Positions 1-64,000 of a stretch of 64,000 nt of DNA are shown here, in pieces; the stretch's first letter is position 1, and every line of letters begins with the position of its first letter. A model generated the notes under the pieces. That model had not been told where the DNA came from, searched no databases, and worked only from the letters and a program-made list of their open reading frames with translations. The position numbers and the translations under genes were made by a program. This DNA is from a virus. Location of the stretch: the IMG/VR virus record IMGVR_UViG_3300042549_000858, positions 1 through 64,000 of that record. One strand, written 5' to 3'.

Positions 1-1367
1 GGTGTGAGGACGACACGAAGTTTGTAGTTGGCAACCGTGAGATAACTGCCGCAGGGGTGAACTACAGCCCGTCGTCGCAAGCAACCGCAGAGTTAGCGAC
101 GATGTACACAAAGAAGGGCACGCTACATGAGTGGTCTAAAGTGGCTAACAACTACGCCCGTGAAGGTAATGAAGTCCGTGCGTTCACCCTGTTCGCTGGT
201 TTTGGCTCTGCCCTGTTCAAGTTTACCAAACTAAGTGGCTCGATTATTCACCTGACCAACAACGGCTCAGGCGTGGGTAAGACAACTATTCAGCACATGG
301 TCAACAGCATTTGGGGGCGTCCATTGGAAACCCTGATGAACCAAGAAGATAAGTACTTGGCTCGTATGCACCGCATCTCTGTGCTTGGCAACATCTCGGT
401 GACGATTGACGAACTGACCAACATGGCTGACGAAGAGGTTAGCAACATGGCGTATGGCATTACGCATGGTAGGGGACGCAACCGTATGATGTCCCAAGTT
501 AACGCTGAACGAAGCAACATGTTGCGCTGGGCGATGATTGCGATTACGTCGGGTAACAAGAGTCTGTACGACCAGTTGTACAACTTGAAGGACTTCCCCG
601 AAGGTGAGTTGATGCGGATACTGGAGTTCAATGTCTCCAAGACTGATGACATGTCCAAGGCTGAATCTGATAGCGCGTTCAACGCTATGTACGACAACTA
701 CGGCGTGGCTGGTGAAGTCTTCATACGCTACGTGATTGCCAACCTGCCCGAAGTCAAGAAGTTGTTGGAGAAAATCCAGCGTAAGTTTGACAAAGCGGCT
801 GGCCTCACTCAGCGTGAGCGGTTTTGGTCTGCTACTGCCGCATGTGCCCTGACTGCTGGTTTGATTACCAAGAAACTAGGTTTGCATAACATCGCCGTAG
901 AAAACATTTACGCATGGGCTGTACAAACTATTGGCAGGATGCGGGTTGAAGTACGCCCGGGAATATCGGGTCCTTTAGCGCACATGGGATTATTTCTTAA
1001 TGAGCACAACAACAATATGCTGGTCATCAACAGCACAGTGGACAAACGCTCAGGACTTACCGAAGCGCCAATACGGGAACCCCGTGGTGAACTCATCACC
1101 CGCTATGAGCCTGACACCAAGCACTTGTTTGTGACGGTGAAACTCTTGCGTGAGTGGTGTAGCGAGAACCAAGTCTCTTACAAAGGGCTGGTGGATGACC
1201 TGTACAAGATGGGTGCTTGCATCGGGACTTTGAAGAAAGCCATGTCTCGTGGGTCTGCAATGTCCACACCGCCCGTGAGTGCATTGGTGATTGATTGCGC
1301 AAAAGCAACAGCCCTAGACCCCGAAGATAGCACTCCTGTACCCGCTCCTAGCGATGACGATTTATAA
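1..1367 (+). CDS. DUF927-like DNA helicase, C-terminal part of a probable primase-helicase (5' truncated)
   Basis: The reading frame is open from base 3, so the gene begins outside the window; the GTG at 57 is only the first start-like codon. A Walker A motif (GSGVGKTT, about residue 70 after the GTG) and a Walker B-like stretch ending TIDELTN, followed by AITSGNKSL, identify a P-loop ATPase of the kind found in phage DUF927-type helicases, which unwind DNA at the fork. The gene opening at 63284 encodes an archaeo-eukaryotic-type primase domain that runs off the right edge in the same orientation. The two are probably halves of one gene with some sequence missing between them (inference). Confidence 0.75.
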   Translation, partial: CEDDTKFVVGNREITAAGVNYSPSSQATAELATMYTKKGTLHEWSKVANNYAREGNEVRAFTLFAGFGSALFKFTKLSGSIIHLTNNGSGVGKTTIQHMVNSIWGRPLETLMNQEDKYLARMHRISVLGNISVTIDELTNMADEEVSNMAYGITHGRGRNRMMSQVNAERSNMLRWAMIAITSGNKSLYDQLYNLKDFPEGELMRILEFNVSKTDDMSKAESDSAFNAMYDNYGVAGEVFIRYVIANLPEVKKLLEKIQRKFDKAAGLTQRERFWSATAACALTAGLITKKLGLHNIAVENIYAWAVQTIGRMRVEVRPGISGPLAHMGLFLNEHNNNMLVINSTVDKRSGLTEAPIREPRGELITRYEPDTKHLFVTVKLLREWCSENQVSYKGLVDDLYKMGACIGTLKKAMSRGSAMSTPPVSALVIDCAKATALDPEDSTPVPAPSDDDL

Positions 1368-1557
1368 TAGCAACGTACTCGTTGTTATTGAATGGCATAA
1401 ATTCGTAGTTGGCAGCTCATTCTATATACCGACGTTAACACCTAACGTGTTATCAGATGAAATAGACACTGCCGCAAGGGAACGCGGCATGAAAGTCAAG
1501 TTTCGTTTTTGTGTCGAAGGCACTACGCATGGAGTGAGGTTCTGGCGTGTCAAATGA
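1354..1557 (+). CDS. Small conserved phage protein of unknown function
   Basis: A 67-residue protein starts at an ATG inside the end of the helicase gene (14-base overlap), so it is probably translationally coupled. The C-terminal half (ARERGMKVKFRFCVEG, then GVRFWRVK) resembles short basic proteins found near primases in other phages. I see no signal peptide, membrane segment or catalytic motif. It is the last gene of the rightward block, just before the terminator at 1620. Function unknown. Confidence 0.6.
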   Translation: MTIYNSNVLVVIEWHKFVVGSSFYIPTLTPNVLSDEIDTAARERGMKVKFRFCVEGTTHGVRFWRVK

Positions 1558-1619
1558 TCTTGTGTTAGAGTTCGCCTAGCAACTGATCTCCTCTCTCCTT
1601 TGTAGTTGCCTTCTCCTAG

Positions 1620-1649
1620 CCCCCCGACCAAAAGTTGGGGGGTTTTTTT
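1620..1649 (+). terminator. Rho-independent terminator of the rightward block
   Basis: Six C (1620-1625) pair with six G (1637-1642), extended inward by three further pairs, one of them G-T, around a CAAAA loop, and seven T follow. It lies between the convergent gene ends at 1557 (plus) and 1652 (minus). There is no T-run on the other strand, so it should stop rightward transcription only. Confidence 0.9.
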
Positions 1650-1651
1650 CT

Positions 1652-4600
1652 TTAGGCTTCCAGTTCGCGGATTGACTGCTCGATGAGAGGGCGCAACTTC
1701 TTGTTCAACTGCACCCCGTGGTACATGTCTTCGGAAATTTTGTCCCGTGCCTTGACAGACTTGTTGAGAGTGTTGCCTGTTATTTTTAGTTCGGGATACT
1801 TATCGCCCAACTCAAACAGTTTTTCTTCCAACTTATCCGCACGCTCAAAGTCACCTTCACGCTGGGCAACGTAGTACTTCTTGAGCAAGGACTGCTCTTC
1901 TTTGGTAATCACGTCACCTTGCTTCTTGGCAATAGCGTTAATCTCATACTGTGCCAACAAGTCAGCAGGTGCGAAACCTAAGACCTGCATAGCTGCGTTG
2001 TATCCATTCACATCACCCATCACTGGGTCACCGCGTAGAGTATTTACACCTTCAGTGGCATAGCGAACACCCTTGAGTACGTTACGTAACGCAATAGGTA
2101 GGGCAGTCTCGATGGCACGCTCCATGTGCCCATCGTTAGCCAGTTCAGCCGCACGGAACATGTTGTTTACTATGGCATATGGTGCGCCAAATATCGCCTC
2201 GGTAATTTGGCTCAACGCACTAGCGTCTGCTTTACCGCCCTTGTTTTCACGGTAGATTAAGTCAGTCCAACCCACACGGTCAGCAATGCCGAGGTTCGTG
2301 ATGTAGTTGATTGGGCCCTTAAACGCAAACTCACCAAGATATTTACGCATGACGGTATCAAAGTCATCCTCGTCGTCATCATTAAGCGCGTTGTAGGCGG
2401 CTTCCATAATCCAATACATGGGTAAACCCTTAACCCCAGCAAACAATGCGGCAGTGCCGTATACGCCTAACAACTGGCGACGGGCGGCTTGTATTTCCTC
2501 AAGTTGTTGTCCTGTGGCACCTTTAACTGGCAGCGCACGGTTCATGGTGTTGAACAACATGTAGTACATGGTGAAGCCAAACCGCTTAAACACAGTAAGA
2601 ACTTTACCTATGTCTGACTGACCGATGCTGGGCCCAGATTCAGTATGACCAGCACCATGCGCAAAGGTAACCATTTTGATGGCTTCTTCAATAGCCTGCG
2701 CTTGCTTCTCGGCATCGGACAACTTCTTGTTATTCTTGAGGCGTCCCATCTCCAACTCATAGGCGGCAACTGCCGTGATTTCACGGTTCATACGCTCGGC
2801 ATGATGGAACATGTATGTGGAAATAACCGCAGTTTTGTGCGCTAAGTTTCCAGTCTTATCAAGTTCTTTTCCGGGCCTGTCGTTTACATCCAACGCGTCA
2901 TAAGCTGTTGATGTTTGCAGGAACCCAAGGTCTTTGAGCCTTTGCATCAAGGCGGCATACTGCGGGGATTTGCCCATACTGACTGCGTTGTCGATAGATA
3001 GGCCAACTTCCAACCAACTATCTTGCATGGACTTGTTGCCGTTAATATCAATTACTTCGCGCTTGGCACCGCTGGTTCTATATAACTGCAATGCCGCCAA
3101 CAATGCACGGCCTGAGTTTGCCCAGCCATACTTACCCGACAAAAGCGGGTAAACAATCATAGGAGTTTGCAACGTGTTGACCACGGCAGATGATGCGTTA
3201 CCAGCCAAGTTGAAGTAGAACGCGCCAGTACTTGCATAGCGTGCCCAGTCAGACACCTTGGGGTTCATAGCGTATTCTTGACGTGCTTCAAACTCGTTAA
3301 TCAATTCAACTGCACGGTTTTGATTCTGCCCACGTAGACCTGCGGCGGTCTCTTTCATATTGCTAACCAAACGGCGCATACGATCACCATAGCGCATCAG
3401 AGCCAACTGGCGGGTTACGTTCTGAGTCACATTACCAAATGCCAAGGCAACATCGTTCTCATAACCAAGCGTACCCTTACGTGTTTGGAAAGATTTCAGC
3501 AAACTAGCCTCTGGCATCGCGGCAACGATTAACTGCAAGAACTTATTAACAGCCTCATCATCGGCGTTGCCCTCACGCATGATCTTCACAATCTGAGCCG
3601 CCATAGTTCCACGTGGAACATTCTTTACGGTGAACTGGTCAATGCGGGAGAACTCATCAAAGTTTGTATTACCTTCTGCTTCTAACTTGCGGCGTGCAAA
3701 GTCACGTTCAGCTTGGCTGTTATACAACTTAGATACGGCATCGTTAGTCTTGTCGGTGTAGGTCAACCAGTAAGTACCCTGACGGTACAGAGGCACGTAG
3801 TGGTCAATGCCCATCTTCGTGATTTGGTCAATGATCTTGTTGTACGCACTTAGTGCCGCTTTCTCATCAGGAAAAGTTTCCTTCAGACTGCTATACAACG
3901 ACCCCTTTAACTCTTTGAACAAACCACGGTATGCACCGAATGTGTCACGGTACAACTGCTTTTCTTCGTCATTGAGTTTGTTGAACTCAGCGGAGAACTG
4001 GCGATGGGCTGCTTCCCTCTCAGGCGCACCTTTGTACTGGCTAATAGGAGCCTCTGGATTTACGTCCAAGCGTGACGATTCATGCACAAGGCGTGACCAT
4101 GCGTCATAGTTAGCGTTCTGACGGTATTTGTTTAGACGGTCAGCAATAGGCTTTAACTTGGCACGCAACTCTTCACGGTAACCAATCATGCCGTCCACAG
4201 AGCGGGCGAAGTCCATTGAGTCTTTACCCAATATCTTTTCACCAACTTCACCCAGAGCAGACAAGTTCAGGAAGCGTTGAGTAGCCTCACGGAAACTGAT
4301 ACCCATGCGTTCGGTAGCGGCAAGGAACTTCACAGCGCGTTCACTGTTCATGGCGGGCTGATTGGAAATAATGTGGTCCATACCAGCCATAACTTGTTGC
4401 GCTATGTTTGGTTTGTGGATTGACTGTGCATACATGGACTCGCCGTAGCGTGCGGCAGGGGGCGCACCCATAATCGCATTGAGCATCTGGTCAACTGCAT
4501 CCACCACACTCGTTTGCTTTGGCTCGTAACCCATCAATTTACGCAGGACGTTAACAATCTTGTCCCACATTGACAGGTTAGGGGACTCGGTGCGCATTTC

Positions 4601-7600
4601 TTTCAAGCGCGTGCGGAAGACTTCGTTACTCCACATTTCAGCGGCAAACTCTTGCAAGTCTGTAGCGCCATACGCACCTTCAATATCACCCTTGATTTGC
4701 TCAAAAAGTTTGTTTAACTTCCGGGTGATCGGGTGTGATGGGTTTGCCAAAACATGTGATAGTGCGGCGTGAGCGGCCTCATGCAAAATCTCGTACTCGC
4801 TGGCGTTTGCAGGTAAGTAGATAGTGTTTGTCTTTGGGTCGTAGCGGGCTTCGCCCACTGCCAATTTCACATCACCTAAGTACTTAGTCAAAGCACCAGC
4901 AATACGTTGTACCAAACCAGAAGAACCGGAATCTGCAAGAGCTTGTAGAGCACCTGCAACATCACCACGCTCCAACATGTGTAAGACAACTGGATGTGCC
5001 TCACCGTGCAAAGCGGCAGTCTCTTGGGATGCAAAGTACCCTTCGCCGCGACCTCTGTTTATGAAGTCGTCATAAGAAGTTTCAATTACGTCGTCAAGGT
5101 AGATGTCATCAATCGTCTTCTGTACAGAAACTTTCTTCTTGTCTGCGGCGGCTTCTTTAGCCTCATCCGCTAACTGCTTCTTGGTCGCTTTCTTGACCCC
5201 TTGCTGTTTATCAATTCTGGAGTAGTGCACCTGAGAACTGGCGTTCTCTTTCTCGTACAGGGCAATCTGCTTGTCCATGAATGCGATTGCTTCGGGCGAC
5301 AGGTTCTGACGCACCCACTGTGCGGCGTTCTTAGCGTGTTTACCGCCTTGTCCTTTGAAAAACTCAGCCTCGGCTTGTGTGCCGAATGTCATCTCTGGGG
5401 CACCCTTGAACGACTTCATTTTGGAATTGCGATAGGCAGTAGGCTGATATACCAAGTCGTTAGCAATCGCTTTAAGCGCCAACTCAGGTAGAACCTTGCT
5501 GAAATAAGCGTGAGCGTCTTTGGCAAGTTCGGTCATCCCTTTGAGGGATGCAGTGCGGCCTAACTTTTCAGCGGCAATCTTGAGGTCTTCACCAAACTTT
5601 ATAGTTTTATTAACCTTAGCAATATTCTGTGCTTCCACCGTTTCGGCAGGGGCAGCCTCAGTAGCCTTGATAGGAGTAGCCTTTCGTCCCTTAGCAGATA
5701 CAACAAGAGGAGCAGTATCAGTAGTAGCAACAGTAACAGGAGCCGCATTTTCACCACCTATTATTTCTGTATCAGTTAAATTTTGTAGTAGCTGTTCATC
5801 GGTAACTACCCCCTGCGCCCCAAGGTTTAGTGCGGCAAATTTTTCACCATCAACTTTTACTTTTGTATCAACAACTTTTCCTGTGTCATCACGAACAATA
5901 GTTACCGTTGCAGGTTTACCTTCAAAGGTTGTTTTGTGTTGAGTTTTGGTTTCTTTTACTGTAGCGGACTGTTCAGCTTCTCTGATAGTAGGCAGTCCAG
6001 CATCCGGCTTAGGAGAAACCACTCGAGCTCCTGTAGGTGCTCCAGTTCCTGTGGCGGTGCCTTCTTGATCGGGTGGTGGAGCCACGCTAGTGCCTGCTCC
6101 ACTTGTTGGGGCGTTAGGTTGTCCAGCATTGATGTCTCCAAAGGCGAATTGACGCGTTGCTGATTGTTGCTTCTGTGTTTTCTCAGAGATAGGCTCCGCT
6201 TGTAATTCCGCACGGGCGGCTTCGACTTCACCACCACGCCCATCAGCATATAGGCTGTCAAGTACTTTTTGGTAGTTATCTTCGTTGATGTTGATGGTGC
6301 CCGTCTTTTGTGGGTCTTCCATCGTCTGTATGAATTTGCGCACACCTTCGGGGGTAGCCATGTCAACACCCAACAACTCAGTAGTAAGGTTTGAACGTGC
6401 AGGGATACGCAAGGCTTTGAGGACTTGCTCTGTTACTGGGTCTTTCGGTGCGTTCTGTGCACCCATGTCGCCAAATGCAAACCCACGCATACCTTGCTCT
6501 TGGCTAATCTTGTTTTCAACGCGTTGCTTCTCAACTCCGGGCATGAACATGCCGCCCGTACCGGGTGTTGGCTTGGCAGTAGCGAACGCGCTTTTCGATG
6601 CTTTAGCCGCATTTTCGTCAGCGTCTTTAGCCTTGGCTTTTTTAATTGCGTCTTCTAAGTCAGCGTAGGCTCGTGAACCGGGACGTTGCTCATCCATGCG
6701 GGCTTGCAAGGCATTGATTTCAATCTCACGCGCTTTGCGTGCGTCGTTCTCCGCAAGGGCGGCTTCCATATCAGCTTGCGTGTTGCCCGCTGTTGGAAAC
6801 TGTCCTTCAATTTGGTTTTGCAAGCCAGTAGGTTGCAGTCGCGCCGCTTCTTCTTGTGCGGCTAACTGATTTAACGCTTCTTTGGCTTCTTGTGTATTTG
6901 CGTAGTCTTTCTTGGCTGTACGACCAGCGGCTATGCCACCGGGGACTCCAAAGCCAGCACCACCCACAGCACCTTTGACAAATGCTTCCTTGTACTTCTG
7001 TACGTTCTCAGGGTCAAGCAAACCTTTTGTACTGCCAGCAACTTGTGTGGCGTATGCGCCGATGGCTTCTTGTGCGCTCTCGGTAAGCCCTTCAGTAGCG
7101 GCAGACTTGGCTACTTCTTTGCCAAGGTACTTCCAAACTTTTGGTGCGGCACCAGACTCTTTTGCTAACTGCTCAATGACTTTTAGTTTGCCGTATGAGC
7201 CTAGTGAGTTAAGCACACCAGCAGGTAACACAGAGTCCAATATGGCACTGAAGCCACCTGCTAAGGCGGCAACACCGGGCTCGAACTTACCGGTTTCTCT
7301 GTATATACCTTCAAATACTTCGGGTGCGTTTTGGGCAAATGAACCCATGAACACACCACCATACATACCCTTTTGTGCACCAGCTTTTGCGGCAGTCTCA
7401 ACACCAGCTAGACCTGCACGGGTAGGAACGCCAGCGGCAGTGGCCGCCTTGAAAGCCGCGTTTCCAGCCAAGCGCCCGCCCAACATACTTCCCCCTACAC
7501 CGGGAACTATTGAAGTAGCAATAGTAGGTGTGAGTTCACCCAAAGTCTCAACGCCGTATTCAAGCGCCTCAAACGGGCTGTTGATGTCTTTATATGATTT

Positions 7601-7912
7601 GAAACGAGTTGGGTATTTCTGCTGTAGAAGTTGGCGGCTTGCTTCCGCTTCCTTCATTTGACGTTCAGCGTATTCTTTGTCCCCACCCACAAAAGAACTA
7701 ACCATAGCAGGGATGGTGTCGCCAAGAGCAATACCCGTTTCTCCCAAACCACGCATGACACCGCGCTTGGCAATCTCACCCAAACCAACATCCGGTTTAG
7801 GAAGACTGAAGTCGTATTTTTCTGCCAGTCTGCCGACTAAATTATCGAACTGCTCTGGACTTAGGTTGTCTGGAAATTCAACATTCCCTACTTTGGGCAG
7901 TGTGACAATCAT
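1652..7912 (-). CDS. Very large virion/ejection (polyvalent-type) protein with zincin motif
   Basis: 2086 residues, the largest gene in the window and the last of the leftward block. An HEAAH zinc-peptidase motif lies at about residues 1044-1048. The N-terminus (FPDNLSPEQFDNLVGRL, residues 13-29) resembles the start of other giant phage proteins. Gly/Ala-rich hydrophobic stretches around residues 130-330 and near 1820 could contact membranes; the rest is mostly charged helix. Size, position beside other internal proteins and the protease motif suggest a virion protein ejected with the DNA, as in phage polyvalent proteins. Substrate and exact role are unknown. It begins 2 bases after the previous gene ends. 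Confidence 0.65.
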   Translation of the reverse strand: MIVTLPKVGNVEFPDNLSPEQFDNLVGRLAEKYDFSLPKPDVGLGEIAKRGVMRGLGETGIALGDTIPAMVSSFVGGDKEYAERQMKEAEASRQLLQQKYPTRFKSYKDINSPFEALEYGVETLGELTPTIATSIVPGVGGSMLGGRLAGNAAFKAATAAGVPTRAGLAGVETAAKAGAQKGMYGGVFMGSFAQNAPEVFEGIYRETGKFEPGVAALAGGFSAILDSVLPAGVLNSLGSYGKLKVIEQLAKESGAAPKVWKYLGKEVAKSAATEGLTESAQEAIGAYATQVAGSTKGLLDPENVQKYKEAFVKGAVGGAGFGVPGGIAAGRTAKKDYANTQEAKEALNQLAAQEEAARLQPTGLQNQIEGQFPTAGNTQADMEAALAENDARKAREIEINALQARMDEQRPGSRAYADLEDAIKKAKAKDADENAAKASKSAFATAKPTPGTGGMFMPGVEKQRVENKISQEQGMRGFAFGDMGAQNAPKDPVTEQVLKALRIPARSNLTTELLGVDMATPEGVRKFIQTMEDPQKTGTININEDNYQKVLDSLYADGRGGEVEAARAELQAEPISEKTQKQQSATRQFAFGDINAGQPNAPTSGAGTSVAPPPDQEGTATGTGAPTGARVVSPKPDAGLPTIREAEQSATVKETKTQHKTTFEGKPATVTIVRDDTGKVVDTKVKVDGEKFAALNLGAQGVVTDEQLLQNLTDTEIIGGENAAPVTVATTDTAPLVVSAKGRKATPIKATEAAPAETVEAQNIAKVNKTIKFGEDLKIAAEKLGRTASLKGMTELAKDAHAYFSKVLPELALKAIANDLVYQPTAYRNSKMKSFKGAPEMTFGTQAEAEFFKGQGGKHAKNAAQWVRQNLSPEAIAFMDKQIALYEKENASSQVHYSRIDKQQGVKKATKKQLADEAKEAAADKKKVSVQKTIDDIYLDDVIETSYDDFINRGRGEGYFASQETAALHGEAHPVVLHMLERGDVAGALQALADSGSSGLVQRIAGALTKYLGDVKLAVGEARYDPKTNTIYLPANASEYEILHEAAHAALSHVLANPSHPITRKLNKLFEQIKGDIEGAYGATDLQEFAAEMWSNEVFRTRLKEMRTESPNLSMWDKIVNVLRKLMGYEPKQTSVVDAVDQMLNAIMGAPPAARYGESMYAQSIHKPNIAQQVMAGMDHIISNQPAMNSERAVKFLAATERMGISFREATQRFLNLSALGEVGEKILGKDSMDFARSVDGMIGYREELRAKLKPIADRLNKYRQNANYDAWSRLVHESSRLDVNPEAPISQYKGAPEREAAHRQFSAEFNKLNDEEKQLYRDTFGAYRGLFKELKGSLYSSLKETFPDEKAALSAYNKIIDQITKMGIDHYVPLYRQGTYWLTYTDKTNDAVSKLYNSQAERDFARRKLEAEGNTNFDEFSRIDQFTVKNVPRGTMAAQIVKIMREGNADDEAVNKFLQLIVAAMPEASLLKSFQTRKGTLGYENDVALAFGNVTQNVTRQLALMRYGDRMRRLVSNMKETAAGLRGQNQNRAVELINEFEARQEYAMNPKVSDWARYASTGAFYFNLAGNASSAVVNTLQTPMIVYPLLSGKYGWANSGRALLAALQLYRTSGAKREVIDINGNKSMQDSWLEVGLSIDNAVSMGKSPQYAALMQRLKDLGFLQTSTAYDALDVNDRPGKELDKTGNLAHKTAVISTYMFHHAERMNREITAVAAYELEMGRLKNNKKLSDAEKQAQAIEEAIKMVTFAHGAGHTESGPSIGQSDIGKVLTVFKRFGFTMYYMLFNTMNRALPVKGATGQQLEEIQAARRQLLGVYGTAALFAGVKGLPMYWIMEAAYNALNDDDEDDFDTVMRKYLGEFAFKGPINYITNLGIADRVGWTDLIYRENKGGKADASALSQITEAIFGAPYAIVNNMFRAAELANDGHMERAIETALPIALRNVLKGVRYATEGVNTLRGDPVMGDVNGYNAAMQVLGFAPADLLAQYEINAIAKKQGDVITKEEQSLLKKYYVAQREGDFERADKLEEKLFELGDKYPELKITGNTLNKSVKARDKISEDMYHGVQLNKKLRPLIEQSIRELEA

Positions 7913-7914
7913 AA

Positions 7915-10353
7915 TTAACCTTCATCAAGCAGATCAAACACCGATTTTGCACTACCGCCGCTAGTTGCGGAAGCCATATCTCCACGTTGGTCCCGTGCGG
8001 CACTCAGTGCGTCCCCGATTGCAGATTGACGCATTTGATTAAATTGATACTTACCTTGAATAGGCCCATACTGTTGTATGAGTTCCGCTTCTTTTCGCGT
8101 GTTTCTTGGGTTGTTATCAAAGTCAAGTGTGGCTTTACGGCGTACGTCCATCATGCGTGCATCTGCGGCTCTAGCTTGAGCATCTGCGGCTTTATTGCGG
8201 TAGTCCATAAGCGAACCAAACTGACGCTCTTTTTGTGCCAGTTGTGCGGCACCGAGGCCAGCTTGTGAGGCGTATTGTTGACGTTGTACGTCAAGTTGTT
8301 CACGCTGTACTGCAATTTGTTTATCCACTTGTTGGAACTGACGTACTTGGGACGCCCAGCCTAGGGCTGTAGCGTTATCACCCTTACGTTGCGCCATTTG
8401 GAACTGTTGCATAGCAATCGCAAGTTTTTGCTGATTGTCATCTGCGGCTTGAGCCAACTCATTAGTCTTAGCAACCGATGCGGCAAGTGTTGGAGATGCT
8501 TTTGCGGCACTTCGTATTACACCAAAGATACCTTGGTTACCTACTTGACCGGGTTCAGCGGCATTAGCCGCCATTTGAAACCCAAACTCAGCCAATGCTT
8601 TACCAAAGCCTTTGTCTTTAATTTCTTTTGAACGCCCGGCAGATTTCTCCATCAGTTTGTTCAATGTGTCCATGTCGCCCTTGCTCTCGGCTTTGAGCAT
8701 GTTGCGCATTTTGGTGTACTCATCCATTAAAGAAACAGCAGGCACGCCACTATCTTTGGACAACTTAGTAATGCCAGAGAAAATCTCTGGGCTAACTTTT
8801 GGTTTGTCTTTGGTTTCAAAGTCCACGCGGCGCGTCGCAGTAGCGGCGTTGTATGGTTCACTAACCGAAGTCGTTGGTTTAGCTACCGGAGCTGTTGGCT
8901 TATCTACAACGTATTTACCATACATAATGTCTTGCACATCTGAAAGCCCTACAGTCTTTCCTTGGTCTTTTAAATCACTAACTATTTTTTGCACTTCACT
9001 CATAGGAAGTTTTTTAGGTGTCTCGTATGTACCAATTGAGCCACCAAATTGTGGGTCTGTAATTAAGTCACCGTCGGCAAACGCAAGGATGCCGCCATTA
9101 GCGGCTTGGACTACGCCCTGCTGTTGGTCTTGTGGAAGTTGGTTATACGCCGCTGCCATACCACCACGCTCGGATGCACGCATGGCAAGTTCTTGTTGGG
9201 CGGCTACTAACTCAACCTGTGTTGTAGGGTTCTGAATAATTGACTGGAGTTGCTCATCTGACAACTTGTCAACCTGTGCCGCCATAGCCGCAGGGTCGTT
9301 CATTTTGTCGGAAATGTCCCCACCCGCACCAAACGCCAAGCCACCCTCAGCCATCTTGCTCAGACCATAGGCACCCATACCCAGACCAGCAAGCTGACCC
9401 ATAGTACTTGGAGGTGCTTGATAGACCTGAGACTGTGTGTTCATACCCATCGGGGTACCACGAACCAAGTTAGACATGTAACTAAGTTGTTGGTATGGAT
9501 AGTTCTTCTGTGTGAGAAAGTCTTGGTATGCAGTGTCCAGACCTCTTTGTTGCTGGGCTTGCTGTTGTGCGCCGTACTGGTTTTGCAAGGCGTTGATACC
9601 CATGCCCTGCTGATACTGGCTCTGCCCTAAGTTACCCAACTGACCAGCGGCTTGATTAGCCATGCCGTAGCCTGCAAGTTGATTCTGCAAGTTCTGGTTG
9701 TACTGGTTCTGCGCATTGCTAAATGCTGTGTTGTAGCCCTGACCAACAATCTGATTGATACCTGTATTGCGGTTGCGCTCGTTTTCAGCCGCCATGATCG
9801 CTTCGCGTGAGCCACCAAATGCACCTGCTTGAGTAGCCGCAGACTGTTGTCTAGTACCGCTAATGTCGTACGCACGGTTTGCTTCAGCAATTTGAGGAGC
9901 CAAAGACATCTGCAAGTAGGGGTTCATGTACCCACCGACTTGATTCTGGAATCCTCCGGTCGTAGACTGACCAGCTACATCAAACCCACCCAAACCCGCA
10001 CCGACCGATGCGGCAGTAGCCTGACCAATTTGAGGCGCAACCTTCATATTCTGTGCGCCTTGGAACGATTGCTGTTGCATCGGGTCAAACCCGGCAATGC
10101 GCTCGCCGCCATAAGGTTGGTATGGATTCTGTCCAAGATCAGTTACTGCCTTACCCTTGGACAGCACGTCTTGCGCATATGGTTTTGCCCAATCAGGTAA
10201 GTCTTGGGTTTGTGTAGTAGATGATGCGGGCTGTTGACTACCACCCCCACCATCACCAAGGATGAAACCCCCATCGGCTTTTAAATAGGTGGCGCTATCC
10301 CCAAGCGGCTCGCCTAATGCGTAGAGTTCACGGCGTGAATAACTTGTTCTCAT
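7915..10353 (-). CDS. Gln/Ala/Gly-rich internal virion or DNA-transfer protein
   Basis: 812 residues. About residues 70-330 are rich in Gln, Asn, Ala and Gly with many NxQN-type runs; the C-terminal half is charged and helical, with Gln-rich coiled-coil character. No enzyme motif is visible. Similar low-complexity proteins lie beside the large ejection proteins of podovirus-like phages, so a role inside the capsid or in DNA transfer is inferred. The start codon overlaps the stop of the upstream GNAT-like gene (ATGA), indicating coupled translation. Confidence 0.55.
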   Translation of the reverse strand: MRTSYSRRELYALGEPLGDSATYLKADGGFILGDGGGGSQQPASSTTQTQDLPDWAKPYAQDVLSKGKAVTDLGQNPYQPYGGERIAGFDPMQQQSFQGAQNMKVAPQIGQATAASVGAGLGGFDVAGQSTTGGFQNQVGGYMNPYLQMSLAPQIAEANRAYDISGTRQQSAATQAGAFGGSREAIMAAENERNRNTGINQIVGQGYNTAFSNAQNQYNQNLQNQLAGYGMANQAAGQLGNLGQSQYQQGMGINALQNQYGAQQQAQQQRGLDTAYQDFLTQKNYPYQQLSYMSNLVRGTPMGMNTQSQVYQAPPSTMGQLAGLGMGAYGLSKMAEGGLAFGAGGDISDKMNDPAAMAAQVDKLSDEQLQSIIQNPTTQVELVAAQQELAMRASERGGMAAAYNQLPQDQQQGVVQAANGGILAFADGDLITDPQFGGSIGTYETPKKLPMSEVQKIVSDLKDQGKTVGLSDVQDIMYGKYVVDKPTAPVAKPTTSVSEPYNAATATRRVDFETKDKPKVSPEIFSGITKLSKDSGVPAVSLMDEYTKMRNMLKAESKGDMDTLNKLMEKSAGRSKEIKDKGFGKALAEFGFQMAANAAEPGQVGNQGIFGVIRSAAKASPTLAASVAKTNELAQAADDNQQKLAIAMQQFQMAQRKGDNATALGWASQVRQFQQVDKQIAVQREQLDVQRQQYASQAGLGAAQLAQKERQFGSLMDYRNKAADAQARAADARMMDVRRKATLDFDNNPRNTRKEAELIQQYGPIQGKYQFNQMRQSAIGDALSAARDQRGDMASATSGGSAKSVFDLLDEG

Positions 10354-10757
10354 AGATCAACCCTCATTACTTGGTGGGTGTTTTCCATACCCATTTTCTT
10401 GTACATATCAACCAGTGTGCCCCTTGCCCAGCACTGGGCTTTTTTGGCACCGTTGAGCCGCATGAAGTTTTTAGCTTCATCAAACACATAGTCTCTAACA
10501 ATCCCTTTGCCACCCATAAGATTTACATGCGCAACGCGCTCCATCGGGTAGTCAATAAACTCAATCGTACAAGCACCAGTAATGCCCTCATCGGGCTCTT
10601 CCCACACTAACAAGTGTGTTTTACCTGTACGGATGCTGTACTCAATAAACTGTTCACTGTGTGACCCGGGCTCTAAGTCCATTGCTTTTTTTAGCAAGGG
10701 TAGGGCAACAGGCCATACATTAGGCAGATAGTTAGGGTGAACGTGGTGTAGCGGCAT
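10350..10757 (-). CDS. GNAT-like acetyltransferase-fold phage protein
   Basis: 135 residues with the order expected of a GNAT fold: an N-terminal helix, a strand with LLVWEEPDEGITGACTIEF, a middle strand-loop-helix (HVNLMGGKGIVRDYVFDEAK), and a C-terminal strand ending GTLVDMYKKMGMENTHQVMR. Proteins of this type occur in the virion gene block of podovirus-like phages. The acetyl-CoA loop is not a clear consensus, so it may be structural or may modify a phage or host protein. It is overlapped by the next gene and starts 2 bases after the previous one. Confidence 0.6.
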   Translation of the reverse strand: MPLHHVHPNYLPNVWPVALPLLKKAMDLEPGSHSEQFIEYSIRTGKTHLLVWEEPDEGITGACTIEFIDYPMERVAHVNLMGGKGIVRDYVFDEAKNFMRLNGAKKAQCWARGTLVDMYKKMGMENTHQVMRVDL

Positions 10758-10759
10758 GT

Positions 10760-12433
10760 CTACGCAGGGAGATACTTCTCAGACCGGCTGTTCTTTGCCA
10801 CTCTACCTTTACCCACAGTCTTACCACGAGCCGCTTGGATTCTGTCCATCATGGCGTACAGTTTGCGTGCGCCAGCCTCGGTTGAACCGTTACCCAATTC
10901 AGAGACGATACGGGCTGGAACTACGAACTCACCATCAGCCAAACGAGCAGGTTGTTTCTTACCAATCACGGCAGGAATCGAATCAGATACGCCATCCCCC
11001 GGCCCACGAAGTAAGCGACCACCATCAGAATAGCTACCCAAGTTATATCCCGCATCTGAGATACCTCCTGTAGCCATTTGTTCGGAGTTTATGGGTACAT
11101 ATTGTTTTGTTTCTGGGTCATATCTAGTTCCAGCGGGGGCTTGAGCGTTATCTAACATTGGCCCAACATTACCAAAATCACCGCTCCCACCTTTAAACAT
11201 ACTCCCAAGGTGAGAACCAATGTCATTAACAGCATCTCCAATAAACCCACCAAACCCGTAACTAGGGACTTGACCACCCCCCGCCATCCGTTGTTCACCC
11301 GTGTATGGGTCTACTCTTACATCGCTTGTACCTGTCAACACGTTTTGGGACGTTGGTGTTTGGTATGGGGTAGCGTAAGCATTGTTATGCAGATAGGCTT
11401 GGGGAAAACCCGTATTAGCGCCGATAGCGTTGTCGTTAGACATTTGTTCTACTGGACCGCCACCTGCGTAACCCATCAATCCACCATTTGCGGCAGTGGG
11501 GGGAACATACGCGCCATAACCGGGGTACATCTGTTTAGCCTCTTCGTCAGAAAGGGCGGTGTATTGTGGTTTGAAATATACGTTTTCTACGCCAGTTGGA
11601 CTGGCAGTAGGCGTAGGCGTTTGCGCTCCGGGGCTAAACTTGTAATGCGGTACAACTTGTTTTCCGGCGGTAGCGGATGTAGGGGGAGGTGTAAATTTCG
11701 CTTGTTCGCCCGCCGCAGGAGCCGCTGCCGCTAATCCCATTCGGGCTAAACCAGAGTAGCTTCCACCACCCAAGGCTTTAAATTTATCTGCTGTTGGATT
11801 AGAGACTAACGATTCGGCGCCTTTATACATGGCGTCCATACCTGTAGGCGGTGGGTTAGCCAACAGTTGTTCATTTACGATATTGCTTTTTATAGTTGCA
11901 AGCTGATCACCAGATAGTGCTGGATTTACTACGCCGGGGTCTATGTTTGCATAGCCGGAATTCATAGCAAGTTGTTGTTGCGCCTGTTGTTGCGCAGTTT
12001 GTCGTGCCACTTCTTGTTGAGCGCCTTCGTTAGCAAGATTTTGAACAGAAGCTCCGGCTTCTGAAGTAGCAATACCGGATAACCCCGCTCCTAATCCAGC
12101 GCCGCCATAACCGCCAAGACCTGCTGACAATCCACCCATCAAACCGCCTTTAGGATTTAACGCATAAGACCCTGCGCCAACAAGCAAACCAGCTTGCATA
12201 GCGGTCAATCCCATACCGGCTGGGCCAAGAGCCGCGCCCGCAACCAGTGGAAGAATCATGGACAAGAACCCCGCTTCGGGTAGCCCAGTCTCTGGATTGA
12301 TTGTTAGTTGACCACCATGCGCCATAGCCAAGTCGTTGAGGCTTTTGACCTCATCACGAGACATGTGCACGAGGGTATTGTCAGGCCCACGGCCTTGATC
12401 GGATAAATGTTGGGCAGCAAGTTGTAGGCTCAT
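10760..12433 (-). CDS. Gly/Ala-rich virion protein with conserved C-terminal region
   Basis: 557 residues. A hydrophobic Gly/Ala-rich stretch at about residues 55-125 could insert into or cross a membrane. A Gln-rich section follows, then Pro/Gly-rich linkers. The C-terminus carries a recurrent phage motif (SIPAVIGKKQPARLADGEF, then VPARIVSELGNGSTEAG) that I recognise from internal proteins of uncultured aquatic phages. Probably a minor internal virion protein. The biochemical role is unknown. Confidence 0.55.
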   Translation of the reverse strand: MSLQLAAQHLSDQGRGPDNTLVHMSRDEVKSLNDLAMAHGGQLTINPETGLPEAGFLSMILPLVAGAALGPAGMGLTAMQAGLLVGAGSYALNPKGGLMGGLSAGLGGYGGAGLGAGLSGIATSEAGASVQNLANEGAQQEVARQTAQQQAQQQLAMNSGYANIDPGVVNPALSGDQLATIKSNIVNEQLLANPPPTGMDAMYKGAESLVSNPTADKFKALGGGSYSGLARMGLAAAAPAAGEQAKFTPPPTSATAGKQVVPHYKFSPGAQTPTPTASPTGVENVYFKPQYTALSDEEAKQMYPGYGAYVPPTAANGGLMGYAGGGPVEQMSNDNAIGANTGFPQAYLHNNAYATPYQTPTSQNVLTGTSDVRVDPYTGEQRMAGGGQVPSYGFGGFIGDAVNDIGSHLGSMFKGGSGDFGNVGPMLDNAQAPAGTRYDPETKQYVPINSEQMATGGISDAGYNLGSYSDGGRLLRGPGDGVSDSIPAVIGKKQPARLADGEFVVPARIVSELGNGSTEAGARKLYAMMDRIQAARGKTVGKGRVAKNSRSEKYLPA

Positions 12434-12467
12434 TTTTGCCTCGTAGATGGGGGGTTAATCGAGTTTA

Positions 12468-12803
12468 TCACGCCTTAATCCTTAATGGGTAACTAGATGC
12501 AGACCCACCAGACGTATCGTAGTAAATATCACCTGAACGCAAATTAGCAAAATCTGCCTGTGTAGGCAAACTAATTACGGGGGCACCAGCCAAGTTTGCT
12601 TGTGAACAACTTAACGCAGATACTATCAATGCTGGAGTAGTACCCGTGGCTGGCTGTCTTTGTGTAGATACAACTATAGGGCCGGGGTTGTCCAAAGAAT
12701 TAAAGTACTGGCGCAGAATGCTCAATAGCGCATCCATGAAACGCTGGTCGTATTCAACTGGAGCGGCAGGAAGCCGTGGGGCTGTTACACCTTTACTTGC
12801 CAT
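12468..12803 (-). CDS. Small virion-associated protein
   Basis: 111 residues lying between the stabilization-protein gene and the internal-protein genes. The N-terminus is helical (DQRFMDALLSILRQYFNSL), and the C-terminus has short strands with FANLRSGDIYYDTSGG. No signal peptide or catalytic motif. The position suggests a short tail or head-closure component. Function unknown. Confidence 0.5.
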   Translation of the reverse strand: MASKGVTAPRLPAAPVEYDQRFMDALLSILRQYFNSLDNPGPIVVSTQRQPATGTTPALIVSALSCSQANLAGAPVISLPTQADFANLRSGDIYYDTSGGSASSYPLRIKA

Positions 12804-12805
12804 AC

Positions 12806-14932
12806 TTATCTCCTGCCATCTGCTCTAACGTCAATACGAGGAGCACCTAGTTGCCACTGCGTACCCAACGTGTCTGATTGAAGTTTGAACGCCATCTGCC
12901 GCCCGCGAATCCGCACAAACACCTGCTCAGTAAATTGTTGTACGTTGTATGTTGTAGTACTTGCGTAAGACTGCTTACTTGTTACCGCTGGGTTGTCTGA
13001 GGTGCCGTAGTTTGCACCGGGGTTTTGACGAGGACGAACCGTGAAGTTAACGGAGGGCGCTGCTGAAGCGGAGCCATCAAAAGTGACGTCAGGTATAAGC
13101 CGCCAGACAAAACCAAAGTTATGACCATCACCAATATCAAAGTCCGAGGATTGAACATAAGCATCAATAGCAACTGGAGTGCTAGTTTCGTTGTTGTCTA
13201 CGCCTGTTTCTTGGTATACCAAACCACCATTTGTGTACGTGCCACTAGATGTATACCCAATAGCCGCCATAGGTTCAGAACGTAGTGGGCTATCCAACCA
13301 AGCAGTACGTGGGCGTACAGTCGTGCCGTTCATAGTGCCGTAGTACCAAGTACGCTCTAGATGGTTATAGATTACGTAGCGATCAATCAACACATTTGGC
13401 GACCCAGCAGTGCCTGTACCATTTTCACCGTCAGAAGTAGTGCCAGTAATAGATGGATAGAACCACCAAATTTCGTTGTAGCCTTCGTTAGTACCAGAGT
13501 GAATCTGGAACGTCTCTGTTAGGTTGATATTGTTGTATATGTACTGTCGCAAAGCGCAAGGTAGAGTCTCCACCCGTCCAGAGTACATATAAAATTTATC
13601 CGTGCCCATCCAGTATGTGACGTTGTTTACTGTGGATACTGCGTTAGGACTAGCAATAGATATGTTGTCGGCAAGAATCTGATTACCCCAAACATATGGA
13701 GCGCCAAGATACTGAAAAGAATACAAACAAGAATCGGAAAACACCAAAATCTCTTGCCGTGCTTGTATAGCGGTAATGATTGAAGAACCGTGGCTTAGAC
13801 GGATACCGCCCGCTTGGTTGGTAATTGCTGGAGTCCAAGTGACCAAGGTATTCTGGTCAGACCAGCGAACCTGCATCGGGTCTAGTGTTGTAGTCGCATA
13901 CACGCCAGTTGGGTCATTACACCCGAATGTAAAAGTAAAACGTGATGAGTCAGATACCAGTACAAAATTAACAAGCGAGGGACAAGTCGCGTCTGGTGTA
14001 AACGTACCAGACTTTGTAACTACACCAGTACCAGCTTTAATAATCTGCCCACGGTCATAGACGTTAGGGCTTGCGTTATTAGCCCAGTAGTACATAGCGC
14101 CACTACGAGGATTAAAAACTAAGTCTTCGCCGTAGTTAGTCTGGCTCCACAAACGCAACTGAATGCCTACACCCAAACCAGACGGTGCAGGAGAACCCCA
14201 ACCAGTAGACGCATACCCAGCAGTTGCACCGCCCCAGCCGCCCGCGCCCCAGCCCACACCATAAGTAAATGTTGTATTACCTGTTGTGAGTTGATAGTTA
14301 AATGTTCCGCTAACCGCTGGATTACCAGAAGACGTAGCCGTTCCCGCAACAAGGATGGTGTATTGGCTAGAACTAATATATGAGACAACTTGGAACTCAC
14401 CAGTAAGTTGAGCCGCAGTCACGCCGTTAACGGGGCCTGATACAGCGGAGATATTCACAAAGTCTCCAACTTGTACAGTGCTACCGGCATCTGTAACTGT
14501 GATAGTTGTAAAGCCACCGCTGTTTGTTGCAGTGTTAGTGGTAAACGCACTGGCTACAGTAGCATTAGTTAGGCGAATAGGCGTGACATCATTGAACGCA
14601 CCGCCGCTTGTGTTTTGAATATAAAACTTTAAGTTAGTACCAATAGACAGTAAGTTGTATCCTGTTAAGTTAATCCAATTCCACATGGACTTGGCAATAC
14701 CCCAGAACACCCCAGTAGATGGAACTGCGGATGTTGTTACGCCGCTTGCAGCAAACGTACCCGTGGGGGCATCTGGGTAGATAGACCCACCGTCACGTTG
14801 CCAGCCACCTACCTTTTCAGGGAAGCCAGAACGAAAACGAATTTTGTCGCAGTCATACCAGCCGCCCTCGTTAGATAGGGTAGTGCCTTCGCGGTTAACG
14901 CCGGGTCTGAACTGTAGTTTCTGTAATGGCAT
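12806..14932 (-). CDS. P22 gp10-like packaged-DNA stabilization / tail-hub protein
   Basis: 708 residues, almost all short beta strands rich in Thr, Ser, Gly and Tyr. The start LQKLQFRPGVNREGTTLSNE followed by GGWYDCDKIRFRSGFPEKVGG is typical of phage stabilization proteins, which close the portal after packaging and link head to tail, as P22 gp10 does. It is longer than P22 gp10 (about 470 residues), with a long insertion of repeated Gly/Thr strands at about residues 110-230. The family call comes from memory of the N-terminal signature. Confidence 0.6.
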   Translation of the reverse strand: MPLQKLQFRPGVNREGTTLSNEGGWYDCDKIRFRSGFPEKVGGWQRDGGSIYPDAPTGTFAASGVTTSAVPSTGVFWGIAKSMWNWINLTGYNLLSIGTNLKFYIQNTSGGAFNDVTPIRLTNATVASAFTTNTATNSGGFTTITVTDAGSTVQVGDFVNISAVSGPVNGVTAAQLTGEFQVVSYISSSQYTILVAGTATSSGNPAVSGTFNYQLTTGNTTFTYGVGWGAGGWGGATAGYASTGWGSPAPSGLGVGIQLRLWSQTNYGEDLVFNPRSGAMYYWANNASPNVYDRGQIIKAGTGVVTKSGTFTPDATCPSLVNFVLVSDSSRFTFTFGCNDPTGVYATTTLDPMQVRWSDQNTLVTWTPAITNQAGGIRLSHGSSIITAIQARQEILVFSDSCLYSFQYLGAPYVWGNQILADNISIASPNAVSTVNNVTYWMGTDKFYMYSGRVETLPCALRQYIYNNINLTETFQIHSGTNEGYNEIWWFYPSITGTTSDGENGTGTAGSPNVLIDRYVIYNHLERTWYYGTMNGTTVRPRTAWLDSPLRSEPMAAIGYTSSGTYTNGGLVYQETGVDNNETSTPVAIDAYVQSSDFDIGDGHNFGFVWRLIPDVTFDGSASAAPSVNFTVRPRQNPGANYGTSDNPAVTSKQSYASTTTYNVQQFTEQVFVRIRGRQMAFKLQSDTLGTQWQLGAPRIDVRADGRR

Positions 14933-14935
14933 TTT

Positions 14936-15412
14936 TTATCCTAAGAACAAGGCGCGTTCGTCTTTACGACGATTCTCCAACCCTTTGAGTATTTTGCCAC
15001 CCGCCTTGCAATACTTCAAGAGTTCTTCCGCAGCGCCTTCCATATCCCCACGCAGAACCTTCTGACGGAGGGTTGAACGCTGTAGTGTTCCCAGACCAAC
15101 ATTGAAACTAAAAGATATGAGAGCATCATATTGACCTTGAGTGAGGGGGACAGGACAGAACTGAACCACACCTCGCTCAAACCTAGCCAAATCTGCTTTA
15201 AGAATTCCATTGACTTCTTCCATGCTAAACGTGCGGTTGTCTGCATCTTTGAGGGCAAACCCGTCGCGGTCTTCTATCTTCATCTTGCCCTGCTCTGGGT
15301 ACAAGACATGCCCCACCCCCACCGTCCACAGTTTGGCTGGACAACGGTAAGGCTTCTGACGCACACCTTCATGGTGCGTAATCATTTTGAGGGCTTTATC
15401 TGACAGGTTCAT
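14936..15412 (-). CDS. Endolysin: GH24 (T4-type) lysozyme
   Basis: 158 residues covering a complete GH24 muramidase domain, which cleaves the glycan strands of peptidoglycan at lysis. The catalytic pattern E-8-D/C-5-T fits exactly as Glu15 (in HHEG), Cys24 and Thr30 (in WTVGVGH), so this is the Cys version rather than the T4 Asp version. A second conserved block is FSFNVGLGTLQRSTLR. There is no signal peptide or N-terminal anchor, so it should need a holin for release. Its start overlaps the stop of the holin-like gene (ATGA). Confidence 0.92.
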   Translation of the reverse strand: MNLSDKALKMITHHEGVRQKPYRCPAKLWTVGVGHVLYPEQGKMKIEDRDGFALKDADNRTFSMEEVNGILKADLARFERGVVQFCPVPLTQGQYDALISFSFNVGLGTLQRSTLRQKVLRGDMEGAAEELLKYCKAGGKILKGLENRRKDERALFLG

Positions 15413-15915
15413 TTCTTGCCAAATGCTTGTGTACCAAACCAGAATGACACCACGGATGCCCAGATGATCTGTGTCTCGTTATCCCACAGCAGGTCTAACG
15501 CAACCTCAAACGGCACTTCTTTGTAGAAAGCAAACCAAAAGCCAAATATTTCTACAAAGGCAAACAAAATGAACAAGCCATAAGTTATGGCAGGGCGCAC
15601 CATAGCGCGGGCGTTAGTTACCCATTGACTAGCACCTTGACCGATAGCAATGTCGTGGGCATACAGGGCTTGACGCTCTTGCATGGCAGTCTGTGCGTTG
15701 GTCACTTCAGCGTTAATCTGAATCTGTTCTGTCTGGATATGCTCAATGCGCTCTTGAGCTTCTAAACCAGCCTTACGTAAAGCCAGTTCTCTTTCGGTCT
15801 GCATCTGCGCCAAGGCTAGTTCATGCGACTTGTCTGCACGGTCTTGGAAGAAGTCCATCAGTTTGGGTAAACCGCCCATCAGGAAAGACAGTAGGGTTGA
15901 GAATAGTGTCATCAT
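15409..15915 (-). CDS. Holin candidate (3TM-type)
   Basis: 168 residues. The N-terminus is amphipathic (MTLFSTLLSFLMGGL), then comes a long charged helix at about residues 25-100, then two hydrophobic segments (about 108-130, containing TYGLFILFAFVEIFGFWF, and about 143-165). This order matches holins of the 3TM type. The direct 4-base overlap with the endolysin gene supports a lysis role, making holes in the inner membrane for the lysozyme. No test of membrane lesion activity is possible from sequence. Confidence 0.65.
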   Translation of the reverse strand: MMTLFSTLLSFLMGGLPKLMDFFQDRADKSHELALAQMQTERELALRKAGLEAQERIEHIQTEQIQINAEVTNAQTAMQERQALYAHDIAIGQGASQWVTNARAMVRPAITYGLFILFAFVEIFGFWFAFYKEVPFEVALDLLWDNETQIIWASVVSFWFGTQAFGKK

Positions 15916-15918
15916 TTT

Positions 15919-16374
15919 TTAGCCTTTCAGTTCAAAACTTAGATTTGCATGACGGGGGTATTGCACAACACGCTCCCCTTCGGGGCATTTGTATTTAATG
16001 GTTGCCAGCAAAGTTGCTTTACCACCAGCAATTTTTTCTTTACCTACCATTGTTAGTTGGTATGTAAATGTGTCAATCTCTGGCCCTGCTGGGCCGCTAA
16101 ACTTGCTTGCGGTGGTGGTCGCCTCATGCACCATGCCCGCCGCATCACGGATGCTTGGCGTAAAACTCTCAACAGAACAGTCATCCCGCTTCTTTATTCT
16201 TGCAACTGTGACATTGATGGGCTGTCCAGCCTCCGCCACAATTTTAAAATGCTCTGGAGTCCACTCAATGATGGCTCGGTCAAAAAAACCAAATTTATCG
16301 GCAAGTGTGTAACTACCCCCTAATGCGGCAATACTAGCGGCAACCGCTCCAATAGTTTTGGCAAGGTCAATCAT
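15919..16374 (-). CDS. Membrane-anchored or exported protein of the lysis region
   Basis: 151 residues. An N-terminal hydrophobic segment (TIGAVAASIAALGGSYTLA, about residues 7-25) could be a signal anchor; there is no lipobox. The remainder is beta-rich with two cysteines (in RDDCSVES and YKCPEGE) that could form a disulphide in the periplasm. It lies next to the holin-like gene and overlaps a small membrane protein gene by 4 bases. A spanin-like or envelope role is possible but unproven. Confidence 0.5.
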   Translation of the reverse strand: MIDLAKTIGAVAASIAALGGSYTLADKFGFFDRAIIEWTPEHFKIVAEAGQPINVTVARIKKRDDCSVESFTPSIRDAAGMVHEATTTASKFSGPAGPEIDTFTYQLTMVGKEKIAGGKATLLATIKYKCPEGERVVQYPRHANLSFELKG

Positions 16375-16538
16375 TTTGATTCCTTTAATTCGCGTTTGAG
16401 TTTACGCAACTCTTTCATCTCTTGTTTAAGTTGCGCTCGCATGTATAGGGTTTCCACGTATGCCATTGAGGTCACTCCAACAATTACGCATATCGCCACT
16501 CCTATCAATATCCAATAGACCAGCTTCGTAGTTGCCAC
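16371..16538 (-). CDS. Small single-pass membrane protein (GTG start)
   Basis: A 55-residue ORF starting at GTG. Residues about 6-28 form one hydrophobic segment (LVYWILIGVAICVIVGVT). The C-terminus is a highly charged helix (QLKQEMKELRKLKRELKES). Its stop overlaps the next gene's ATG (ATGA), and its 5' end overlaps the upstream gene by 34 bases. The layout (short N-terminal anchor plus charged helix) resembles small inner-membrane spanins or anti-holins, but nothing proves either. Confidence 0.6.
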   Translation of the reverse strand: MATTKLVYWILIGVAICVIVGVTSMAYVETLYMRAQLKQEMKELRKLKRELKESK

Positions 16539-17224
16539 ATGAACCACCCAAAAAACATTGATATAAACATCACGGCGATCACCCCACTTATTGTTTCAAT
16601 AACCCGAATCTCGTCTTGCTCTTGCTTCCACCTTGCCAACCTAGTCCTGCGAATCGTCTCCGACCTTGCCCATGCTTGTTCTTGTTCTATTCGGGCGTGC
16701 ATCTTGAGGAATCGGCTATACAAATCCTTCAACTCTGCTGGCGCGTAGACCATAGCCTCTCGCACCTGCTCCATCAACTTCTCCAACTGCAACTCAATCA
16801 GCGCCCGTTCTATGGCTTTTTTGCTGGTGTTTTGCGTTGGGTCGTAGTTGGTCTTTGACGTCTCCTCTAGTTCAAGGTAGTGGTTGTTAATCTGCTGTTG
16901 CGTGTCAAAGAGGACTCCGAGGTTCTCACCAATGTCTTTGATAAGTTTGAGTTCAAGTTCCTCGTAGGACTGTTGTTGTTTGGTTGCTGGCTTGGCTTTC
17001 GCTTTCGCCACAGGCTTGGGCGCTTCTGGCTTGGCTGGTTTACTAACAAATAGACCAATGAACCAATCAAAAATGCCCTTGATTGCCTTGACATCGCCAA
17101 TGACCTGCTCGGCTGTCTTCTTAGCCCCTTCAAGCTCCATACGCCCTTCATGCAGGAGAGCACACCCCTGCTTGATAAAGCCAACGGCGGTTTGGGCCGC
17201 CATGAGAAGAGTGAAAGGGTCCAC
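16505..17224 (-). CDS. Virion or lysis-region protein with C-terminal membrane segment
   Basis: 239 residues. The N-terminus has hydrophobic helices (MDPFTLLMAAQTAVGFIKQG; IFDWFIGLFV at about 51-60), followed by a Lys/Ala/Pro-rich linker, a long charged coiled-coil region (about 85-205) and a C-terminal transmembrane segment (GVIAVMFISMFFGWFMWQL). I do not recognise the family. Its position between tail-fibre and lysis genes allows a role in tail, envelope contact or lysis control. Confidence 0.5.
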   Translation of the reverse strand: MDPFTLLMAAQTAVGFIKQGCALLHEGRMELEGAKKTAEQVIGDVKAIKGIFDWFIGLFVSKPAKPEAPKPVAKAKAKPATKQQQSYEELELKLIKDIGENLGVLFDTQQQINNHYLELEETSKTNYDPTQNTSKKAIERALIELQLEKLMEQVREAMVYAPAELKDLYSRFLKMHARIEQEQAWARSETIRRTRLARWKQEQDEIRVIETISGVIAVMFISMFFGWFMWQLRSWSIGY

Positions 17225-17230
17225 ATCGTG

Positions 17231-17461
17231 TTAACTTATTAGCGCCAAAACATCTGGGTTTGCGGCTAAAAACTGTTTAAGTTTGTCGGCAGGATTTATA
17301 GGCGCGGGTTGACTTGTAACAAGCTCAAGTCTTTTTTGTTCTAGAAGTGCATTTGCTTGCTCCACTGTTATGGGGGTCAAACCGGGTTTTATATAAGCGT
17401 CTTGCGACCCATCCGCTTCATAGGCAAAAACATTGTTGTCTGGTGAAAGATAGTATTTCAT
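17231..17461 (-). CDS. Small tail-fibre-associated protein
   Basis: 76 residues. The opening MKYYLSPDNNVFAYEADGSQ followed by DAYIKPGLTPITVEQANALL is a pattern I know from short proteins located after phage tail fibres, some of them assembly chaperones. It ends with a helical tail (ADKLKQFLAANPDVLALI). It lies 8 bases after the fibre gene that ends at 17470, so it probably serves that fibre. Confidence 0.6.
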   Translation of the reverse strand: MKYYLSPDNNVFAYEADGSQDAYIKPGLTPITVEQANALLEQKRLELVTSQPAPINPADKLKQFLAANPDVLALIS

Positions 17462-17469
17462 ATTAGTCC

Positions 17470-18510
17470 TTAACGAAGTTCAAGCCAATAGGCAAGGTTG
17501 CCGCCACAGTTTATGGAATAAGTAGAACCAATAGGCACAACAAACCCAGCAAAAGCCCTTGGATATAAGTCCATGTTTGTGTAGCAAGCTAAGTTACCGT
17601 CTACGTAGCACGTAGTTACAGCCCCGGGAGTGGCAGAAGTTGCGCTATACCAAACCCATATTGGCTTACCTGTAGAGTTTGTATATGTTGCTCCAGAAGA
17701 CCGGCTACCAGTGACGTTCTGATAAGACTGGCTATTACCTAAAATGTTTGTAGCGTTAGTGGCAGTTGTTGCGGTCGTTGCTGTTGTAGCACTAGTTGCG
17801 GATGTAGCGCTGGTTGCTGTAGCCGCGTTACCACCAATAGAAAGAGCCGCCGCCGTGCCTGTAAGACTTGTGCCTGCACCAGAGAACGTAGTAGCAGTAG
17901 CCGTGCCAGACACGCCAAGGCTAGATAAACCGCTAACTGTTCCGCCTGTAATAGCGACAGCGTTAGCGTTCTGGGTAGACATAGTGCCCAAAGTACCTGT
18001 AGCCGCAGCCACAAAAGCAGTGGTAGCAATCTGCGTTGTGTTTGTTCCGGGCGATGCAGTCGGCGCAATAGGCGTTCCTGTAAGCGATGGGCTTATTAAA
18101 ATGGGGATGTAGTTATTAGCCGTAACAATATCTGTGCCGTTAGATACAAGAAGTATTTTTGCTGTGGCAGGGACTGATACGCCCGTCTGACCTGAGACCT
18201 TGACCGTGACTGCGCCAGTTGAGTTGTTATAGATAAAGTACAGCTTCTTATTGGCTGGCACTATTAAGTTAGTGCTTGCTCCACCTGTGCCCGTTAGTTC
18301 AATGAACATGTTACGGGCAACACCACTTGCGCCGTTGGGAATTGTGATTGTGGTATCTGTGCCAGTAGCGACGGCTTGGGTCACGTATCCTGAGATAGCC
18401 TGTTCAAGCAAAGTGCCGAGGTTAGTGTTTGTGGTTGACCCCCAGTTACCCGCTTGGTCGCCAGTGCCGATAAGCTCAAGGGCTAGGTTGGTTGAGTACG
18501 TACTTGACAT
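17470..18510 (-). CDS. Tail fibre protein
   Basis: 346 residues. The N-terminal block (STNLALELIGTGDQAGNWG) is typical of phage fibres that attach to the tail. A central fibre shaft is built of Gly/Thr/Ala-rich strands, including an Ala-Thr repeat (SATSATTATTATTATNAT, about residues 235-253). The C-terminal domain has aromatic residues and three cysteines (ACYTNMDLYPRAFAGFVV) and is probably the receptor-contacting tip. One of several alternative or co-assembled fibres. Confidence 0.65.
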   Translation of the reverse strand: MSSTYSTNLALELIGTGDQAGNWGSTTNTNLGTLLEQAISGYVTQAVATGTDTTITIPNGASGVARNMFIELTGTGGASTNLIVPANKKLYFIYNNSTGAVTVKVSGQTGVSVPATAKILLVSNGTDIVTANNYIPILISPSLTGTPIAPTASPGTNTTQIATTAFVAAATGTLGTMSTQNANAVAITGGTVSGLSSLGVSGTATATTFSGAGTSLTGTAAALSIGGNAATATSATSATSATTATTATTATNATNILGNSQSYQNVTGSRSSGATYTNSTGKPIWVWYSATSATPGAVTTCYVDGNLACYTNMDLYPRAFAGFVVPIGSTYSINCGGNLAYWLELR

Positions 18511-18518
18511 GGTTTACC

Positions 18519-19421
18519 TCATTGAAGGTTGTTTATATCTGTCCAGCCTGCGTTGTTGGTGGTATCTACCACTGTCCAATCTGCTGTCTCTGTGTTGCTG
18601 ATTAACGCCCAGTTTGCTGTCTGGTCGTCGATGATTTTTATCCAGCCCGCTACCTGTGTATTGTCTGCCATATTGACATTCTCGGCAATGGCTGCTACGA
18701 AGGCGGCTTGGATGGTCGGCACATCCGCAAGGGTGATGTTCTCAGTGATGTCTTGCAGGAATGTAGCCGTGACAGTCTGGGCATCCGCTACGCCAAAGTT
18801 CTCTGTAATGTCCAAGAAAAACACAGAGAAGATGGTGATTAGTTCAGCAAGGGTGATGTTTTCTGTAACGCTGGCTGCAAACTGGGCAGTGAGGGCTTCC
18901 ACCTCTTCTATCGTTATGGCTTCGGAAATAGCCAAGGCAAACTGGGCTGTTGCAGTCGGCGTGTCTTCTAGAGTGATTGGCTCTGTGACCGAGGCAAGGT
19001 AGGAAAACTGTGAGGCTGGAGTGTCATCTATTACGAACGGCTCGGTGCGGTCATTCAACATAGCGGTGAAAACCACTTGGTCATCTGCGATTGTTATGTC
19101 TTCTGCACGGATGACGGCAAACTGGGCAGAGATTGCAAGCGAGTCAGCAAGAATGATGTCTTCTGTGATTGACTGTAGGAATGTTGAGGCTTGAGAAGAT
19201 GCGTCGTCCAGCGTGATTGTTTCTGTAACGCTACCAAAGAAGTTACCACCTGCGTCATTGTCAACGTCATCTACTATGATGTTCTCGGTTACGGACTGTA
19301 GGAACGCAGATGCTTGTGCGCTGTCGTCGGCTAGGGTGATGTCTTCAGAGATAGATAAGGCGAACGCCGTCCCGCCAAGACCGGCAAAGGTAGATTGGGC
19401 AAAGGCGGCGTAACCAAACAT
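18519..19421 (-). CDS. Degenerate tandem-repeat virion protein
   Basis: 300 residues built of about ten repeats of roughly 22-30 residues with the pattern S-[VI]-[TS]-E-x-I-[TI]-[LI]-x-D/E followed by A-x-F (for example SVTETITLDDASSQASTF and SISEDITLADDSAQASAF). The C-terminus changes to a different short repeat with spaced Trp (AGWIKI, ANWALI, ADWTVV, AGWTDI). It is very acidic and has no charged-helix region. The repeats suggest a fibrous or adhesin-like surface protein. Function inferred only from the location among tail fibres. Confidence 0.55.
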   Translation of the reverse strand: MFGYAAFAQSTFAGLGGTAFALSISEDITLADDSAQASAFLQSVTENIIVDDVDNDAGGNFFGSVTETITLDDASSQASTFLQSITEDIILADSLAISAQFAVIRAEDITIADDQVVFTAMLNDRTEPFVIDDTPASQFSYLASVTEPITLEDTPTATAQFALAISEAITIEEVEALTAQFAASVTENITLAELITIFSVFFLDITENFGVADAQTVTATFLQDITENITLADVPTIQAAFVAAIAENVNMADNTQVAGWIKIIDDQTANWALISNTETADWTVVDTTNNAGWTDINNLQ

Positions 19422-19579
19422 TATTCGTCCGCAGGCTCTGGTGTATTTCCCGCCTCAAGCCATGCTAAATATTGCTGGTAATCGGTGTTAGCGGGGTCAA
19501 ATGGGATGATTGCTCCGTCAGAAACACGCATAACGCAAACTGGCTCTTGATTTGGCATAAACGTTAAATTTTTATACAT
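19421..19579 (-). CDS. Small tail-fibre partner protein
   Basis: 52 residues ([13 protein letters not shown]... ending GNTPEPADE). The stop TAA overlaps the next ATG by one base. The sequence [19 protein letters not shown] is a pattern seen at the end of small tail-fibre assembly proteins. It follows the fibre gene that ends at 19583, so a chaperone or tip-cap role for that fibre is inferred. Confidence 0.6.
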
Positions 19580-19582
19580 AAT

Positions 19583-20629
19583 TTATAACTCTATAGATGC
19601 AACAACATTAGTGGCTAATCCAGTTCCAGCGCCCGTGGCCCAAGACCCCGACAAGTAATAAAAGTTTGTAATTCCTTGAGCAGTCCCAAAAATACTTGGG
19701 GTAATAACGCCAGTTGCACCAGTTTGAATTGTGTAAACAGTATTTGCTACGCCATTGTAAGAAATAGAAACTGTTGGTGATGCTCTCATTGTTACTGGAT
19801 AGGTAACTGTCGCCACTACACCTTGGGTTGAATATGCGACTAAACCGCATTGACCATAATTTATGTAGTACCTTTGGCAAAGTGCTAGTTCCGTGGTGTA
19901 AGGTCTGTAATCAAAACTCGTTGCGGTACTGCCTTTTTCTAGTTGTACGCCTGTGATGTACCAAGTAGCCCCGTTTGTGCCGACTACGCTTGTTGCGCCT
20001 GTTGCGCCAACATAGTTAGAACCTGACCAAGAACCAGCCGTACCGCTAACTGTTGAGCCAACGCCCAAACCAATCCACATATAAATACCAGCGCCATTAG
20101 TCTTCAACCAAGTGCCAGTTGTCTCACCAGCAATAGTTATAGAAATTGTTGTCCAAGTGTTTGCGCTAGAAATTGTGTAGGTGAATGGATAACTTCTGTT
20201 TTGCGCTGAGTTCTGTAATGACCCACCAAATGTTCCAGTAAGACTTGAATAAACTCTAAAAGACAATGTTACAGAAGATGCGGATGCTGTACCCCATGCA
20301 AAGTCTGCCATGTTGTAGCCTTCAATGGCTTGCAACAAAGAAAAGTTTTCGCTTGCACCTACTGTGTAGGCAGAAGAAGAAGTAACACCCAAGTAATTTG
20401 CAAAACCAGCGGGAGGTGTTACAGAACCAGCATTTTGTTGAACTGTATATTTATTGTTTACGCTTGCTTGCGCGTAATATCTATCAAGGGTATAAACACC
20501 ATTACCGCTAACACTAGCCCCCGCATTACGCTGGTCAATCACCATCGCTGAATTTATCAACCTATTTTTAAACCCTGTGTACTGGGCGTTAGTACTCAGC
20601 AGACCTTGGTCAACTTGCGTTAAAGCCAT
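19583..20629 (-). CDS. Tail fibre / receptor-binding protein
   Basis: 348 residues. The N-terminus FKNRLINSAMVIDQRNAGAS and the later VQLEKGSTATSFDYRPY with LALCQRYY are signatures of a widespread phage fibre domain with a jelly-roll carbohydrate-binding fold. The C-terminal about 90 residues (after CQRYYINYG) form a separate beta-rich tip. Probably binds host surface glycans. Neighbours on both sides are other fibre genes. Confidence 0.75.
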   Translation of the reverse strand: MALTQVDQGLLSTNAQYTGFKNRLINSAMVIDQRNAGASVSGNGVYTLDRYYAQASVNNKYTVQQNAGSVTPPAGFANYLGVTSSSAYTVGASENFSLLQAIEGYNMADFAWGTASASSVTLSFRVYSSLTGTFGGSLQNSAQNRSYPFTYTISSANTWTTISITIAGETTGTWLKTNGAGIYMWIGLGVGSTVSGTAGSWSGSNYVGATGATSVVGTNGATWYITGVQLEKGSTATSFDYRPYTTELALCQRYYINYGQCGLVAYSTQGVVATVTYPVTMRASPTVSISYNGVANTVYTIQTGATGVITPSIFGTAQGITNFYYLSGSWATGAGTGLATNVVASIEL

Positions 20630-20638
20630 GTTTGTTCC

Positions 20639-21523
20639 TTATGCAGTGTAAGTGCCTGATGTTGTAAAGGTGTGGATGGTATAGCCGTTGGCTGTTGTAA
20701 TAGTTCCGCCTGTTCCACGTTGTTGACCTTGATAGGCAACAATCACAATACCAGAGCCACCACTACCTACAGCGTTAGGAGAACCTCCTTGTCCGCCACC
20801 ACCTCCGCCAGTATTTGCAGTGCCAGAAGTTGCATCCACAGTTATTGCAGTTTGTGCGCCCCCTTTTCCGCCTCCGCCTAAACCACCTAAACCACCTGCT
20901 GGACTATTTGCACCATTCCAATAACAACCTCCGCCACCGCCACCGCCATAAGCAGTTGGTGTACCAGAAATATCACTAACAATGCCATTACCACCATTAC
21001 CACCTTGAGCCAAATTAGCGGCACCTGCCGAACTACCGTTACCCCCAGCACCGCCACCGCCACCGCCACTTCTAAAATTAACTCCGTCAGAACCGCCTTG
21101 TCCCCCATTGTTGCCTTGGCCTGCTGTTCCCGCACCCCCATATGTAGATTGATTTTGCCCGCTGTAAGACCCAGAACCTCCCCCAGACCCGCCAGACAAA
21201 CCAATTATTAAGGTGCTTGAACCTGTATCAGAACCACCGCCCCCGCCACCACCAGTAGCAGTTAACGAACCAAACACAGAATTTTGCCCAGAACTTCCTT
21301 GTGTAGATGTACTTCCAGCGCCGCCACTTCCTATGGTTACTGTATATGCCGTTCCAGATGTCAGCGCATAAGCAGAATATTGAAGTACTCCGCCCCCACC
21401 ACCTCCACCACCACCGTTATATCTTCCGCCACCGCCACCGCCAGCAACAATTAAAAGACGGGCTAAATACCCGCCAGTAATGCCAGTAGCGCCTAATACC
21501 GATACGTTTACTGCGTTTGTCAT
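20639..21523 (-). CDS. Glycine-rich tail fibre tip protein
   Basis: 294 residues. A hydrophobic strand (LARLLIVAGGGGGGR) leads into long poly-Gly segments separated by short motifs such as YTVTIGSGG. This architecture recalls polyglycine-sandwich receptor-binding tips. The C-terminus ends GYTIHTFTTSGTYTA, shared almost exactly with the fibres at 22673 and 24041, so these three are paralogues. Receptor binding is inferred from that architecture. Confidence 0.65.
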   Translation of the reverse strand: MTNAVNVSVLGATGITGGYLARLLIVAGGGGGGRYNGGGGGGGGGVLQYSAYALTSGTAYTVTIGSGGAGSTSTQGSSGQNSVFGSLTATGGGGGGGSDTGSSTLIIGLSGGSGGGSGSYSGQNQSTYGGAGTAGQGNNGGQGGSDGVNFRSGGGGGGAGGNGSSAGAANLAQGGNGGNGIVSDISGTPTAYGGGGGGGCYWNGANSPAGGLGGLGGGGKGGAQTAITVDATSGTANTGGGGGGQGGSPNAVGSGGSGIVIVAYQGQQRGTGGTITTANGYTIHTFTTSGTYTA

Positions 21524-21684
21524 GCTAGTTGCTCCTCAGTTGGGCGTGGCAATGTCGGGTGTTCCCACTTGGCTATGTAATCGCCTTTGCCGTCAGAGTC
21601 GTTTTGTAGTGTGATTACAGTCATAAAGTCATGGTCTGTAAGTTGTGGGTATAGGGTTTTAATTTTTTCTGGTAATGTCATCAT
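21520..21684 (-). CDS. Small tail-fibre assembly-type protein
   Basis: 54 residues starting MMTLPEKIKTLYPQLTDHDF. The ATG at 21684 overlaps the stop of the fibre gene (ATGA) and follows an AAGGAG site; the frame is open further upstream but that start would lie inside the fibre gene. The TVITLQNDSDGKGDYIAKW segment is a pattern I know from short proteins beside fibres. The stop overlaps the next fibre gene (ATGA). Confidence 0.65.
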   Translation of the reverse strand: MMTLPEKIKTLYPQLTDHDFMTVITLQNDSDGKGDYIAKWEHPTLPRPTEEQLA

Positions 21685-22676
21685 GCGCTCCTTACCATTG
21701 ATGCTTGAAAATAAGAAGCCAAAAGATTGCCTCCTCTTGTCCAAGCGTTTGCGCCAATTGCATATAGTTCAACATAATCCGTTGAACCATTAAAATAGAC
21801 TAAAGTTGCTATTGATGCGCTTGGGCCAGAAGATGTATCTGATTTATAGTTTTGTCCGTATTTAAATGCGGAACCATTTTTATAAACAGCAACCAAAAAA
21901 TATCCGCTAGCAGAATTAGCCGTACTTTCCGCACAGCCGTTTATTTGATAGTATCCCGCAACTGTTGGAGTAAATCGATAGTTTGTTGAAGCGTCATAAT
22001 TGCTATTTGTGTCAAATTCTTCAGTGTTATATTGCATTTTTGTCCAAGTGCCAGCACTAATGCTTTGAGTTGCATTTGGCCCCGCACTGAATGCTGGCCC
22101 ATTACCCGCCACACCTGTACCCAACTTAGCCTGAGTAACAGAAGCATCAGTTAAATACGTAGAGTTAACAGCACCCGCAGTAGCAGGAATAGCATTCAAC
22201 ACCGAACTTACATAGAAGCTCTCTGTGACTACTGAATCGCCTGATGTACAGGCGTTGTTTAGAACTACTGTCGTTCCTGTAGTGGCTGTGTAGTCTGTAG
22301 ATACAAGGCGTACTCCGTTTCTATACACATCAATGTAGCCAACGGTATAAGAAGGCACACTGAATGATGTCTGCCCCGCTGTCGCTGTGAAGTTCGTTAC
22401 TGTTCTGTAGGCTGTAGTCGTTACTCCGCTGGCTGGGATGCCAAGGTATCTGACGCTGATGTTTGAAGTACCGCTTGGTGGCGCAGCAGAGAAGGTCAGG
22501 GTTGTGCCTGATACAGAATAGGTTGATGGGTCTTGGAGTACACCAGTAACCGCTACGATGATTGAAGACGTGTTGGCAGGAGCCACCGTCATGGTGAACG
22601 CTGTTTGTGAGCCTGTCCCTGAGAACGTATCGGTCAGGAAGGCTATTGAGATGGGGCTATTGCCTATGTAACTCAT
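21681..22676 (-). CDS. Tail fibre with C1q/TNF-like C-terminal domain
   Basis: 331 residues. The N-terminal about 180 residues contain two similar fibre-type modules (DTFSGTGSQTAFTMTVAP; TNFTATAGQTSFSVPSY). From about residue 195 the pattern AFSAGPNATQSISAGTWTKM, then YRFTPTVAGYYQINGC and LVAVYKNGS, matches C1q-like jelly-roll domains, which form trimers and bind ligands. Probably a trimeric receptor-binding fibre. Translationally coupled on both sides. Confidence 0.7.
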   Translation of the reverse strand: MSYIGNSPISIAFLTDTFSGTGSQTAFTMTVAPANTSSIIVAVTGVLQDPSTYSVSGTTLTFSAAPPSGTSNISVRYLGIPASGVTTTAYRTVTNFTATAGQTSFSVPSYTVGYIDVYRNGVRLVSTDYTATTGTTVVLNNACTSGDSVVTESFYVSSVLNAIPATAGAVNSTYLTDASVTQAKLGTGVAGNGPAFSAGPNATQSISAGTWTKMQYNTEEFDTNSNYDASTNYRFTPTVAGYYQINGCAESTANSASGYFLVAVYKNGSAFKYGQNYKSDTSSGPSASIATLVYFNGSTDYVELYAIGANAWTRGGNLLASYFQASMVRSA

Positions 22677-23674
22677 GCTGTGTATGTCCCGCTTGATGTA
22701 AAGGTGTGGATGGTATTTCCACCGCTTGAAGTTACTGTTCCGCCTGTTCCGCGTTGTACTCCAGCGTAAGAAATAATTACAACTCCTGAACCGCCACTAC
22801 CACCAGTTCTTCCATTACCAGAACCACCGCCACCTCCTCCTGTATTAGCCGTTCCAGCCGTGCCATTTCCAGCATTATTTCCGCCAGCACCGCCACCACC
22901 TGTGCCACCAGCAGCGCCAGCAGCGCCTACATATGCGCCTCCACCACCGCCCCCAGCGTAATAAACAGATGAGCCAGAAATAGAATTTGCTGACCCAATA
23001 CCACCTGCTGTCGGTGCAGCGCTAGATGCTGTGGCTGCTGCGGCTCCTGCGCCTCCACCACCGCCAACACCATACGGGCTTGATATAAATCCACCATTAC
23101 CCCCGCCAGCATTACCCTGTCCAGAAGTTCCTGAACCGCCAGCATTTGTTGCTCCAGCGTCTGCGGCTGCTCCCCCACCAGAACCACCACTTAAACCGGG
23201 TTGAGTTGTTCCTCCACCCGGACCTGTTGTTCCGCCACCGCCGCCACCAACTGCTCCCGTAGAACCGTTAACCAACGAGCCAAAAGTTGAATTCGTCCCG
23301 CTTGAACGCGTTCCGCTATCACAAGCACTTCCAGTACCACCAGCCCCTACAGTAATCGTATATGCAGTTGAAGTGTTTACTGACGTAGTAGAAGATAAAT
23401 ATCCGCCAGCGCCCCCGCCCCCAGAGCAGCCTGCACCGCCGCCAGCAACAACAAGATAAGTTACGGTATAACTAGCAGCGCTAGAAAAAGCAATCCAAGA
23501 AGATGTTGTGCTGCTATACCACTCCAGTTGGTTTAGTGTGGTATTTAAACCGTATTGACCATTAGACGGAGAAGCGGGTCGCCCAGCAGTAGTCCAAGAA
23601 GCGGTAATATTTCCACTTGATGGTGAAGTTAACGGATTGGTTAACCCGTTTGTACCTATAGTGCTGATTGGCAT
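22673..23674 (-). CDS. Glycine-rich tail fibre protein
   Basis: 333 residues. The N-terminal module (GRPASPSNGQYGLNTTLNQ, then LEWYSSTTSSW) is common in phage fibres. A strand (YLVVAGGGAG) then leads into a Gly-rich tip with repeated GGGGG blocks. It ends GNTIHTFTSSGTYTA, the same tail as its two paralogues. The start overlaps nothing upstream; the end overlaps the C1q-type fibre gene by 4 bases. Confidence 0.65.
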   Translation of the reverse strand: MPISTIGTNGLTNPLTSPSSGNITASWTTAGRPASPSNGQYGLNTTLNQLEWYSSTTSSWIAFSSAASYTVTYLVVAGGGAGCSGGGGAGGYLSSTTSVNTSTAYTITVGAGGTGSACDSGTRSSGTNSTFGSLVNGSTGAVGGGGGGTTGPGGGTTQPGLSGGSGGGAAADAGATNAGGSGTSGQGNAGGGNGGFISSPYGVGGGGGAGAAAATASSAAPTAGGIGSANSISGSSVYYAGGGGGGAYVGAAGAAGGTGGGGAGGNNAGNGTAGTANTGGGGGGSGNGRTGGSGGSGVVIISYAGVQRGTGGTVTSSGGNTIHTFTSSGTYTA

Positions 23675-23675
23675 A

Positions 23676-24029
23676 TTAAGCCCTTGTTATTTCTTTCCAA
23701 GACGTAGTTGTCTCGTCCCACTCGTAGAACTTGTCGTCTGTTGGCATCGGTGTTGGTGCGCCCCATAGACAAGTCTCATCGTTCAATACCCAAGATGGAT
23801 AAGGCTTTGGTGAGATGAATGCGTCTTTTGTGCGGTCGTATGAATAGCCAATACCAGCGTAGTTCTTACGCAGTGGAGTACCGCCATTACGATGCTGACC
23901 ACCATATGTGTTGTACGAAGTCTGAATCCACTCACCGGGACTTGAGTCCACAAATGTTTGAAAGAACTCAGGTTCAGCAACGATAACTTGTGTAACGATG
24001 CCGTCTACTACTTTTGCAAAATGTGACAT
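23676..24029 (-). CDS. Conserved small tail protein
   Basis: 117 residues. The core KNYAGIGYSYDRTKDAFISP followed by KPYPSWVLNDETCLW is a signature of a protein that is very common in cyanophages and other aquatic phages, usually encoded beside tail-fibre genes. The N-terminal segment (FAKVVDGIVTQVIVAE) is a beta hairpin. The exact role is unknown; a structural or fibre-related role is inferred. Confidence 0.7.
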   Translation of the reverse strand: MSHFAKVVDGIVTQVIVAEPEFFQTFVDSSPGEWIQTSYNTYGGQHRNGGTPLRKNYAGIGYSYDRTKDAFISPKPYPSWVLNDETCLWGAPTPMPTDDKFYEWDETTTSWKEITRA

Positions 24030-24040
24030 GTGTTTTTCCT

Positions 24041-25243
24041 TTATGCTGTGTAAGTGCCAGAAGATGTGTAAGTCAAGATGGTATTACTACCAGAGGTTGT
24101 AACTGTTGGTGAGCCTGTTGTAGTGCTTGAGTAGTTTGCTGTTGGAATGGACAAAATGACCACGCCAGAACCACCTGCACCACCAGCCCTGTTAGAAACG
24201 TCTGCTTGAATAGAACCGCCTCCACCTCCACCTCCAGTATTAGCAGTTCCAGCAGTTCCACTATTGTCAGTACCGCCTGTTCCACCACCACCTCCACCAC
24301 CTGAGCCGCCAGAGCCAGCAGTTCCACCGTTATATGTTCCACCACCACCGCCACCAGAATAGGTTACAGAAGAACCCGTAATTGAAGAAGCAGTACCAGC
24401 ACCGCCAGCACCACCAGTAGTTGTTGTTCCCGCCGTTCCTACAGCAGATGCACCGCCGCCGCCACCTCCACCATAGTTAGGCCCCGTGCTTGCACCACTT
24501 CCACCAGCACTTCCTTGTCCAGATGTTCCTGCACCGCCGGAGCCACCAGAGCCACCACCACCAGAACCTCCTGCTATACCAGACCCATTACCATCTCCAG
24601 CCGCACCGCCTCCACCTGTTGCAGTAATAGAGTTAAATACTGAGTTACTGCCGCTCGTTCCAACTACACCGCCACCACCTGTTCCAACTCCTCCAGCACC
24701 GCCAGAACCAACTGTGATGGTATAACTTGTTCCTTTTAGTAAAGTCGATGTGTTAGTTAGTAAACCGCCAGCACCGCCACCGCCGCCTCGTCTACCACCG
24801 CCACCGCCACCGCCAGCAACTATTAAATAACTAACGGCATAGATAGGCGCTGTTGTCCAAGTAGGAGCGGAGCCAGAACCAGCAGAAGTTAAATATTGTC
24901 CAGATGTACCAGCAGAACCAGTAAGAGTTAAACCCGTAGTTATGTTTGGCGATACTAGTACAGCGCCTTGGCTTGGAGCCATTACCTGAGTTATCGGGCT
25001 TGTGTAATAAACATAAATGTTGTTAGTGCCGCTCAACGGAGCAGAAGTAAATGTGATGGTGTTGCTGCTTACTGTGTATGCTGAACTGGGATTCTGGGCT
25101 ACGTTATCAATCGTAACTTGGACTTGAGCCACAGATGCGACTGGGCGAGACAGCGTGAATGCCGTGGTTGACCCGTTACCACTGAAATAATCAATGGCTG
25201 GTGTGAAAGCCTGCGTGGTGTTGGTGTTTCCTATGAAAGCCAT
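24041..25243 (-). CDS. Glycine-rich tail fibre protein with N-terminal fibre module
   Basis: 400 residues. Residues about 14-95 form a fibre module (YFSGNGSTTAFTLSRPV ... TNNIYVYYTSPI) like those in the C1q-type fibre. A strand (VSYLIVAGGGGGGGRR) precedes a long Gly-rich tip, ending SNTILTYTSSGTYTA. It is the longest of three paralogous Gly-rich fibres. Probably binds receptors; the Gly-rich tips differ most between the paralogues. Confidence 0.65.
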   Translation of the reverse strand: MAFIGNTNTTQAFTPAIDYFSGNGSTTAFTLSRPVASVAQVQVTIDNVAQNPSSAYTVSSNTITFTSAPLSGTNNIYVYYTSPITQVMAPSQGAVLVSPNITTGLTLTGSAGTSGQYLTSAGSGSAPTWTTAPIYAVSYLIVAGGGGGGGRRGGGGGAGGLLTNTSTLLKGTSYTITVGSGGAGGVGTGGGGVVGTSGSNSVFNSITATGGGGAAGDGNGSGIAGGSGGGGSGGSGGAGTSGQGSAGGSGASTGPNYGGGGGGGASAVGTAGTTTTGGAGGAGTASSITGSSVTYSGGGGGGTYNGGTAGSGGSGGGGGGGTGGTDNSGTAGTANTGGGGGGGSIQADVSNRAGGAGGSGVVILSIPTANYSSTTTGSPTVTTSGSNTILTYTSSGTYTA

Positions 25244-25244
25244 G

Positions 25245-25571
25245 TTATGCCGCCAATAAGACAGAGACCACTACATCAGCCGATGTTGCCGCGCTTGATA
25301 CAACCTTCAGCGCATCAGACGCAATCAGCACAATCCTGTTACCTTGAATCACCTCTAGCGAACCACCCACGGGGACAGTAGCAGTCTTAACCAAGTAGTA
25401 GTCCACCGCAGAACGGGTGAAGTACACATCACAGGTGATAGGGGAAGTTGTTGTGTTAGCCACCACCAGACTGGCTACAGCCGCCGTAGTAGCAGAAGCC
25501 ACTGTCGTTAGGGTAGAAGCAGATGTGCCAACATTCTTGGCTACGTAGGAGGTATTGGTATAAGTTGCCAT
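25245..25571 (-). CDS. Small beta-rich virion protein
   Basis: 108 residues of alternating strands (TLTTVASATTAAVASLVVA; DVYFTRSAVDYYLVKT; VPVGGSLEVIQGNRIVL), like small phage tail or decoration subunits with an immunoglobulin-like or jelly-roll fold. No catalytic or export signal. It lies between two fibre genes with gaps of one base, so it is probably a fibre-base or tail component. Confidence 0.5.
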   Translation of the reverse strand: MATYTNTSYVAKNVGTSASTLTTVASATTAAVASLVVANTTTSPITCDVYFTRSAVDYYLVKTATVPVGGSLEVIQGNRIVLIASDALKVVSSAATSADVVVSVLLAA

Positions 25572-25572
25572 A

Positions 25573-26616
25573 TCAGCCCATCATAAAAGAGAGAAAGTAC
25601 GCTTGGTCTGCTGTAGCCGCATTGTTAACAGCCCATGTTGGAGTCGTACCATTTGAAGTTAATATGTATGTGTTAGCGCCGATGCCCAACTTAGACAACG
25701 CAGTGCCAGAAACGTAGTAAACCATGTCACCAGCGGTATAACTTGTCAGACCTGTACCGCCATAGTTACTAGCAATAGTCCCGCCTTGCCATGTACCGTT
25801 ACTGATGACCGTAGTGCCAAGGTTAAGAGCGTTAGTGCCCCAAGTCACATTCTCAGGAAGAAACCCGTGTACGTCCCATGTACCTGCAACCGTGCCGTTG
25901 GACAGCAATACAAGTTCAGCCGCACCACCAGATGTAATCGTTCCAATAGCGCCAGTGGCGTAGTCTTGGAGAGTCAGTGTTCCAGTTGCGTTGTTGTTGA
26001 ACACAAACGCCACACCTGTAGTCAGGGTAGTCGCATCGGGCATCGTATAGGTCTGGTTGCCCGTGCCGTTCAATGTCTGTGAGTAACTAGATGCCGCTGT
26101 CAGGGCTGTTGTACCGCCTGCCGCTGATACCGCTGTGTTGGATTGGTTTAAACGGTTTACTGCTACGTTCTGGTTGGCATCTCTCAGCATTACCGAGTTA
26201 GCACCACTTGACGAAGTCACGCCTGTGCCACCATAAGCCACGCCTACAGTTGTACCTTGCCAAGTACCAGAAGACACAGTACCCAACGCACTTACGTTAT
26301 CAGATGCGTCTAGGTTTACAGACTTCTCAGATGGATAGGTTACAAAGACATTGACTGTGCCACTGAATGTGACCGCTGTTCCAGAGTTACTGGAAGACAG
26401 AATGGTTGTTCGTGTAAGAGTCGGGCCAGTAGTTGAGTAAGTGCCAACACCAACTTCCCAGTTGCCAGTAGCATCAAAGGAAGAGTAGTACGTCGTATTC
26501 CCGTTGCCAACGACAGCAAAGGTTTGAAAGCCCGTGACAGAGCCCGATAAGGTAAAACTTACCGTGGTGTTGGCTGTGCCAGTCTGTTGTACCCGGTCAT
26601 TAAGGGCTAGAGCCAT
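25573..26616 (-). CDS. Tail fibre protein
   Basis: 347 residues. The N-terminus ALALNDRVQQTGTANTTVSF, then SGSVTGFQTFAVV and FVTYPSEKSVNLDASDNV, is a frequent phage fibre attachment module. The middle has repeated GTWQGTTVGVAYGGTGVTS and GTWQGGTIASNYGGTGLTS units typical of fibre shafts. The C-terminus is short and ends with hydrophobic residues. It is the first fibre gene of the cluster in transcription order, possibly the one anchored to the tail. Confidence 0.65.
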   Translation of the reverse strand: MALALNDRVQQTGTANTTVSFTLSGSVTGFQTFAVVGNGNTTYYSSFDATGNWEVGVGTYSTTGPTLTRTTILSSSNSGTAVTFSGTVNVFVTYPSEKSVNLDASDNVSALGTVSSGTWQGTTVGVAYGGTGVTSSSGANSVMLRDANQNVAVNRLNQSNTAVSAAGGTTALTAASSYSQTLNGTGNQTYTMPDATTLTTGVAFVFNNNATGTLTLQDYATGAIGTITSGGAAELVLLSNGTVAGTWDVHGFLPENVTWGTNALNLGTTVISNGTWQGGTIASNYGGTGLTSYTAGDMVYYVSGTALSKLGIGANTYILTSNGTTPTWAVNNAATADQAYFLSFMMG

Positions 26617-26626
26617 TTAAGACTCC

Positions 26627-27226
26627 TTAAGAAGTCGCAGTAGTCGAATAGGTAACAGTTACGGTATCGCCAGAAGTAACAGTCTTGGCAGTGCTGAAGT
26701 TGCCTTCTGAGTACAAAGTACCCGCAGTGCTAGAGATTGTGCTGACTGCGCCAGTACCTGTCACCAAGAAACATCCATACACAGTAGCAGAACCTGTCAT
26801 TGTGTAGGTGATAGCCGTAGCTGTTGACGTAGTGACGTTTGATGGAGTCGTGCCAGATGAACTAGCCGCTGCAAATACTGCCGTACCGCGAACTGCTGAA
26901 CCGCCCACAGTGTAGGTAGTCAACTCAGTCCATGTCTTAGAAGTCATGGTGTCTGCGGCTGCATACGTGGTGCTGTTGTTAATCAGACCTAAGAATGGGC
27001 CAACTGTGGTGTATGTACCAGATGTGCGGAGCAGTGTGTTTAGCAACAACTCTTTACCAACGGCTACGACCAAGTTAGGAAACTCATCTTCCCACTTGAG
27101 GTTGCCTTCAGCGTCGCGGCAGACAACATGGTACTGACCATCAATGCCCATACCTTCTGGGATGGATGCGTTTGCTTGCAGTGTGGCTACGGCGTTATCG
27201 CCAAAACCGGATTGTTCTTTGTGCAT
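26627..27226 (-). CDS. Virion structural protein
   Basis: 199 residues. The N-terminal part has HVVCRDAEGNLKWEDEF and the helix NLVVAVGKELLLNTLL, followed by a beta-rich, Thr/Ser-rich body. This N-terminal arrangement recurs in aquatic phage structural proteins near head-tail and fibre genes. No enzymatic motif. Probably a tail or decoration component. Confidence 0.5.
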   Translation of the reverse strand: MHKEQSGFGDNAVATLQANASIPEGMGIDGQYHVVCRDAEGNLKWEDEFPNLVVAVGKELLLNTLLRTSGTYTTVGPFLGLINNSTTYAAADTMTSKTWTELTTYTVGGSAVRGTAVFAAASSSGTTPSNVTTSTATAITYTMTGSATVYGCFLVTGTGAVSTISSTAGTLYSEGNFSTAKTVTSGDTVTVTYSTTATS

Positions 27227-27234
27227 ATGTGCTC

Positions 27235-27672
27235 CTATGAGAGTCGGATGATTGCAGACGTATTAGTGACTGCTGGGAATTGTACGGTGAATGTGTTAGT
27301 TGAGGTCTTATCTGAACCAAAATCTAGTACACAAACCGCTGGGTTAGTCGTGCCATTTGCCAAGTAAATCAACGCACCTCTTGCAGTGATTGCGCCAGTC
27401 CATGCTGCGTTTGTAAAAGATATATAGGCTGTAGAACCAGAGTTACCAGTAGTTGGAACTTGGGAGATAGCCAGAACCTGTCCACCTGCCGCGTAGTTAC
27501 CACCAGATGCTTCACCCGTGCTTGTGTAAGCAGTTGTGTCTTGGTTTAGTGTGGCTGCGTTGGTATACAGAGCAATCTTGAAAGTCTGAGTTGTACCCGT
27601 ACCAAAATCAAACGTGCCATCAAGCAAGCCAACTAAGAACGTATTGGTTGTCCAGTTACCTGTGAACGCCAT
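27235..27672 (-). CDS. Virion structural protein (tail or decoration type)
   Basis: 145 residues, beta-rich. The pattern FLVGLLDGTFDFGTGTTQTF followed by KIALYTNAATLNQDTTAYT, and ALIYLANGTTNPAVCVLDFG, is common among phage proteins located between adaptor and fibre genes. It overlaps the upstream adaptor gene by one base. A structural role is inferred from the fold pattern and position. Confidence 0.55.
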   Translation of the reverse strand: MAFTGNWTTNTFLVGLLDGTFDFGTGTTQTFKIALYTNAATLNQDTTAYTSTGEASGGNYAAGGQVLAISQVPTTGNSGSTAYISFTNAAWTGAITARGALIYLANGTTNPAVCVLDFGSDKTSTNTFTVQFPAVTNTSAIIRLS

Positions 27673-28397
27673 TATCTAATCCCCGTATTTTGTGGTAGGG
27701 GTGCTTCACGGTATTGCCCAGAGCGATAAGCATCGCTACGCTCCAGACCATCACCAAGGCGTTTAGCCAAACCAAGCGCTTCTTTGTACTTGAGTTCATA
27801 AAACGCCATAATGTCTGCCTCGCCCTTCATGTAGGTATACGCCTCAACTAGCGAGCCATACAAAAGGACTGTGTCAAAGTTATCGCCCAGCCAAGTCTGA
27901 CCAGAGGCCGTGACGGTAATTGACTCTGGGTAATAGTAATAATGCAACTCTACAGAGTAAGACGCATCTGGTGTTGGGCCAACAATGAATGAGAGTTCAT
28001 TGGTAATTGTGCTGGTGTTAACAGTTGGACCAAACAACGCGTAGTATTTTGGGATACCTGTATCCGAAGTTGGGTTTGGATACGCCTGACGGATGAAGTT
28101 CACATCCTTGTTTAGTAAATACTCATACGCGCCAGTAGCATCAATCACAGCCAAAGAATAAGTAGACAAGAAGTCTGTAGGGCAAGACAAATACTTATTA
28201 GCAGATGTAACAGACCCCGTCACGTTCTTACGCAACGACGGAAACTGAACAGAGTTGTATATACGCTGTTCAGCCTGAGTAATAAAGCGATTGATCTGAG
28301 TCGTTGAAGACACAGTACTCCCATCCGCCAAAGTGGTAGACGGAAACGTATTTTCTGTATACGTTTGAATCGCTGTTATTAGTTCCGTGTAGGTCAC
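27672..28397 (-). CDS. Head-tail adaptor-type protein
   Basis: 241 residues with GTG start at 28397, chosen because it overlaps the upstream stop (GTGA) and has AGAGGA about 8 bases upstream; another GTG lies 18 bases earlier. The opening TYTELITAIQTYTENTFPS and the later INRFITQAEQRIYNSVQFPS are signatures of phage adaptor proteins that join portal and tail. The C-terminal helices (LLYGSLVEAYTYMKGEADIM; FYELKYKEALGLAKRLGD) fit that fold. Confidence 0.65.
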   Translation of the reverse strand: MTYTELITAIQTYTENTFPSTTLADGSTVSSTTQINRFITQAEQRIYNSVQFPSLRKNVTGSVTSANKYLSCPTDFLSTYSLAVIDATGAYEYLLNKDVNFIRQAYPNPTSDTGIPKYYALFGPTVNTSTITNELSFIVGPTPDASYSVELHYYYYPESITVTASGQTWLGDNFDTVLLYGSLVEAYTYMKGEADIMAFYELKYKEALGLAKRLGDGLERSDAYRSGQYREAPLPQNTGIR

Positions 28398-28654
28398 GCC
28401 ATCGGTCCTCTGCACATAACGCCCTTAGTAGCCGCGCCAGCACCACGCATCTTGATGCCGGTAGTTTTGACGTTATCAGCGGCTGGATCACCAGCGCTTA
28501 CTCGTTGTGCAACTGTGTATGGGTTTACACTTTTAGCAGACAAAGTATTTGGGTCTACAACGTTTGCTTTTTTATTAGCTTCGCCATGTGGCTGGGCGTA
28601 GAAGGCACCATCACCAACTTCTTTACCCATTATTTTTTTACTAAAAGTAGCCAT
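28394..28654 (-). CDS. Small basic phage protein
   Basis: 86 residues. The N-terminus is MATFSKKIMGKEVGDGAFYA; Lys, Ala and Gly are frequent; the C-terminus is Gly/Met-rich (GIKMRGAGAATKGVMCRGP). Such proteins sit between head-tail genes in aquatic phages. The ATG overlaps the stop of the preceding small gene by one base (TAATG), and the stop overlaps the adaptor GTG start. Function unknown. Confidence 0.55.
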   Translation of the reverse strand: MATFSKKIMGKEVGDGAFYAQPHGEANKKANVVDPNTLSAKSVNPYTVAQRVSAGDPAADNVKTTGIKMRGAGAATKGVMCRGPMA

Positions 28655-28833
28655 TATTTGCCCCTTTGGTTTGCAACGCGAGCCATGTTACGCCCCATAG
28701 ACTTCATCATGTCGGTTGTTACACCACCCTTTTTGAGCTTAGTCATAGGCTTGCCGGGATGCAGTTTCTTTTCGTGCTTGTGCACAGCACCTGCGATCAT
28801 TTTCTTATCCTGTTTTAAGTCTTTCTTGTCCAT
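28654..28833 (-). CDS. Small Lys-rich phage protein
   Basis: 59 residues, starting MDKKDLKQDKKMIAGAVHKH and ending RNMARVANQRGK. An AGGAG site lies upstream of the ATG (28833). The pattern HKHEKKLHPGKPMTKLKKGG recurs in small proteins of this phage group. It is strongly basic and may bind nucleic acid or fill a structural niche. Function unknown. Coupled to the next gene by TAATG. Confidence 0.6.
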   Translation of the reverse strand: MDKKDLKQDKKMIAGAVHKHEKKLHPGKPMTKLKKGGVTTDMMKSMGRNMARVANQRGK

Positions 28834-28842
28834 CTTTAGCTC

Positions 28843-29271
28843 CTAAGTTACGCTAACCGTTACTGTACCTAATTGCACCACTAAAGCCAAGTCATTTGGC
28901 GTCAATGACGCATCAAAACTACTCGACCCACCTACTGGTGCCCAACCCCATTGGAAGATTCGGCTACCACCTTCATTTGTTCCTGTGCCACTTTGTGTAG
29001 TGCCACCGTTCACATTCGTCTGCAACCCGCTGTTTCCAGACAAAACATAACTCCTGTCAGGGCGTGGATTTCTCAACGCCTGTGGGTCGTCCACGGGGAA
29101 CATACCCAACTGCAACTGTGGATGGTCTGGGTCCCAACACTCTGGGCACACCAACAAGTTGTAGTTCTTTAACTTGATAATCTCAGTCTTCAAAACCTTC
29201 AACTTGAACCGCTGACCACAGCGGTCACACTCCGAAATCGCATATTTGCCAGAAGCAAAACGATTACCCAT
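28843..29271 (-). CDS. Zinc-ribbon virion-region protein
   Basis: 142 residues. Cys15-x2-Cys18 (ECDRCGQ) and Cys42-x2-Cys45 (VCPECW) form a probable zinc ribbon, followed by DHPQLQLGMFPVDDPQALRN, a signature I know from aquatic phages. The C-terminal part is Gly/Ser-rich and then beta-stranded (FQWGWAPVGG; LALVVQLGTVTVSV). Probably a head-tail structural protein; zinc binding is inferred from spacing. Confidence 0.65.
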   Translation of the reverse strand: MGNRFASGKYAISECDRCGQRFKLKVLKTEIIKLKNYNLLVCPECWDPDHPQLQLGMFPVDDPQALRNPRPDRSYVLSGNSGLQTNVNGGTTQSGTGTNEGGSRIFQWGWAPVGGSSSFDASLTPNDLALVVQLGTVTVSVT

Positions 29272-29273
29272 GA

Positions 29274-30218
29274 CTACCTCCCGATGTAGGTCTGTCTAGG
29301 AACCAAACGTAATGCTGCCTTCTCATGATCTTCGTACGCGGCAAGTTCCCAAGCCTCGTCATACTGCGCCTTTAACATGCCAATTCGCTCCATACCCTGT
29401 GGTACTTTGCCAGCGATATAGTACGACAGCCCAGCCGCCATACAAGGAATAAATCTAAACGGCACGTCCATAATGTTCACACCACCACCAGCATCCTGAG
29501 TGCGGCGTAGACGCCAATACACAAATGTGTATGCTTGCGAGTTATCAGGAGTAGGCCAAACAGTTATGGCTGGAACTTGTTGCCAGTACACAGTAGCCGC
29601 AGCCGTATGAGCCGCCGCAATAGTGTTTTGCTGACCACGGAAACAGTTGTACAAAGTACCGCTAATAGCGTTTGTGTTCTGGATGATGTATCCGTAATTG
29701 ATAATCTCGTTATCAATCTTGATAAAGCCTGATGCGGGTAAACCCGTAACATCACTCAGCACGATCGTGTCTGATGTACTTGTGATGGTTGTAGTCAGCG
29801 TAGATGTTATAGGCGAAGTCTGCCCGTTGTAGCGCTGAATCCAAACCTGAATAGGTCTGGCTTGGGTTAACTTGTTTGGGATCGTTGCGTAAGTAGAAAC
29901 ACTAATACGCGTGATTGTCAGGTCGGCTTGGTTGGTTGTGTTGTTTGCGTCTGTACGAATCAAATGCTCAAGCAAGTCAATCGTATCGTTTGGCAGGGCG
30001 TAGGTGTTCTGACCGGGAACTAGAGTGATAGACCCCGGCTCAATAGTCCACATATTGATACCACGGTTTGCCCAATCAGCAAACATGATGTTGAGACTAC
30101 GACGTGCAGTGCGCAGGTCATATCCAGTGCGCAGTTCACTACCGGCGCGTTCAAACGCCTCCTCGACCAACTCAGTGAGGTCGAGGTTAAAGCCTACTGC
30201 GCCTGACGTATTTGCCAT
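29274..30218 (-). CDS. Head-tail connector / tail-tube-type adaptor protein
   Basis: 314 residues. The N-terminal helices (LTELVEEAFERAGSELRTGY; LRTARRSLNIMFADWANRGI) followed by strands (SITLVPGQNTYALPNDTIDL) are typical of phage proteins docking below the portal. A beta-rich insertion (about 150-190, TTTITSTSDTIVLSDVTGLP) and a C-terminal helical part follow. It starts one base inside the upstream small gene's stop region. Confidence 0.65.
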   Translation of the reverse strand: MANTSGAVGFNLDLTELVEEAFERAGSELRTGYDLRTARRSLNIMFADWANRGINMWTIEPGSITLVPGQNTYALPNDTIDLLEHLIRTDANNTTNQADLTITRISVSTYATIPNKLTQARPIQVWIQRYNGQTSPITSTLTTTITSTSDTIVLSDVTGLPASGFIKIDNEIINYGYIIQNTNAISGTLYNCFRGQQNTIAAAHTAAATVYWQQVPAITVWPTPDNSQAYTFVYWRLRRTQDAGGGVNIMDVPFRFIPCMAAGLSYYIAGKVPQGMERIGMLKAQYDEAWELAAYEDHEKAALRLVPRQTYIGR

Positions 30219-30445
30219 TACTTGGCTTTCTTCTTACGAGTTGAGGTTTCTTCGGCAAAGTGTGCTTCAATTTCCGCTTCAGTAGGCTCAACAATAGGAG
30301 CAGGTAATTGAGCAGCAACCTTAGCGACCAAGGCTTCTAATGTAGGGTCTGTAGCACCATACAGCGTATGGTATTCATTTGCTTTAGAACGAAGAGCATC
30401 AAGAACGATTGCGTCTTCTTCGGTGGTTAGGGTGAATTGAGACAT
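30218..30445 (-). CDS. Small acidic-then-basic phage protein
   Basis: 75 residues. The first 45 residues are helical (EDAIVLDALRSKANEYHTLY), then an acidic stretch (EPTEAEIEAHFAEE) and a basic tail (TSTRKKKAK). No motif of known function. It is coupled to the following connector gene by a one-base overlap. Possibly a small virion or assembly protein. Confidence 0.5.
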   Translation of the reverse strand: MSQFTLTTEEDAIVLDALRSKANEYHTLYGATDPTLEALVAKVAAQLPAPIVEPTEAEIEAHFAEETSTRKKKAK

Positions 30446-30453
30446 AGTTTTCC

Positions 30454-30687
30454 TTACCTAAAATTTGCGGTTTTCTTAGCAACACTTTTTGGTTGCGCTA
30501 CGAATTGTTTTCCGGCTTTTTTGCCAGCGCGTTTCGCACGCGTTGTTGCAGCATACTCAGCAGGGCTGAGACTTTTGATCGCAGCTTCTGGAAGGTATCG
30601 CTCACCTGTTTTACTAGACGGTTTTCCACTTTTGGTTCTCCATTTTTGGTCACCCCAGTTTTTTAAGGACTGCTGTGGCGCTTTCAA
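30454..30687 (-). CDS. Small basic phage protein (TTG start)
   Basis: 77 residues. It starts at TTG, overlapping the upstream stop (TTGA). The sequence QKWRTKSGKPSSKTGERYLP followed by LSPAEYAATTRAKRAGKKAG is a conserved pattern in small proteins of cyanophages and other aquatic phages. It is very basic, so DNA or RNA contact is possible. Function unknown. Confidence 0.6.
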   Translation of the reverse strand: MKAPQQSLKNWGDQKWRTKSGKPSSKTGERYLPEAAIKSLSPAEYAATTRAKRAGKKAGKQFVAQPKSVAKKTANFR

Positions 30688-30959
30688 TCTCGGTAACCTC
30701 CGCCCGATGCCTTGTACTTCTTGGCTACAAGCTGGGCCTTACGTGCTGACCATTGTCCCGCACCGGTACCTTGAGTTGCTGCGGCTTTTACCTGAGACAC
30801 AATCCGCTTACGCAGACTGGGTTTTGTGTAGTTGCCAGCGGCGTTAACTTTCCCACCCTCGGCGTACTGTGTGAAGTCGGTGTCATCCCTTCGGGCAGTC
30901 TTCTTGCCTTTGGGCATTTTGGAAGGGCGCATAGCGCCCATACCGCGACTTGACATCAT
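30684..30959 (-). CDS. Small basic phage protein with GQWSARKAQL motif
   Basis: 91 residues. The C-terminal half (KPSLRKRIVSQVKAAATQGT, then GAGQWSARKAQLVAKKYKAS) matches a widespread family of small uncharacterised phage proteins, probably the one known as DUF5872 (from memory). The N-terminus is Met/Lys-rich. It starts directly after the stop of the upstream gene (TAAATG). Function unknown. Confidence 0.6.
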   Translation of the reverse strand: MMSSRGMGAMRPSKMPKGKKTARRDDTDFTQYAEGGKVNAAGNYTKPSLRKRIVSQVKAAATQGTGAGQWSARKAQLVAKKYKASGGGYRD

Positions 30960-31271
30960 TTAGTACATCTTCCCACGGGTTTTCCCCTTAGTGCAACATC
31001 CGTCTGCACGAGCAGAAGCCGAACCACCTTTAGCGTAGGTGTCGCCCATAGCATTTGTTTTGCTAGTCTCTGTATCGCTTGACGGCGGCTTTGCAAAACC
31101 TTCTGCTGGGTTTCTACCCGCACGTTCGGCTGGGGGTTTAGCGTAACCTTCAGCCTTTAGAGGCTTACCGTCAACGCGAATACCACTGCCGGGTTCTTGG
31201 GCCTTTACTTTCCCTTTAGGGATTGGCTCATCCACCGGTGTGGAGTCTTCGTATTTATAGTCTTTAGCCAT
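30960..31271 (-). CDS. Small Lys/Pro-rich protein with shared C-terminal tag
   Basis: 103 residues, starting MAKDYKYEDSTPVDEP at the ATG 2 bases after the upstream stop, with GGAAGG upstream. The middle is Pro/Lys/Gly-rich and contains repeats of the type AEGYAKPPAERAGRNPAEGF. The last 18 residues (SARADGCCTKGKTRGKMY) resemble the C-terminus of three nearby small proteins. No enzyme motif. Function unknown. Confidence 0.55.
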   Translation of the reverse strand: MAKDYKYEDSTPVDEPIPKGKVKAQEPGSGIRVDGKPLKAEGYAKPPAERAGRNPAEGFAKPPSSDTETSKTNAMGDTYAKGGSASARADGCCTKGKTRGKMY

Positions 31272-31273
31272 GA

Positions 31274-31996
31274 TTAACACATCCTTCCTTTGGTCTTACC
31301 TTTTTGAGCAATACCATCAGCGCGTTTAGAAGCAGAGGAAGCCATGCCGCCAGAAGCCATCTTCTTGACTGCGCCGCCTTTTTTGAAGCCGTCTTCACTA
31401 CCACGGGGGCGTATAGGTACATTGAACGCGCCAGCGAGGTTACGAACGCGGTCAACTTCAGAAGTATCACGCTCCATGCCTGTGGGGGCACGAGACACAT
31501 AGTTACGCATACCTTCTTCGGTAGTGCTGTTGGCTTGTGGCGTACGGCGGGGCACATAGTTACGCATACCTTCAGCAGTCGTACTGTCTGCCTGTGGTTG
31601 GGTTGGCATAGTTACACCACGGCCAGCGCCAGCCATTGAAGTTGTACGAGTACCACGACTCATACCAGCCTCAGCATTACGAGGATCACGGGGACGAGTG
31701 CCACGACTCATACCAGCTTCATCGTCAGCAGAAATGGTAGACCTAGAACTGGGAGTGGGAGTGGGAGTGGTTGCGCGTGCGCGTGAAGCCGTTGGGCTAG
31801 TACGGGGGCCTGAGTTGCGGTAGTTTTCGTCGGGTTCTTTCTCAGACATGCCAGTATCTCTACGTGGCAAGTCCTTGATACCTTCAAAACCTTCGGTGTC
31901 CATACCAGATGTGTCCGAACCCTTCTTGCCTTTAGACAACATCATGCCCAAGGCTCCAAGAGCGGCTAACCCTGCTAAATCTTTTCCTCTTGCCAT
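31274..31996 (-). CDS. Low-complexity protein with shared C-terminal tag
   Basis: 240 residues from the ATG at 31996, which follows AAGGAG; an in-frame start further upstream lies inside the neighbouring gene. It begins with a short hydrophobic segment (LAGLAALGALGMMLSKGKKG). The middle contains near repeats: GMSRGTRPRDPRNAE / GMSRGTRTTSMAGAG and EGMRNYVPRR / EGMRNYVSRA. It ends SKRADGIAQKGKTKGRMC. Function unknown; the N-terminal segment could anchor it to a membrane. Confidence 0.55.
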   Translation of the reverse strand: MARGKDLAGLAALGALGMMLSKGKKGSDTSGMDTEGFEGIKDLPRRDTGMSEKEPDENYRNSGPRTSPTASRARATTPTPTPSSRSTISADDEAGMSRGTRPRDPRNAEAGMSRGTRTTSMAGAGRGVTMPTQPQADSTTAEGMRNYVPRRTPQANSTTEEGMRNYVSRAPTGMERDTSEVDRVRNLAGAFNVPIRPRGSEDGFKKGGAVKKMASGGMASSASKRADGIAQKGKTKGRMC

Positions 31997-32006
31997 GATG
32001 TGCTCC

Positions 32007-32519
32007 TTAGCAATATTTTTTAGCCATGCCGCCCTTGGCGAGCATTTTACCTTTAGTCTTACCTTTAACGGCAACACCATCGGCGCGAGAAGAAGCGGAA
32101 CCGCCAGCAGCCATTTTCTTCATGCCGCCTTTTTTCATACCCGCCATATCAGCCATAGGGGTAGGCTTTTTCATGCCGTCCTTAGCAGTACTCATACCGG
32201 CCTTCATTGTTGGCTTGCCCATTGCTGAAGGCTTTGCGTCCTTCTTCTTAGCCATCATTGCCATAAATCCGGGATTCATTTTTGTAGCCATACGGCCTCC
32301 TTGTTTAAAAAGTGCCATTGCGCCATGATCGGTCTTTGGCTGGTTTACTACTTGACGATCTGCTCTAGTGCCACTGCCACCAGAGCCAAACTTCATTCCC
32401 TTACTCTTGTCGCTGAACTCAGCGCCAACAGACTGGGGTACACCCACTTTCTTGGCAAACCCTTTGTTGTGGGCTACCGCGTCCATGAATTTCTTTTGTT
32501 TTTCACTCACCGCTGGCAT
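32007..32519 (-). CDS. DUF3008-like N-terminus, Met/Lys/Gly-rich protein with shared tag
   Basis: 170 residues. The start PAVSEKQKKFMDAVAHNKGF resembles the DUF3008 family of small phage proteins. A long Met/Lys/Gly-rich stretch follows (MKKPTPMADMAGMKKGGMKK). Near the C-terminus is the tag SSRADGVAVKGKTKGKM, followed by 11 more residues ending KKYC. Overlaps the small holin-like gene upstream by 17 bases. Function unknown. Confidence 0.55.
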   Translation of the reverse strand: MPAVSEKQKKFMDAVAHNKGFAKKVGVPQSVGAEFSDKSKGMKFGSGGSGTRADRQVVNQPKTDHGAMALFKQGGRMATKMNPGFMAMMAKKKDAKPSAMGKPTMKAGMSTAKDGMKKPTPMADMAGMKKGGMKKMAAGGSASSRADGVAVKGKTKGKMLAKGGMAKKYC

Positions 32520-32700
32520 CTTTGTTCCCCTTGCGGTTGAACCAGCCTTGTACCGTATTGGTTTCCCAAATACGAATACCCACCCAAATAATACTTAGGA
32601 TGGCGGATAGTGAAGGTAGCATTTCGGTAAGTGTTCCAATAACCGTGATGAGCGACAGCCCATCAATGAATTGTTTAGCAGTTTCGTGGTTATCAGTCAT
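32503..32700 (-). CDS. Second holin candidate (T7 class II-like)
   Basis: 65 residues. The order is a short polar N-terminus (MTDNHETAKQFIDG), two closely spaced hydrophobic helices (LSLITVIGTLTEMLP and LSAILSIIWVGIRIW), then a charged tail (NRKGNKDASGE). The segment SIIWVGIRIWETNTVQ resembles T7-type small holins. It lies about 17 kb from the lysozyme gene in the same leftward block. A lysis role is therefore plausible, not shown. Confidence 0.55.
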   Translation of the reverse strand: MTDNHETAKQFIDGLSLITVIGTLTEMLPSLSAILSIIWVGIRIWETNTVQGWFNRKGNKDASGE

Positions 32701-32701
32701 T

Positions 32702-33013
32702 TCAGCACATCCTGCCTTTAGTCTTACCCTTTTGGGCTATACCGTCTGCGGAGTTCACATACCCACCATCAGCGCAGTTCCACGCTCTAAGGCTCTTGTT
32801 GATCCTAGAGTTCGGGTCGTTCGCTGTTTTTGCGGATGTCAATTTCTTTTTCATCCCACTCATACGGGCGCAAAAAGAGTCGCGCCTTGAGCCGCCCTCG
32901 GGTTGCGGCGGTTTCAAGTTGTGCCCTTCGCGTTTCGCAGAGGCTCGGCCCTTGGCGTTCAGCCCGCCGTTGGGGTTCTTGCCTTCTTTGCGAGTCCATG
33001 CGGCACTAGCCAT
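32702..33013 (-). CDS. Conserved small basic phage protein (DUF6321-like) with shared tag
   Basis: 103 residues. WTRKEGKNPNGGLNAKGRAS, then LKPPQPEGGSRRDSFCARM and KKLTSAKTANDPNSRINKSL, form a very widely conserved phage pattern, probably DUF6321 (from memory). It ends SADGIAQKGKTKGRMC, the tag shared with three neighbours. Highly basic with conserved Cys; might bind DNA. Function unknown. Confidence 0.65.
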   Translation of the reverse strand: MASAAWTRKEGKNPNGGLNAKGRASAKREGHNLKPPQPEGGSRRDSFCARMSGMKKKLTSAKTANDPNSRINKSLRAWNCADGGYVNSADGIAQKGKTKGRMC

Positions 33014-33290
33014 AGAACACCGTAATAGATGAGCTAGTTGGTAAGACTACATAAAACCCGTTTTCAAACAAAACGCCTTCTGCGGGAATTAGCGTAGCAA
33101 TAACAGCAGTGTTAGTTGTAACGTGCAGGGTTAAAGAGTTCCTACCAGCATTTGTAGTAGCGTTATCGTAAAACTGAATTTCTCCAGCCGTGCCACCGGG
33201 GGCTACTTGATAGCCACGAACTCTGGTTCGACCCGCATACCCTACACCACTTGCGTCTAAATGGACGGCTTTTACGTCGGTTTGCATCAT
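33006..33290 (-). CDS. Small beta-rich virion protein
   Basis: 94 residues from the ATG at 33290, chosen because AAGGAG lies 7 bases upstream; an in-frame TTG two codons earlier is less likely. It has alternating strands (VKAVHLDASGVGYAGRTRV; RGYQVAPGGTAGEIQFYDN; GVLFENGFYVVLPTSSSIT), like small decoration proteins. It lies just after the terminator at 33306-33330. Confidence 0.55.
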   Translation of the reverse strand: MMQTDVKAVHLDASGVGYAGRTRVRGYQVAPGGTAGEIQFYDNATTNAGRNSLTLHVTTNTAVIATLIPAEGVLFENGFYVVLPTSSSITVFYG

Positions 33291-33305
33291 AATCAATCTC
33301 CTTGT

Positions 33306-33330
33306 TTAAAAACAAGGGGCCGAAGCCCCT
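33306..33330 (-). terminator. Rho-independent terminator after the 33339-34028 gene
   Basis: Read on the minus strand: AGGGGC, TTCG tetraloop, GCCCCT, then TGTTTTT. The UUCG loop makes this a very stable hairpin. It follows the stop of the gene at 33339 and precedes the AAGGAG of the next gene, so it should reduce read-through into the small-protein genes. Confidence 0.75.
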
Positions 33331-33338
33331 AGGACTGA

Positions 33339-34028
33339 TTAGTCAAAGTTACCGTATGGGTAAGTTGTAGTTGTACCGATGTTGCCATCAGGCTGTGTAT
33401 AGCGGATTGTGAAGTAGTAAGTACCACCGGTAATCGCCACGTTAGTGCCGTTAATAGACGCTACTGTGAACACAACTTGCGACAGGTTTGGCTCGCCGTT
33501 TATCTGAATGATATCGGTAGAAGTTGCTTGCTGGTTAGCCAACTGAGTTGCAGTAAACGCATTGAATGATTGACGACCCACTGCTGGAGAAGTTAATACT
33601 GCTGTTTGTGCGTATGTGCAAGTGCCTGCGGCAGCAACATAATTGTTGCTTACGTTAACTTGGACAGAAGTCAAAGTACCGCTTGTGAAGGTGGTGACAA
33701 CGCCAATGTCAACAAACATATCATTGATTTGGCTACCTGCGGGGAGGTAAGCAACATAACCACGGTACACGGTAGCAGAGTCAGCAGGGATGCTGGTTGC
33801 GGTCAGTGTGGTAGAAGTGCTTGGCGTGTAAACAGTTGCTGAACTGTTAGGGATGCCGTTTGAGGCAATAAAAATACCGGAAGAGCCACCATATCCAGCA
33901 GTGTTTGCTGTGGTGTTAGCAATGTTTAGGGTTGCAGTTTGTACTAAATCTACGTAACCTACGTTACGAAAATTACCAAAACGCTGTGTGCCAGATAGTA
34001 CTGGGCCTTCAAATGTGGAACGTGCCAT
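33339..34028 (-). CDS. Probable capsid decoration or minor head protein
   Basis: 229 residues, beta-rich. Its N-terminus ARSTFEGPVLSGTQRFG, then FRNVGYVDLVQTATLNI, resembles structural proteins encoded next to major capsid genes. It has its own strong promoter (34118-34145) and its own terminator (33306-33330), so its dose is probably set separately, as expected for an abundant capsid component. Confidence 0.55.
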   Translation of the reverse strand: MARSTFEGPVLSGTQRFGNFRNVGYVDLVQTATLNIANTTANTAGYGGSSGIFIASNGIPNSSATVYTPSTSTTLTATSIPADSATVYRGYVAYLPAGSQINDMFVDIGVVTTFTSGTLTSVQVNVSNNYVAAAGTCTYAQTAVLTSPAVGRQSFNAFTATQLANQQATSTDIIQINGEPNLSQVVFTVASINGTNVAITGGTYYFTIRYTQPDGNIGTTTTYPYGNFD

Positions 34029-34117
34029 GACAAAAAGTCCTTATGCAAAAGTAACTCTACCAATCGTTGCATCGTCTGCTGGGGCAGTCCGGTAGAGTCA
34101 ATCACCCAGATGTTTGG
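34029..34117 (-). other. Structured 5' leader between promoter and decoration-type gene
   Basis: About 85 nt are transcribed before the ATG at 34028. ACTCTACC (34054-34061) can pair with GGTAGAGT (34091-34098), an 8-bp stem, and inside it CTGC and GCAG can form a small hairpin. No coding frame of its own is convincing here. It could be an RNA control element or stabilise the mRNA. Confidence 0.4.
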
Positions 34118-34145
34118 AATATACACCATATTTCTATGATGTCAA
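34118..34145 (-). promoter_or_regulatory. Strong sigma70-type promoter, leftward
   Basis: Minus-strand -35 TTGACA (34145-34140), a 16-nt spacer, and -10 TATATT (34123-34118). It starts directly after the T-run of the terminator for the major capsid gene. The start site should be near 34111, giving a leader of about 83 nt before the ATG at 34028. Confidence 0.8.
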
Positions 34146-34146
34146 T

Positions 34147-34172
34147 AAAAAAGGGGGCTTGTGACCCCCTTT
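34147..34172 (-). terminator. Rho-independent terminator after the major capsid gene
   Basis: On the minus strand AAAGGGGG pairs with CCCCCTTT around a TCACAAG loop and the T-run continues. It begins 3 bases beyond the capsid stop codon and ends the packaging-capsid transcript. Confidence 0.85.
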
Positions 34173-34175
34173 CTT

Positions 34176-35087
34176 TTAGTATGAACCTGAAGAGGCAAAC
34201 ATGCCTAAAGGATCAGACCAGCCGAACGAATAACGCTCGCGTGCCTTGTAGCGCACGTTGCCAGTATCGAAGTCACCGTCCATGCTGTTTTGCAACGGAG
34301 TACGGATAAAGTGCTTCAAACCGTTAGGTACGTCAGTTGTCAAGAACCAAGCGCTGGTGTCGGTCAAGTAATGGTTAATGGTGTATCCCTCTGGGATCGC
34401 GCCATTATTCTTGATCGCGTTGATGTCGTTGTTGTTAGTACCAACGCGGAGGCTGGTTTCTAACAGACGAGTAGCAACGAATTGCAGTGCTGGTGGGATG
34501 ATCAACTTCTTAGGCTTAGCAGCGATCAACAGTCCACGCTCATCAGTCCAAGCAGCGATCTGGATAACGGCGGCTTCCAAGGAAGTCTCGTTCAAGTCGG
34601 TTTGGGTAGATGGAGTGTTGGAGTTGACACCGCCTGCAACCAAAGGATGAGCAGTAGAGAACAAAGGTTGACCGTCGCCGCCTGTATACAGACCAGAGAA
34701 GCCATTGTTCAACACGGCAGCAGCTTTGATCTGCTTGGTGTAAGCCATAGCACGAGCCAAACCTTTGGTGTAACGAGCAGACAAGCTGTCGTACAAGTTA
34801 TCTTCAATCGCTTCTTCAGTGATTGAGAAACCCAAAGCAATGGTTTCGTGGTTGTAGCGAGTTGTCCATGCCTCTTGAGCATTATCATAAGCGATGGCTG
34901 AACCTTCGTTTTTGACTGGTGCGGCAGAGAAGCCAGACAGTTTAGTTTCTTCTTCGAACGAACGCTCAGAAGTCTCTGTTTCATAAATCTCTTTATGCTC
35001 TTCGCCGTAGCGAGCATACTCGAGACCAAACAAAGCATTCAAGCCGGGAAGGAGTTCTTTAAGTAGTTGTGCGCGTGAAATAGCCAT
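34176..35087 (-). CDS. Major capsid protein (HK97-fold, gpT-like)
   Basis: 303 residues. The pattern GLEYARYGEEHKEIYETETS, then ITEEAIEDNLYDSLSARYTK and HPLVAGGVNSNTPSTQTDLN, and C-terminal RVGTNNNDINAIKNNG, is that of phage major head subunits of the Mu gpT type. No N-terminal propeptide or protease domain is seen; a separate scaffold gene (36411) is present. It lies between a virion protein gene and a strong terminator. Confidence 0.85.
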   Translation of the reverse strand: MAISRAQLLKELLPGLNALFGLEYARYGEEHKEIYETETSERSFEEETKLSGFSAAPVKNEGSAIAYDNAQEAWTTRYNHETIALGFSITEEAIEDNLYDSLSARYTKGLARAMAYTKQIKAAAVLNNGFSGLYTGGDGQPLFSTAHPLVAGGVNSNTPSTQTDLNETSLEAAVIQIAAWTDERGLLIAAKPKKLIIPPALQFVATRLLETSLRVGTNNNDINAIKNNGAIPEGYTINHYLTDTSAWFLTTDVPNGLKHFIRTPLQNSMDGDFDTGNVRYKARERYSFGWSDPLGMFASSGSY

Positions 35088-35100
35088 TTGTATTTACTCC

Positions 35101-35931
35101 TTATGCAATGCTGGTGGCAGCGTAATACTGGTGTTGACCGAAGTTCAACTTAACCAGCAACTCTGGGTACTGTGCAAACACAATAGTCGAACTAGCAGCA
35201 AAAGCGGCTACAGGAGCTTGGTTTAACACAAAAGAAGTTGCGCCAGCAGAGGCTGCTGTATCAACAAACGAACCCGAAGGGATGTACTGACCGTTAGTAG
35301 CAAGTGAACCAACGTCTGTACCTACAGGCAATGCGAAAGGCAAAGCAGAGCAGGTAACAGTAGCGGTAGAAATGCTAGTGTAGGTAACAGAACCCAAGGT
35401 CACAACGGTGTCAGGCACTAAGCCCAAAACACGGATTGGCAACGCGTCGGTAGTAGCGGGTGTATCGCTAGGAGCTAACAAAGCGTTAGCAGAGTCGCCA
35501 GTATTTACGTTACCAGTGTTGTTGATCATTGCCAAGTTTTGGCCGATCATGGCGCGAGCGCCAGAAGCAACAGTAGTACCAGTATTACAAACGACAGCCT
35601 TGAACACTGTGTCAGGGTCATCACAAACGATAGCAACTGCATCGCCAGCCGTTGTTGAAGCGGGCCAGTATTGAGCAAATTGCTTTTGTTTGGTGGTTGG
35701 GTTTGTGTAAGAACAACCCAAGAAGACACCTGTAACAGTACCAAGAGTACCAGTGGAAACAGACAAGCGCTGTACATTACCACGGCTTAGACCAACGAGG
35801 TCACCGTAGAAAATGCTAGTCGAATATCCGTATGGGATCGGATATTCGCGGGTAGAACCTGCAAATACCTGACCACCGATCAAATTGATCGGCTTTAGCC
35901 CATATGGGGCGTTAACAACGGGGTAAGCCAT
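35101..35931 (-). CDS. Head structural or decoration protein
   Basis: 276 residues, beta-rich, Thr/Ala/Gly-rich. The opening APYGLKPINLIGGQVFAGST, then REYPIPYGYSTSIFYGDLV, is common for a protein encoded directly before the major capsid gene in this phage group. No catalytic motif. Expressed with the capsid genes from the same transcript. Confidence 0.6.
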   Translation of the reverse strand: MAYPVVNAPYGLKPINLIGGQVFAGSTREYPIPYGYSTSIFYGDLVGLSRGNVQRLSVSTGTLGTVTGVFLGCSYTNPTTKQKQFAQYWPASTTAGDAVAIVCDDPDTVFKAVVCNTGTTVASGARAMIGQNLAMINNTGNVNTGDSANALLAPSDTPATTDALPIRVLGLVPDTVVTLGSVTYTSISTATVTCSALPFALPVGTDVGSLATNGQYIPSGSFVDTAASAGATSFVLNQAPVAAFAASSTIVFAQYPELLVKLNFGQHQYYAATSIA

Positions 35932-35952
35932 TTAAGACTCCTTTAAAAAGAT

Positions 35953-36414
35953 TTAAGTACCAGAACCAAATGTCACTTTTGTCGATTTTTCGGAAAACTT
36001 CGACATCCGTGGATCACTGTCTCTCATGAAGTTGTTATCTACAGATTCCATAGTGTCTTTGTTAACCTTCGCAAAGTGAGCTTCGCGTTGCTTCAAAAAC
36101 TCCGACGGAATACTACAGAGAACCAAACCCCCCACCTCAATGTTGCCTTTAAAGCGACCGTCGGTAGAAGCGTGCAGCATCATTTCAGGATAATCTTCTG
36201 CTTTGCAGGGTTCATATCCTTCTCTTAACTTACCAGAAATGTTTTGCACATCGGATACACCCAACATGCTGGTTCTTACCCAGCGGTGTGTAATACCCTC
36301 GCGCGGATTAGGTGACGGCAATATCTCGGGAGCCCGCCATGCTGTAGGGCGGTTAGTTACAACGCGGTTTTCCAACTCGCGGCTCAATCTGTTTTGTGCT
36401 TTATCCATAATCAT
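35953..36414 (-). CDS. Virion-associated protein of the capsid region
   Basis: 153 residues. The N-terminus is helical and charged (MDKAQNRLSRELENRVVTN), then HRWVRTSMLGVSDVQNIS and VGGLVLCSIPSEFLKQREAH. It is translated from an ATG overlapping the scaffold stop (ATGA). I know similar proteins in uncultured aquatic phages only as hypotheticals. A capsid assembly role is inferred from position. Confidence 0.5.
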   Translation of the reverse strand: MIMDKAQNRLSRELENRVVTNRPTAWRAPEILPSPNPREGITHRWVRTSMLGVSDVQNISGKLREGYEPCKAEDYPEMMLHASTDGRFKGNIEVGGLVLCSIPSEFLKQREAHFAKVNKDTMESVDNNFMRDSDPRMSKFSEKSTKVTFGSGT

Positions 36415-37406
36415 TCACCTCGTGTAAGTAATGCAACCTGTTTAGCGTATTGTTCTGGGGTAATCCCTAGTTTACGGGCTAACGTAACTTGAGACTGCTT
36501 CAGTTTTATACGACTTGGCGGTGTGCTTCGTGAGGCCGGGGCCACTGGCGAAGAACTTGGTTTTTGTGCACGGCGGGGAGTTTCCTCATCTGCCGGTTCT
36601 GATGACCTTTTTGGAGGCTCGTCATCTTCCTCGTTGCTCTGAGTATCGAAATACTCAGGAAATCTTTTTCGCATGGTACTGTCGATTCGCTTGAAGTAAT
36701 CATCTGTACCAATATAGTCCGCACCATACTCCCTTTGCAAACGCTTGTCAAGCCCCATAGCAGCCATAGTCATTTCATCATCGGCACCAAACCAATCACT
36801 GTTGCTATCTAGCCACTTTTTGGTCTTTGGACTTACTTTAGTTTCTGCGGGTTGGGTAGCGGGTTGGAACTGACGCTCTTCAACCTCAATCGGCTTCATA
36901 CCTTCGGCTTTGTCAATTTTCAACGTGGCTTTGGCAATGTCTTTTTGCGCGGCTACAAGCTCATCGGCGTTGCCAGCCTCATACGCATCCCGGTAGCGTT
37001 TTTCAGCGGCATCAAGTTCTCCTTGGGCTGCGCCCTTAGACGTCTCAATGTATGCTTTACTACCAGTAGACAACTGCTGCTGCAAACGTTTGTTTTCTTC
37101 AAACACTTGCCGTGCAAAATCTTCCGCCGCTTGGCGCTCACGTTCAGCGGCTTCTTTGGCGCGTCGTTCGTCGTGGTAACCACGTGTGAACTTCTTGATA
37201 CGCGCTTGAACCTTTTCGTCGTACGAAGCAAGTTCGTCTTCCGTTGGGTCTTCGGGGGGCGTAGCAGCAGGTTTACGTCCACGGTCTTCGGGTGGCGTAT
37301 CGTCTTCAATTTCTAATTGGAAATCGTCGTCCTTTTTAGCCTCGGCTTTCGCTTTATCAGGATCGGGTAACTCGTAAGACTCATCGTCAAATTTTGGTAA
37401 TGCCAT
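36411..37406 (-). CDS. Capsid scaffolding protein
   Basis: 331 residues with scaffold-type composition: acidic N-terminus (FQLEIEDDTPPEDRGRKP), a long charged coiled coil (about residues 62-165, RRAKEAAERERQAAEDFARQ), and a basic, proline-rich C-terminus ending in a helix (RIKLKQSQVTLARKLGITPE). It sits between the GroES-like and capsid genes, the usual place. It should guide capsid assembly and then leave. Confidence 0.75.
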   Translation of the reverse strand: MALPKFDDESYELPDPDKAKAEAKKDDDFQLEIEDDTPPEDRGRKPAATPPEDPTEDELASYDEKVQARIKKFTRGYHDERRAKEAAERERQAAEDFARQVFEENKRLQQQLSTGSKAYIETSKGAAQGELDAAEKRYRDAYEAGNADELVAAQKDIAKATLKIDKAEGMKPIEVEERQFQPATQPAETKVSPKTKKWLDSNSDWFGADDEMTMAAMGLDKRLQREYGADYIGTDDYFKRIDSTMRKRFPEYFDTQSNEEDDEPPKRSSEPADEETPRRAQKPSSSPVAPASRSTPPSRIKLKQSQVTLARKLGITPEQYAKQVALLTRGE

Positions 37407-37419
37407 GATTTATCCTTTT

Positions 37420-37830
37420 TTATGCAGCACGGGTAATTCCGCGCGGGTCTTCGACAACGGCTTCGACCGAATCATCATTGATGATGCGAAATTCTCTACC
37501 GTGAATTTTCAAGCGGGTGCCTGAATTGGGGCGCACGATGACGAAATCACCTTGCTTGCAGCGGGCACCACTAGGGAACCGCGTCTTGTCTTGATATGCC
37601 TCTGGGCCTAACTTCACAACAAATAGTACTGGGGTCAGTACTTCTTCGTAGTACATCGTCTTACTGTCTTTAATCAGCCCAACTTCACTATCAGCATATT
37701 CCTCCATCGCCTCTGGTACTACGCAAAGCAACATAAAACCAGAAGGATCGGGCAACTGTTTGGCTTTCTCTTCGGCAGTCGTGTTGAGAATGCCAGAGAG
37801 GTCCACAGCGGATACATCAAACTCACTCAT
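37420..37830 (-). CDS. GroES-like co-chaperonin
   Basis: 136 residues from the ATG at 37830, which overlaps the upstream stop by 8 bases; an upstream in-frame start is unlikely. Features of phage GroES-like proteins: PSGFMLLCVVPEAMEEYADS, then VLFVVKLGPEAYQDKTRFPS, CKQGDFVIVRPNSGTRLKIH and REFRIINDDSVEAVVEDPRG. Such proteins replace host GroES on GroEL to fold the capsid protein. There is no phage GroEL in the window, so host GroEL is the likely partner. Confidence 0.8.
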   Translation of the reverse strand: MSEFDVSAVDLSGILNTTAEEKAKQLPDPSGFMLLCVVPEAMEEYADSEVGLIKDSKTMYYEEVLTPVLFVVKLGPEAYQDKTRFPSGARCKQGDFVIVRPNSGTRLKIHGREFRIINDDSVEAVVEDPRGITRAA

Positions 37831-38017
37831 CGGAATACTCCATTTTTTGCACGAGGTCTTTGACAAGTTGTTCTGCATGTGTCAGACCCCGGATGACACC
37901 GCAGACATGCCGATACTCGGCGAAGTCTTTTGCACCTCCTCCTGCGAGGAAGGAAACTTGATCACCACGGAGCTTGTCGATCTCCGAAGCTAAATACCCA
38001 AATGTTTGATTGCTCAC
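37823..38017 (-). CDS. Small helical protein next to portal (GTG start)
   Basis: 64 residues. The GTG start overlaps the portal stop (GTGA). It is a single helical pair (YLASEIDKLRGDQVSFLAGG; GVIRGLTHAEQLVKDLVQKM). Similar short proteins follow the portal gene in other aquatic phages. Function unknown. Confidence 0.6.
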   Translation of the reverse strand: MSNQTFGYLASEIDKLRGDQVSFLAGGGAKDFAEYRHVCGVIRGLTHAEQLVKDLVQKMEYSDE

Positions 38018-40500
38018 TTATTCTCCTTCTTTGCTCCGCGTTGAGCCGCCTGCACAGCCAGTTGTGCTCTATGCTTTGCGGCATCAAGACCTAAACGCAC
38101 GCCTTCGGTTTGCTGTTGTTTCTGTAACTGATCGCGTTTAGCAGCAGATGTGGCGCTAACTTGCATAGCTGCTATTTGCATCTGTGCTTCAATGCGGGAC
38201 TTCTCAATCTCCAACTGATCAGCCTTAGCCGCAGCATCAATCTGCTGCTTCTGCTGTTTCAACTGGAACTCTTGCATCTTCAACTGCAACTCTTGCTGTT
38301 GCATCTGAACGATTGGGTCCATAGCTTTCTGCTGTGCGGATTGTTGGGCGGCTTCTTGTTTGTTCTGCTGTAACAACTGTTGTGACGCTTGCGCGGCAGC
38401 GATGGCGATTTGATCTGCCATGTCTTTTGGTACGGGTGGATGGTCCTCGTGTTTGTCTTGCATCGGTGGCAACGAGAAGCCCATTGATTTCTCAACCTGC
38501 AAACGGTACTCAAACGCGACGTGCTCGTTGATATGCGCCATCGCAGACGCCATGATCGCCTGCGCTTGTGGATTGCCCTGCATCATCATTTGAATCTTGG
38601 GGTCTTGAACCGCAGACATATGCACAGCGATGTGTGCTTGGTGGTTCTGCTCAAGGAACGCCTTGACCGGCTTCATAGTCAGCAGGTTCATGTTCTCTTG
38701 CACAGGGTCAATCGGCTTGACATCATCCTCAGTCGGGATGAGTTTGTTTGCGTTCTTGATGCCCAACACTTCTAACATCTGACGATGCAAGAGTGGTAAG
38801 TCATACAACTGTGGTGCAGACTGCGCAAGCTGTAGTGCAGACTGATACTGAACAATCTTCTGCGCCATCGTTGACGCGTTAGGGTCGCTCACTGGAATCA
38901 CGTCTACTTTGTCGTAGTCGGACTTCTTCGCCTTGCGACTGCCATCAACTGGCTCGTAGTCATACTCATCAGGTGTGTAGTCGGCGATGATGACTTTGAG
39001 TAACTTGAACTCTTGTCTCATCGTGAAGTGCATACGCGCTTGCACAGCACCCATCACCTTGAGTGTTCTCTCAAGAATAGCCAGTGTTGTTCCCACAGGA
39101 GCTTGTGCGCTCATGTCGGACACGTTCATATCTCCACTCGATGCAAACGCACGACCTTCTTCCACGATCTGCTGGAACAGCGCAAACAAAGTTTGGCTTG
39201 GCTCTTTATAAGGCAGGGGGAGTATGTTGTCGCGGATAGAACCGCTTGGGACGTCTACGTCCCTGAACTCTCCGGGTTGAATCGGTGTGTCATCACCTTT
39301 AATCCGAAGTCCTCTTGATTTAAGTCCTCCGGGGAGATTAGATAAAGTGCCCGCGTCAACAAGTTGGCGGATGAGCATCGTTGCTGATTTTGCATATCCA
39401 CCAATGAGGTGGATGAGACCATACCCGTAGAAACCAAAACCGGGGATGTATTGGTAGTGGACAAAGTGCTGTCGCTTGAGGTGGAGTTCATCTCCTTCAT
39501 ACCAATTTCTCCTTATGGCTAACACTTTACGTGTGCCCTTTTCGATGGTTACAACATAAGGCAGACCGATGCCGGTCTCCTCGCCCTTTTTGTTCTTGTG
39601 CTCAAACCCCTTGAGGTCTAAGTCAATGTGCATCTCAAGCACGCGGTAACGCTCATCATCGGTTGCGGACAGGCCAGTCTCTTCGGCTTTCTGCTTCTCA
39701 ATGTCATCCAATTCAAACGTAGGCTCACCAATATCTACATCACTGTAGAACCCCGCTTCTTGTAACTTAACAATCTCATTCTCAGTCTTACGCATCACGT
39801 GCGTTACACGCTCTGCTGTCTCAAGGTTACTCGCACCGTAGGGCACAACGATGTCTTCAGCAGGTATGAACACCGCCATCTGACGCCCCTTGCTTGGGTC
39901 GTAGTACACCTTCTTAAATGCCGAACCAGTGATGGGCAAGTTCCACAACATTTTCTCGTGCTCTGGACGGTACTCATACATCACTTCCGTCAACTGGTAG
40001 TTCATGTCGTCGCGCACGCGAGCGGCAGCTTCTTCAATCTCAGGTGTGTCTTTGCCGATGATGACGGTCTTCACAGGTCCCATTGCTGGGAATGTTTCTG
40101 TAATTCCTTCAGACTGGAATCTGACCACAGACTCTGTAAGCATGGGGTGGAACACCCCGCACGCGCCCTGCCAAGGTTCTGTTCTGTCTTCGTAGTTCAG
40201 ACCCAGTAACTTCAAGCCATCTACATATGTCTTTATCCAATCTCTGCGGTCCATGATGTCTTTATCAAAATCCGCAACCAAATCTTCTGCCAACGACTGC
40301 AAGTCATTGTCGTCCATGTACTCTGCTAAGTTGGCATCAAAGTCATCAGCCGTTTCTTTCTCGGGCTTGAGGTCAATCTCTAGGCCGCCCATACGAATAC
40401 CAACCGATTCGGGGTCCTCAATCTCAATTTCAAAATCAGGACCCATGTCACTGATTCCTTCATCTAAACCTAAGGGGGCGGCGTATAAACTTTTTTCCAT
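38014..40500 (-). CDS. Portal protein (P22-type)
   Basis: 828 residues, a size normal for P22-like portals. Blocks typical of this family: DRRDWIKTYVDGLKLLGLNY, ITGSAFKKVYYDPSKGRQM, AEDIVVPYGASNLETAERVT, HYQYIPGFGFYGYGLIHLIG. The last about 150 residues are a Gln/Ala-rich coiled coil (LQLKMQEFQLKQQKQQIDAA), matching the C-terminal barrel region. It forms the dodecameric ring at the packaging vertex and binds the terminase encoded just before it. Confidence 0.9.
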   Translation of the reverse strand: MEKSLYAAPLGLDEGISDMGPDFEIEIEDPESVGIRMGGLEIDLKPEKETADDFDANLAEYMDDNDLQSLAEDLVADFDKDIMDRRDWIKTYVDGLKLLGLNYEDRTEPWQGACGVFHPMLTESVVRFQSEGITETFPAMGPVKTVIIGKDTPEIEEAAARVRDDMNYQLTEVMYEYRPEHEKMLWNLPITGSAFKKVYYDPSKGRQMAVFIPAEDIVVPYGASNLETAERVTHVMRKTENEIVKLQEAGFYSDVDIGEPTFELDDIEKQKAEETGLSATDDERYRVLEMHIDLDLKGFEHKNKKGEETGIGLPYVVTIEKGTRKVLAIRRNWYEGDELHLKRQHFVHYQYIPGFGFYGYGLIHLIGGYAKSATMLIRQLVDAGTLSNLPGGLKSRGLRIKGDDTPIQPGEFRDVDVPSGSIRDNILPLPYKEPSQTLFALFQQIVEEGRAFASSGDMNVSDMSAQAPVGTTLAILERTLKVMGAVQARMHFTMRQEFKLLKVIIADYTPDEYDYEPVDGSRKAKKSDYDKVDVIPVSDPNASTMAQKIVQYQSALQLAQSAPQLYDLPLLHRQMLEVLGIKNANKLIPTEDDVKPIDPVQENMNLLTMKPVKAFLEQNHQAHIAVHMSAVQDPKIQMMMQGNPQAQAIMASAMAHINEHVAFEYRLQVEKSMGFSLPPMQDKHEDHPPVPKDMADQIAIAAAQASQQLLQQNKQEAAQQSAQQKAMDPIVQMQQQELQLKMQEFQLKQQKQQIDAAAKADQLEIEKSRIEAQMQIAAMQVSATSAAKRDQLQKQQQTEGVRLGLDAAKHRAQLAVQAAQRGAKKENK

Positions 40501-40509
40501 TTTTAGTCC

Positions 40510-42075
40510 TTAAACGGTGTAGTACTTCTCACGGCGGTAGCCTTTGAAATATTTGGTGTCTTCTTGTTCATCATTAGGTAGACGCAAGTAACCCCCTGAG
40601 CGGAACCTCATCAGCGCAAGTGTCATTGAGTCAACCAAGTCATCGTGTTCCCCAGATGGAAAGGACGCAACTTCGTCCACGAGTTCTTCCGCCCATCGTG
40701 TCTGCGGTGCCCATACTTTACCCGATGCAAACAAATCTGCAACACTGTTTAGTCGGGTGATCTTGTCTTGTCCTTTTCCCGGACTGTATTCCTGCACTGG
40801 AATACCCATCGCACGGAACTCTTGAATCAACGGCGCACCTGCCGCTTTCTTCTCAACAAGGAACGAGTCTGGACTCCATTCTTCCCATTCTTCAAGCGCC
40901 CACTTCTTCAACTCAGGGAACTCCACACGCTTCTTACCTGCGTTGAGCAAGATGATGTTAGGTAGACCTCGGTCCTCGTCGTTGTAGAACACACCCCACG
41001 TAGTACACGCGGAGTAGTCGTTGACCTTGCGCATCTCATGCGCCGTATCCCAAGACTGGATGATGAACTCACATGATGGAGGCCGGTCGTCTTCCCACCA
41101 CTTCCACCACTCTCTCTTAATAATAGCGTTCGTATCCGAGGTAGGCTGCTGCTGGTACTGCGCCATCCACTTGCCTGAGGGCAATTCTTCCCGAAGCGCC
41201 TTCAATTCTTTCTCAGACCAGAACTCAGGCCACAACGGTTTGTCGCTAGGCAGAATCGCAGGCAACTCAATCACCTTCCACTCTTCACCACCGCGCTGGG
41301 CGGCGGACTTGAGCACCTGAGCAGTCAAATCTCGTAGCGACCAACGCGTCATAACTATAACAATCGCCCCACCCGGCTGTAGACGCTGACGCGGACCTGA
41401 CGTATACCACTCATACACCTTGTCGTACACCTCTGGGTTGTACGCACCGATCGCCGCTTCCTGTTCTGAGTGCGGGTCATCTATTATTAGTACGTCCGCG
41501 CCCTTACCAGTGACCGCACCACCCACACCAATCGCAAAATAGTCGCCGCCGTAGTTGGTATTCCACCGTCCAGCCGCTTTTGAGTCCGTTTGTAGCTCAA
41601 TCTGGGGAAAAATCCGCTTATAAACCTCGGAATCCACCAAGTTACGCACTTTTCTACCGAATCCCGTGGCTAATTCCGCTGTATGGGACGTCTGAATCAC
41701 CTTTTTCTGGGGAAATTTACCCAAAAACCAAGCTGGGAGCAGGTATGAGGCGAATTCTGACTTCGTATGACGGGGTGGCATGTTAATAATCAGGCGTTTT
41801 ACCTCACCATTAGCCACTTCCTCAAACGCTTGTGCCATTCTCTCGTGGTGTTTGCCATGAATAAACGCAGGCCAGACCGCATGAACGAACTCCATGAAGT
41901 CTTCTTGTGCCTTAACTCGGACCTTTCTAGTCCGCAGTTCTTCCAAAATGTCGGTGATGGCTCCCTGCTCATCTTTAGGGAACCTCTTTATTAGTGCGTG
42001 CAGTTGTACCGTAGTCAGGTTCTGGATTGCCTCAACCGCCTTCGGGTTTTGAAACAGACTATTCAGTGCTGTCAT
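40510..42075 (-). CDS. terL: Terminase large subunit
   Basis: 521 residues from ATG at 42075, chosen because GGAAG lies upstream and it overlaps the small-subunit stop by 17 bases; the frame extends a little further to a TTG. Packaging ATPase and nuclease: Walker A PPRHTKSE (100-107), Walker B LIIDDP (Asp199-Asp200), motif MTRWS; RNase H-type nuclease residues Asp343 (SWDTAHE), Glu408 (VEKKAAG) and Asp478-Asp479 (HDDLVDS). It cuts concatemers and pumps DNA through the portal. Confidence 0.95.
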   Translation of the reverse strand: MTALNSLFQNPKAVEAIQNLTTVQLHALIKRFPKDEQGAITDILEELRTRKVRVKAQEDFMEFVHAVWPAFIHGKHHERMAQAFEEVANGEVKRLIINMPPRHTKSEFASYLLPAWFLGKFPQKKVIQTSHTAELATGFGRKVRNLVDSEVYKRIFPQIELQTDSKAAGRWNTNYGGDYFAIGVGGAVTGKGADVLIIDDPHSEQEAAIGAYNPEVYDKVYEWYTSGPRQRLQPGGAIVIVMTRWSLRDLTAQVLKSAAQRGGEEWKVIELPAILPSDKPLWPEFWSEKELKALREELPSGKWMAQYQQQPTSDTNAIIKREWWKWWEDDRPPSCEFIIQSWDTAHEMRKVNDYSACTTWGVFYNDEDRGLPNIILLNAGKKRVEFPELKKWALEEWEEWSPDSFLVEKKAAGAPLIQEFRAMGIPVQEYSPGKGQDKITRLNSVADLFASGKVWAPQTRWAEELVDEVASFPSGEHDDLVDSMTLALMRFRSGGYLRLPNDEQEDTKYFKGYRREKYYTV

Positions 42076-42694
42076 TCGTTTCTTCCAACTCGCCACCCAC
42101 AAACCCCAACTCGGCGTCTATATCTATTACCTGAACTGCTGGTGCCTTGGACACCACATCCATACTCGTCACATTCTTAGCTTCCACATCAATGATGTCG
42201 CCCAAGTATTGAGACAGCTTACTTGCCAACTCATTCTCAAGTTCTTCTGTGGTTCTGTGCGTGACGTTAATTTCCACGCGTTCGGCAAACGCACCCACGT
42301 CGCTCATCTTGCCCAGCATCTCCAAGGCTTTCAGTTCAACCTTGTTGTCTCCGCAGTCGGACTTCTCTAACAGTTTGAGCTTAATGTATGACCGCACTTG
42401 CTGTGCGTTACGAATCACGTCAATATCGTACTCATCCAGCAAAGCCTTCAACATCAGTGCTTTGCCCGGTGTATTTATATCTGCCAGTGTCGTGGTGGGG
42501 TTGTCCATGAAAACTGAGCGTGCAGTCTTCTTGTCTTCTGTAGTTACGGCAGTCTCTGCATCATCCAATCCGTTCGCCCGCAAAAACTCTACCGTATTGA
42601 AAGCGAGTTTGGCCTTCTCATGGATGCTGAGAATCTCTTCGTTCGTCATTGCGAACGGGGCAGGAACGTTTAGTTCTGGTGTAACAAGAATCAT
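42059..42694 (-). CDS. Terminase small subunit-like protein
   Basis: 211 residues, the first gene of the leftward block. The helical centre (LLDEYDIDVIRNAQQVRSYI, then KALEMLGKMSDVGAFAERVE) resembles phage small terminases, which bind packaging sites and load DNA onto the large subunit. The C-terminus is acidic (ELEETNDSTE). The ATG has no good SD sequence. The call rests on position and this helical block. Confidence 0.65.
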   Translation of the reverse strand: MILVTPELNVPAPFAMTNEEILSIHEKAKLAFNTVEFLRANGLDDAETAVTTEDKKTARSVFMDNPTTTLADINTPGKALMLKALLDEYDIDVIRNAQQVRSYIKLKLLEKSDCGDNKVELKALEMLGKMSDVGAFAERVEINVTHRTTEELENELASKLSQYLGDIIDVEAKNVTSMDVVSKAPAVQVIDIDAELGFVGGELEETNDSTE

Positions 42695-42763
42695 AGGAGG
42701 AAAGTTGGCACTCCGAAGTTCAGGAAATGTAACACAAAAAATATATGGGGGTATGGGAACCCA

Positions 42764-42787
42764 AATAAAAAAAGACCCGGGGGGTCT
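42764..42787 (-). terminator. Terminator facing the late genes, upstream of terminase
   Basis: Minus strand: AGACCC, CCC loop, GGGTCT, then seven T. It lies about 70 bases upstream of the first leftward gene. It would stop any leftward transcript that begins farther right before it reaches the terminase genes, so late expression may require anti-termination or a start inside 42695-42763. Confidence 0.65.
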
Positions 42788-42825
42788 ATTGGATACTTAA
42801 AAACTGGGATTGGATACTTAAAAAA
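42788..42825. repeat. Two tandem 16-bp direct repeats, 21-bp period
   Basis: ATTGGATACTTAAAAA occurs at 42788-42803 and again at 42809-42824. The period of 21 bp is two DNA turns, which would place two bound proteins on the same face. It lies between the late-gene terminator and the divergent control region. Confidence 0.7.
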
Positions 42826-42905
42826 GAACCCCCCTCCCCCCTATAAGATGTTTACGTGTGTCTGATCTATTGTAATTTTTGTGTAGCGACATGTATAGCT
42901 GGAGT

Positions 42906-42925
42906 ACCTATTTCTAAAAATAGGT
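42906..42925. promoter_or_regulatory. Perfect 8-bp inverted repeat in divergent region
   Basis: ACCTATTT and AAATAGGT separated by CTAA. It has no T-run on either strand, so it looks like an operator or RNA hairpin rather than a terminator. The rest of 42826-43137 holds no convincing gene; besides this repeat I see only the predicted leftward promoter and the first palindrome. Confidence 0.4.
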
Positions 42926-43011
42926 TATCTAATGAGCGGATTAGAGTAGTAGTAGCGCGTATGGTACCTAATCCTAAATCTGGGGGGTGGGGTCGGATAT
43001 ACCGCTCAAAC

Positions 43012-43028
43012 TTTCGTACTGTACGAAA
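43012..43028. promoter_or_regulatory. Palindromic site 1 (TTTCGTACTGTACGAAA)
   Basis: First of ten copies of TTTCGTACNGTACGAAA; the centre is T and the symmetry extends to 21 bp (43010-43030). It lies directly downstream of the predicted leftward -10 element and 110 bp before the ATG at 43138, in position to control both directions. Confidence 0.85.
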
Positions 43029-43055
43029 GTGTAAATTTGTATCTATCCCGTGCAA
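43028..43055 (-). promoter_or_regulatory. Possible leftward promoter in the divergent region
   Basis: Minus-strand -35 TTGCAC (43055-43050), 16-nt spacer and -10 TACACT (43033-43028). Both boxes match the consensus only partly. Palindromic site 1 begins at the end of the -10 box, so a bound protein would cover the start site. Confidence 0.35.
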
Positions 43056-43137
43056 GTTGTTGTTAGGTGTGATACAGTTCAACCATCGACTCAGGGATTG
43101 GCTCTGATTAGATACAGTCATACGAAAGGAATTCACC

Positions 43138-43665
43138 ATGACTAAATCCTCTACTCTCTCTAATGTTCAACTCGCTACAGACTGTGGCAACGCGGTAGCA
43201 GAAATGGCGGACGCGTTACAAACGGCCGAGCAGAAGCGCGAACTGGCGAACACTAACATTCTCGCGCTACATAAGGCGAAGGTTGTTGTTGGCACTTATA
43301 AGAAGGACGGCACTGGTTGCGCCATTGCTACCGCGTTTGTTGACGGTGGCGTAGCGAAAGGTAAAACGCAAAGCACTATGCAAAAAACCTACCTACCTAC
43401 ATTCAAAGCGCATGTGGCAAGTGGCAAGCCCGTGACAGACTGGAATAGTCAACGCGCCAAGCAAAAGGCAAACGGTGCAAAGAAGGACGCAAAGACAACC
43501 AAGGAATTCTCTGCAAAATTGGCAACATGCTTCCGTGACGCTGAATTTGAAGGGTTTATAAATGACCTTCAGGCGTCATTCCACAATGACGAAATTAAAA
43601 CGCTACTGGAAGGCGTGAAGTCTTACCTCGAATCTGAAGGCGTAGACTTGAAGGCGAAAGCGTAA
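43138..43665 (+). CDS. Unrecognised protein, first gene of the rightward block
   Basis: 175 residues. AAAGGA lies 8 bases upstream of the ATG. It is basic in the middle (WNSQRAKQKANGAKKDAKTT) and helical at both ends (AVAEMADALQTAEQKRELAN; EIKTLLEGVKSYLESEGVDL). I do not recognise a family and see no clear HTH. The gene stands alone between palindromic sites 1 and 2 and is closed by its own terminator (43685-43708), an arrangement typical of a separately controlled regulatory gene. Whether it binds the palindrome is untested. Confidence 0.7.
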   Translation: MTKSSTLSNVQLATDCGNAVAEMADALQTAEQKRELANTNILALHKAKVVVGTYKKDGTGCAIATAFVDGGVAKGKTQSTMQKTYLPTFKAHVASGKPVTDWNSQRAKQKANGAKKDAKTTKEFSAKLATCFRDAEFEGFINDLQASFHNDEIKTLLEGVKSYLESEGVDLKAKA

Positions 43666-43667
43666 GG

Positions 43668-43684
43668 TTTCGTACAGTACGAAA
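43668..43684. promoter_or_regulatory. Palindromic site 2
   Basis: TTTCGTAC-A-GTACGAAA, starting 3 bases after the stop of the 43138 gene and touching the terminator stem that follows. Its centre (A) is the complement of site 1's centre (T). Confidence 0.85.
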
Positions 43685-43708
43685 GCCCCCGAAAGGGGGC
43701 TTTTTTTT
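43685..43708 (+). terminator. Rho-independent terminator after the 43138 gene
   Basis: GCCCCC, GAAA tetraloop, GGGGGC and eight T: a near-ideal terminator. It isolates the 43138 gene from the genes that begin at 44482. A further inverted repeat, CCCAAAT/ATTTGGG (43711-43726), follows. Confidence 0.95.
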
Positions 43709-43732
43709 CGCCCAAATTTATTTGGGTGTGAT

Positions 43733-43957
43733 ACCTGTATCCCCGAGGTTCCACTATGAACATGCTACAACACATTGACGCGTGCCGAAGCGACCCGTTC
43801 TGGCAGGCTCACTATTTGAGCCTGTTACTACTTACCCCTTTGAAACCTGTATCCTCGAAGTTGGCCGTACAACAACCTATGGCAAACACTCTGCAAACTT
43901 TCGTACCGTACGAAACCCTTACTCTTCCGAAACCTGTATCCTCGAAGTTGGCCGTAC
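43733..43957. repeat. Direct repeats: two 40-bp copies and one degenerate copy
   Basis: Copies at 43831-43870 and 43918-43957 match at 36 of 40 positions, and their last 29 bases (from GAAACCTGTATCCTC to GGCCGTAC) are identical; the period is 87 bp. A short degenerate copy (ACCTGTATCC, then CCGAGGTT) is at 43733-43750. Palindromic site 3 lies between the two main copies. No convincing gene is present; an ORF at 43756-43965 merely reads through the repeats. Confidence 0.75.
43899..43915. promoter_or_regulatory. Palindromic site 3
   Basis: TTTCGTAC-C-GTACGAAA, perfect arms, between the two 40-bp direct repeats in the non-coding region 43709-44481. Confidence 0.85.
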
Positions 43958-43978
43958 GCGTTTAGTGTCAACATGGTT

Positions 43979-44361
43979 TAAGTTGTTGCAAGTCGTTATA
44001 TCCTCTATTTAGTTCTGCAATATTCTGCATACGAGAATAAAACAAAAGCCTTTTAAATCAACAACTTAGCATAGCAAAATTCCCTATTATTCTATTATTC
44101 TATAAAATAAATATATATGAAGTCTAAAAAAATAATCACACACAAGCCCTAACTTTCGTACCGTACGAATGTGTTTTCTCATGTTTTTGTGTTCCTTTGT
44201 TTTGTCTCGCTCAAATTCCCAAAATCACGGAATATTAGAATAATACACACAAAACACCTAAAAAAGCCTTACCAATCAACAACTTAACTTTATTCCACCC
44301 CCAAGAACATTGCAGAACTATTAAGAGGATATACCCCCCTATCCCACCTAGTAACAACTTG
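43979..44361. other. AT-rich non-coding region bounded by inverted repeats: replication-origin candidate
   Basis: TATATCCTCT-NNN-TAGTTCTGCAAT (43997-44021) is repeated in reverse complement at 44309-44333 (only the three middle bases differ). Between them the DNA is very AT-rich (for example 44086-44130) with a direct repeat AAAAGCCTT + AATCAACAACTTA at 44044-44068 and 44262-44286. The octamer AACAACTT or its complement AAGTTGTT occurs at about 43979, 44061, 44279 and 44354. Palindromic site 4 is at the centre. Easy-melting DNA with iterated motifs beside early promoters fits an origin; this is inference. Confidence 0.45.
44154..44170. promoter_or_regulatory. Palindromic site 4
   Basis: TTTCGTAC-C-GTACGAAT: one mismatch in the last base. 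It lies near the middle of the AT-rich region between the inverted repeats. Confidence 0.8.
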
Positions 44362-44387
44362 ACAAGCCCATGTAAATCCCTTATAAT
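44359..44387 (+). promoter_or_regulatory. Strong early promoter A
   Basis: -35 TTGACA (44359-44364), 17-nt spacer and -10 TATAAT (44382-44387), a perfect sigma70 consensus. The context CTTGACAAGCCCATGTAAA and the AAGGCT after the -10 are nearly the same in promoter B at 46752. The start site should be near 44394, with palindromic site 5 at about +38 and the gene start at 44482. Confidence 0.9.
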
Positions 44388-44430
44388 TAAGGCTCATTCG
44401 GAATAAAAGCGTTTCGAGTGACTCGGCAAC

Positions 44431-44447
44431 TTTCGTACGGTACGAAA
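44431..44447. promoter_or_regulatory. Palindromic site 5, downstream of early promoter A
   Basis: TTTCGTAC-G-GTACGAAA, 19 bp with outer C/G. It starts 44 bp after the -10 box, in the untranslated leader. Same placement as site 8 after promoter B. Confidence 0.85.
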
Positions 44448-44481
44448 GCCCGATGTGTAAGGGTCAACAGAAAGGGAAACC

Positions 44482-44820
44482 ATGCGACTCAATTTAGAAC
44501 TGGTGCATACAGTCACCAACCAAGTGCTTAAACGCACGACCATCAAACTGCCCGACCGCTCATCACGCATGAGCATGGTCATACTGGCTAAGAAGTGGGC
44601 GCATCTATCAGGTGTGCCGAGTACCACGCATGTGCGTGGCGTCAACGAGTTCAAGGTAAACATACCGCAAGCAGAGCAAGCGATATACATAGAGAAAGAT
44701 AGTCTTGATGAGGTATACGCAGACAAGATGTTGCAACAAGAGAATAGGTTGTATGTTTGGTATGTGCCCGAGTATTCGTACGGTACGAAAGTAGACAGCA
44801 TGAAGGGAGTATGGAAATGA
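44482..44820 (+). CDS. Unknown early protein
   Basis: 112 residues; AAAGGGAAA precedes the ATG. Mixed strands and helices (LNLELVHTVTNQVLKRTTIK; MSMVILAKKWAHLSGVP; EQAIYIEKDSLDEVYADKM). No family recognised. It is the first gene after promoter A and contains palindromic site 6 in frame (EYSYGTKV). The stop overlaps the next ATG. Confidence 0.65.
   Translation: MRLNLELVHTVTNQVLKRTTIKLPDRSSRMSMVILAKKWAHLSGVPSTTHVRGVNEFKVNIPQAEQAIYIEKDSLDEVYADKMLQQENRLYVWYVPEYSYGTKVDSMKGVWK
44774..44790. promoter_or_regulatory. Palindromic site 6, inside a gene
   Basis: ATTCGTAC-G-GTACGAAA: one mismatch in the first base. It lies in the 3' part of the 44482 gene and encodes part of YSYGTK, 27 bases before the next gene's start. 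Confidence 0.8.
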
Positions 44821-45059
44821 AATTAGAAATAGACATGGACGAGTTGGTGGGCTTGATGCTCGACAACAAGTTGTTCGAAGAAGTAATGTGTGAATTGCAC
44901 CCTGAGTTCATGGGCACACTTGAAAAGAAATTGCAGTTCTTGAAGGACATTGTGAAAGCGGGACGTATGCACCCCGATGCACGGAATTACTTTAGAGATG
45001 ACGAGTTAGATGCTGTAACTTATTCCGCTATGCGCGGTATGAAAGGAGAAACGAAATGA
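44817..45059 (+). CDS. Unknown small early protein
   Basis: 80 residues from ATG 44817, which overlaps the upstream stop (ATGA) and follows GGGAG. Mostly helical and acidic (KLEIDMDELVGLMLDNKLFE; EKKLQFLKDIVKAGRMHPDA). No recognised motif. An upstream in-frame start is less likely because it lies inside the previous gene. Confidence 0.65.
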   Translation: MKLEIDMDELVGLMLDNKLFEEVMCELHPEFMGTLEKKLQFLKDIVKAGRMHPDARNYFRDDELDAVTYSAMRGMKGETK

Positions 45060-45463
45060 ATTACGACACACTGATGGAAGCGCAAATGGGTGAATGGCCT
45101 GACAGCGTAGTGCTAACTGATATACATGTGTATGAGTTGGTGCGTAATGGAATACCTGATTGGCTAGTCGGGCACAAGTTCGAGGACTGGAGACACTATG
45201 ACGCACGACACGAGATGGGTTGGTACGCCAGTATTGGTTACGAAAATTGGAAACAGTTGGAGATAGAAATGACCCGTGCAAGGTGGGCGCGTAGTGCCTT
45301 CAAGTATCGAGGAGATACCCCACAAGGTTTCTTCTACGCATGTGGCAAGCGTGACGATGGGACATACCAACATGTTGGGTTTAGATACGGGACGCGGGAC
45401 AGCGAGTACGCGTCGGGGTTCGATGGATTGCAATACACACCACAAGGAGAATCAAATGAGTAA
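45056..45463 (+). CDS. Unknown early protein
   Basis: 135 residues. Rich in Trp, Tyr and Gly (FEDWRHYDARHEMGWYASIG; YRGDTPQGFFYACGKRDDGT). No family recognised. Coupled upstream by ATGA, and the downstream membrane protein starts 8 bases before its stop. Probably cytosolic. Confidence 0.6.
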   Translation: MNYDTLMEAQMGEWPDSVVLTDIHVYELVRNGIPDWLVGHKFEDWRHYDARHEMGWYASIGYENWKQLEIEMTRARWARSAFKYRGDTPQGFFYACGKRDDGTYQHVGFRYGTRDSEYASGFDGLQYTPQGESNE

Positions 45464-45626
45464 AGTTGAAATGATTGCGCACTTAATCATGGCGTTTGTT
45501 ATGTTGGTGTTATGCCACGACAAAGATGGTTGGTTGTTTGAAGCGGGCTTGGTGTTCGCGGGTGCACTCATCGGTGCAGTTGCTTGGGTTGCCCTTAACG
45601 AAGTAGGAGTTGATGATGCAGAATAA
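45456..45626 (+). CDS. Small two-helix membrane protein
   Basis: 56 residues from the ATG at 45456 with AAGGAG upstream. Two hydrophobic segments: VEMIAHLIMAFVMLVLC (residues 4-20) and LFEAGLVFAGALIGAVAWVA (about 27-46), joined by a charged turn (HDKDG). An inner-membrane early protein of unknown function, perhaps altering the host envelope. Confidence 0.65.
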   Translation: MSKVEMIAHLIMAFVMLVLCHDKDGWLFEAGLVFAGALIGAVAWVALNEVGVDDAE

Positions 45627-45780
45627 ATTGGAACGCAAAGAATCTAATCGTAAGCATACACAGCACAAGATGTTGTGGGTTGGCATGTTCGTGGATAAGA
45701 AAGTACCACGGGAACATTCGTACCGTACGAAAGCAGAAGAGCGTGACCGCTTGAAACTTGAAAGACAAGAGTGGAAGTAA
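45616..45780 (+). CDS. Small very basic early protein
   Basis: 54 residues (MQNKLERKESNRKHTQHKML, then ... RDRLKLERQEWK). GGAG lies 6 bases upstream of the ATG. Overlaps the end of the membrane protein gene by 11 bases. About a third of the residues are Lys or Arg. Palindromic site 7 is within it in frame (HSYRTKA). Function unknown; nucleic acid binding possible. Confidence 0.55.
   Translation: MQNKLERKESNRKHTQHKMLWVGMFVDKKVPREHSYRTKAEERDRLKLERQEWK
45716..45732. promoter_or_regulatory. Palindromic site 7, inside a gene
   Basis: ATTCGTAC-C-GTACGAAA: one mismatch in the first base, the same mismatch as in site 6. It encodes part of HSYRTK in the small basic protein. Confidence 0.8.
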
Positions 45781-45797
45781 CTAAACAGGGGAACTAT

Positions 45798-46145
45798 ATG
45801 AGTATCAAAATGATTGCAAACGGCAAGGCTAGGGAGAGGGTGGAGAACCGCCAAGCGTTCAGAGGTAGCAATGTGTGGGGTGAGTGGGGCGTGAACTCGT
45901 ACGACAACAAGTTGTATGGCGTTTATTCCTACCGATACACATGGCCTCTATTTGTGTACGACCACGCGGCAGATGTTTGGTACGAGAACGACAGCCAGTT
46001 CAGTCAGACCACAAGCCGACACCGAACCCAATGCAGACCGACAGGTGTGCCGACCGTGAAGTGTAGTGTGGACGATATGCGAGTTGTTGCCGTGACTGGT
46101 GGCATAGGTTTAATTGAAAGAGCAAACAAAGGAGAAGAAGCATGA
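45798..46145 (+). CDS. Unknown early protein
   Basis: 115 residues from the ATG at 45798 (GGGGAA upstream). Rich in aromatic residues in the first part (GVNSYDNKLYGVYSYRYTWP, then LFVYDHAADVWYENDSQF), with RHRTQCRPTGVPTVKCSVDD in the second. No family recognised. The stop overlaps the next ATG. Confidence 0.6.
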   Translation: MSIKMIANGKARERVENRQAFRGSNVWGEWGVNSYDNKLYGVYSYRYTWPLFVYDHAADVWYENDSQFSQTTSRHRTQCRPTGVPTVKCSVDDMRVVAVTGGIGLIERANKGEEA

Positions 46146-46330
46146 AGAAAAGAGATTGGATTATTTTGCGGGTGATACGGGTTGCGGTTAGGGACAACTT
46201 GTATGAATCAAGTAGGAACGCTGATGTTGCAAGGTCAATCATGTACCTGATACGCAAGTACGGGAGTGCGCATGTGATGGATTGTCTTGGTCAACTACGA
46301 GATGAAGGGGGAAGTTATGAGTTTCGATAA
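46142..46330 (+). CDS. Small basic early protein
   Basis: 62 residues. The N-terminus KKRDWIILRVIRVAVRDNLY may form an amphipathic helix, followed by SIMYLIRKYGSAHVMDCLGQ. No recognised family. Starts within the stop of the previous gene (ATGA) and overlaps the next by 14 bases. Confidence 0.55.
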   Translation: MKKRDWIILRVIRVAVRDNLYESSRNADVARSIMYLIRKYGSAHVMDCLGQLRDEGGSYEFR

Positions 46331-46547
46331 CTACAGAGAGTGCACCATATGTGGTGATGAGTTCCCGACTGAGCGTTGGGCATTGGGATACCGCATGTGT
46401 TTGTTTTGCGGAGAAGATTTTGCACGGGCAGAGCGCAAGTCGTGGACTGTGGTGCAAGAGTACGGCAAGGGTGGGTACATGTTCGTCACACAGGACTCGG
46501 CGAAACGTACCTTAAAACAAACAAACCAAAAGATGTTGAGGGATTAA
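46317..46547 (+). CDS. Small zinc-ribbon early protein
   Basis: 76 residues from ATG 46317 (GGGGGAAG upstream). Cys9-x2-Cys12 (CTICGDE) and Cys28-x2-Cys31 (CLFCGED) suggest a zinc ribbon. A basic C-terminal part follows (DSAKRTLKQTNQKMLRD). Possible nucleic acid or protein contact; the target is unknown. Confidence 0.65.
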   Translation: MSFDNYRECTICGDEFPTERWALGYRMCLFCGEDFARAERKSWTVVQEYGKGGYMFVTQDSAKRTLKQTNQKMLRD

Positions 46548-46549
46548 AT

Positions 46550-46744
46550 ATGAATGATACTTTTAATGGATTCGTGGGCAAGACTGTGGCACGTGTTGAG
46601 TATGTAACTACACGTAAAGATGGGTGCGACTACAAAGATGAATTGACATTGCACTTTACCGATGGGTCAACGCTTACTGTATGTGAAAGCGACCCCGACA
46701 TCTATTTGAATGGGCTTGATGTATGTGCATCTATAAATGAGTAG
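46550..46744 (+). CDS. Small beta-rich early protein
   Basis: 64 residues from ATG 46550 (GAGGGA upstream). FVGKTVARVEYVTTRKDGCD, then YKDELTLHFTDGSTLTVCES, looks like a small beta-sheet protein; I recall similar phage hypotheticals. The frame is open further upstream but that region overlaps another gene. Last gene before promoter B. Confidence 0.6.
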   Translation: MNDTFNGFVGKTVARVEYVTTRKDGCDYKDELTLHFTDGSTLTVCESDPDIYLNGLDVCASINE

Positions 46745-46751
46745 GTAGGAC

Positions 46752-46780
46752 TTGACAAGCCTATGTAAAGTTGTTATACT
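46752..46780 (+). promoter_or_regulatory. Strong early promoter B with a 10-bp inverted repeat
   Basis: -35 TTGACA (46752-46757), 17-nt spacer and -10 TATACT (46775-46780). ACAAGCCTAT (46755-46764) and its complement ATAGGCTTGT (46781-46790) flank the promoter core, a likely operator. The -35 side matches promoter A closely. Predicted start near 46787, with palindromic site 8 at about +38. Confidence 0.85.
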
Positions 46781-46824
46781 ATAGGCTTGTTAGTTAGTAT
46801 TGTGTGTAAGTTAATCAAACGCGG

Positions 46825-46841
46825 TTTCGTACCGTACGAAA
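46825..46841. promoter_or_regulatory. Palindromic site 8, downstream of early promoter B
   Basis: TTTCGTAC-C-GTACGAAA, perfect arms. It starts 45 bp after the -10 box and ends 9 bases before the ATG at 46851, overlapping the ribosome-binding region. Confidence 0.85.
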
Positions 46842-46850
46842 GGGAATCAA

Positions 46851-47720
46851 ATGGAAGAAGTTGTTGTATCTAAATTGTCGGGCTCTGCCCTCATCGTTAA
46901 CTTGTCGTTGTCTGTATGGACGGGTAGGAAACTAGATAAAAGAGTTTCCGAAGCGGTTGACCAACAGAACTCTACCCGTACCCGTGCGGGTAACTATCAC
47001 AAGAACTTGTTGGCGGGTTCGGGCAAGTTGGAGGAGATAACCAAGGTGGCAAACGCTGTGCGTACATGGCACTACACGGTGACGCAACCTTGGGGTGACA
47101 ACGGTGACAGGGTATTGAACATGGCAACATTCATTGACTACAAGTCACGACTGACTGAGTACGAGCAACAGTTCACGACATGTGTCAACGCGTTCTTGAA
47201 TGAGTACGACACGCTTGTATCGTCCGCCGCTTTTCAGTTGGGTGACTTGTTCAATCGTGAGGACTATCCCTTGCGTGAGCAAGTTGTTAGTAAGTTTGGG
47301 TTTCGCTATGCGTTTACCCCACTACCTACTGCGGGTGACTTTCGTGTAGACATTGGTGAGGAGGGACTACGCGAGATGAAACAGCACTACGAAGATGTGT
47401 TGAGTACCCGTGTGACTGACGCCATGCAAGATGCTTGGGATAGATTGCACGATGTGTTGACTCGCATGAGTGAGCGACTGTCTGATACAGAAGATGGCAA
47501 GCGCAAGATATTCAGGGACTCGTTAGTTGAGAACGCTATAGAAGTTTGTGGGTTGTTGCGCCACTTCAATATCACTGGTGATGTACGCATGGAAGCAATG
47601 CGTATGGAGTTGGAGGAAACCATGCGTGGCATTGACGCATCGGTATTGCGTGAGAGTGACTTAACACGAGAGCAAACCAAGCAGAAGGTTGACGCCATGC
47701 TTGACAAGTTTTCGATGTGA
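46851..47720 (+). CDS. DUF3150-like protein of the MoxR/VWA module
   Basis: 289 residues, helical. LSLSVWTGRKLDKRVSEAVD, then TRTRAGNYHKNLLAGSG and RTWHYTVTQPWGDNGDRVLN, are typical of phage DUF3150-like proteins (from memory), which are often encoded beside a MoxR ATPase and a VWA protein. Long helices follow (VTDAMQDAWDRLHDVLTRMS). Probably a substrate or regulatory partner of the ATPase at 48024. Function not established. Driven by promoter B. Confidence 0.65.
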   Translation: MEEVVVSKLSGSALIVNLSLSVWTGRKLDKRVSEAVDQQNSTRTRAGNYHKNLLAGSGKLEEITKVANAVRTWHYTVTQPWGDNGDRVLNMATFIDYKSRLTEYEQQFTTCVNAFLNEYDTLVSSAAFQLGDLFNREDYPLREQVVSKFGFRYAFTPLPTAGDFRVDIGEEGLREMKQHYEDVLSTRVTDAMQDAWDRLHDVLTRMSERLSDTEDGKRKIFRDSLVENAIEVCGLLRHFNITGDVRMEAMRMELEETMRGIDASVLRESDLTREQTKQKVDAMLDKFSM

Positions 47721-47734
47721 GTTTCATCGTACGG

Positions 47735-47751
47735 TTTCGTACCGTACGAAA
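47735..47751. promoter_or_regulatory. Palindromic site 9
   Basis: TTTCGTAC-C-GTACGAAA between the DUF3150-like gene and the next. An overlapping second inverted repeat, CGTACGGT-TTCGT-ACCGTACG, spans 47728-47748, so this copy could adopt two alternative structures. Confidence 0.85.
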
Positions 47752-47782
47752 GTTGTTTTGTTTTTTATCAAAGGAGAAAATC

Positions 47783-48007
47783 ATGGACGATAACTTAGAC
47801 ATGTTTACTGAGGAGGTAATCAAGAACATAAGTTTGGAGATAACCGAACTATGTATGAGTAAGGGTATGCCACCCGCACTAGCGTCGGGCGTGCTTGCAT
47901 CAACACTTGCTATCTATTGCAAAACTCAGGGGCTGACTCAGCACCAAGCAATCAGCAGATTCACAAATACCGTTCGCGGTATCTACAACCAAACCAACAC
48001 ACATTAA
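47783..48007 (+). CDS. Small helical protein of the MoxR module
   Basis: 74 residues from ATG 47783 (AAAGGAGA upstream). All-helical (MFTEEVIKNISLEITELCMS; ALASGVLASTLAIYCKTQGL). No recognised motif. It lies between the DUF3150-like gene and the ATPase gene, so it is probably part of the module. Confidence 0.6.
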   Translation: MDDNLDMFTEEVIKNISLEITELCMSKGMPPALASGVLASTLAIYCKTQGLTQHQAISRFTNTVRGIYNQTNTH

Positions 48008-48023
48008 CTTAAAGGGGAATCAC

Positions 48024-49103
48024 ATGTCTTTATATAAATCTTTATCTCTGCAACAAACGGCTGACCTAATCTTGGCGGTCGGTCACAAGCGGACTGTCTT
48101 AGCGCAAGGTGAAATGGGTATTGGTAAGTCATCAATCCTCAAGATGTTGCGTAACAAACCTGAGTTGAAGGACTACTTCTTTTGCTATGTTGACATCACG
48201 ACGAAAGATGTTGGCGACTTCATGGTGCCGAAGATTAAGGACATCGACGGCAACGAGGTGTGTCGCTTTGTACCTAACGAGGAGTTCGGCTTGCACTTCA
48301 AGGGCAAGAAGATTGTGATGATGCTCGACGAGTTGGGCAAGGCTAAGGGTGGCGTGATGAACGCATGTCTACGACTTATGCAAGAGCGTTCGCTTGGTGT
48401 GTATGACTTGGACGGTATTGTGTTCGCCACTACTAACCTGAGTGTCGAGGGTATTGGTGACAATGTACCGCCACATGCACGCAACCGTGTGATTCAGACA
48501 CGAGTGGGTAAGCCCAACGCAGAGGAGTTGATTACCTATGCAATCAACAACAACTGGAATCCGATTGTCATTGCCACTATCCAAGAGTTCCCTGAGATGT
48601 TGGCATCGTTCGAGGACTACGAGAAGCCTGAGCAGAACATGTATATCAATGACCCACGAGATGTTCGTATGGCGGTGGTTACTCCGCGTTCATTGGAAGC
48701 GTCATCAGATGTTATCAACGACACAATGATTCTCGGCAACGACATCATGTGCCATGCGTTGAAGGGTACGGTCGGTGAGAAGGCTATGCACAACATGTTG
48801 ACGATGGTGACATTGGATACACAACTTACATCATGGGACGACCTAATCAAAGCACCAACAACTGCCGTTGTGCCAACGAGTGCGGCGGCGGCGTGTATGT
48901 TGATTGCCAAAGCGGTACAGCGTATTGAGAAGGCAACGATGAACGCATGGATGGAGTTCTTACCACGCATGAGCAAGGAGTCGCAAGGTTTGTTTGCACG
49001 AAGCGTGATGAGTGACATGTGCCCCAAGCGTACGGTCGCGGCAACTAACCCCATGTTCGCTAAGTGGGCGGCAGATAACAACTATCTGTTTGCTCGTAAG
49101 TAA
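48024..49103 (+). CDS. MoxR-type AAA+ ATPase
   Basis: 359 residues. Walker A GEMGIGKSS (29-37), Walker B IVMMLDE (97-103), sensor 1 in FATTN (134-138) and a likely arginine region PPHARNRV (149-156). MoxR ATPases work as chaperone-like machines, usually with a VWA-domain partner that recognises the client; the partner here is the protein at 49248. AGGGGAA precedes the ATG. The client in the infected cell is unknown. Confidence 0.85.
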   Translation: MSLYKSLSLQQTADLILAVGHKRTVLAQGEMGIGKSSILKMLRNKPELKDYFFCYVDITTKDVGDFMVPKIKDIDGNEVCRFVPNEEFGLHFKGKKIVMMLDELGKAKGGVMNACLRLMQERSLGVYDLDGIVFATTNLSVEGIGDNVPPHARNRVIQTRVGKPNAEELITYAINNNWNPIVIATIQEFPEMLASFEDYEKPEQNMYINDPRDVRMAVVTPRSLEASSDVINDTMILGNDIMCHALKGTVGEKAMHNMLTMVTLDTQLTSWDDLIKAPTTAVVPTSAAAACMLIAKAVQRIEKATMNAWMEFLPRMSKESQGLFARSVMSDMCPKRTVAATNPMFAKWAADNNYLFARK

Positions 49104-49112
49104 GGGGGTTAT

Positions 49113-49247
49113 ATGAAAACACCAACAGAACTGTATGACTTGCTTGACAAGGCAGATATTGAATATGAAATCGTGGAGATATTTGAGGGTGTTCGTATCC
49201 TCAGTATCGAGGTCAATGATGAACCAACCGAAGAAGGAGAGAACTAA
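49113..49247 (+). CDS. Small acidic protein between ATPase and VWA genes
   Basis: 44 residues (MKTPTELYDLLDKADIEYEI, then VEIFEGVRILSIEVNDEP). AAGGGGG lies 5 bases upstream, and the stop abuts the next ATG. This short pattern recurs in phages. Because it is wedged in the ATPase-VWA pair, it may be a small adaptor; not proven. Confidence 0.6.
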   Translation: MKTPTELYDLLDKADIEYEIVEIFEGVRILSIEVNDEPTEEGEN

Positions 49248-50420
49248 ATGTTTGTAACAGCAACCCAAGCACTACCCGCAATCAAGCGGATTGAGCGAGC
49301 CCATGTTGAACTCATGGCACACAAAGATACTATGGAGTATGCAAGCATCATCATGGTCGGGAAGTACAAGGTGTCGGACGATGTACCCACTGCTTGTACC
49401 AACGGCATCGACTGTATGTATGGCAGTAAGTTCATAGGTGACTTATCGGACAGCGACTTGCGTGGACTCATCATGCACGAGAATCTTCACAAGACATTCC
49501 AACATACATTCTTGTGGCATCACTTGTATGAGGAGAACGCACGGTGCGCAAACATGGCGTGCGACTATGTGATTAACCTCATCATTCACGACATCTCTCA
49601 AGCATCGCGTGGGTTCGTGACATTGCCCAAGGTCGGACTACTTGATGAGCGTTTCCGTGACATGAACTCACAGGAAGTGTTTGACATACTAAGAGAAGAG
49701 GGGCATGGCGAGGGTGGTGACGGTGACGGCGCGGGCTTAGATGACCACGACTGGACTCCATCGGGTATGACTCAGAAAGAAATTGAAGAGCACATCAAGG
49801 AAGTCAATCAGGCTATCCGTCAGGGTCAACTCATGGCGGGCAAGATGGGTGGCAATCAGTCTCGTGCATTGGGTGAGTTAGTCGAGCCCAAGGTTGATTG
49901 GCGTGAACAGTTACGCGACTACATCAATTCACTAGCCGATGGTAAAGATGTATCCACATGGCAGAAGGTCAATCGTCGTTGGTTGCAACACGATATGTAT
50001 ATGCCAAGCACGCTATCAGAATCTATGGGGCGCATCGTCATCGCTATCGACACATCGGGTTCTATTGGTGGTGAAGCACTCAACGAGTTCTTGTCAGAGG
50101 TGCAAGCCATCTGTATCAATGTTCAGCCTGAGTTAGTTGACTTGTTGTATTGGGATACCGAGGTGGCATCGCATGAGATATATGGACGCGACAAGTTGGG
50201 TGACTTGGTTAAGTCTACGAAGCCCGAAGGTGGTGGGGGTACTGACCCATCATGTATTCCCGCATACATCAAAGACAAGGGCTTGAAGCCTGAGTGTGTC
50301 GTGGTGCTCACCGATGGATATGTTGGTGGGTGGGGTACATGGGAACACCCAGTTCTTTGGGCTATCACAGGTGGGTACAAGCCTACGCCGTCCGTCGGCA
50401 AAGCAATCTATGTTAGTTAA
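49248..50420 (+). CDS. DUF2201-like putative metallopeptidase with VWA domain
   Basis: 390 residues. The N-terminal domain carries HENLH (77-81), a zinc-peptidase motif, followed by conserved helices (ARCANMACDYVINLIIHD). After a Gly/Asp-rich linker (about 153-165), the C-terminal VWA-like domain has a metal site DTSGS (Asp268, Ser270, Ser272) and later VVVLTDGYVGG. This domain pair is known beside MoxR ATPases. The pair may recognise and act on a host or phage protein; the substrate is unknown. Confidence 0.8.
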   Translation: MFVTATQALPAIKRIERAHVELMAHKDTMEYASIIMVGKYKVSDDVPTACTNGIDCMYGSKFIGDLSDSDLRGLIMHENLHKTFQHTFLWHHLYEENARCANMACDYVINLIIHDISQASRGFVTLPKVGLLDERFRDMNSQEVFDILREEGHGEGGDGDGAGLDDHDWTPSGMTQKEIEEHIKEVNQAIRQGQLMAGKMGGNQSRALGELVEPKVDWREQLRDYINSLADGKDVSTWQKVNRRWLQHDMYMPSTLSESMGRIVIAIDTSGSIGGEALNEFLSEVQAICINVQPELVDLLYWDTEVASHEIYGRDKLGDLVKSTKPEGGGGTDPSCIPAYIKDKGLKPECVVVLTDGYVGGWGTWEHPVLWAITGGYKPTPSVGKAIYVS

Positions 50421-50447
50421 TACAGGTATCAAGAAAGCGAGGACTTT

Positions 50448-51416
50448 ATGGCAAACGAATACAACGCACAACATTTTTACGGGTACAACATTCGCATGGT
50501 TGACTATGCGACTACCAAAAAGTTTTACGACACAACCAAACCAATACAGGGGAGTAAAAAGAAGGGGGGCGTTGACTGCCGACCATTGACTGTACGCAGA
50601 CGCACATTCGAGACTTGGTACGAGAAAGATGGTTGGGTGGGTATGGCGTTTCGTTCTATCTATCGTAAGGGTGAGCAAAACCCAATCACTAAAGAGTATG
50701 AGTTTAAAGAGTACGAAGATACGGCACGCCCTCTGCTTATGATGAACGAGCATGGTGCGTTACGGTTCACGCCGACCTACATGTATAGTTTCTCCACATA
50801 CCAAGTTATTTCAGCGTTGTTGCCCGAGAGTATTAAGTTTGTAAAGTACGGGGCTAAGGTGTATTTCAAGTGCACACGACCCGATGGGCAAGAGCCTATG
50901 TATTACTTCAACAACGGGTTGGATATGACTTTCGTACCGTACGAAAGAGATGGTGTTAGGTACTATGAGCCAACACACGGCACGGTGCAAGAGTCAAAGG
51001 TAATGCTAGACCGCGACAAGGCTAAGGTAGTACGAGAAGATTTCAAAGCGTTTTTAGATTACTTTCAACCAATGGCTGACTTGCTTGGCTTTGACCCGAC
51101 GACTGAGGGTGCTACGTCATGGCAAAAGAAAGAGAAAGCCACAGAGTATTTAACAGAAACAAATTGGCTTGCACGCAAAGATGGTGAGCCATACGGTGAG
51201 CGTTGGGTTGATGGGGTTGAAGCGATGTTGGTCAAGCATACGAGTTACCAAAGTTCTTGGGAAGCAGGCAAGTGGACTTACCAATACTATGTGGCTAACG
51301 CAGAGTCATTGCGTACGACATACAAACGCAACGAGAAGGTGTATCGACTAGCGCGTCCATTCAGGCGAGAGGGTGTGCCAATAGGTACGCCGTTCTACAA
51401 CAACTACAGGGAGTAA
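50448..51416 (+). CDS. Unknown early protein following the MoxR/VWA module
   Basis: 322 residues, rich in Tyr, Phe and Lys (EYNAQHFYGYNIRMVDYATT; FTPTYMYSFSTYQVISALLP; SWEAGKWTYQYYVANAESLR). No catalytic motif recognised and no signal or membrane segment. Palindromic site 10 lies inside, read as TFVPYER. It may belong with the preceding module because it starts 27 bases after it. Confidence 0.6.
   Translation: MANEYNAQHFYGYNIRMVDYATTKKFYDTTKPIQGSKKKGGVDCRPLTVRRRTFETWYEKDGWVGMAFRSIYRKGEQNPITKEYEFKEYEDTARPLLMMNEHGALRFTPTYMYSFSTYQVISALLPESIKFVKYGAKVYFKCTRPDGQEPMYYFNNGLDMTFVPYERDGVRYYEPTHGTVQESKVMLDRDKAKVVREDFKAFLDYFQPMADLLGFDPTTEGATSWQKKEKATEYLTETNWLARKDGEPYGERWVDGVEAMLVKHTSYQSSWEAGKWTYQYYVANAESLRTTYKRNEKVYRLARPFRREGVPIGTPFYNNYRE
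50930..50946. promoter_or_regulatory. Palindromic site 10, inside a gene
   Basis: TTTCGTAC-C-GTACGAAA, 19 bp with outer C/G, in the coding region of the 50448 gene. It is read in a different frame (FVPYE) from sites 6 and 7, so the DNA sequence rather than the peptide seems conserved. It is the last intact copy I find in the window. Confidence 0.85.
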
Positions 51417-51419
51417 AAC

Positions 51420-51623
51420 ATGCCAAGATATTTAAGAGAGATGAGTTCAGAGGAACGTCAACGCGGCCTAGCGTACATAGACGTAACTGTTAAAGAGTTG
51501 TTAGCAGTTGCCGACAGAGGTAGGTTGGACGAAGCAAGCGCCTTAGATTTATATGACTTGCTTGCAGATGCGGTCATTACTAAGGCAAGAATAACCAGTA
51601 TGAAGGGAGTTAACCATGATTAA
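51420..51623 (+). CDS. Small helical early protein
   Basis: 67 residues, almost all helix (MSSEERQRGLAYIDVTVKEL; DEASALDLYDLLADAVITKA). No recognised family. Starts 3 bases after the previous stop and overlaps the next gene by 8 bases. Confidence 0.6.
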   Translation: MPRYLREMSSEERQRGLAYIDVTVKELLAVADRGRLDEASALDLYDLLADAVITKARITSMKGVNHD

Positions 51624-52503
51624 GCAAGAAGACTATGTAGGTAGCAAGACGCCATACGATAGGTACGTTTCGTTAGTGAACGAAGCGCGTGCCAAGGGGC
51701 ATACTCATTGGATTAACGATGAGATTCCCGTAGCACATAACACATTGAAGTTCTACAACGAGTTGAAGCACAAGCGTCCTGACATTGTGGTGCGGTTCGA
51801 TACCCATGCGAGTTTCTACAACGGCAAAGACTATCGTGTGTTCGCTGACTTAGGCATCGCCTACAAGGACTGCCCTGAGATTCAAGTGGGGATTATTGGG
51901 TTGGAGAACGATGGTGGTGCGCATGGTGAGTTGATGTATACAGTCACATCAGACCGCATTACCAACGATAAGTATGCGTCGTACAGCAAGGGGTACAAGG
52001 TCAAGAAGACAAAGAACTTTAGCAATGCTGTGAAGAACGCTGTGCAGTTCTTGAAGCCCATGTTGTTCGAGGAGATGAGGAGCAAGCATGACTTGGAATT
52101 CAACAGCGCAATAGAAAACCTACGCGCACCGTCCAAGGAGAAGTTGTATGGTGTATCAAACATGGGACGCCACATCATCATTGATGAAATACGCAACATG
52201 GTGCGCATGGGTTATGTACCAGTCACACCCTCATTCACCGACGCCATGCACGTTCTCAAAGAGGAAGATGCTGAGATTCAACAGGCGTTGAACTACAAGC
52301 CCAAGTCATGTTTTGTGTGGGCTAAGAAGGACAAGGTTGAGTATCAGGTCGAGGGTGAAGAGCGCAAGGTGGTGTACAACCTACAAGACGTGCCCGAGTT
52401 CATAATGGATAAGGTGTCCGTCCTACAAATCGGTAGCGAAGGCAAGCCAATCATGGACGTTGGCGTGAAGATTGATAACACAACCTATTGGATATTCCTA
52501 TGA
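51616..52503 (+). CDS. Unknown early protein; C-terminus paralogous to next gene
   Basis: 295 residues. The middle contains VRFDTHASFYNGKDYRVFAD and HGELMYTVTSDRITNDKYAS. The C-terminal about 45 residues (LQDVPEFIMDKVSVLQIG, then DVGVKIDNTTYWIF) resemble the C-terminus of the next protein, suggesting a duplicated domain. No catalytic motif recognised. It overlaps both neighbours. Confidence 0.6.
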   Translation: MIKQEDYVGSKTPYDRYVSLVNEARAKGHTHWINDEIPVAHNTLKFYNELKHKRPDIVVRFDTHASFYNGKDYRVFADLGIAYKDCPEIQVGIIGLENDGGAHGELMYTVTSDRITNDKYASYSKGYKVKKTKNFSNAVKNAVQFLKPMLFEEMRSKHDLEFNSAIENLRAPSKEKLYGVSNMGRHIIIDEIRNMVRMGYVPVTPSFTDAMHVLKEEDAEIQQALNYKPKSCFVWAKKDKVEYQVEGEERKVVYNLQDVPEFIMDKVSVLQIGSEGKPIMDVGVKIDNTTYWIFL

Positions 52504-52925
52504 TTATTACGAAGAACGGCGCACCGCCGTTTGTGAGTTGGGAAGACTACGAACGGTTGGTCAATCACCCCGAAGCACCGACACCGTTGTCCCAATCCAT
52601 TAGCCTAGACATGCGGTACTCAGGTGTTTGGTACAGCGCAGTAAGTGTGTACACCATGCTGACACACGGTATGGTTGCTGACAACCTATCGCAAGATGTA
52701 TTAAGGGTTTCTATCAATGAGGACGGGACGTTTAATATCGTAGACTTTACACTGCCAAGTTCTGAAGGTAGGATAAAGAAAAACCTAGCACAAGTAGATG
52801 TACCGCAATGGATAATGGAGAGCGTATCCATGTTGCGTATCAGTGATGCTAACGAGAAGGTAGATGAACTTGGTATGAAAATACACGACAAGTTGTATTA
52901 CTTAAAAGAGAGGACTAACACATGA
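52500..52925 (+). CDS. Unknown early protein sharing the C-terminal domain of its neighbour
   Basis: 141 residues from ATG 52500 (ATGA overlap). Opening MIITKNGAPPFVSWEDYERL; C-terminus QVDVPQWIMESVSMLRIS, then ELGMKIHDKLYYLKE, aligns with the end of the 51616 protein (DVPxxIMxxVSxLxI pattern). Function unknown. Confidence 0.6.
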   Translation: MIITKNGAPPFVSWEDYERLVNHPEAPTPLSQSISLDMRYSGVWYSAVSVYTMLTHGMVADNLSQDVLRVSINEDGTFNIVDFTLPSSEGRIKKNLAQVDVPQWIMESVSMLRISDANEKVDELGMKIHDKLYYLKERTNT

Positions 52926-53137
52926 CCAAACGCGAAACAATACTTGCTTTTTTAAAAGACATGTTGCGCCCACGCACCCTGCAAGAGATGATAAACATTG
53001 AATTGCGTGATGCGTATCTAGCCAAGATGCACGCGGAGAATTCGCTTGAGTATGCGACGAGCATAGTTGAATACAACCGTCAACGTATTCGTAGGCTTGA
53101 AGAGAAACTTAAAGAACTGGAGAAACCAAATGCTTGA
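52922..53137 (+). CDS. Small coiled-coil early protein
   Basis: 71 residues. Charged helices throughout (TLQEMINIELRDAYLAKMHA; YNRQRIRRLEEKLKELEKPN) with heptad-like spacing. ATGA overlap upstream. Followed by a short membrane protein that overlaps its end. Function unknown. Confidence 0.6.
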   Translation: MTKRETILAFLKDMLRPRTLQEMINIELRDAYLAKMHAENSLEYATSIVEYNRQRIRRLEEKLKELEKPNA

Positions 53138-53234
53138 AACAATCGCATGGATAGTATTTCTAATGTGCCTTGGCGCAATCATTGTTGTTGGCGTAGCAAT
53201 AGCAATCGTGATGATTACTAGGGAAGATATATGA
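53130..53234 (+). CDS. Very short single-pass membrane protein
   Basis: 34 residues. Nearly all is one hydrophobic helix (TIAWIVFLMCLGAIIVVGVA, then IAIVMITREDI). The ATG has GGAGAAA upstream and overlaps the previous stop; its own stop overlaps the next ATG (ATGA). The coupling on both sides supports it as a real gene. Role unknown; may alter the host membrane early in infection. Confidence 0.6.
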   Translation: MLETIAWIVFLMCLGAIIVVGVAIAIVMITREDI

Positions 53235-53449
53235 GTGATGATTACGAAGACGAAGCGTTCAAAGAGTTAGAGAGTCGGCTAGGTAGAGACAAACTAAAAC
53301 AAGTTATGACAAACCTAGACAGTGAACTATCTATATACCGCAATGAAATCATAGAAGAAATTGCCAAAGAGATTGAGGGATTCACTCCCGCATTTGGCAT
53401 AGACACAACTAGCAGTTTCGCTATATTTGTAAGGGGGATGAAGACATGA
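53231..53449 (+). CDS. Small acidic early protein
   Basis: 72 residues, acidic and helical (DDYEDEAFKELESRLGRDKL; IYRNEIIEEIAKEIEGFTPA). No family recognised. ATGA overlaps on both sides. Function unknown. Confidence 0.6.
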   Translation: MSDDYEDEAFKELESRLGRDKLKQVMTNLDSELSIYRNEIIEEIAKEIEGFTPAFGIDTTSSFAIFVRGMKT

Positions 53450-53655
53450 GTAACGAAGTAAATAAAAACCTAACCATAGAAGATGTTATAGCGCATATGA
53501 AAGAGGTATTACCCACGGTTGGCAACCTATCAGAACCCACAAAGTTATTGGTGAGTGCGGCACACATGCAAGTCATGCGGCAGATGCTTGATGCGGGAAC
53601 GCTAGGTAATTTACCTATGACACCACGTAAAGATATTTACGAGGATGAAGAATGA
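53446..53655 (+). CDS. Small early protein
   Basis: 69 residues, helical (NLTIEDVIAHMKEVLPTVGN; LLVSAAHMQVMRQMLDAGTL) with an acidic end (DIYEDEE). No recognised motif. Overlaps both neighbours by 4 bases. Confidence 0.6.
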   Translation: MSNEVNKNLTIEDVIAHMKEVLPTVGNLSEPTKLLVSAAHMQVMRQMLDAGTLGNLPMTPRKDIYEDEE

Positions 53656-53879
53656 AGTGTCCTAAATGTGAGAAGGACAAGATAGCAATAACTGAGACGA
53701 TTCAAAACGAAGAGTTCACTTACCGCAGACGATACTGCAAACTTTGTTTCTGTGTGTTCAAGACAAAAGAAGAAGTATTTGAAGGGGCATTGCCTCAGAA
53801 GAATAGGCTAACCACGCCCAAAGAGAAAGAGTATCAAAAGACTTACGCGACTAACGCACTTAAACAATATTGGGGGTGA
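53652..53879 (+). CDS. Small zinc-ribbon protein (NrdR-like N-terminus)
   Basis: 75 residues. MKCPKCEKDK (Cys3, Cys6) and YCKLCFCVF (Cys29, Cys32) with TYRRRYC between resemble the zinc ribbon of NrdR-type regulators, but the ATP-cone domain is absent. The C-terminus is Lys/Thr-rich. Possibly a transcription-related or structural zinc protein. Confidence 0.65.
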   Translation: MKCPKCEKDKIAITETIQNEEFTYRRRYCKLCFCVFKTKEEVFEGALPQKNRLTTPKEKEYQKTYATNALKQYWG

Positions 53880-53881
53880 AG

Positions 53882-54136
53882 ATGACACAGGAGAAGTTAG
53901 GGTTCAACGGCACGACAGCCGACGATATACAGGTGAGCGGTAACCACTACAAAGATATGGCAGTGCAACCGTGGCACGTGATGGAGTCGGTGCTTACCCG
54001 TGAGGAGTTCATTGGGTTTCTTAAAGGTAACGTAATTAAATATTCCCTACGTGCGGGACGAAAAGAAGGCAGTGACGATGCGGGTAAAGCACGCCACTAC
54101 ATGCAGAAACTAAAGGAGGTAACCAATGACAAATGA
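53882..54136 (+). CDS. DUF3310 family protein
   Basis: 84 residues from ATG 53882 (GGGGGTGA upstream). The signature VSGNHYKDMAVQPWHVMESV followed by GFLKGNVIKYSLRAGRK and KARHYMQKL is that of DUF3310 (from memory), a small protein found in many phages among nucleotide metabolism and replication genes. Biochemical function unproven. Confidence 0.8.
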   Translation: MTQEKLGFNGTTADDIQVSGNHYKDMAVQPWHVMESVLTREEFIGFLKGNVIKYSLRAGRKEGSDDAGKARHYMQKLKEVTNDK

Positions 54137-54341
54137 AGAACAGATTGCCAAGTTAACAGAGATGTTAGAGATACAACAAAAGTTGCATGAGACAGCGATA
54201 GATATGCTCAAGCCCGCGATAGAAATAGCAGTGCAGAAAGAGCGTGAGGCGTGCGCAAAGATGTCTGAAGAATGGGCAGGATATGGTCAAGGTAGTTTTT
54301 GGCAGTTTGCTAATGCAATCAGAGCAAGGGGACAAGCATGA
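54126..54341 (+). CDS. Small helical early protein
   Basis: 71 residues. Long helix (EEQIAKLTEMLEIQQKLHET), then EIAVQKEREACAKMSEEWAG and QFANAIRARGQA. The segment QKEREACAKMSEEW recurs in phage hypotheticals. Overlaps its neighbours by 11 and 4 bases. Function unknown. Confidence 0.6.
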   Translation: MTNEEQIAKLTEMLEIQQKLHETAIDMLKPAIEIAVQKEREACAKMSEEWAGYGQGSFWQFANAIRARGQA

Positions 54342-54637
54342 CACCCGAAAAGAAAGTTAAAAACGCAGTCGTAAAGATGCTGAAACTATACAAGAACTTG
54401 TATTACTTTTACCCAGTGATGGGTGGGTATGGTGCGGCGGGTATACCTGATATTGTGGTTTGCTATCGCGGTTATTTCATAGCCGTTGAGTGCAAGGCAG
54501 GTAAGGGTAAGACAACCGCACTACAGGACAAGAACTTGAAACAAATCAGAGACGCAGAGGGCATAGCCATCGTTGTCAATGAAGAGAACCTGCAAGAGTT
54601 GCAGGACATATTAAACGTAATCCTAGAGGAGGAGTGA
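54338..54637 (+). CDS. VRR-NUC-type nuclease
   Basis: 99 residues, the usual length of phage stand-alone VRR-NUC nucleases. Key residues: GAAGIPDIVVCYRG (Asp38) and FIAVECKAGKGK (Glu51, Lys53), the PD-(D/E)xK core, followed by QDKNLKQI (Gln63 in the TALQ position). It cuts branched or flapped DNA and probably helps process replication or recombination intermediates. Confidence 0.8.
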   Translation: MTPEKKVKNAVVKMLKLYKNLYYFYPVMGGYGAAGIPDIVVCYRGYFIAVECKAGKGKTTALQDKNLKQIRDAEGIAIVVNEENLQELQDILNVILEEE

Positions 54638-55218
54638 TGGGAACTTTAAGAGAACAAATGGCGAAAGTCATACAAGAGTGGGATAAAGAAGACGAACAAC
54701 CTATACAGGAGAAAACCGTGGAAAAGAAACAAACAACTACAGCAAAAATCGTTGGGTTCATACGTGACAACCCAAACATCGAGAGCACCGCACTACGTGA
54801 CAAGGTAGCGCATAAGTACCCCGACATTACCTTTAAAAACATTGCGTCAATCCTCAAGCAGTTGACAGATGCAAACTACTTAGACCGCCAAGGTTCAACG
54901 ATTGAAACGTCAAGAGGCGCACGACAAACATTTACCTATACCGTTGTGCCCGACGACATACGCATAGCACGTAGAAAAGCACAGAAAAATAAGATGAAAG
55001 GTATGGTCGAGCGTGCGGCTATGGCACGTGCGGCAAAAGAAGCAAAGCGCGAAGCGAGGGCTACACAGGTTGGCATTAGCGACTTGGTGCCTGAGAAGGT
55101 GGCAGAGAAATTTGAGCACAGAACATTACGGTGGAGAGCCGATGATGTGATTAACTCACTATCAGTTATACAAGCGCGTGAGTTGTATGACCGACTGAAG
55201 CAAATTTTTGGAGGTTGA
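54637..55218 (+). CDS. Winged-helix-like early protein
   Basis: 193 residues; the ATG overlaps the upstream stop (TGATG). Residues about 33-95 (KIVGFIRDNPNIESTALRDK, then ITFKNIASILKQLTDANYLD, then a beta hairpin with TFTYTV) look like a winged helix. A basic helix follows (ARRKAQKNKMKGMVERAAMA, then ARAAKEAKREAR). Possible DNA-binding or transcription protein; the target is unknown. Confidence 0.6.
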   Translation: MGTLREQMAKVIQEWDKEDEQPIQEKTVEKKQTTTAKIVGFIRDNPNIESTALRDKVAHKYPDITFKNIASILKQLTDANYLDRQGSTIETSRGARQTFTYTVVPDDIRIARRKAQKNKMKGMVERAAMARAAKEAKREARATQVGISDLVPEKVAEKFEHRTLRWRADDVINSLSVIQARELYDRLKQIFGG

Positions 55219-55219
55219 T

Positions 55220-55486
55220 ATGACCAAGATGAAAGAGCAAGAACTTGGGGAGTGGCGAGAGAATCCATTCCTACACCCTGACGTACGTAAACACGTACAG
55301 AAACTAAAAAACGATTTGTTGGAGTCAAAACTGTTTAATGCAATCGAGGGTAGGAAGTTGGAGTGGATAGAAGCAACGTACCCCGACATCATCAAGCAGT
55401 ACGACGCCATACGAGAACTTGAGAAGGCTGAACAGTCAGCATGGGCAGACAAAAACACCGAACCGTTTTTTGGAGAAATCAAATGA
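55220..55486 (+). CDS. Small helical early protein, paralogue of next gene
   Basis: 88 residues from ATG 55220 (GGAGG upstream). Charged helix (HVQKLKNDLLESKLFNAIEG) followed by EATYPDIIKQYDAIRELEKA. The latter aligns with QEAYPEIVAQHKAVEDLKRA in the next protein, so the two probably arose by duplication. Function unknown. Confidence 0.6.
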   Translation: MTKMKEQELGEWRENPFLHPDVRKHVQKLKNDLLESKLFNAIEGRKLEWIEATYPDIIKQYDAIRELEKAEQSAWADKNTEPFFGEIK

Positions 55487-55728
55487 ACGCAGACGAAACA
55501 AGAGAAGAGTTGAAACGTCTTGACGACCGTATCAGTTTGCAGAACGAAACAATGAAAGCCATGTGGAAGCGTTGGGAAGTTATGTTCGAGCGTGATAAGT
55601 GGTTGCAAGAGGCGTACCCCGAAATCGTTGCACAGCACAAAGCAGTTGAGGATTTAAAACGTGCAAGTAGAGTTGGTGTTGGTGGGTTAGCACGCCCCAA
55701 AGTTACTAAAGCGGAGGAGAACAAATGA
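55483..55728 (+). CDS. Small helical early protein, paralogue of previous gene
   Basis: 81 residues from ATG 55483 (ATGA overlap). Coiled-coil-like N-terminus (ADETREELKRLDDRISLQNE) and the shared segment QEAYPEIVAQHKAVEDLKRA. The C-terminus is basic (ARPKVTKAEENK). Function unknown. Confidence 0.6.
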   Translation: MNADETREELKRLDDRISLQNETMKAMWKRWEVMFERDKWLQEAYPEIVAQHKAVEDLKRASRVGVGGLARPKVTKAEENK

Positions 55729-55877
55729 TTGGAGAAGACGATGATGACATCCAAGAGTACAAGAAGCCTTGGGTTGGGTTGACGGATAGAGAAATGATGG
55801 ACGTCATACACCTAGATGACACGCCAATGGAAATGGGGCGAAAAATAGAAGCCAAACTGAAAGAAAAAAATGGCTAG
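55725..55877 (+). CDS. Small acidic early protein
   Basis: 50 residues (MIGEDDDDIQEYKKPWVGLT, then DREMMDVIHLDDTPMEMGRK). ATGA overlap upstream and an 8-base overlap with the sigma-like gene downstream. The WVGLTDREMMD segment is common in phage hypotheticals. Function unknown. Confidence 0.6.
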   Translation: MIGEDDDDIQEYKKPWVGLTDREMMDVIHLDDTPMEMGRKIEAKLKEKNG

Positions 55878-56340
55878 ACCCTACGGCAAAATAAACAAGG
55901 GGCACACCATACCCTACGGCACGATGGTAAATGCTGGTTATGAATTGCGCCAAGCCTACTACGGCGGGTATAAAAATGACAATGAGTTTCCTGAGTTGCC
56001 ATGCCCGCCACAGCCCACAGAATATGTATGCCCCGAAGAAGAGTTGTACAGGAAAGAAGTCTCAGCGTTTGTACAAGAACTGCTAGATGTGCTGACACCT
56101 AGAGAATCCAAAGTGTTGCGCTTTAGATTTGGTATTGAACTTGAATGTGACCATACGCTTGATGAAATTGCGGGGATGTATGACCTAACAAGGGAGCGTA
56201 TTCGACAGATTGAGATGAAAGCAATACGCAAACTGAAGCACCCCGAACTTAAACTTGCAGAAGTCTTTGCACCCGAAGATTGCTACGAACCAACTAATAG
56301 AAAGAAAAGAACACATGAACGTATTGACAGTAGATTTTGA
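55870..56340 (+). CDS. Sigma70 region 4-like transcription protein
   Basis: 156 residues. Residues about 65-125 match sigma70 region 4: LTPRESKVLRFRFGIE, then TLDEIAGMYDLTRERIRQIE and MKAIRKLKHPEL; the HTH is at about 97-118 and its last half is very near the RpoD consensus. Regions 2 and 3 are absent; the N-terminus (about 1-60) is Tyr/Gly/Pro-rich instead. A region 4 on its own could redirect RNA polymerase to phage promoters or bind the -35 element. Overlaps the DNA polymerase gene. Confidence 0.8.
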   Translation: MARPYGKINKGHTIPYGTMVNAGYELRQAYYGGYKNDNEFPELPCPPQPTEYVCPEEELYRKEVSAFVQELLDVLTPRESKVLRFRFGIELECDHTLDEIAGMYDLTRERIRQIEMKAIRKLKHPELKLAEVFAPEDCYEPTNRKKRTHERIDSRF

Positions 56341-58147
56341 GACGTACTACACCAGTGGGGACTTAGGGTTCAAGAAGCAGACCACTGAAGAGTATGTGCG
56401 TGACCCGCGATTCCATGTGATTGGTGTGTCGGTGCAAGTGGATGGTGGCAAGCCTGAGTGGTTCAGTGGTGACTACATGCAGACCTACGAGTTCCTAAAA
56501 CGATTCGACTGGGCTAACAGCATGGCGGTTGCACACAATGCCATGTTCGATATGGCAATCCTAAGTTGGCACTACAACATCAAACCTATGGCTATCGGTG
56601 ACACGTTGAGCATGGCACGTGCCGTGCATGGCACTGAGGTGGGTGGCAGTCTTGAGAAGTTGGCTGTGCACTATGGGCTTGGCGTCAAGGGTAAAGAAGT
56701 TGTCACGGCTATTGACTTGAAGCGTAAGGACTTCACAACGCGTCAACTTGATGCGTATGGTGACTACTGTAAGAACGACGTAGCACTTACCTACGACTTA
56801 TTCCGAACACTACTGCCTTCATTCAAGATGCTAGAGTTGAAGTTGATTGATACAACTATCAGGATGTTTACAGAACCAGTTTTAAGGCTCGATCCGGGCC
56901 TACTTGAAAAGCATCTTGTCCAAGTACGTGATAGGAAGGCTAAGTCACTTGCAGCAGCAGGTTGTTCTATCGAAGATTTAATGTCCAACAAGAAGTTTGC
57001 AGAAGTTCTACGCAAGTTGGGTGTCGAACCGCCTATGAAGATAAGCCCAACTACGGGCAAGGAGACGCTTGCACTGGCTAAGAACGACGAAGAGTTCAAA
57101 ACGTTGGCTGACCATAAAGATATACAAGTGCAAGCAGTTGTTGCCGCACGGCTTGGCAATAAAACTACGCTAGAAGAAACCCGCACCGAGCGGTTGATTG
57201 GGATTGCCACAAGAGGACTGATACCTGTACCCCTCTCATACTACGCCGCACACACGGGACGGTGGGGTGGGTCGGACAAACTTAATTTCCAAAACTTTCC
57301 CTCACGTGGCGAGAACGCGGGGGTATTGAAGAACGCAATCCTAGCCCCCGAAGGGCATGTGATTATTGACTGCGACTCATCGCAGATTGAAGCCCGTGTG
57401 CTTGCATGGTTCGCGGGACAAACAGATTTAGTGGAGGCATTTGCGAATGGCGAGGACGTATACAAAATCATGGCGTCGCAGATTTACCGCAAGCCCATCG
57501 AAGAAGTCTTGGATACTAAGGCGAACCCCGAACGGTTTGTGGGTAAAACCACAATTCTTGGAGCGGGTTATGGCATGGGCGGTACGAAGTTCCAAGCGCA
57601 ACTCAAGACGTTTGACGTCACAGTTACTGAGGGAGAAGCCGCAGGGATTATCAAAACCTATCGAGAAACCTACCCCTATATTCCCGCCCTATGGCAAGCA
57701 GGCTCCACGGCGATTACTGCTCTAGCAAACGGGCAAACAACCAAGTGGGGCAACGGTTGCATTGAGATACATAAAGATGGTATCCTCATGCCTAACGGTT
57801 TGTACCAACGGTATCCAAACTTGCGAAAAATGGTGGACGACCAAGGCAAGACGCAGTACGTCTATGACTCCCGTAAGGGCATAGTAAAACTGTATGGTGG
57901 CAAGTTGACAGAGAACGTTTGTCAGGGTTTGGCACGTTGCATCATTGGCGAACAGATGTTGAGAATTGCAAAGAGATACCGTGTCGTGCTTACTGTTCAC
58001 GATGCTGTGGCATGTGTTGCTCCAAAAGAAGAGGCCGAAGAAGCCAAGCAATACGTGATGGAATGTATGCGCTATGTACCCGAATGGGCGAAAGGCATAC
58101 CATTAAATTGTGAGGCTGGCTATGGAGATAGTTATGGAGATTGTTAA
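56315..58147 (+). CDS. DNA polymerase, family A, with 3'-5' exonuclease
   Basis: 610 residues from ATG 56315 (inside the sigma-like gene). Exonuclease sites: Asp7 and Glu9 (VDFET), AHNAMFDM (Asn75, Asp79), and YCKND (Asp155). Polymerase motif A: DCDSSQIEAR (Asp352); motif B about 407-421 (RFVGKTTILGAGYGMG); motif C: VHDAV (His561, Asp562), with Ala after the Asp instead of the usual Glu. It copies the phage genome. Length and order are normal for phage family A enzymes. Confidence 0.93.
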   Translation: MNVLTVDFETYYTSGDLGFKKQTTEEYVRDPRFHVIGVSVQVDGGKPEWFSGDYMQTYEFLKRFDWANSMAVAHNAMFDMAILSWHYNIKPMAIGDTLSMARAVHGTEVGGSLEKLAVHYGLGVKGKEVVTAIDLKRKDFTTRQLDAYGDYCKNDVALTYDLFRTLLPSFKMLELKLIDTTIRMFTEPVLRLDPGLLEKHLVQVRDRKAKSLAAAGCSIEDLMSNKKFAEVLRKLGVEPPMKISPTTGKETLALAKNDEEFKTLADHKDIQVQAVVAARLGNKTTLEETRTERLIGIATRGLIPVPLSYYAAHTGRWGGSDKLNFQNFPSRGENAGVLKNAILAPEGHVIIDCDSSQIEARVLAWFAGQTDLVEAFANGEDVYKIMASQIYRKPIEEVLDTKANPERFVGKTTILGAGYGMGGTKFQAQLKTFDVTVTEGEAAGIIKTYRETYPYIPALWQAGSTAITALANGQTTKWGNGCIEIHKDGILMPNGLYQRYPNLRKMVDDQGKTQYVYDSRKGIVKLYGGKLTENVCQGLARCIIGEQMLRIAKRYRVVLTVHDAVACVAPKEEAEEAKQYVMECMRYVPEWAKGIPLNCEAGYGDSYGDC

Positions 58148-58309
58148 ATGACACCGCAACCTATTACCACGTTCCCGCTTGGGTACGATGAGAAGACCGA
58201 GATGGTGCTTACTGCCGCGAATGAAATAGTTATTACGCACCCCGTAATGCCAACAATGATTTACGATGAAACTGTAATGCGTTGGGTTCACATCGAGGCA
58301 ACAAACTAA
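58148..58309 (+). CDS. Small protein between polymerase and nuclease genes
   Basis: 53 residues (MTPQPITTFPLGYDEKTEMV, then NEIVITHPVMPTMIYDETVM and RWVHIEATN). It starts directly after the polymerase stop (TAAATG) and its stop overlaps the next ATG (TAATG). Beta-rich; no recognised function. Coupling on both sides supports it as a gene. Confidence 0.6.
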   Translation: MTPQPITTFPLGYDEKTEMVLTAANEIVITHPVMPTMIYDETVMRWVHIEATN

Positions 58310-58995
58310 TGAACAAAGCACCCGCATGGAGTTACTCGAGCATCACGCTGTTCGACCAGTGCCCTAAAAAATATTACCACTTGCGAGTGGCAAAGGACAT
58401 CAAGGAACCTGAGAGCGACGCGATGATGTACGGCAAAGACTTGCACTCTGCCGCAGAGCACTACGTACGGGACGACAAACCACTACCCGCAAAGTACGAC
58501 TACATATTGCCAATGTTGGACGTGTTGAAAAACATGAAAGGCGAGAAGCATTGTGAACTCAAGATGGGCATCAAGAAAGAAGATGGACGCCTTGTACCTT
58601 GTGGCTTCTTTGATAAAGAAGTTTGGTATCGTGGCGTTGCTGACCTAATCGTTATCAACAAAGAAAAGAAGGAAGCCCGTGTAGTTGACTACAAGACGGG
58701 CAAGAGCAGTAAGTACGCTGACCCTAAACAACTTGCACTAATGGCGGCTTGCATATTCGTGCATTTCCCTGAGATAGAGACTGTGAAGGGTGGGCTACTG
58801 TTTGTCGTGGTGGGTGACTTCATCAGGGCGCAGTACAAAGTGGCTACTGGGCTTAACATATTTGCACAACTGGACGATACGTTGGTTACTCGTGAGACAG
58901 CATACGAGTCAGGCGTGTTTAATCCAAAGAAAAATTTCACATGTAAAGCATGGTGTCCCGTGCTTATATGTCCACACAACGGAAGGAATGAGTAA
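58309..58995 (+). CDS. Cas4/RecB-type PD-(D/E)xK exonuclease with Fe-S cysteines
   Basis: 228 residues from ATG 58309. Opening motif SYSSITLFDQCPKKYYHLR, then Asp112 (VADLIVI) and Asp127-x-Lys129 (VVDYKTG), the nuclease core. Cys18 together with Cys212, Cys216 and Cys221 (FTCKAWCPVLICP) matches the four-cysteine 4Fe-4S set of Cas4-like nucleases. It probably resects DNA ends in phage recombination or replication; no CRISPR array or cas gene is nearby. Confidence 0.8.
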   Translation: MNKAPAWSYSSITLFDQCPKKYYHLRVAKDIKEPESDAMMYGKDLHSAAEHYVRDDKPLPAKYDYILPMLDVLKNMKGEKHCELKMGIKKEDGRLVPCGFFDKEVWYRGVADLIVINKEKKEARVVDYKTGKSSKYADPKQLALMAACIFVHFPEIETVKGGLLFVVVGDFIRAQYKVATGLNIFAQLDDTLVTRETAYESGVFNPKKNFTCKAWCPVLICPHNGRNE

Positions 58996-59255
58996 TGACT
59001 TACAAGAACAAATCAGACCGCGATGCCAAGCATGAGTGGGAACTGGAAAAGAAACGTGCGGGTGCACACGAAGCACGCATGGAACGACAACGCGCTAGAC
59101 GTGCGCTGGACAAGAAGGGCGTAGACCGCAAGGGTAAAGATGTTGCCCACAAGGTTGCGCTGAGTAAGGGTGGCACTAACAAAGAGGGTTACACCTTGCA
59201 AGCCCCCGCAAAGAATCGTTCGTTCAAAAGGAATTCAGACAAGTCAATGAAATAA
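58995..59255 (+). CDS. Small basic HNH-like protein
   Basis: 86 residues, very basic. ARRALDKKGVDRKGKDVAHK, then VALSKGGTNKEGYTLQAPAK and NRSFKRN, is a conserved phage pattern resembling a minimal HNH fold (His in AHK, Asn in GGTN or KNR). Without the usual zinc cysteines it may only bind DNA. The stop of the nuclease gene abuts its ATG. Confidence 0.6.
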   Translation: MTYKNKSDRDAKHEWELEKKRAGAHEARMERQRARRALDKKGVDRKGKDVAHKVALSKGGTNKEGYTLQAPAKNRSFKRNSDKSMK

Positions 59256-59265
59256 AGTTGTTAGT

Positions 59266-59433
59266 GCGCCCCAAGGTTAGGTGTGAGTGGTAGGGGCGCG
59301 AGGGCTGTCAATCCCTTCATGGAAACGAAAACCGCACCAGTTAGAGCCTATCGACCCCTTTCTGAGGATAGGTGATTTAACCGACTGGCACCCGCAAGGT
59401 GCCGCCAATTTCCTCTAAACACAGACCGTGTTT
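59266..59433 (+). ncRNA. Structured leader or small RNA with four hairpins
   Basis: Four perfect stems in 168 bases: GCGCCCC/GGGGCGC (59266-59272 with 59293-59299), CCTATC/GATAGG (59347-59352 with 59367-59372), GGCACC/GGTGCC with a CGCAA loop (59387-59403), AAACAC/GTGTTT with an AGACC loop (59417-59433). No SD-preceded ORF fits. It ends 25 bases before the helicase ATG. The only long non-coding stretch inside the replication block; it could be a riboregulator, an RNA-processing site or an independent RNA. Confidence 0.45.
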
Positions 59434-59458
59434 GGAGTGCATAACAATCGGAGAGAGC

Positions 59459-61006
59459 ATGGAGATTATTGAGAACAGAGCAATATTGCTCAAGGTAAAA
59501 CACCCCGACAGAATCACTACGGTGATTCCAAAGAGCAAGGTGTTGGAGAGAGATGAGAACTCAGCAAGTGTGTTGGTGAACTGGGGCTTGGAAGAGACCC
59601 TAGTGCTGAAGAACTTACGTATCAACGTACCATCACCTATCAATGGAACATACAAGTGGCCGGGGCTGTACAAACCGTTCGACCATCAAAAAGTTACATC
59701 GTCTTTTCTAACCATGCACCGCCGTGCGTTTTGCTTCAATGAGCAAGGCACAGGCAAGACCGCTAGTGTTATATGGTCGGCAGACTATCTAATGACGCAG
59801 AAGATTATCAAGCGCGTGCTTGTTATCTGCCCCTTGTCCATCATGGACTCAGCATGGCGTAATGACTTGTTTAGATTTGCGATGCACCGCAGAGTAGACG
59901 TCGCATATGGCAAGCCTGAGAAACGCAAAGAAATTATTAGGGGTGAGGCTGAGTTTGTCATCATTAACTACGACGGTTTAGAAATCGTAGCGGATGCCGT
60001 TGCACAGGGTGGCTTTGATTTGATTGTTATTGATGAGGCGAACGCCTACAAAAATCCTCAGACGAAGCGTTGGAAAATCCTGAGTAAATTAGTCCAACCG
60101 ACCACATGGCTATGGATGTTGACAGGAACGCCCGCCTCACAATCCCCTGTAGATGCGTATGGCATAGCGAAGTTAGTTAACCCCAACAATATCCCTCGAT
60201 TCTTTGGTGGGTTCAGAGACCAAGTGATGAACAAAGTCACGCAGTTCAAGTGGGTGCCGAAGCCCGATGCGAACGACACGGTATACAGAGCACTACAACC
60301 CGCGATACGTTTTACGAAAGAGCAATGCTTAGATTTACCTGAGATGACCTACGTAACGCGAGACGTACCACTTACTGCACAGCAAGAGAAATACTACGAG
60401 TTACTCCGCCGTCAGTTAATCGTGCAAGCGGCTGGTGAAGAGATAACAACAGTCAACGCCGCCGCTAACCTCAACAAGTTACTGCAACTATCAGGTGGTG
60501 CGGTGTATTCCGATACAGGCGAAGTTGTGCAGTTCGATGCAAGCAACCGCCTCGCTGTCCTACGAGAAGTTATTGAAGAGTCTAGCCACAAGGTGCTGGT
60601 GTTCGTACCGTTCAGACATGCGATTGAAGTTGTGTCCGAAGACTTAAAGAAGCACGGGTATGCGACCGCACTCATTCACGGCGGGGTATCCGCAAGCAAA
60701 CGCACAGAAATTTTTGAGAGATTCCAAACGACTGACAGCCCACAAGTGTTAGTCATACAACCGCAAGCGGCGTCACACGGGGTCACCCTACATGCCGCAA
60801 ACACGATTGTGTATTGGAGTCCGGTAATGTCCGTAGAGACATATTTGCAATGCAACGCACGAGTCCATAGGGCAGGGCAAAAGAACCCATCAGTTGTAGT
60901 GCACTTGCAGGGTAGTGGTGTAGAACGCCGCATGTACACCATGTTGAATAACAAAGTCGATATTCACCACAAAATTATTGACCTATACGGGGAAATACTG
61001 AGTTGA
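59459..61006 (+). CDS. SNF2-family (superfamily 2) DNA helicase/translocase
   Basis: 515 residues from ATG 59459 (GGAGAGAG upstream). Walker A NEQGTGKTAS (94-103), Walker B as DEAN (192-195, VIDEANAYKN), motif III LTGTPASQS and motif VI NARVHRAGQKNP. This is the minimal phage SNF2-type helicase, which moves along DNA with ATP and may remodel forks or remove bound proteins. Preceded by the structured region 59266-59433, which may control it. Confidence 0.88.
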   Translation: MEIIENRAILLKVKHPDRITTVIPKSKVLERDENSASVLVNWGLEETLVLKNLRINVPSPINGTYKWPGLYKPFDHQKVTSSFLTMHRRAFCFNEQGTGKTASVIWSADYLMTQKIIKRVLVICPLSIMDSAWRNDLFRFAMHRRVDVAYGKPEKRKEIIRGEAEFVIINYDGLEIVADAVAQGGFDLIVIDEANAYKNPQTKRWKILSKLVQPTTWLWMLTGTPASQSPVDAYGIAKLVNPNNIPRFFGGFRDQVMNKVTQFKWVPKPDANDTVYRALQPAIRFTKEQCLDLPEMTYVTRDVPLTAQQEKYYELLRRQLIVQAAGEEITTVNAAANLNKLLQLSGGAVYSDTGEVVQFDASNRLAVLREVIEESSHKVLVFVPFRHAIEVVSEDLKKHGYATALIHGGVSASKRTEIFERFQTTDSPQVLVIQPQAASHGVTLHAANTIVYWSPVMSVETYLQCNARVHRAGQKNPSVVVHLQGSGVERRMYTMLNNKVDIHHKIIDLYGEILS

Positions 61007-61012
61007 CAATAC

Positions 61013-61040
61013 TTGACAATGTTAAATTTAGCGGTATGAT
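61013..61040 (+). promoter_or_regulatory. Sigma70-type promoter before the 61070 gene
   Basis: -35 TTGACA (61013-61018), 16-nt spacer, -10 TATGAT (61035-61040). A second TTGACA is at 61003-61008. The start site should be near 61047 and the gene begins at 61070. No palindromic site is present here, unlike promoters A and B. Confidence 0.75.
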
Positions 61041-61069
61041 GGACAACACAAAGAGAGAAGGAGAGAAAA

Positions 61070-61477
61070 ATGACTGAAGACATTTCAGCCGACAAACTCG
61101 TCGCCGTCTACATCAAGATGCGCGACAAGAGAGCCGAACTTCTACGTGGTTACGAAGAAGAAGACGGTGCGGTGAAAGCACAGATGGAAATGGTGGAGGG
61201 CAAGTTACTTGACCTCTGCAAGACTGTCGGTGCCGATAGCCTAAAGACCAAGCACGGTACTGTTATGCGTGGTGTAAAAACTCGCTACTGGACAAGTGAT
61301 TGGGCATCCATGCACAAATTCATTTTGGAACACCAAATGCCTGACCTTTTGGAAAAGCGCATTAGTCAAGCCACACTGAAACAACTTTTGGATGAGAACC
61401 CTGACCTGATGCCCCCGGGCGTCAATGTAGATAGCAAATACTCAGTTACTGTAAGGAGAAGCACAAGTGGAAGCTGA
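61070..61477 (+). CDS. Phage protein, possibly Gp157-like
   Basis: 135 residues; AAGGAGAG precedes the ATG. The N-terminus is a long charged helix (ADKLVAVYIKMRDKRAELLR, then QMEMVEGKLLDLCKTVGADS), followed by LKTKHGTVMRGVKTRYWTSD. This two-part shape resembles Gp157-type proteins found near recombination genes, from memory. Function unknown. First gene after the promoter at 61013. Confidence 0.55.
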   Translation: MTEDISADKLVAVYIKMRDKRAELLRGYEEEDGAVKAQMEMVEGKLLDLCKTVGADSLKTKHGTVMRGVKTRYWTSDWASMHKFILEHQMPDLLEKRISQATLKQLLDENPDLMPPGVNVDSKYSVTVRRSTSGS

Positions 61478-61661
61478 AACAACCCTGACTGTTTTGGAGG
61501 TCGCAAAATACTTGCGGGTTTCCCGACAAACAGTCTACACCCTGATACGTGAGGGAAAAATCCCGCACTTCAAAGTAGGCACAAAGGTACGCATTAAACG
61601 TGCAGACCTCGACGCCATGACAAATACCCAAACCAAATCAACCACAGGAGAAACTATATGA
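61467..61661 (+). CDS. Excisionase/MerR-like HTH DNA-binding protein
   Basis: 64 residues. TLTVLEVAKYLRVSRQTVYT, then LIREGKIPHFKVGTKVRIKR and ADLDAM is the typical HTH-wing layout of excisionase-type DNA-binding domains. No integrase is present, so it is more likely a transcription regulator or DNA-bending protein. Overlaps the neighbour on each side. A candidate binder for the repeats at 43-51 kb. Confidence 0.78.
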   Translation: MEAETTLTVLEVAKYLRVSRQTVYTLIREGKIPHFKVGTKVRIKRADLDAMTNTQTKSTTGETI

Positions 61662-62527
61662 CTGAAATGACTTTATTTGCCAAGGGTGGCAATACCTTAC
61701 CCGCACACTTGCGTAACCTTGAACTGGACGCAACTACCAAAGCCTTGATGGGTTCGGGTGGTGGCTCAGGCAAGCGTATATCAATCAAAGGCGGTGTATT
61801 CCGCATGATTGTTGACGGCAAAGAAATCGCACAAAACGAAGACCGCGCCATGCCGATTGTTATCGTTGCGGCTAACCCGCACGTATCCCGTAGTTACTAT
61901 GCAGACACTTATGTTGAAGGACAAGTCCTCGCCCCCTCATGCTGGTCAAACGATGGAGTCTCACCTGATTCCAAAGTCAGCGAACCACAGTCCGGCAAGT
62001 GCGCAACATGTGCACAAAACATTGCTGGCTCTGCAACTCAGGGTGCTGGACGTGCTTGCCGTTACAGCCAACGCTTGGCAGTTACCCTTGAGAACGACCT
62101 CAAAGGAGATGTGTACCAGTTGACACTCCCTGCGCAGTCAATCTTTGGTAATGTCGAGAACGGCAAAATGCCTTTGCAAGCATATGCTAAGTTCTTGGGT
62201 AGCCACGGTTTGCCAATCACAGCAGTGGTGACCGAGATGCGTTTCGATACCGCAAGTGCTACACCTAAGTTGACGTTCAAGGCACTACGTCCTTTGGAAG
62301 CCGACGAGATGGCATTGGCACAAGAGAAGGGTCAATCAGCAGAAGCCAAGTCTGCGATTGCATCAACCCCTGCAACATTGGACGGCGCAAAACCAAAAGC
62401 AGTAGCCGCACCCGCACCTGTAGCAAAAGCAGAAGACGCGCCAGCCGAAGAAGCCGAACCAACCAAACGCGCTAAGAAAGCCGCACCGAAAGATGTGAGC
62501 GAAATCTTGGACGATTGGGCTGAGTAA
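61658..62527 (+). CDS. Probable single-stranded-DNA-binding protein
   Basis: 289 residues. The core (about 40-220) is beta-rich and has four cysteines, Cys95, Cys115, Cys118, Cys134 (GKCATCAQN; RACRYSQ), a possible zinc site as in T4 gp32. The C-terminal about 70 residues are Ala/Pro/Lys-rich and end in an acidic tip (SEILDDWAE) as in phage SSBs. The replication-gene context agrees. The SSB call is inference from these features. Confidence 0.55.
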   Translation: MTEMTLFAKGGNTLPAHLRNLELDATTKALMGSGGGSGKRISIKGGVFRMIVDGKEIAQNEDRAMPIVIVAANPHVSRSYYADTYVEGQVLAPSCWSNDGVSPDSKVSEPQSGKCATCAQNIAGSATQGAGRACRYSQRLAVTLENDLKGDVYQLTLPAQSIFGNVENGKMPLQAYAKFLGSHGLPITAVVTEMRFDTASATPKLTFKALRPLEADEMALAQEKGQSAEAKSAIASTPATLDGAKPKAVAAPAPVAKAEDAPAEEAEPTKRAKKAAPKDVSEILDDWAE

Positions 62528-62534
62528 AAACAAC

Positions 62535-62552
62535 GGGGGGCATAAGCCCCCC
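62535..62552 (+). other. Strong hairpin after the SSB-like gene, no T-run
   Basis: GGGGGGC, ATAA loop, GCCCCCC, a perfect 7-bp GC stem. It is followed by TACAAAGGAGG, not T-rich DNA, so it is not a terminator. It may protect the upstream mRNA end or reduce read-through. Confidence 0.55.
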
Positions 62553-62569
62553 TACAAAGGAGGCTAATA

Positions 62570-62995
62570 ATGGCGAAAATTTGTGAGTGCTGTGGGCAAA
62601 AGATTCGGAAACTAAACCCACACCGAATGTGCAAACACAAAGTTACTGTGCTTGAAATTATGGCTAAGGCTGATGACTGGGTAGTTGCCCAACATGGACA
62701 TGGCGTCATTGTTAATGGCGTTTCTGTTCGCGCCCCTTATAGGGCAGAGGCACATGCAAGTCGTTTAGTTTGGTTTGGTTTAGCAGAACATGGAGCAACG
62801 CGCTCAGGGATGTACCGCATCACACAGGCGGGTAGGGACTTCCTTGCGGGAACACATGCTGTACCAAAAATCATATGGTGTAAAGACGGCATAGTAGTTG
62901 AAACAGATTCCATACAAGTAACGATAGGCAGTGTGAAAGATGTAGTCCTTGATAAAGAATATTGGGACAACTATGGAGCAATGCAGAGACCATGA
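62570..62995 (+). CDS. Zinc-containing winged-helix-like protein
   Basis: 141 residues; AAAGGAGG precedes the ATG. The N-terminus has clustered cysteines (ICECCGQKI, Cys21 in RMCKH), followed by helices (VLEIMAKADDWVVAQHG), SRLVWFGLAEHGATRSGMYR and ITQAGRDFLAGT, like a winged helix. It probably binds nucleic acid. The stop overlaps the next ATG. Confidence 0.6.
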   Translation: MAKICECCGQKIRKLNPHRMCKHKVTVLEIMAKADDWVVAQHGHGVIVNGVSVRAPYRAEAHASRLVWFGLAEHGATRSGMYRITQAGRDFLAGTHAVPKIIWCKDGIVVETDSIQVTIGSVKDVVLDKEYWDNYGAMQRP

Positions 62996-63237
62996 ACAAC
63001 AAAGGTTACTCCCGTAAGTTTGTACAAGCAAACAAAACGGCTGACAACGAGCACATCGGTGTACAACTTGGGCGCATATGCGTTTCGAGAGACATACCCG
63101 TGCAAGACGTAGCAGAGTATTTATCAGTATCACGACAGGCTGTTTATATGTGGTTCTTGGGGAAGTCATTTCCCCACCCCACTATGCGCGACACCATACG
63201 TGACCTGATTAAGACACTCAAATCTAAAAAACCCTGA
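62992..63237 (+). CDS. XRE-like HTH regulator
   Basis: 81 residues from ATG 62992 (ATGA overlap). HIGVQLGRICVSRDIPVQDV, then AEYLSVSRQAVYMWFLGKS, fits a Cro/CI-type HTH at about residues 25-60, with a C-terminal helix (TMRDTIRDLIKTLKSKK). A small DNA-binding protein that could repress phage promoters, possibly through the palindromes at 43-51 kb (inference). Confidence 0.72.
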   Translation: MNNKGYSRKFVQANKTADNEHIGVQLGRICVSRDIPVQDVAEYLSVSRQAVYMWFLGKSFPHPTMRDTIRDLIKTLKSKKP

Positions 63238-63269
63238 CCGACAGTCTGCCGCCAGCAGACTACGGTTTT
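63238..63269 (+). terminator. Hairpin with short T-run before the primase gene
   Basis: AGTCTGC, CGCCA loop, GCAGACT (63243-63261), with outer CCG/CGG pairing and then TTTTC. A weak rho-independent terminator or attenuator between the HTH gene and the primase gene; partial read-through is likely. Confidence 0.5.
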
Positions 63270-63283
63270 CAAAAGAGCGAACA

Positions 63284-64000
63284 ATGACCTCAAGGATTCC
63301 CTTTCTCTCCTCCGTGCTTGCCGACGAAGGCATGTACTGTGTGGTGGGACTAAAGAAAGGTGCCCCGAGGCAAACTTTTGTAGAGACGATTGAAGAAATA
63401 GATGGTGTAGTAGAAGGGCTGTTAGCACAGGGGTACGACGCGTACTTTGGATGTGCTAAATATTTAAACGCCTCAGAAGGGCGTACCGCACAAAACGCAA
63501 AATGGTTCAAAGCCTTTTGGGTTGACTTAGACTGCGGTGAGAATAAACCTTACGAAACACAAGCCGTTGCTTTAGATGCACTCAAGCAGTTTGTTAAGGA
63601 CACAGGGCTACCACGCCCAACGATAGTGAACTCAGGCCGTGGCGTACACGCCTACTGGACACTGACCAAAGCAATTTTCTACAACGATTGGAAGCCATCG
63701 GCTGAAGCGTTCAAGAAGTTTTGTGCGGCTTACGACTTAAAGGCTGACCCTGCGGTGACCGCAGATGCGGCTCGTATCCTACGTATTCCCGAAACACTCA
63801 ACCATAAAGATTCCCCACCGTCACGAGTTGATGTGCTGGTTTCTTCTGGCGCTATGGAGTTCTCCCGATTCCAAGCGATTGTCGGTGCGGGTACTGAGGA
63901 AGAAGTCAACAACGAACTTGGTTTCGCGGTGCCCACGCAACGCCGACCAATAGATGCAACCACTCGCGCCTTGATGGGAAACAGCATATCCCGCTTTGGG
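63284..64000 (+). CDS. Primase N-terminus (archaeo-eukaryotic type), runs off the window
   Basis: 239 residues are visible, with no stop before the edge. The catalytic pair is in FWVDLDCG (residues about 79-86), followed by PTIVNSGRGVHAYWTL, the basic and histidine motif of archaeo-eukaryotic-type phage primases, and ADAARILRIPETLNHK. It makes RNA or DNA primers. A helicase C-terminus enters at base 1 in the same orientation, so a fused primase-helicase is likely. The end and start do not join in frame, so sequence is missing between them. Confidence 0.85.
   Translation, partial: MTSRIPFLSSVLADEGMYCVVGLKKGAPRQTFVETIEEIDGVVEGLLAQGYDAYFGCAKYLNASEGRTAQNAKWFKAFWVDLDCGENKPYETQAVALDALKQFVKDTGLPRPTIVNSGRGVHAYWTLTKAIFYNDWKPSAEAFKKFCAAYDLKADPAVTADAARILRIPETLNHKDSPPSRVDVLVSSGAMEFSRFQAIVGAGTEEEVNNELGFAVPTQRRPIDATTRALMGNSISRFG

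Follow-up and report, generated by a model that had tools for sequence, protein, structure and literature searches.

A lineage-specific, modular terminal peptide on unrelated small proteins at one structural locus of uncultured aquatic phages

In this study, a short peptide of the type ADG-x3-KGKT, carried by four neighbouring small proteins of an uncultured virus, was found to be a lineage-specific, locus-specific, selected, and modular terminal peptide (hereafter, the tag), and the phages that bear it are a large group of uncultured aquatic phages. Our interpretation, based on sequence comparison, is that one phage lineage uses it as a transplantable recognition peptide. The initial annotation had proposed a targeting or packaging signal, with conservation in relatives as a point to be decided. 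The tag proved to be conserved throughout the lineage, bound to one locus, selected, and present on many unrelated proteins, so the part of the proposal that describes a recognition signal holds. The part that concerns the capsid is kept here as a tentative reading, which we regard as close to an even call if slightly under it: the peptide would be recognised by a common partner and would recruit small proteins into the assembling head.

The window is the whole stretch of DNA that was analysed, 64,000 nucleotides long (positions 1 to 64,000), which is most of the 64,917-base virus record IMGVR_UViG_3300042549_000858. All four peptides, which had been described as variants of ADG-x3-KGKT-[KR]-G-[KR]-M, were found on the minus strand. 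A KGKT-type DNA pattern had exactly four matches in the whole 64,917-base record, all of them tag sites, and its reversed control had no matches in the same record. With a profile built from related tags, the four sites scored 51.6, 46.6, 44.2, and 43.2 bits, compared with 5.3 bits for the next-best site of the window and 11.5 bits for the best among 20 shuffled windows. The placement at or near the C-terminus was as described: three genes stop 3 residues after GKTxG, and the gene at 32007 extends 11 residues. The bodies are indeed unrelated, with blastp E values of at least 0.66 for every pair among the four tagged proteins; despite this, the 31274 and 32007 proteins have in common a K/M-x-GG-rich stretch adjoining the tag. 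Two gene starts had to be corrected: the 31274 gene begins not at 32080 but at ATG 31996, which is preceded by a Shine-Dalgarno-like AAGGAG, and the 30960 gene begins at ATG 31271 (Table 1).

Table 1. Tag sites, tagged genes, and surrounding structural genes in the window.
Feature	Position	Strand	Remarks
Terminase gene	40510-42102	-	
Portal gene	38014-40500	-	
GroES-like match	37420-37878	-	Weak
MCP gene	34176..35087	-	Phage_capsid_4 / Mu gpT-like; upstream of cassette
Two small genes	33006..34028	-	229 aa and 94-96 aa; between MCP gene and cassette
Gene of tagged protein 1	32702..33013	-	103 aa; DUF6321 body (residues about 3-80), linker, tag; Pfam
Tag 1	32705..32749	-	ADGIAQKGKTKGRMC-COOH, core ADG to C-terminus, on DUF6321-type protein; pattern and profile
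Gene of tagged protein 2	32007..32519	-	170 aa; N-terminal 40-residue module SEKQKKFMDAVAHN... of phrog_16759
Tag 2	32010..32084	-	ADGVAVKGKTKGKM then LAKGGMAKKYC; class with 10-13 residues more, nearly always Cys-ending
Gene of tagged protein 3	31274..31996	-	240 aa; Gly/Ala-rich hydrophobic N-terminus, long low-complexity body; start corrected
Tag 3	31277..31321	-	ADGIAQKGKTKGRMC-COOH; pattern and profile
Gene of tagged protein 4	30960..31271	-	103 aa; Pro-rich body DSTPVDEPIPKGK...; start corrected
Tag 4	30963..31007	-	ADGCCTKGKTRGKMY-COOH; pattern and profile
Two small basic genes closing cassette	30454..30959	-	91 aa, phrog_17747; 77 aa, phrog_14910
Neck adaptor gene	29274..30218	-	SU10_adaptor PF24175; downstream landmark of cassette

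The minus strand of the window carries a tailed-phage structural module, and the four tagged genes sit between its capsid and adaptor genes, the cassette beginning downstream of the major capsid protein (MCP) gene at a distance of about 1-3 kb. The 229-aa protein is cement-like, judged by its position and by analogy to the annotation of DSL-LC04. Both the 91-aa phrog_17747 gene and the 77-aa phrog_14910 gene are kept in the tag-bearing lineage. The location of the tagged genes between the capsid and cement genes and the neck adaptor fits a role in the virion. The minus strand also encodes a 2086-aa protein (1652-7912) with a Large polyvalent protein associated domain 39 (LPD39, PF18858), possibly a giant ejected or virion protein. 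A small protein at 28394-28654 (minus strand) ends RGAGAATKGVMCRGPMA, and its relatives end RGTGCATKGVMARGPMG (locus L173); by eye, the ends of the relatives look like the tag core RADGCATKGKTRGKM, but the region in the window scores only -0.7 on the tag profile, and it may be a distant cousin of the tag. The small gene at 28654-28833 (minus strand) is a mosaic with counterparts in loci L107 and L148, in which the C-terminal part GRNMARVANQ is common and the N-terminal part is either the MDKKDLKQDKKMI... module or, in other phages, an ADG...KGKT-like core.

The spread of the tag was followed in three blind IMG/VR scans, the counts of which are samples and no census. In the first scan, a degenerate DNA pattern for A-D-G-x3-[KR]-G-K-T matched at least 120 loci, and among the matches listed, 120 of 120 had two or more lineage neighbour genes. 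These neighbours included the adaptor in 103 of the listed loci, the 91-aa basic protein in 101, and the MCP in 50, the MCPs being about 80-97% identical. The GHT variant likewise matched at least 120 loci, and among the matches listed, 114 of 115 newly fetched loci had lineage genes. The RGGGCExRGKT variant was found at at least 120 loci, and 116 of the 120 among the matches listed belonged to the lineage; the four exceptions were short contigs with one lineage-type gene each. When 257 Gb of bacterial genomes were searched with the first pattern, 16 loci were found, and only the 4 with lineage genes were counted as genuine. A general bacterial motif was rejected on this basis, because the other 12 matches had no lineage genes and were chance-like. 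Sixteen long genomes contained 40 strict-pattern sites, which formed one short cluster per genome on one strand in 15 of them, and 0 matches to the reversed-pattern control; the sixteenth (L200) had no strict-pattern site but carried a KGRT variant. Of the 35 MCP loci with downstream sequence, 30 had strict tags that followed the MCP gene on its own strand; the remaining 5 had variant tags such as RGDGIASKGHTRGKMV, KGYTKGKIV, and GGIEIKGKTKGKM. Contigs carried 1 to 5 copies. No description of the tag was found among the papers searched for the motif string and for DUF6321, and tblastn with a 22-aa tag query gave no matches, the query probably being too short or masked. Ends like RGGGCEQRGKTKGR presumably occur in database entries as well.

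The consensus of the tag is S-A-S-[KS]-R-A-D-G-[IC]-A-x-[KR]-G-K-T-[RK]-G-[KR]-[MFIY]-[VCIL]-COOH. D2, G3, G8, and T10 show little or no variation, which is partly due to the construction of the search pattern; positions 14-15 are hydrophobic, and conserved K/R positions lie within the Gly-rich peptide. The tag is strongly basic (median net charge +6), and the bodies have a median charge of +8 with 13% Lys. In 199 of 367 tags, the protein ends exactly 3 residues after GKTxG, with [KR]-[MFIY]-[VCIL]. A second class has 10-13 further residues with Cys nearly always at or near the end, and in a third class, proteins of about 65 aa carry the core close to their N-terminus (MAYTRSADGIAKKGKTEGKNLGDSGP...). 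Outside the main class, the core was N-terminal in 46 proteins and 8-24 residues from the end in 170, which means that the core need not always be followed directly by a free C-terminus. Only 3 main-class tags combined Cys at position 4 with Cys at the C-terminus, versus 37.6 expected (P 1.7e-23; P 1e-14 with one tag per contig). Because of the exact 3-residue spacing and this exclusion of Cys, the C-terminus was counted as part of the signal. The subtypes IAQxGKTRGKMC and CATKGKTKGRxV were both found inside single genomes, and thus the exclusion may reflect a residue contact or merely two tag subfamilies. The bodies are almost free of Cys (0.07%; loci L009-L206), whereas the tags often have one. 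A concerted K-to-H change was clustered inside genomes beyond chance (0.768 versus 0.618); as proof of co-evolution with one receptor it was rejected, because K and H types coexist in one genome. Linear peptides are usually predicted as unstructured when alone, and in the AlphaFold model of tagged protein 1 alone the tag was disordered, with pLDDT under 50 for residues 83-103. Anchoring, which the initial annotation had also offered, gained little support, as a hydrophobic N-terminal stretch was present in only 21 of 293 tagged proteins. Processing was a further suggestion of the initial annotation; a non-exhaustive search identified no head protease. The GQGR...KKT pattern for another common end was found at only 18 loci, with no clear sister tag among them.

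The 356 distinct tagged proteins fell into 100-164 body clusters, depending on stringency. For 128 body representatives, Pfam recognised DUF6321 and gave three other single matches, all weak, and PHROGs recognised only the DUF6321-type and SEKQ-type bodies. The body of tagged protein 1 matched DUF6321 (PF19846) with an E value of 1.5e-19 and 70.8 bits, above the gathering cut-off of 28.5, and matches to this body were present in 509 phage records. Among the lineage loci, 94 copies of DUF6321 had no extension and 26 had the ADG tag, fused directly or via GGYV-type linkers; other copies end KEGG-x-VRGGGCE[IV]RGKTKGKMV. Because DUF6321 occurs without a tag and with two kinds of tag, the tag has been gained or lost, probably more than once, and the DUF6321 body is complete without it. 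The DUF6321 proteins of cyanophages and pelagiphages belong to the same family as this body; unlike tagged protein 1, those of the cultured phages MinM2 and HTVC115P stop at SLRAW[NK]C and have no tag. Some PHROG families with the annotation of virion structural protein also start with the SEKQ-type N-terminal module of protein 2, and this module matches jumbo-phage proteins as well; both matches weakly support a virion role. AlphaFold modelled tagged proteins 1 and 2 with low overall confidence and left the tag disordered; in protein 2, a 40-residue three-helix module reached pLDDT 85-96 and the rest was low. A fold search with the three-helix module of the 32007 protein found nothing significant. 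Tagged protein 4 had matches in all 6 tag-bearing genomes, some possibly via the tag.

Selection acts on the tag as a peptide. Tag pairs of the same contig had an amino-acid identity of 0.74, whereas the fourfold third-base identity at their same-residue codons was 0.408, versus 0.396 expected from composition. Because synonymous change is saturated, neither recent copying nor a DNA element can explain the tag core, and recent duplication or gene conversion was ruled out on the same ground. We therefore consider it highly improbable, almost to the point of dismissal, that the conservation is one of DNA or RNA, such as a repeat, a recombination element, or the ribosome-binding site of the next gene, translated by chance. 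This reading of the core is largely refuted: nucleotide conservation beyond the needs of the peptide was not found there, ADG...KGKT does not resemble a Shine-Dalgarno site, and the N-terminal copies have no similar adjacency to a start codon. The tag end is the place that speaks for it. Gly12 was encoded by GGA/GGG in 197 of 315 tags, compared with 43 of 317 for Gly3 and 27 of 317 for Gly8, Arg13 is often AGG, and in most cases the next ATG lies within a few bases of the stop. This codon bias and the adjoining ATG indicate that the tag end also serves the next gene as a Shine-Dalgarno-like site, and a ribosome-binding role is likely a second function of the last tag codons. At the tag-end codons of 32702-33013 and others, the ATG of the next gene overlaps or closely trails the stop.

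Six long tag-bearing genomes had the structural module in common and differed in their early modules. The MCP was the most conserved protein, 83-91% identical among the six, 62-64% identical to tag-free relatives, and 70% identical to that of MinM2, which has one tag. Because only structural-module genes are common to all six, a phage-encoded partner of the tag would most likely be a structural protein; a host protein is also possible. Since the MCP is best conserved and falls to 62-64% in tag-free relatives, it is a reasonable candidate for the receptor. The 91-aa protein g91 (30684) was also considered as a receptor, as it occurs in 6 of 6 tag-bearing genomes and is absent from the compared relatives, yet it is found in other pelagiphages and roseophages and was unconvincing. 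Solved-structure relatives were sought for the MCP, the DUF6321 protein, the adaptor, and the portal, and none were found. HTVC023P-type pelagiphages, DSL-LC04, 023Pt_psg01, and MinM2/Pag-Yong1 resemble the tag lineage in structural gene order and have a homologous MCP (62-71%), TerL, and portal. No ADG tags were found in the scanned stretches of HTVC027P and DSL-LC04. Synechococcus phage MinM2 (L007) has a single tagged protein, MM2_5 (2274-3200), which ends GRDGCAKRGRTKGRFI at its stop codon. In DSL-LC04 (L006), the neighbouring small proteins at 7313-7657 and 7667-7918 (minus strand) end KKTRIC and KKTKIY, and relatives may thus use a different common end; by eye, the protein ending KKTRIC is like a body found with the ADG tag in L175. 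A cultured relative with the full tag system and virion proteomics were sought, and none were found.

In the recruitment reading, a protein of the late structural operon would carry the tag, usually as its last 15 residues, and the tag would be bound by one common partner, which we infer to be single. This partner could be a part of the assembling head, namely the inner face of the MCP shell, the scaffold, or the portal. The tag would load small accessory proteins of many kinds into the capsid, and these proteins might be delivered together with the DNA. A bolder form of recruitment, possible but doubtful, is a C-terminal capsid address code, in which an interchangeable 15-residue peptide is read by the inner face of an HK97-type shell and loads proteins for delivery; the subtypes would be ADG-I...C, ADG-C...V, GHT, and RGGGCE, and the cargo would be a fast-changing set of more than 100 kinds of small effector or DNA-associated proteins. 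Two observations count against loading into the head: relatives whose MCPs are 62-64% identical do without the tag, and the core also stands at the N-terminus or well before the end. In addition, the strongly basic tag could mean nucleic-acid binding.

The last point leads to the main rival, an unlikely one in our estimate, in which the tag is a nucleic-acid-binding tail that keeps small basic proteins attached to phage DNA or RNA, in the virion or not, for example for DNA condensation or protection late in infection. The charge of both tags and bodies, the Lys content of the bodies, and the K/R positions conserved inside a Gly-rich peptide agree with such a tail, but the full conservation of D2, G3, and T10 (partly a product of search construction) and the hydrophobic positions 14-15 are more like a shaped peptide. 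The exact C-terminal distance and the Cys exclusion would be unexpected for an electrostatic tail, and nucleic-acid binding alone leaves the confinement to one lineage unexplained. It is quite unlikely that the tag instead directs assembly outside the shell, by binding portal, neck adaptor, tail, or cement, or is the hub of a non-virion late complex. The SU10-type adaptor gene does lie just downstream of the cassette, and the lineage has kept both adaptor and portal; however, the extreme diversity and turnover of the bodies suit cargo better than fixed structural parts, and the copy number varies between contigs. A C-terminal degradation or host-interaction signal with a ClpX- or Tsp-like basic and hydrophobic end is very unlikely. 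The main class does place a basic residue and then two hydrophobic residues at the free C-terminus, an end that we take to resemble the ClpX signal of MuA. Such a signal is at odds with N-terminal or internal cores, with 12 conserved residues upstream of the end, and with the restriction of the tag to a single phage lineage and a single structural locus.

The capsid targeting sequence (CTS) of phage T4 and the cargo-loading peptide (CLP) of encapsulins are the systems closest to the tag in behaviour, by analogy and without homology. The T4 CTS is an N-terminal peptide of about 10 residues that guides proteins to the head core and is cut off by proteolysis (PMC9026906), and it may let T4-like phages incorporate various proteins into their capsids (PMC9026906). 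Like the CTS of the internal proteins IPI, IPII, IPIII, and Alt, the tag is a short peptide common to small proteins that are mostly basic and otherwise unlike each other, here encoded in the head-gene region, and CTS proteins vary between related phages as the tagged bodies do. Unlike the CTS, the tag has a different sequence, is not known to be processed, and is mostly C-terminal (199 of 367 in the C-terminal class and only 46 N-terminal). The encapsulin CLP is a short C-terminal, sometimes N-terminal, peptide on unrelated cargo that binds a hydrophobic pocket inside the shell (PMC7355545). Similarly, encapsulin cargo genes adjoin an HK97-fold shell gene, and the tagged genes adjoin the MCP gene, whose HK97 fold is deduced from its family. 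In contrast, encapsulins are not phages, no sequence similarity to the tag was shown, and binding of the tag by the MCP is hypothetical. Because the tag is mostly C-terminal and its binding to a shell is only hypothesised, it was assigned to neither system.

If the address code were true, it would be a phage equivalent of the way encapsulins load their cargo. Almost none of the tagged proteins have recognisable relatives. Should the tag mark virion cargo, a one-line sequence rule would list the cargo of a widespread lineage of uncultured aquatic phages; the tag would also point to candidate proteins for host takeover or anti-defence and offer a small peptide with which foreign proteins could be loaded into phage heads. 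The tag makes a general question testable, namely whether tailed phages outside the T4 group have a common address peptide for their internal proteins.
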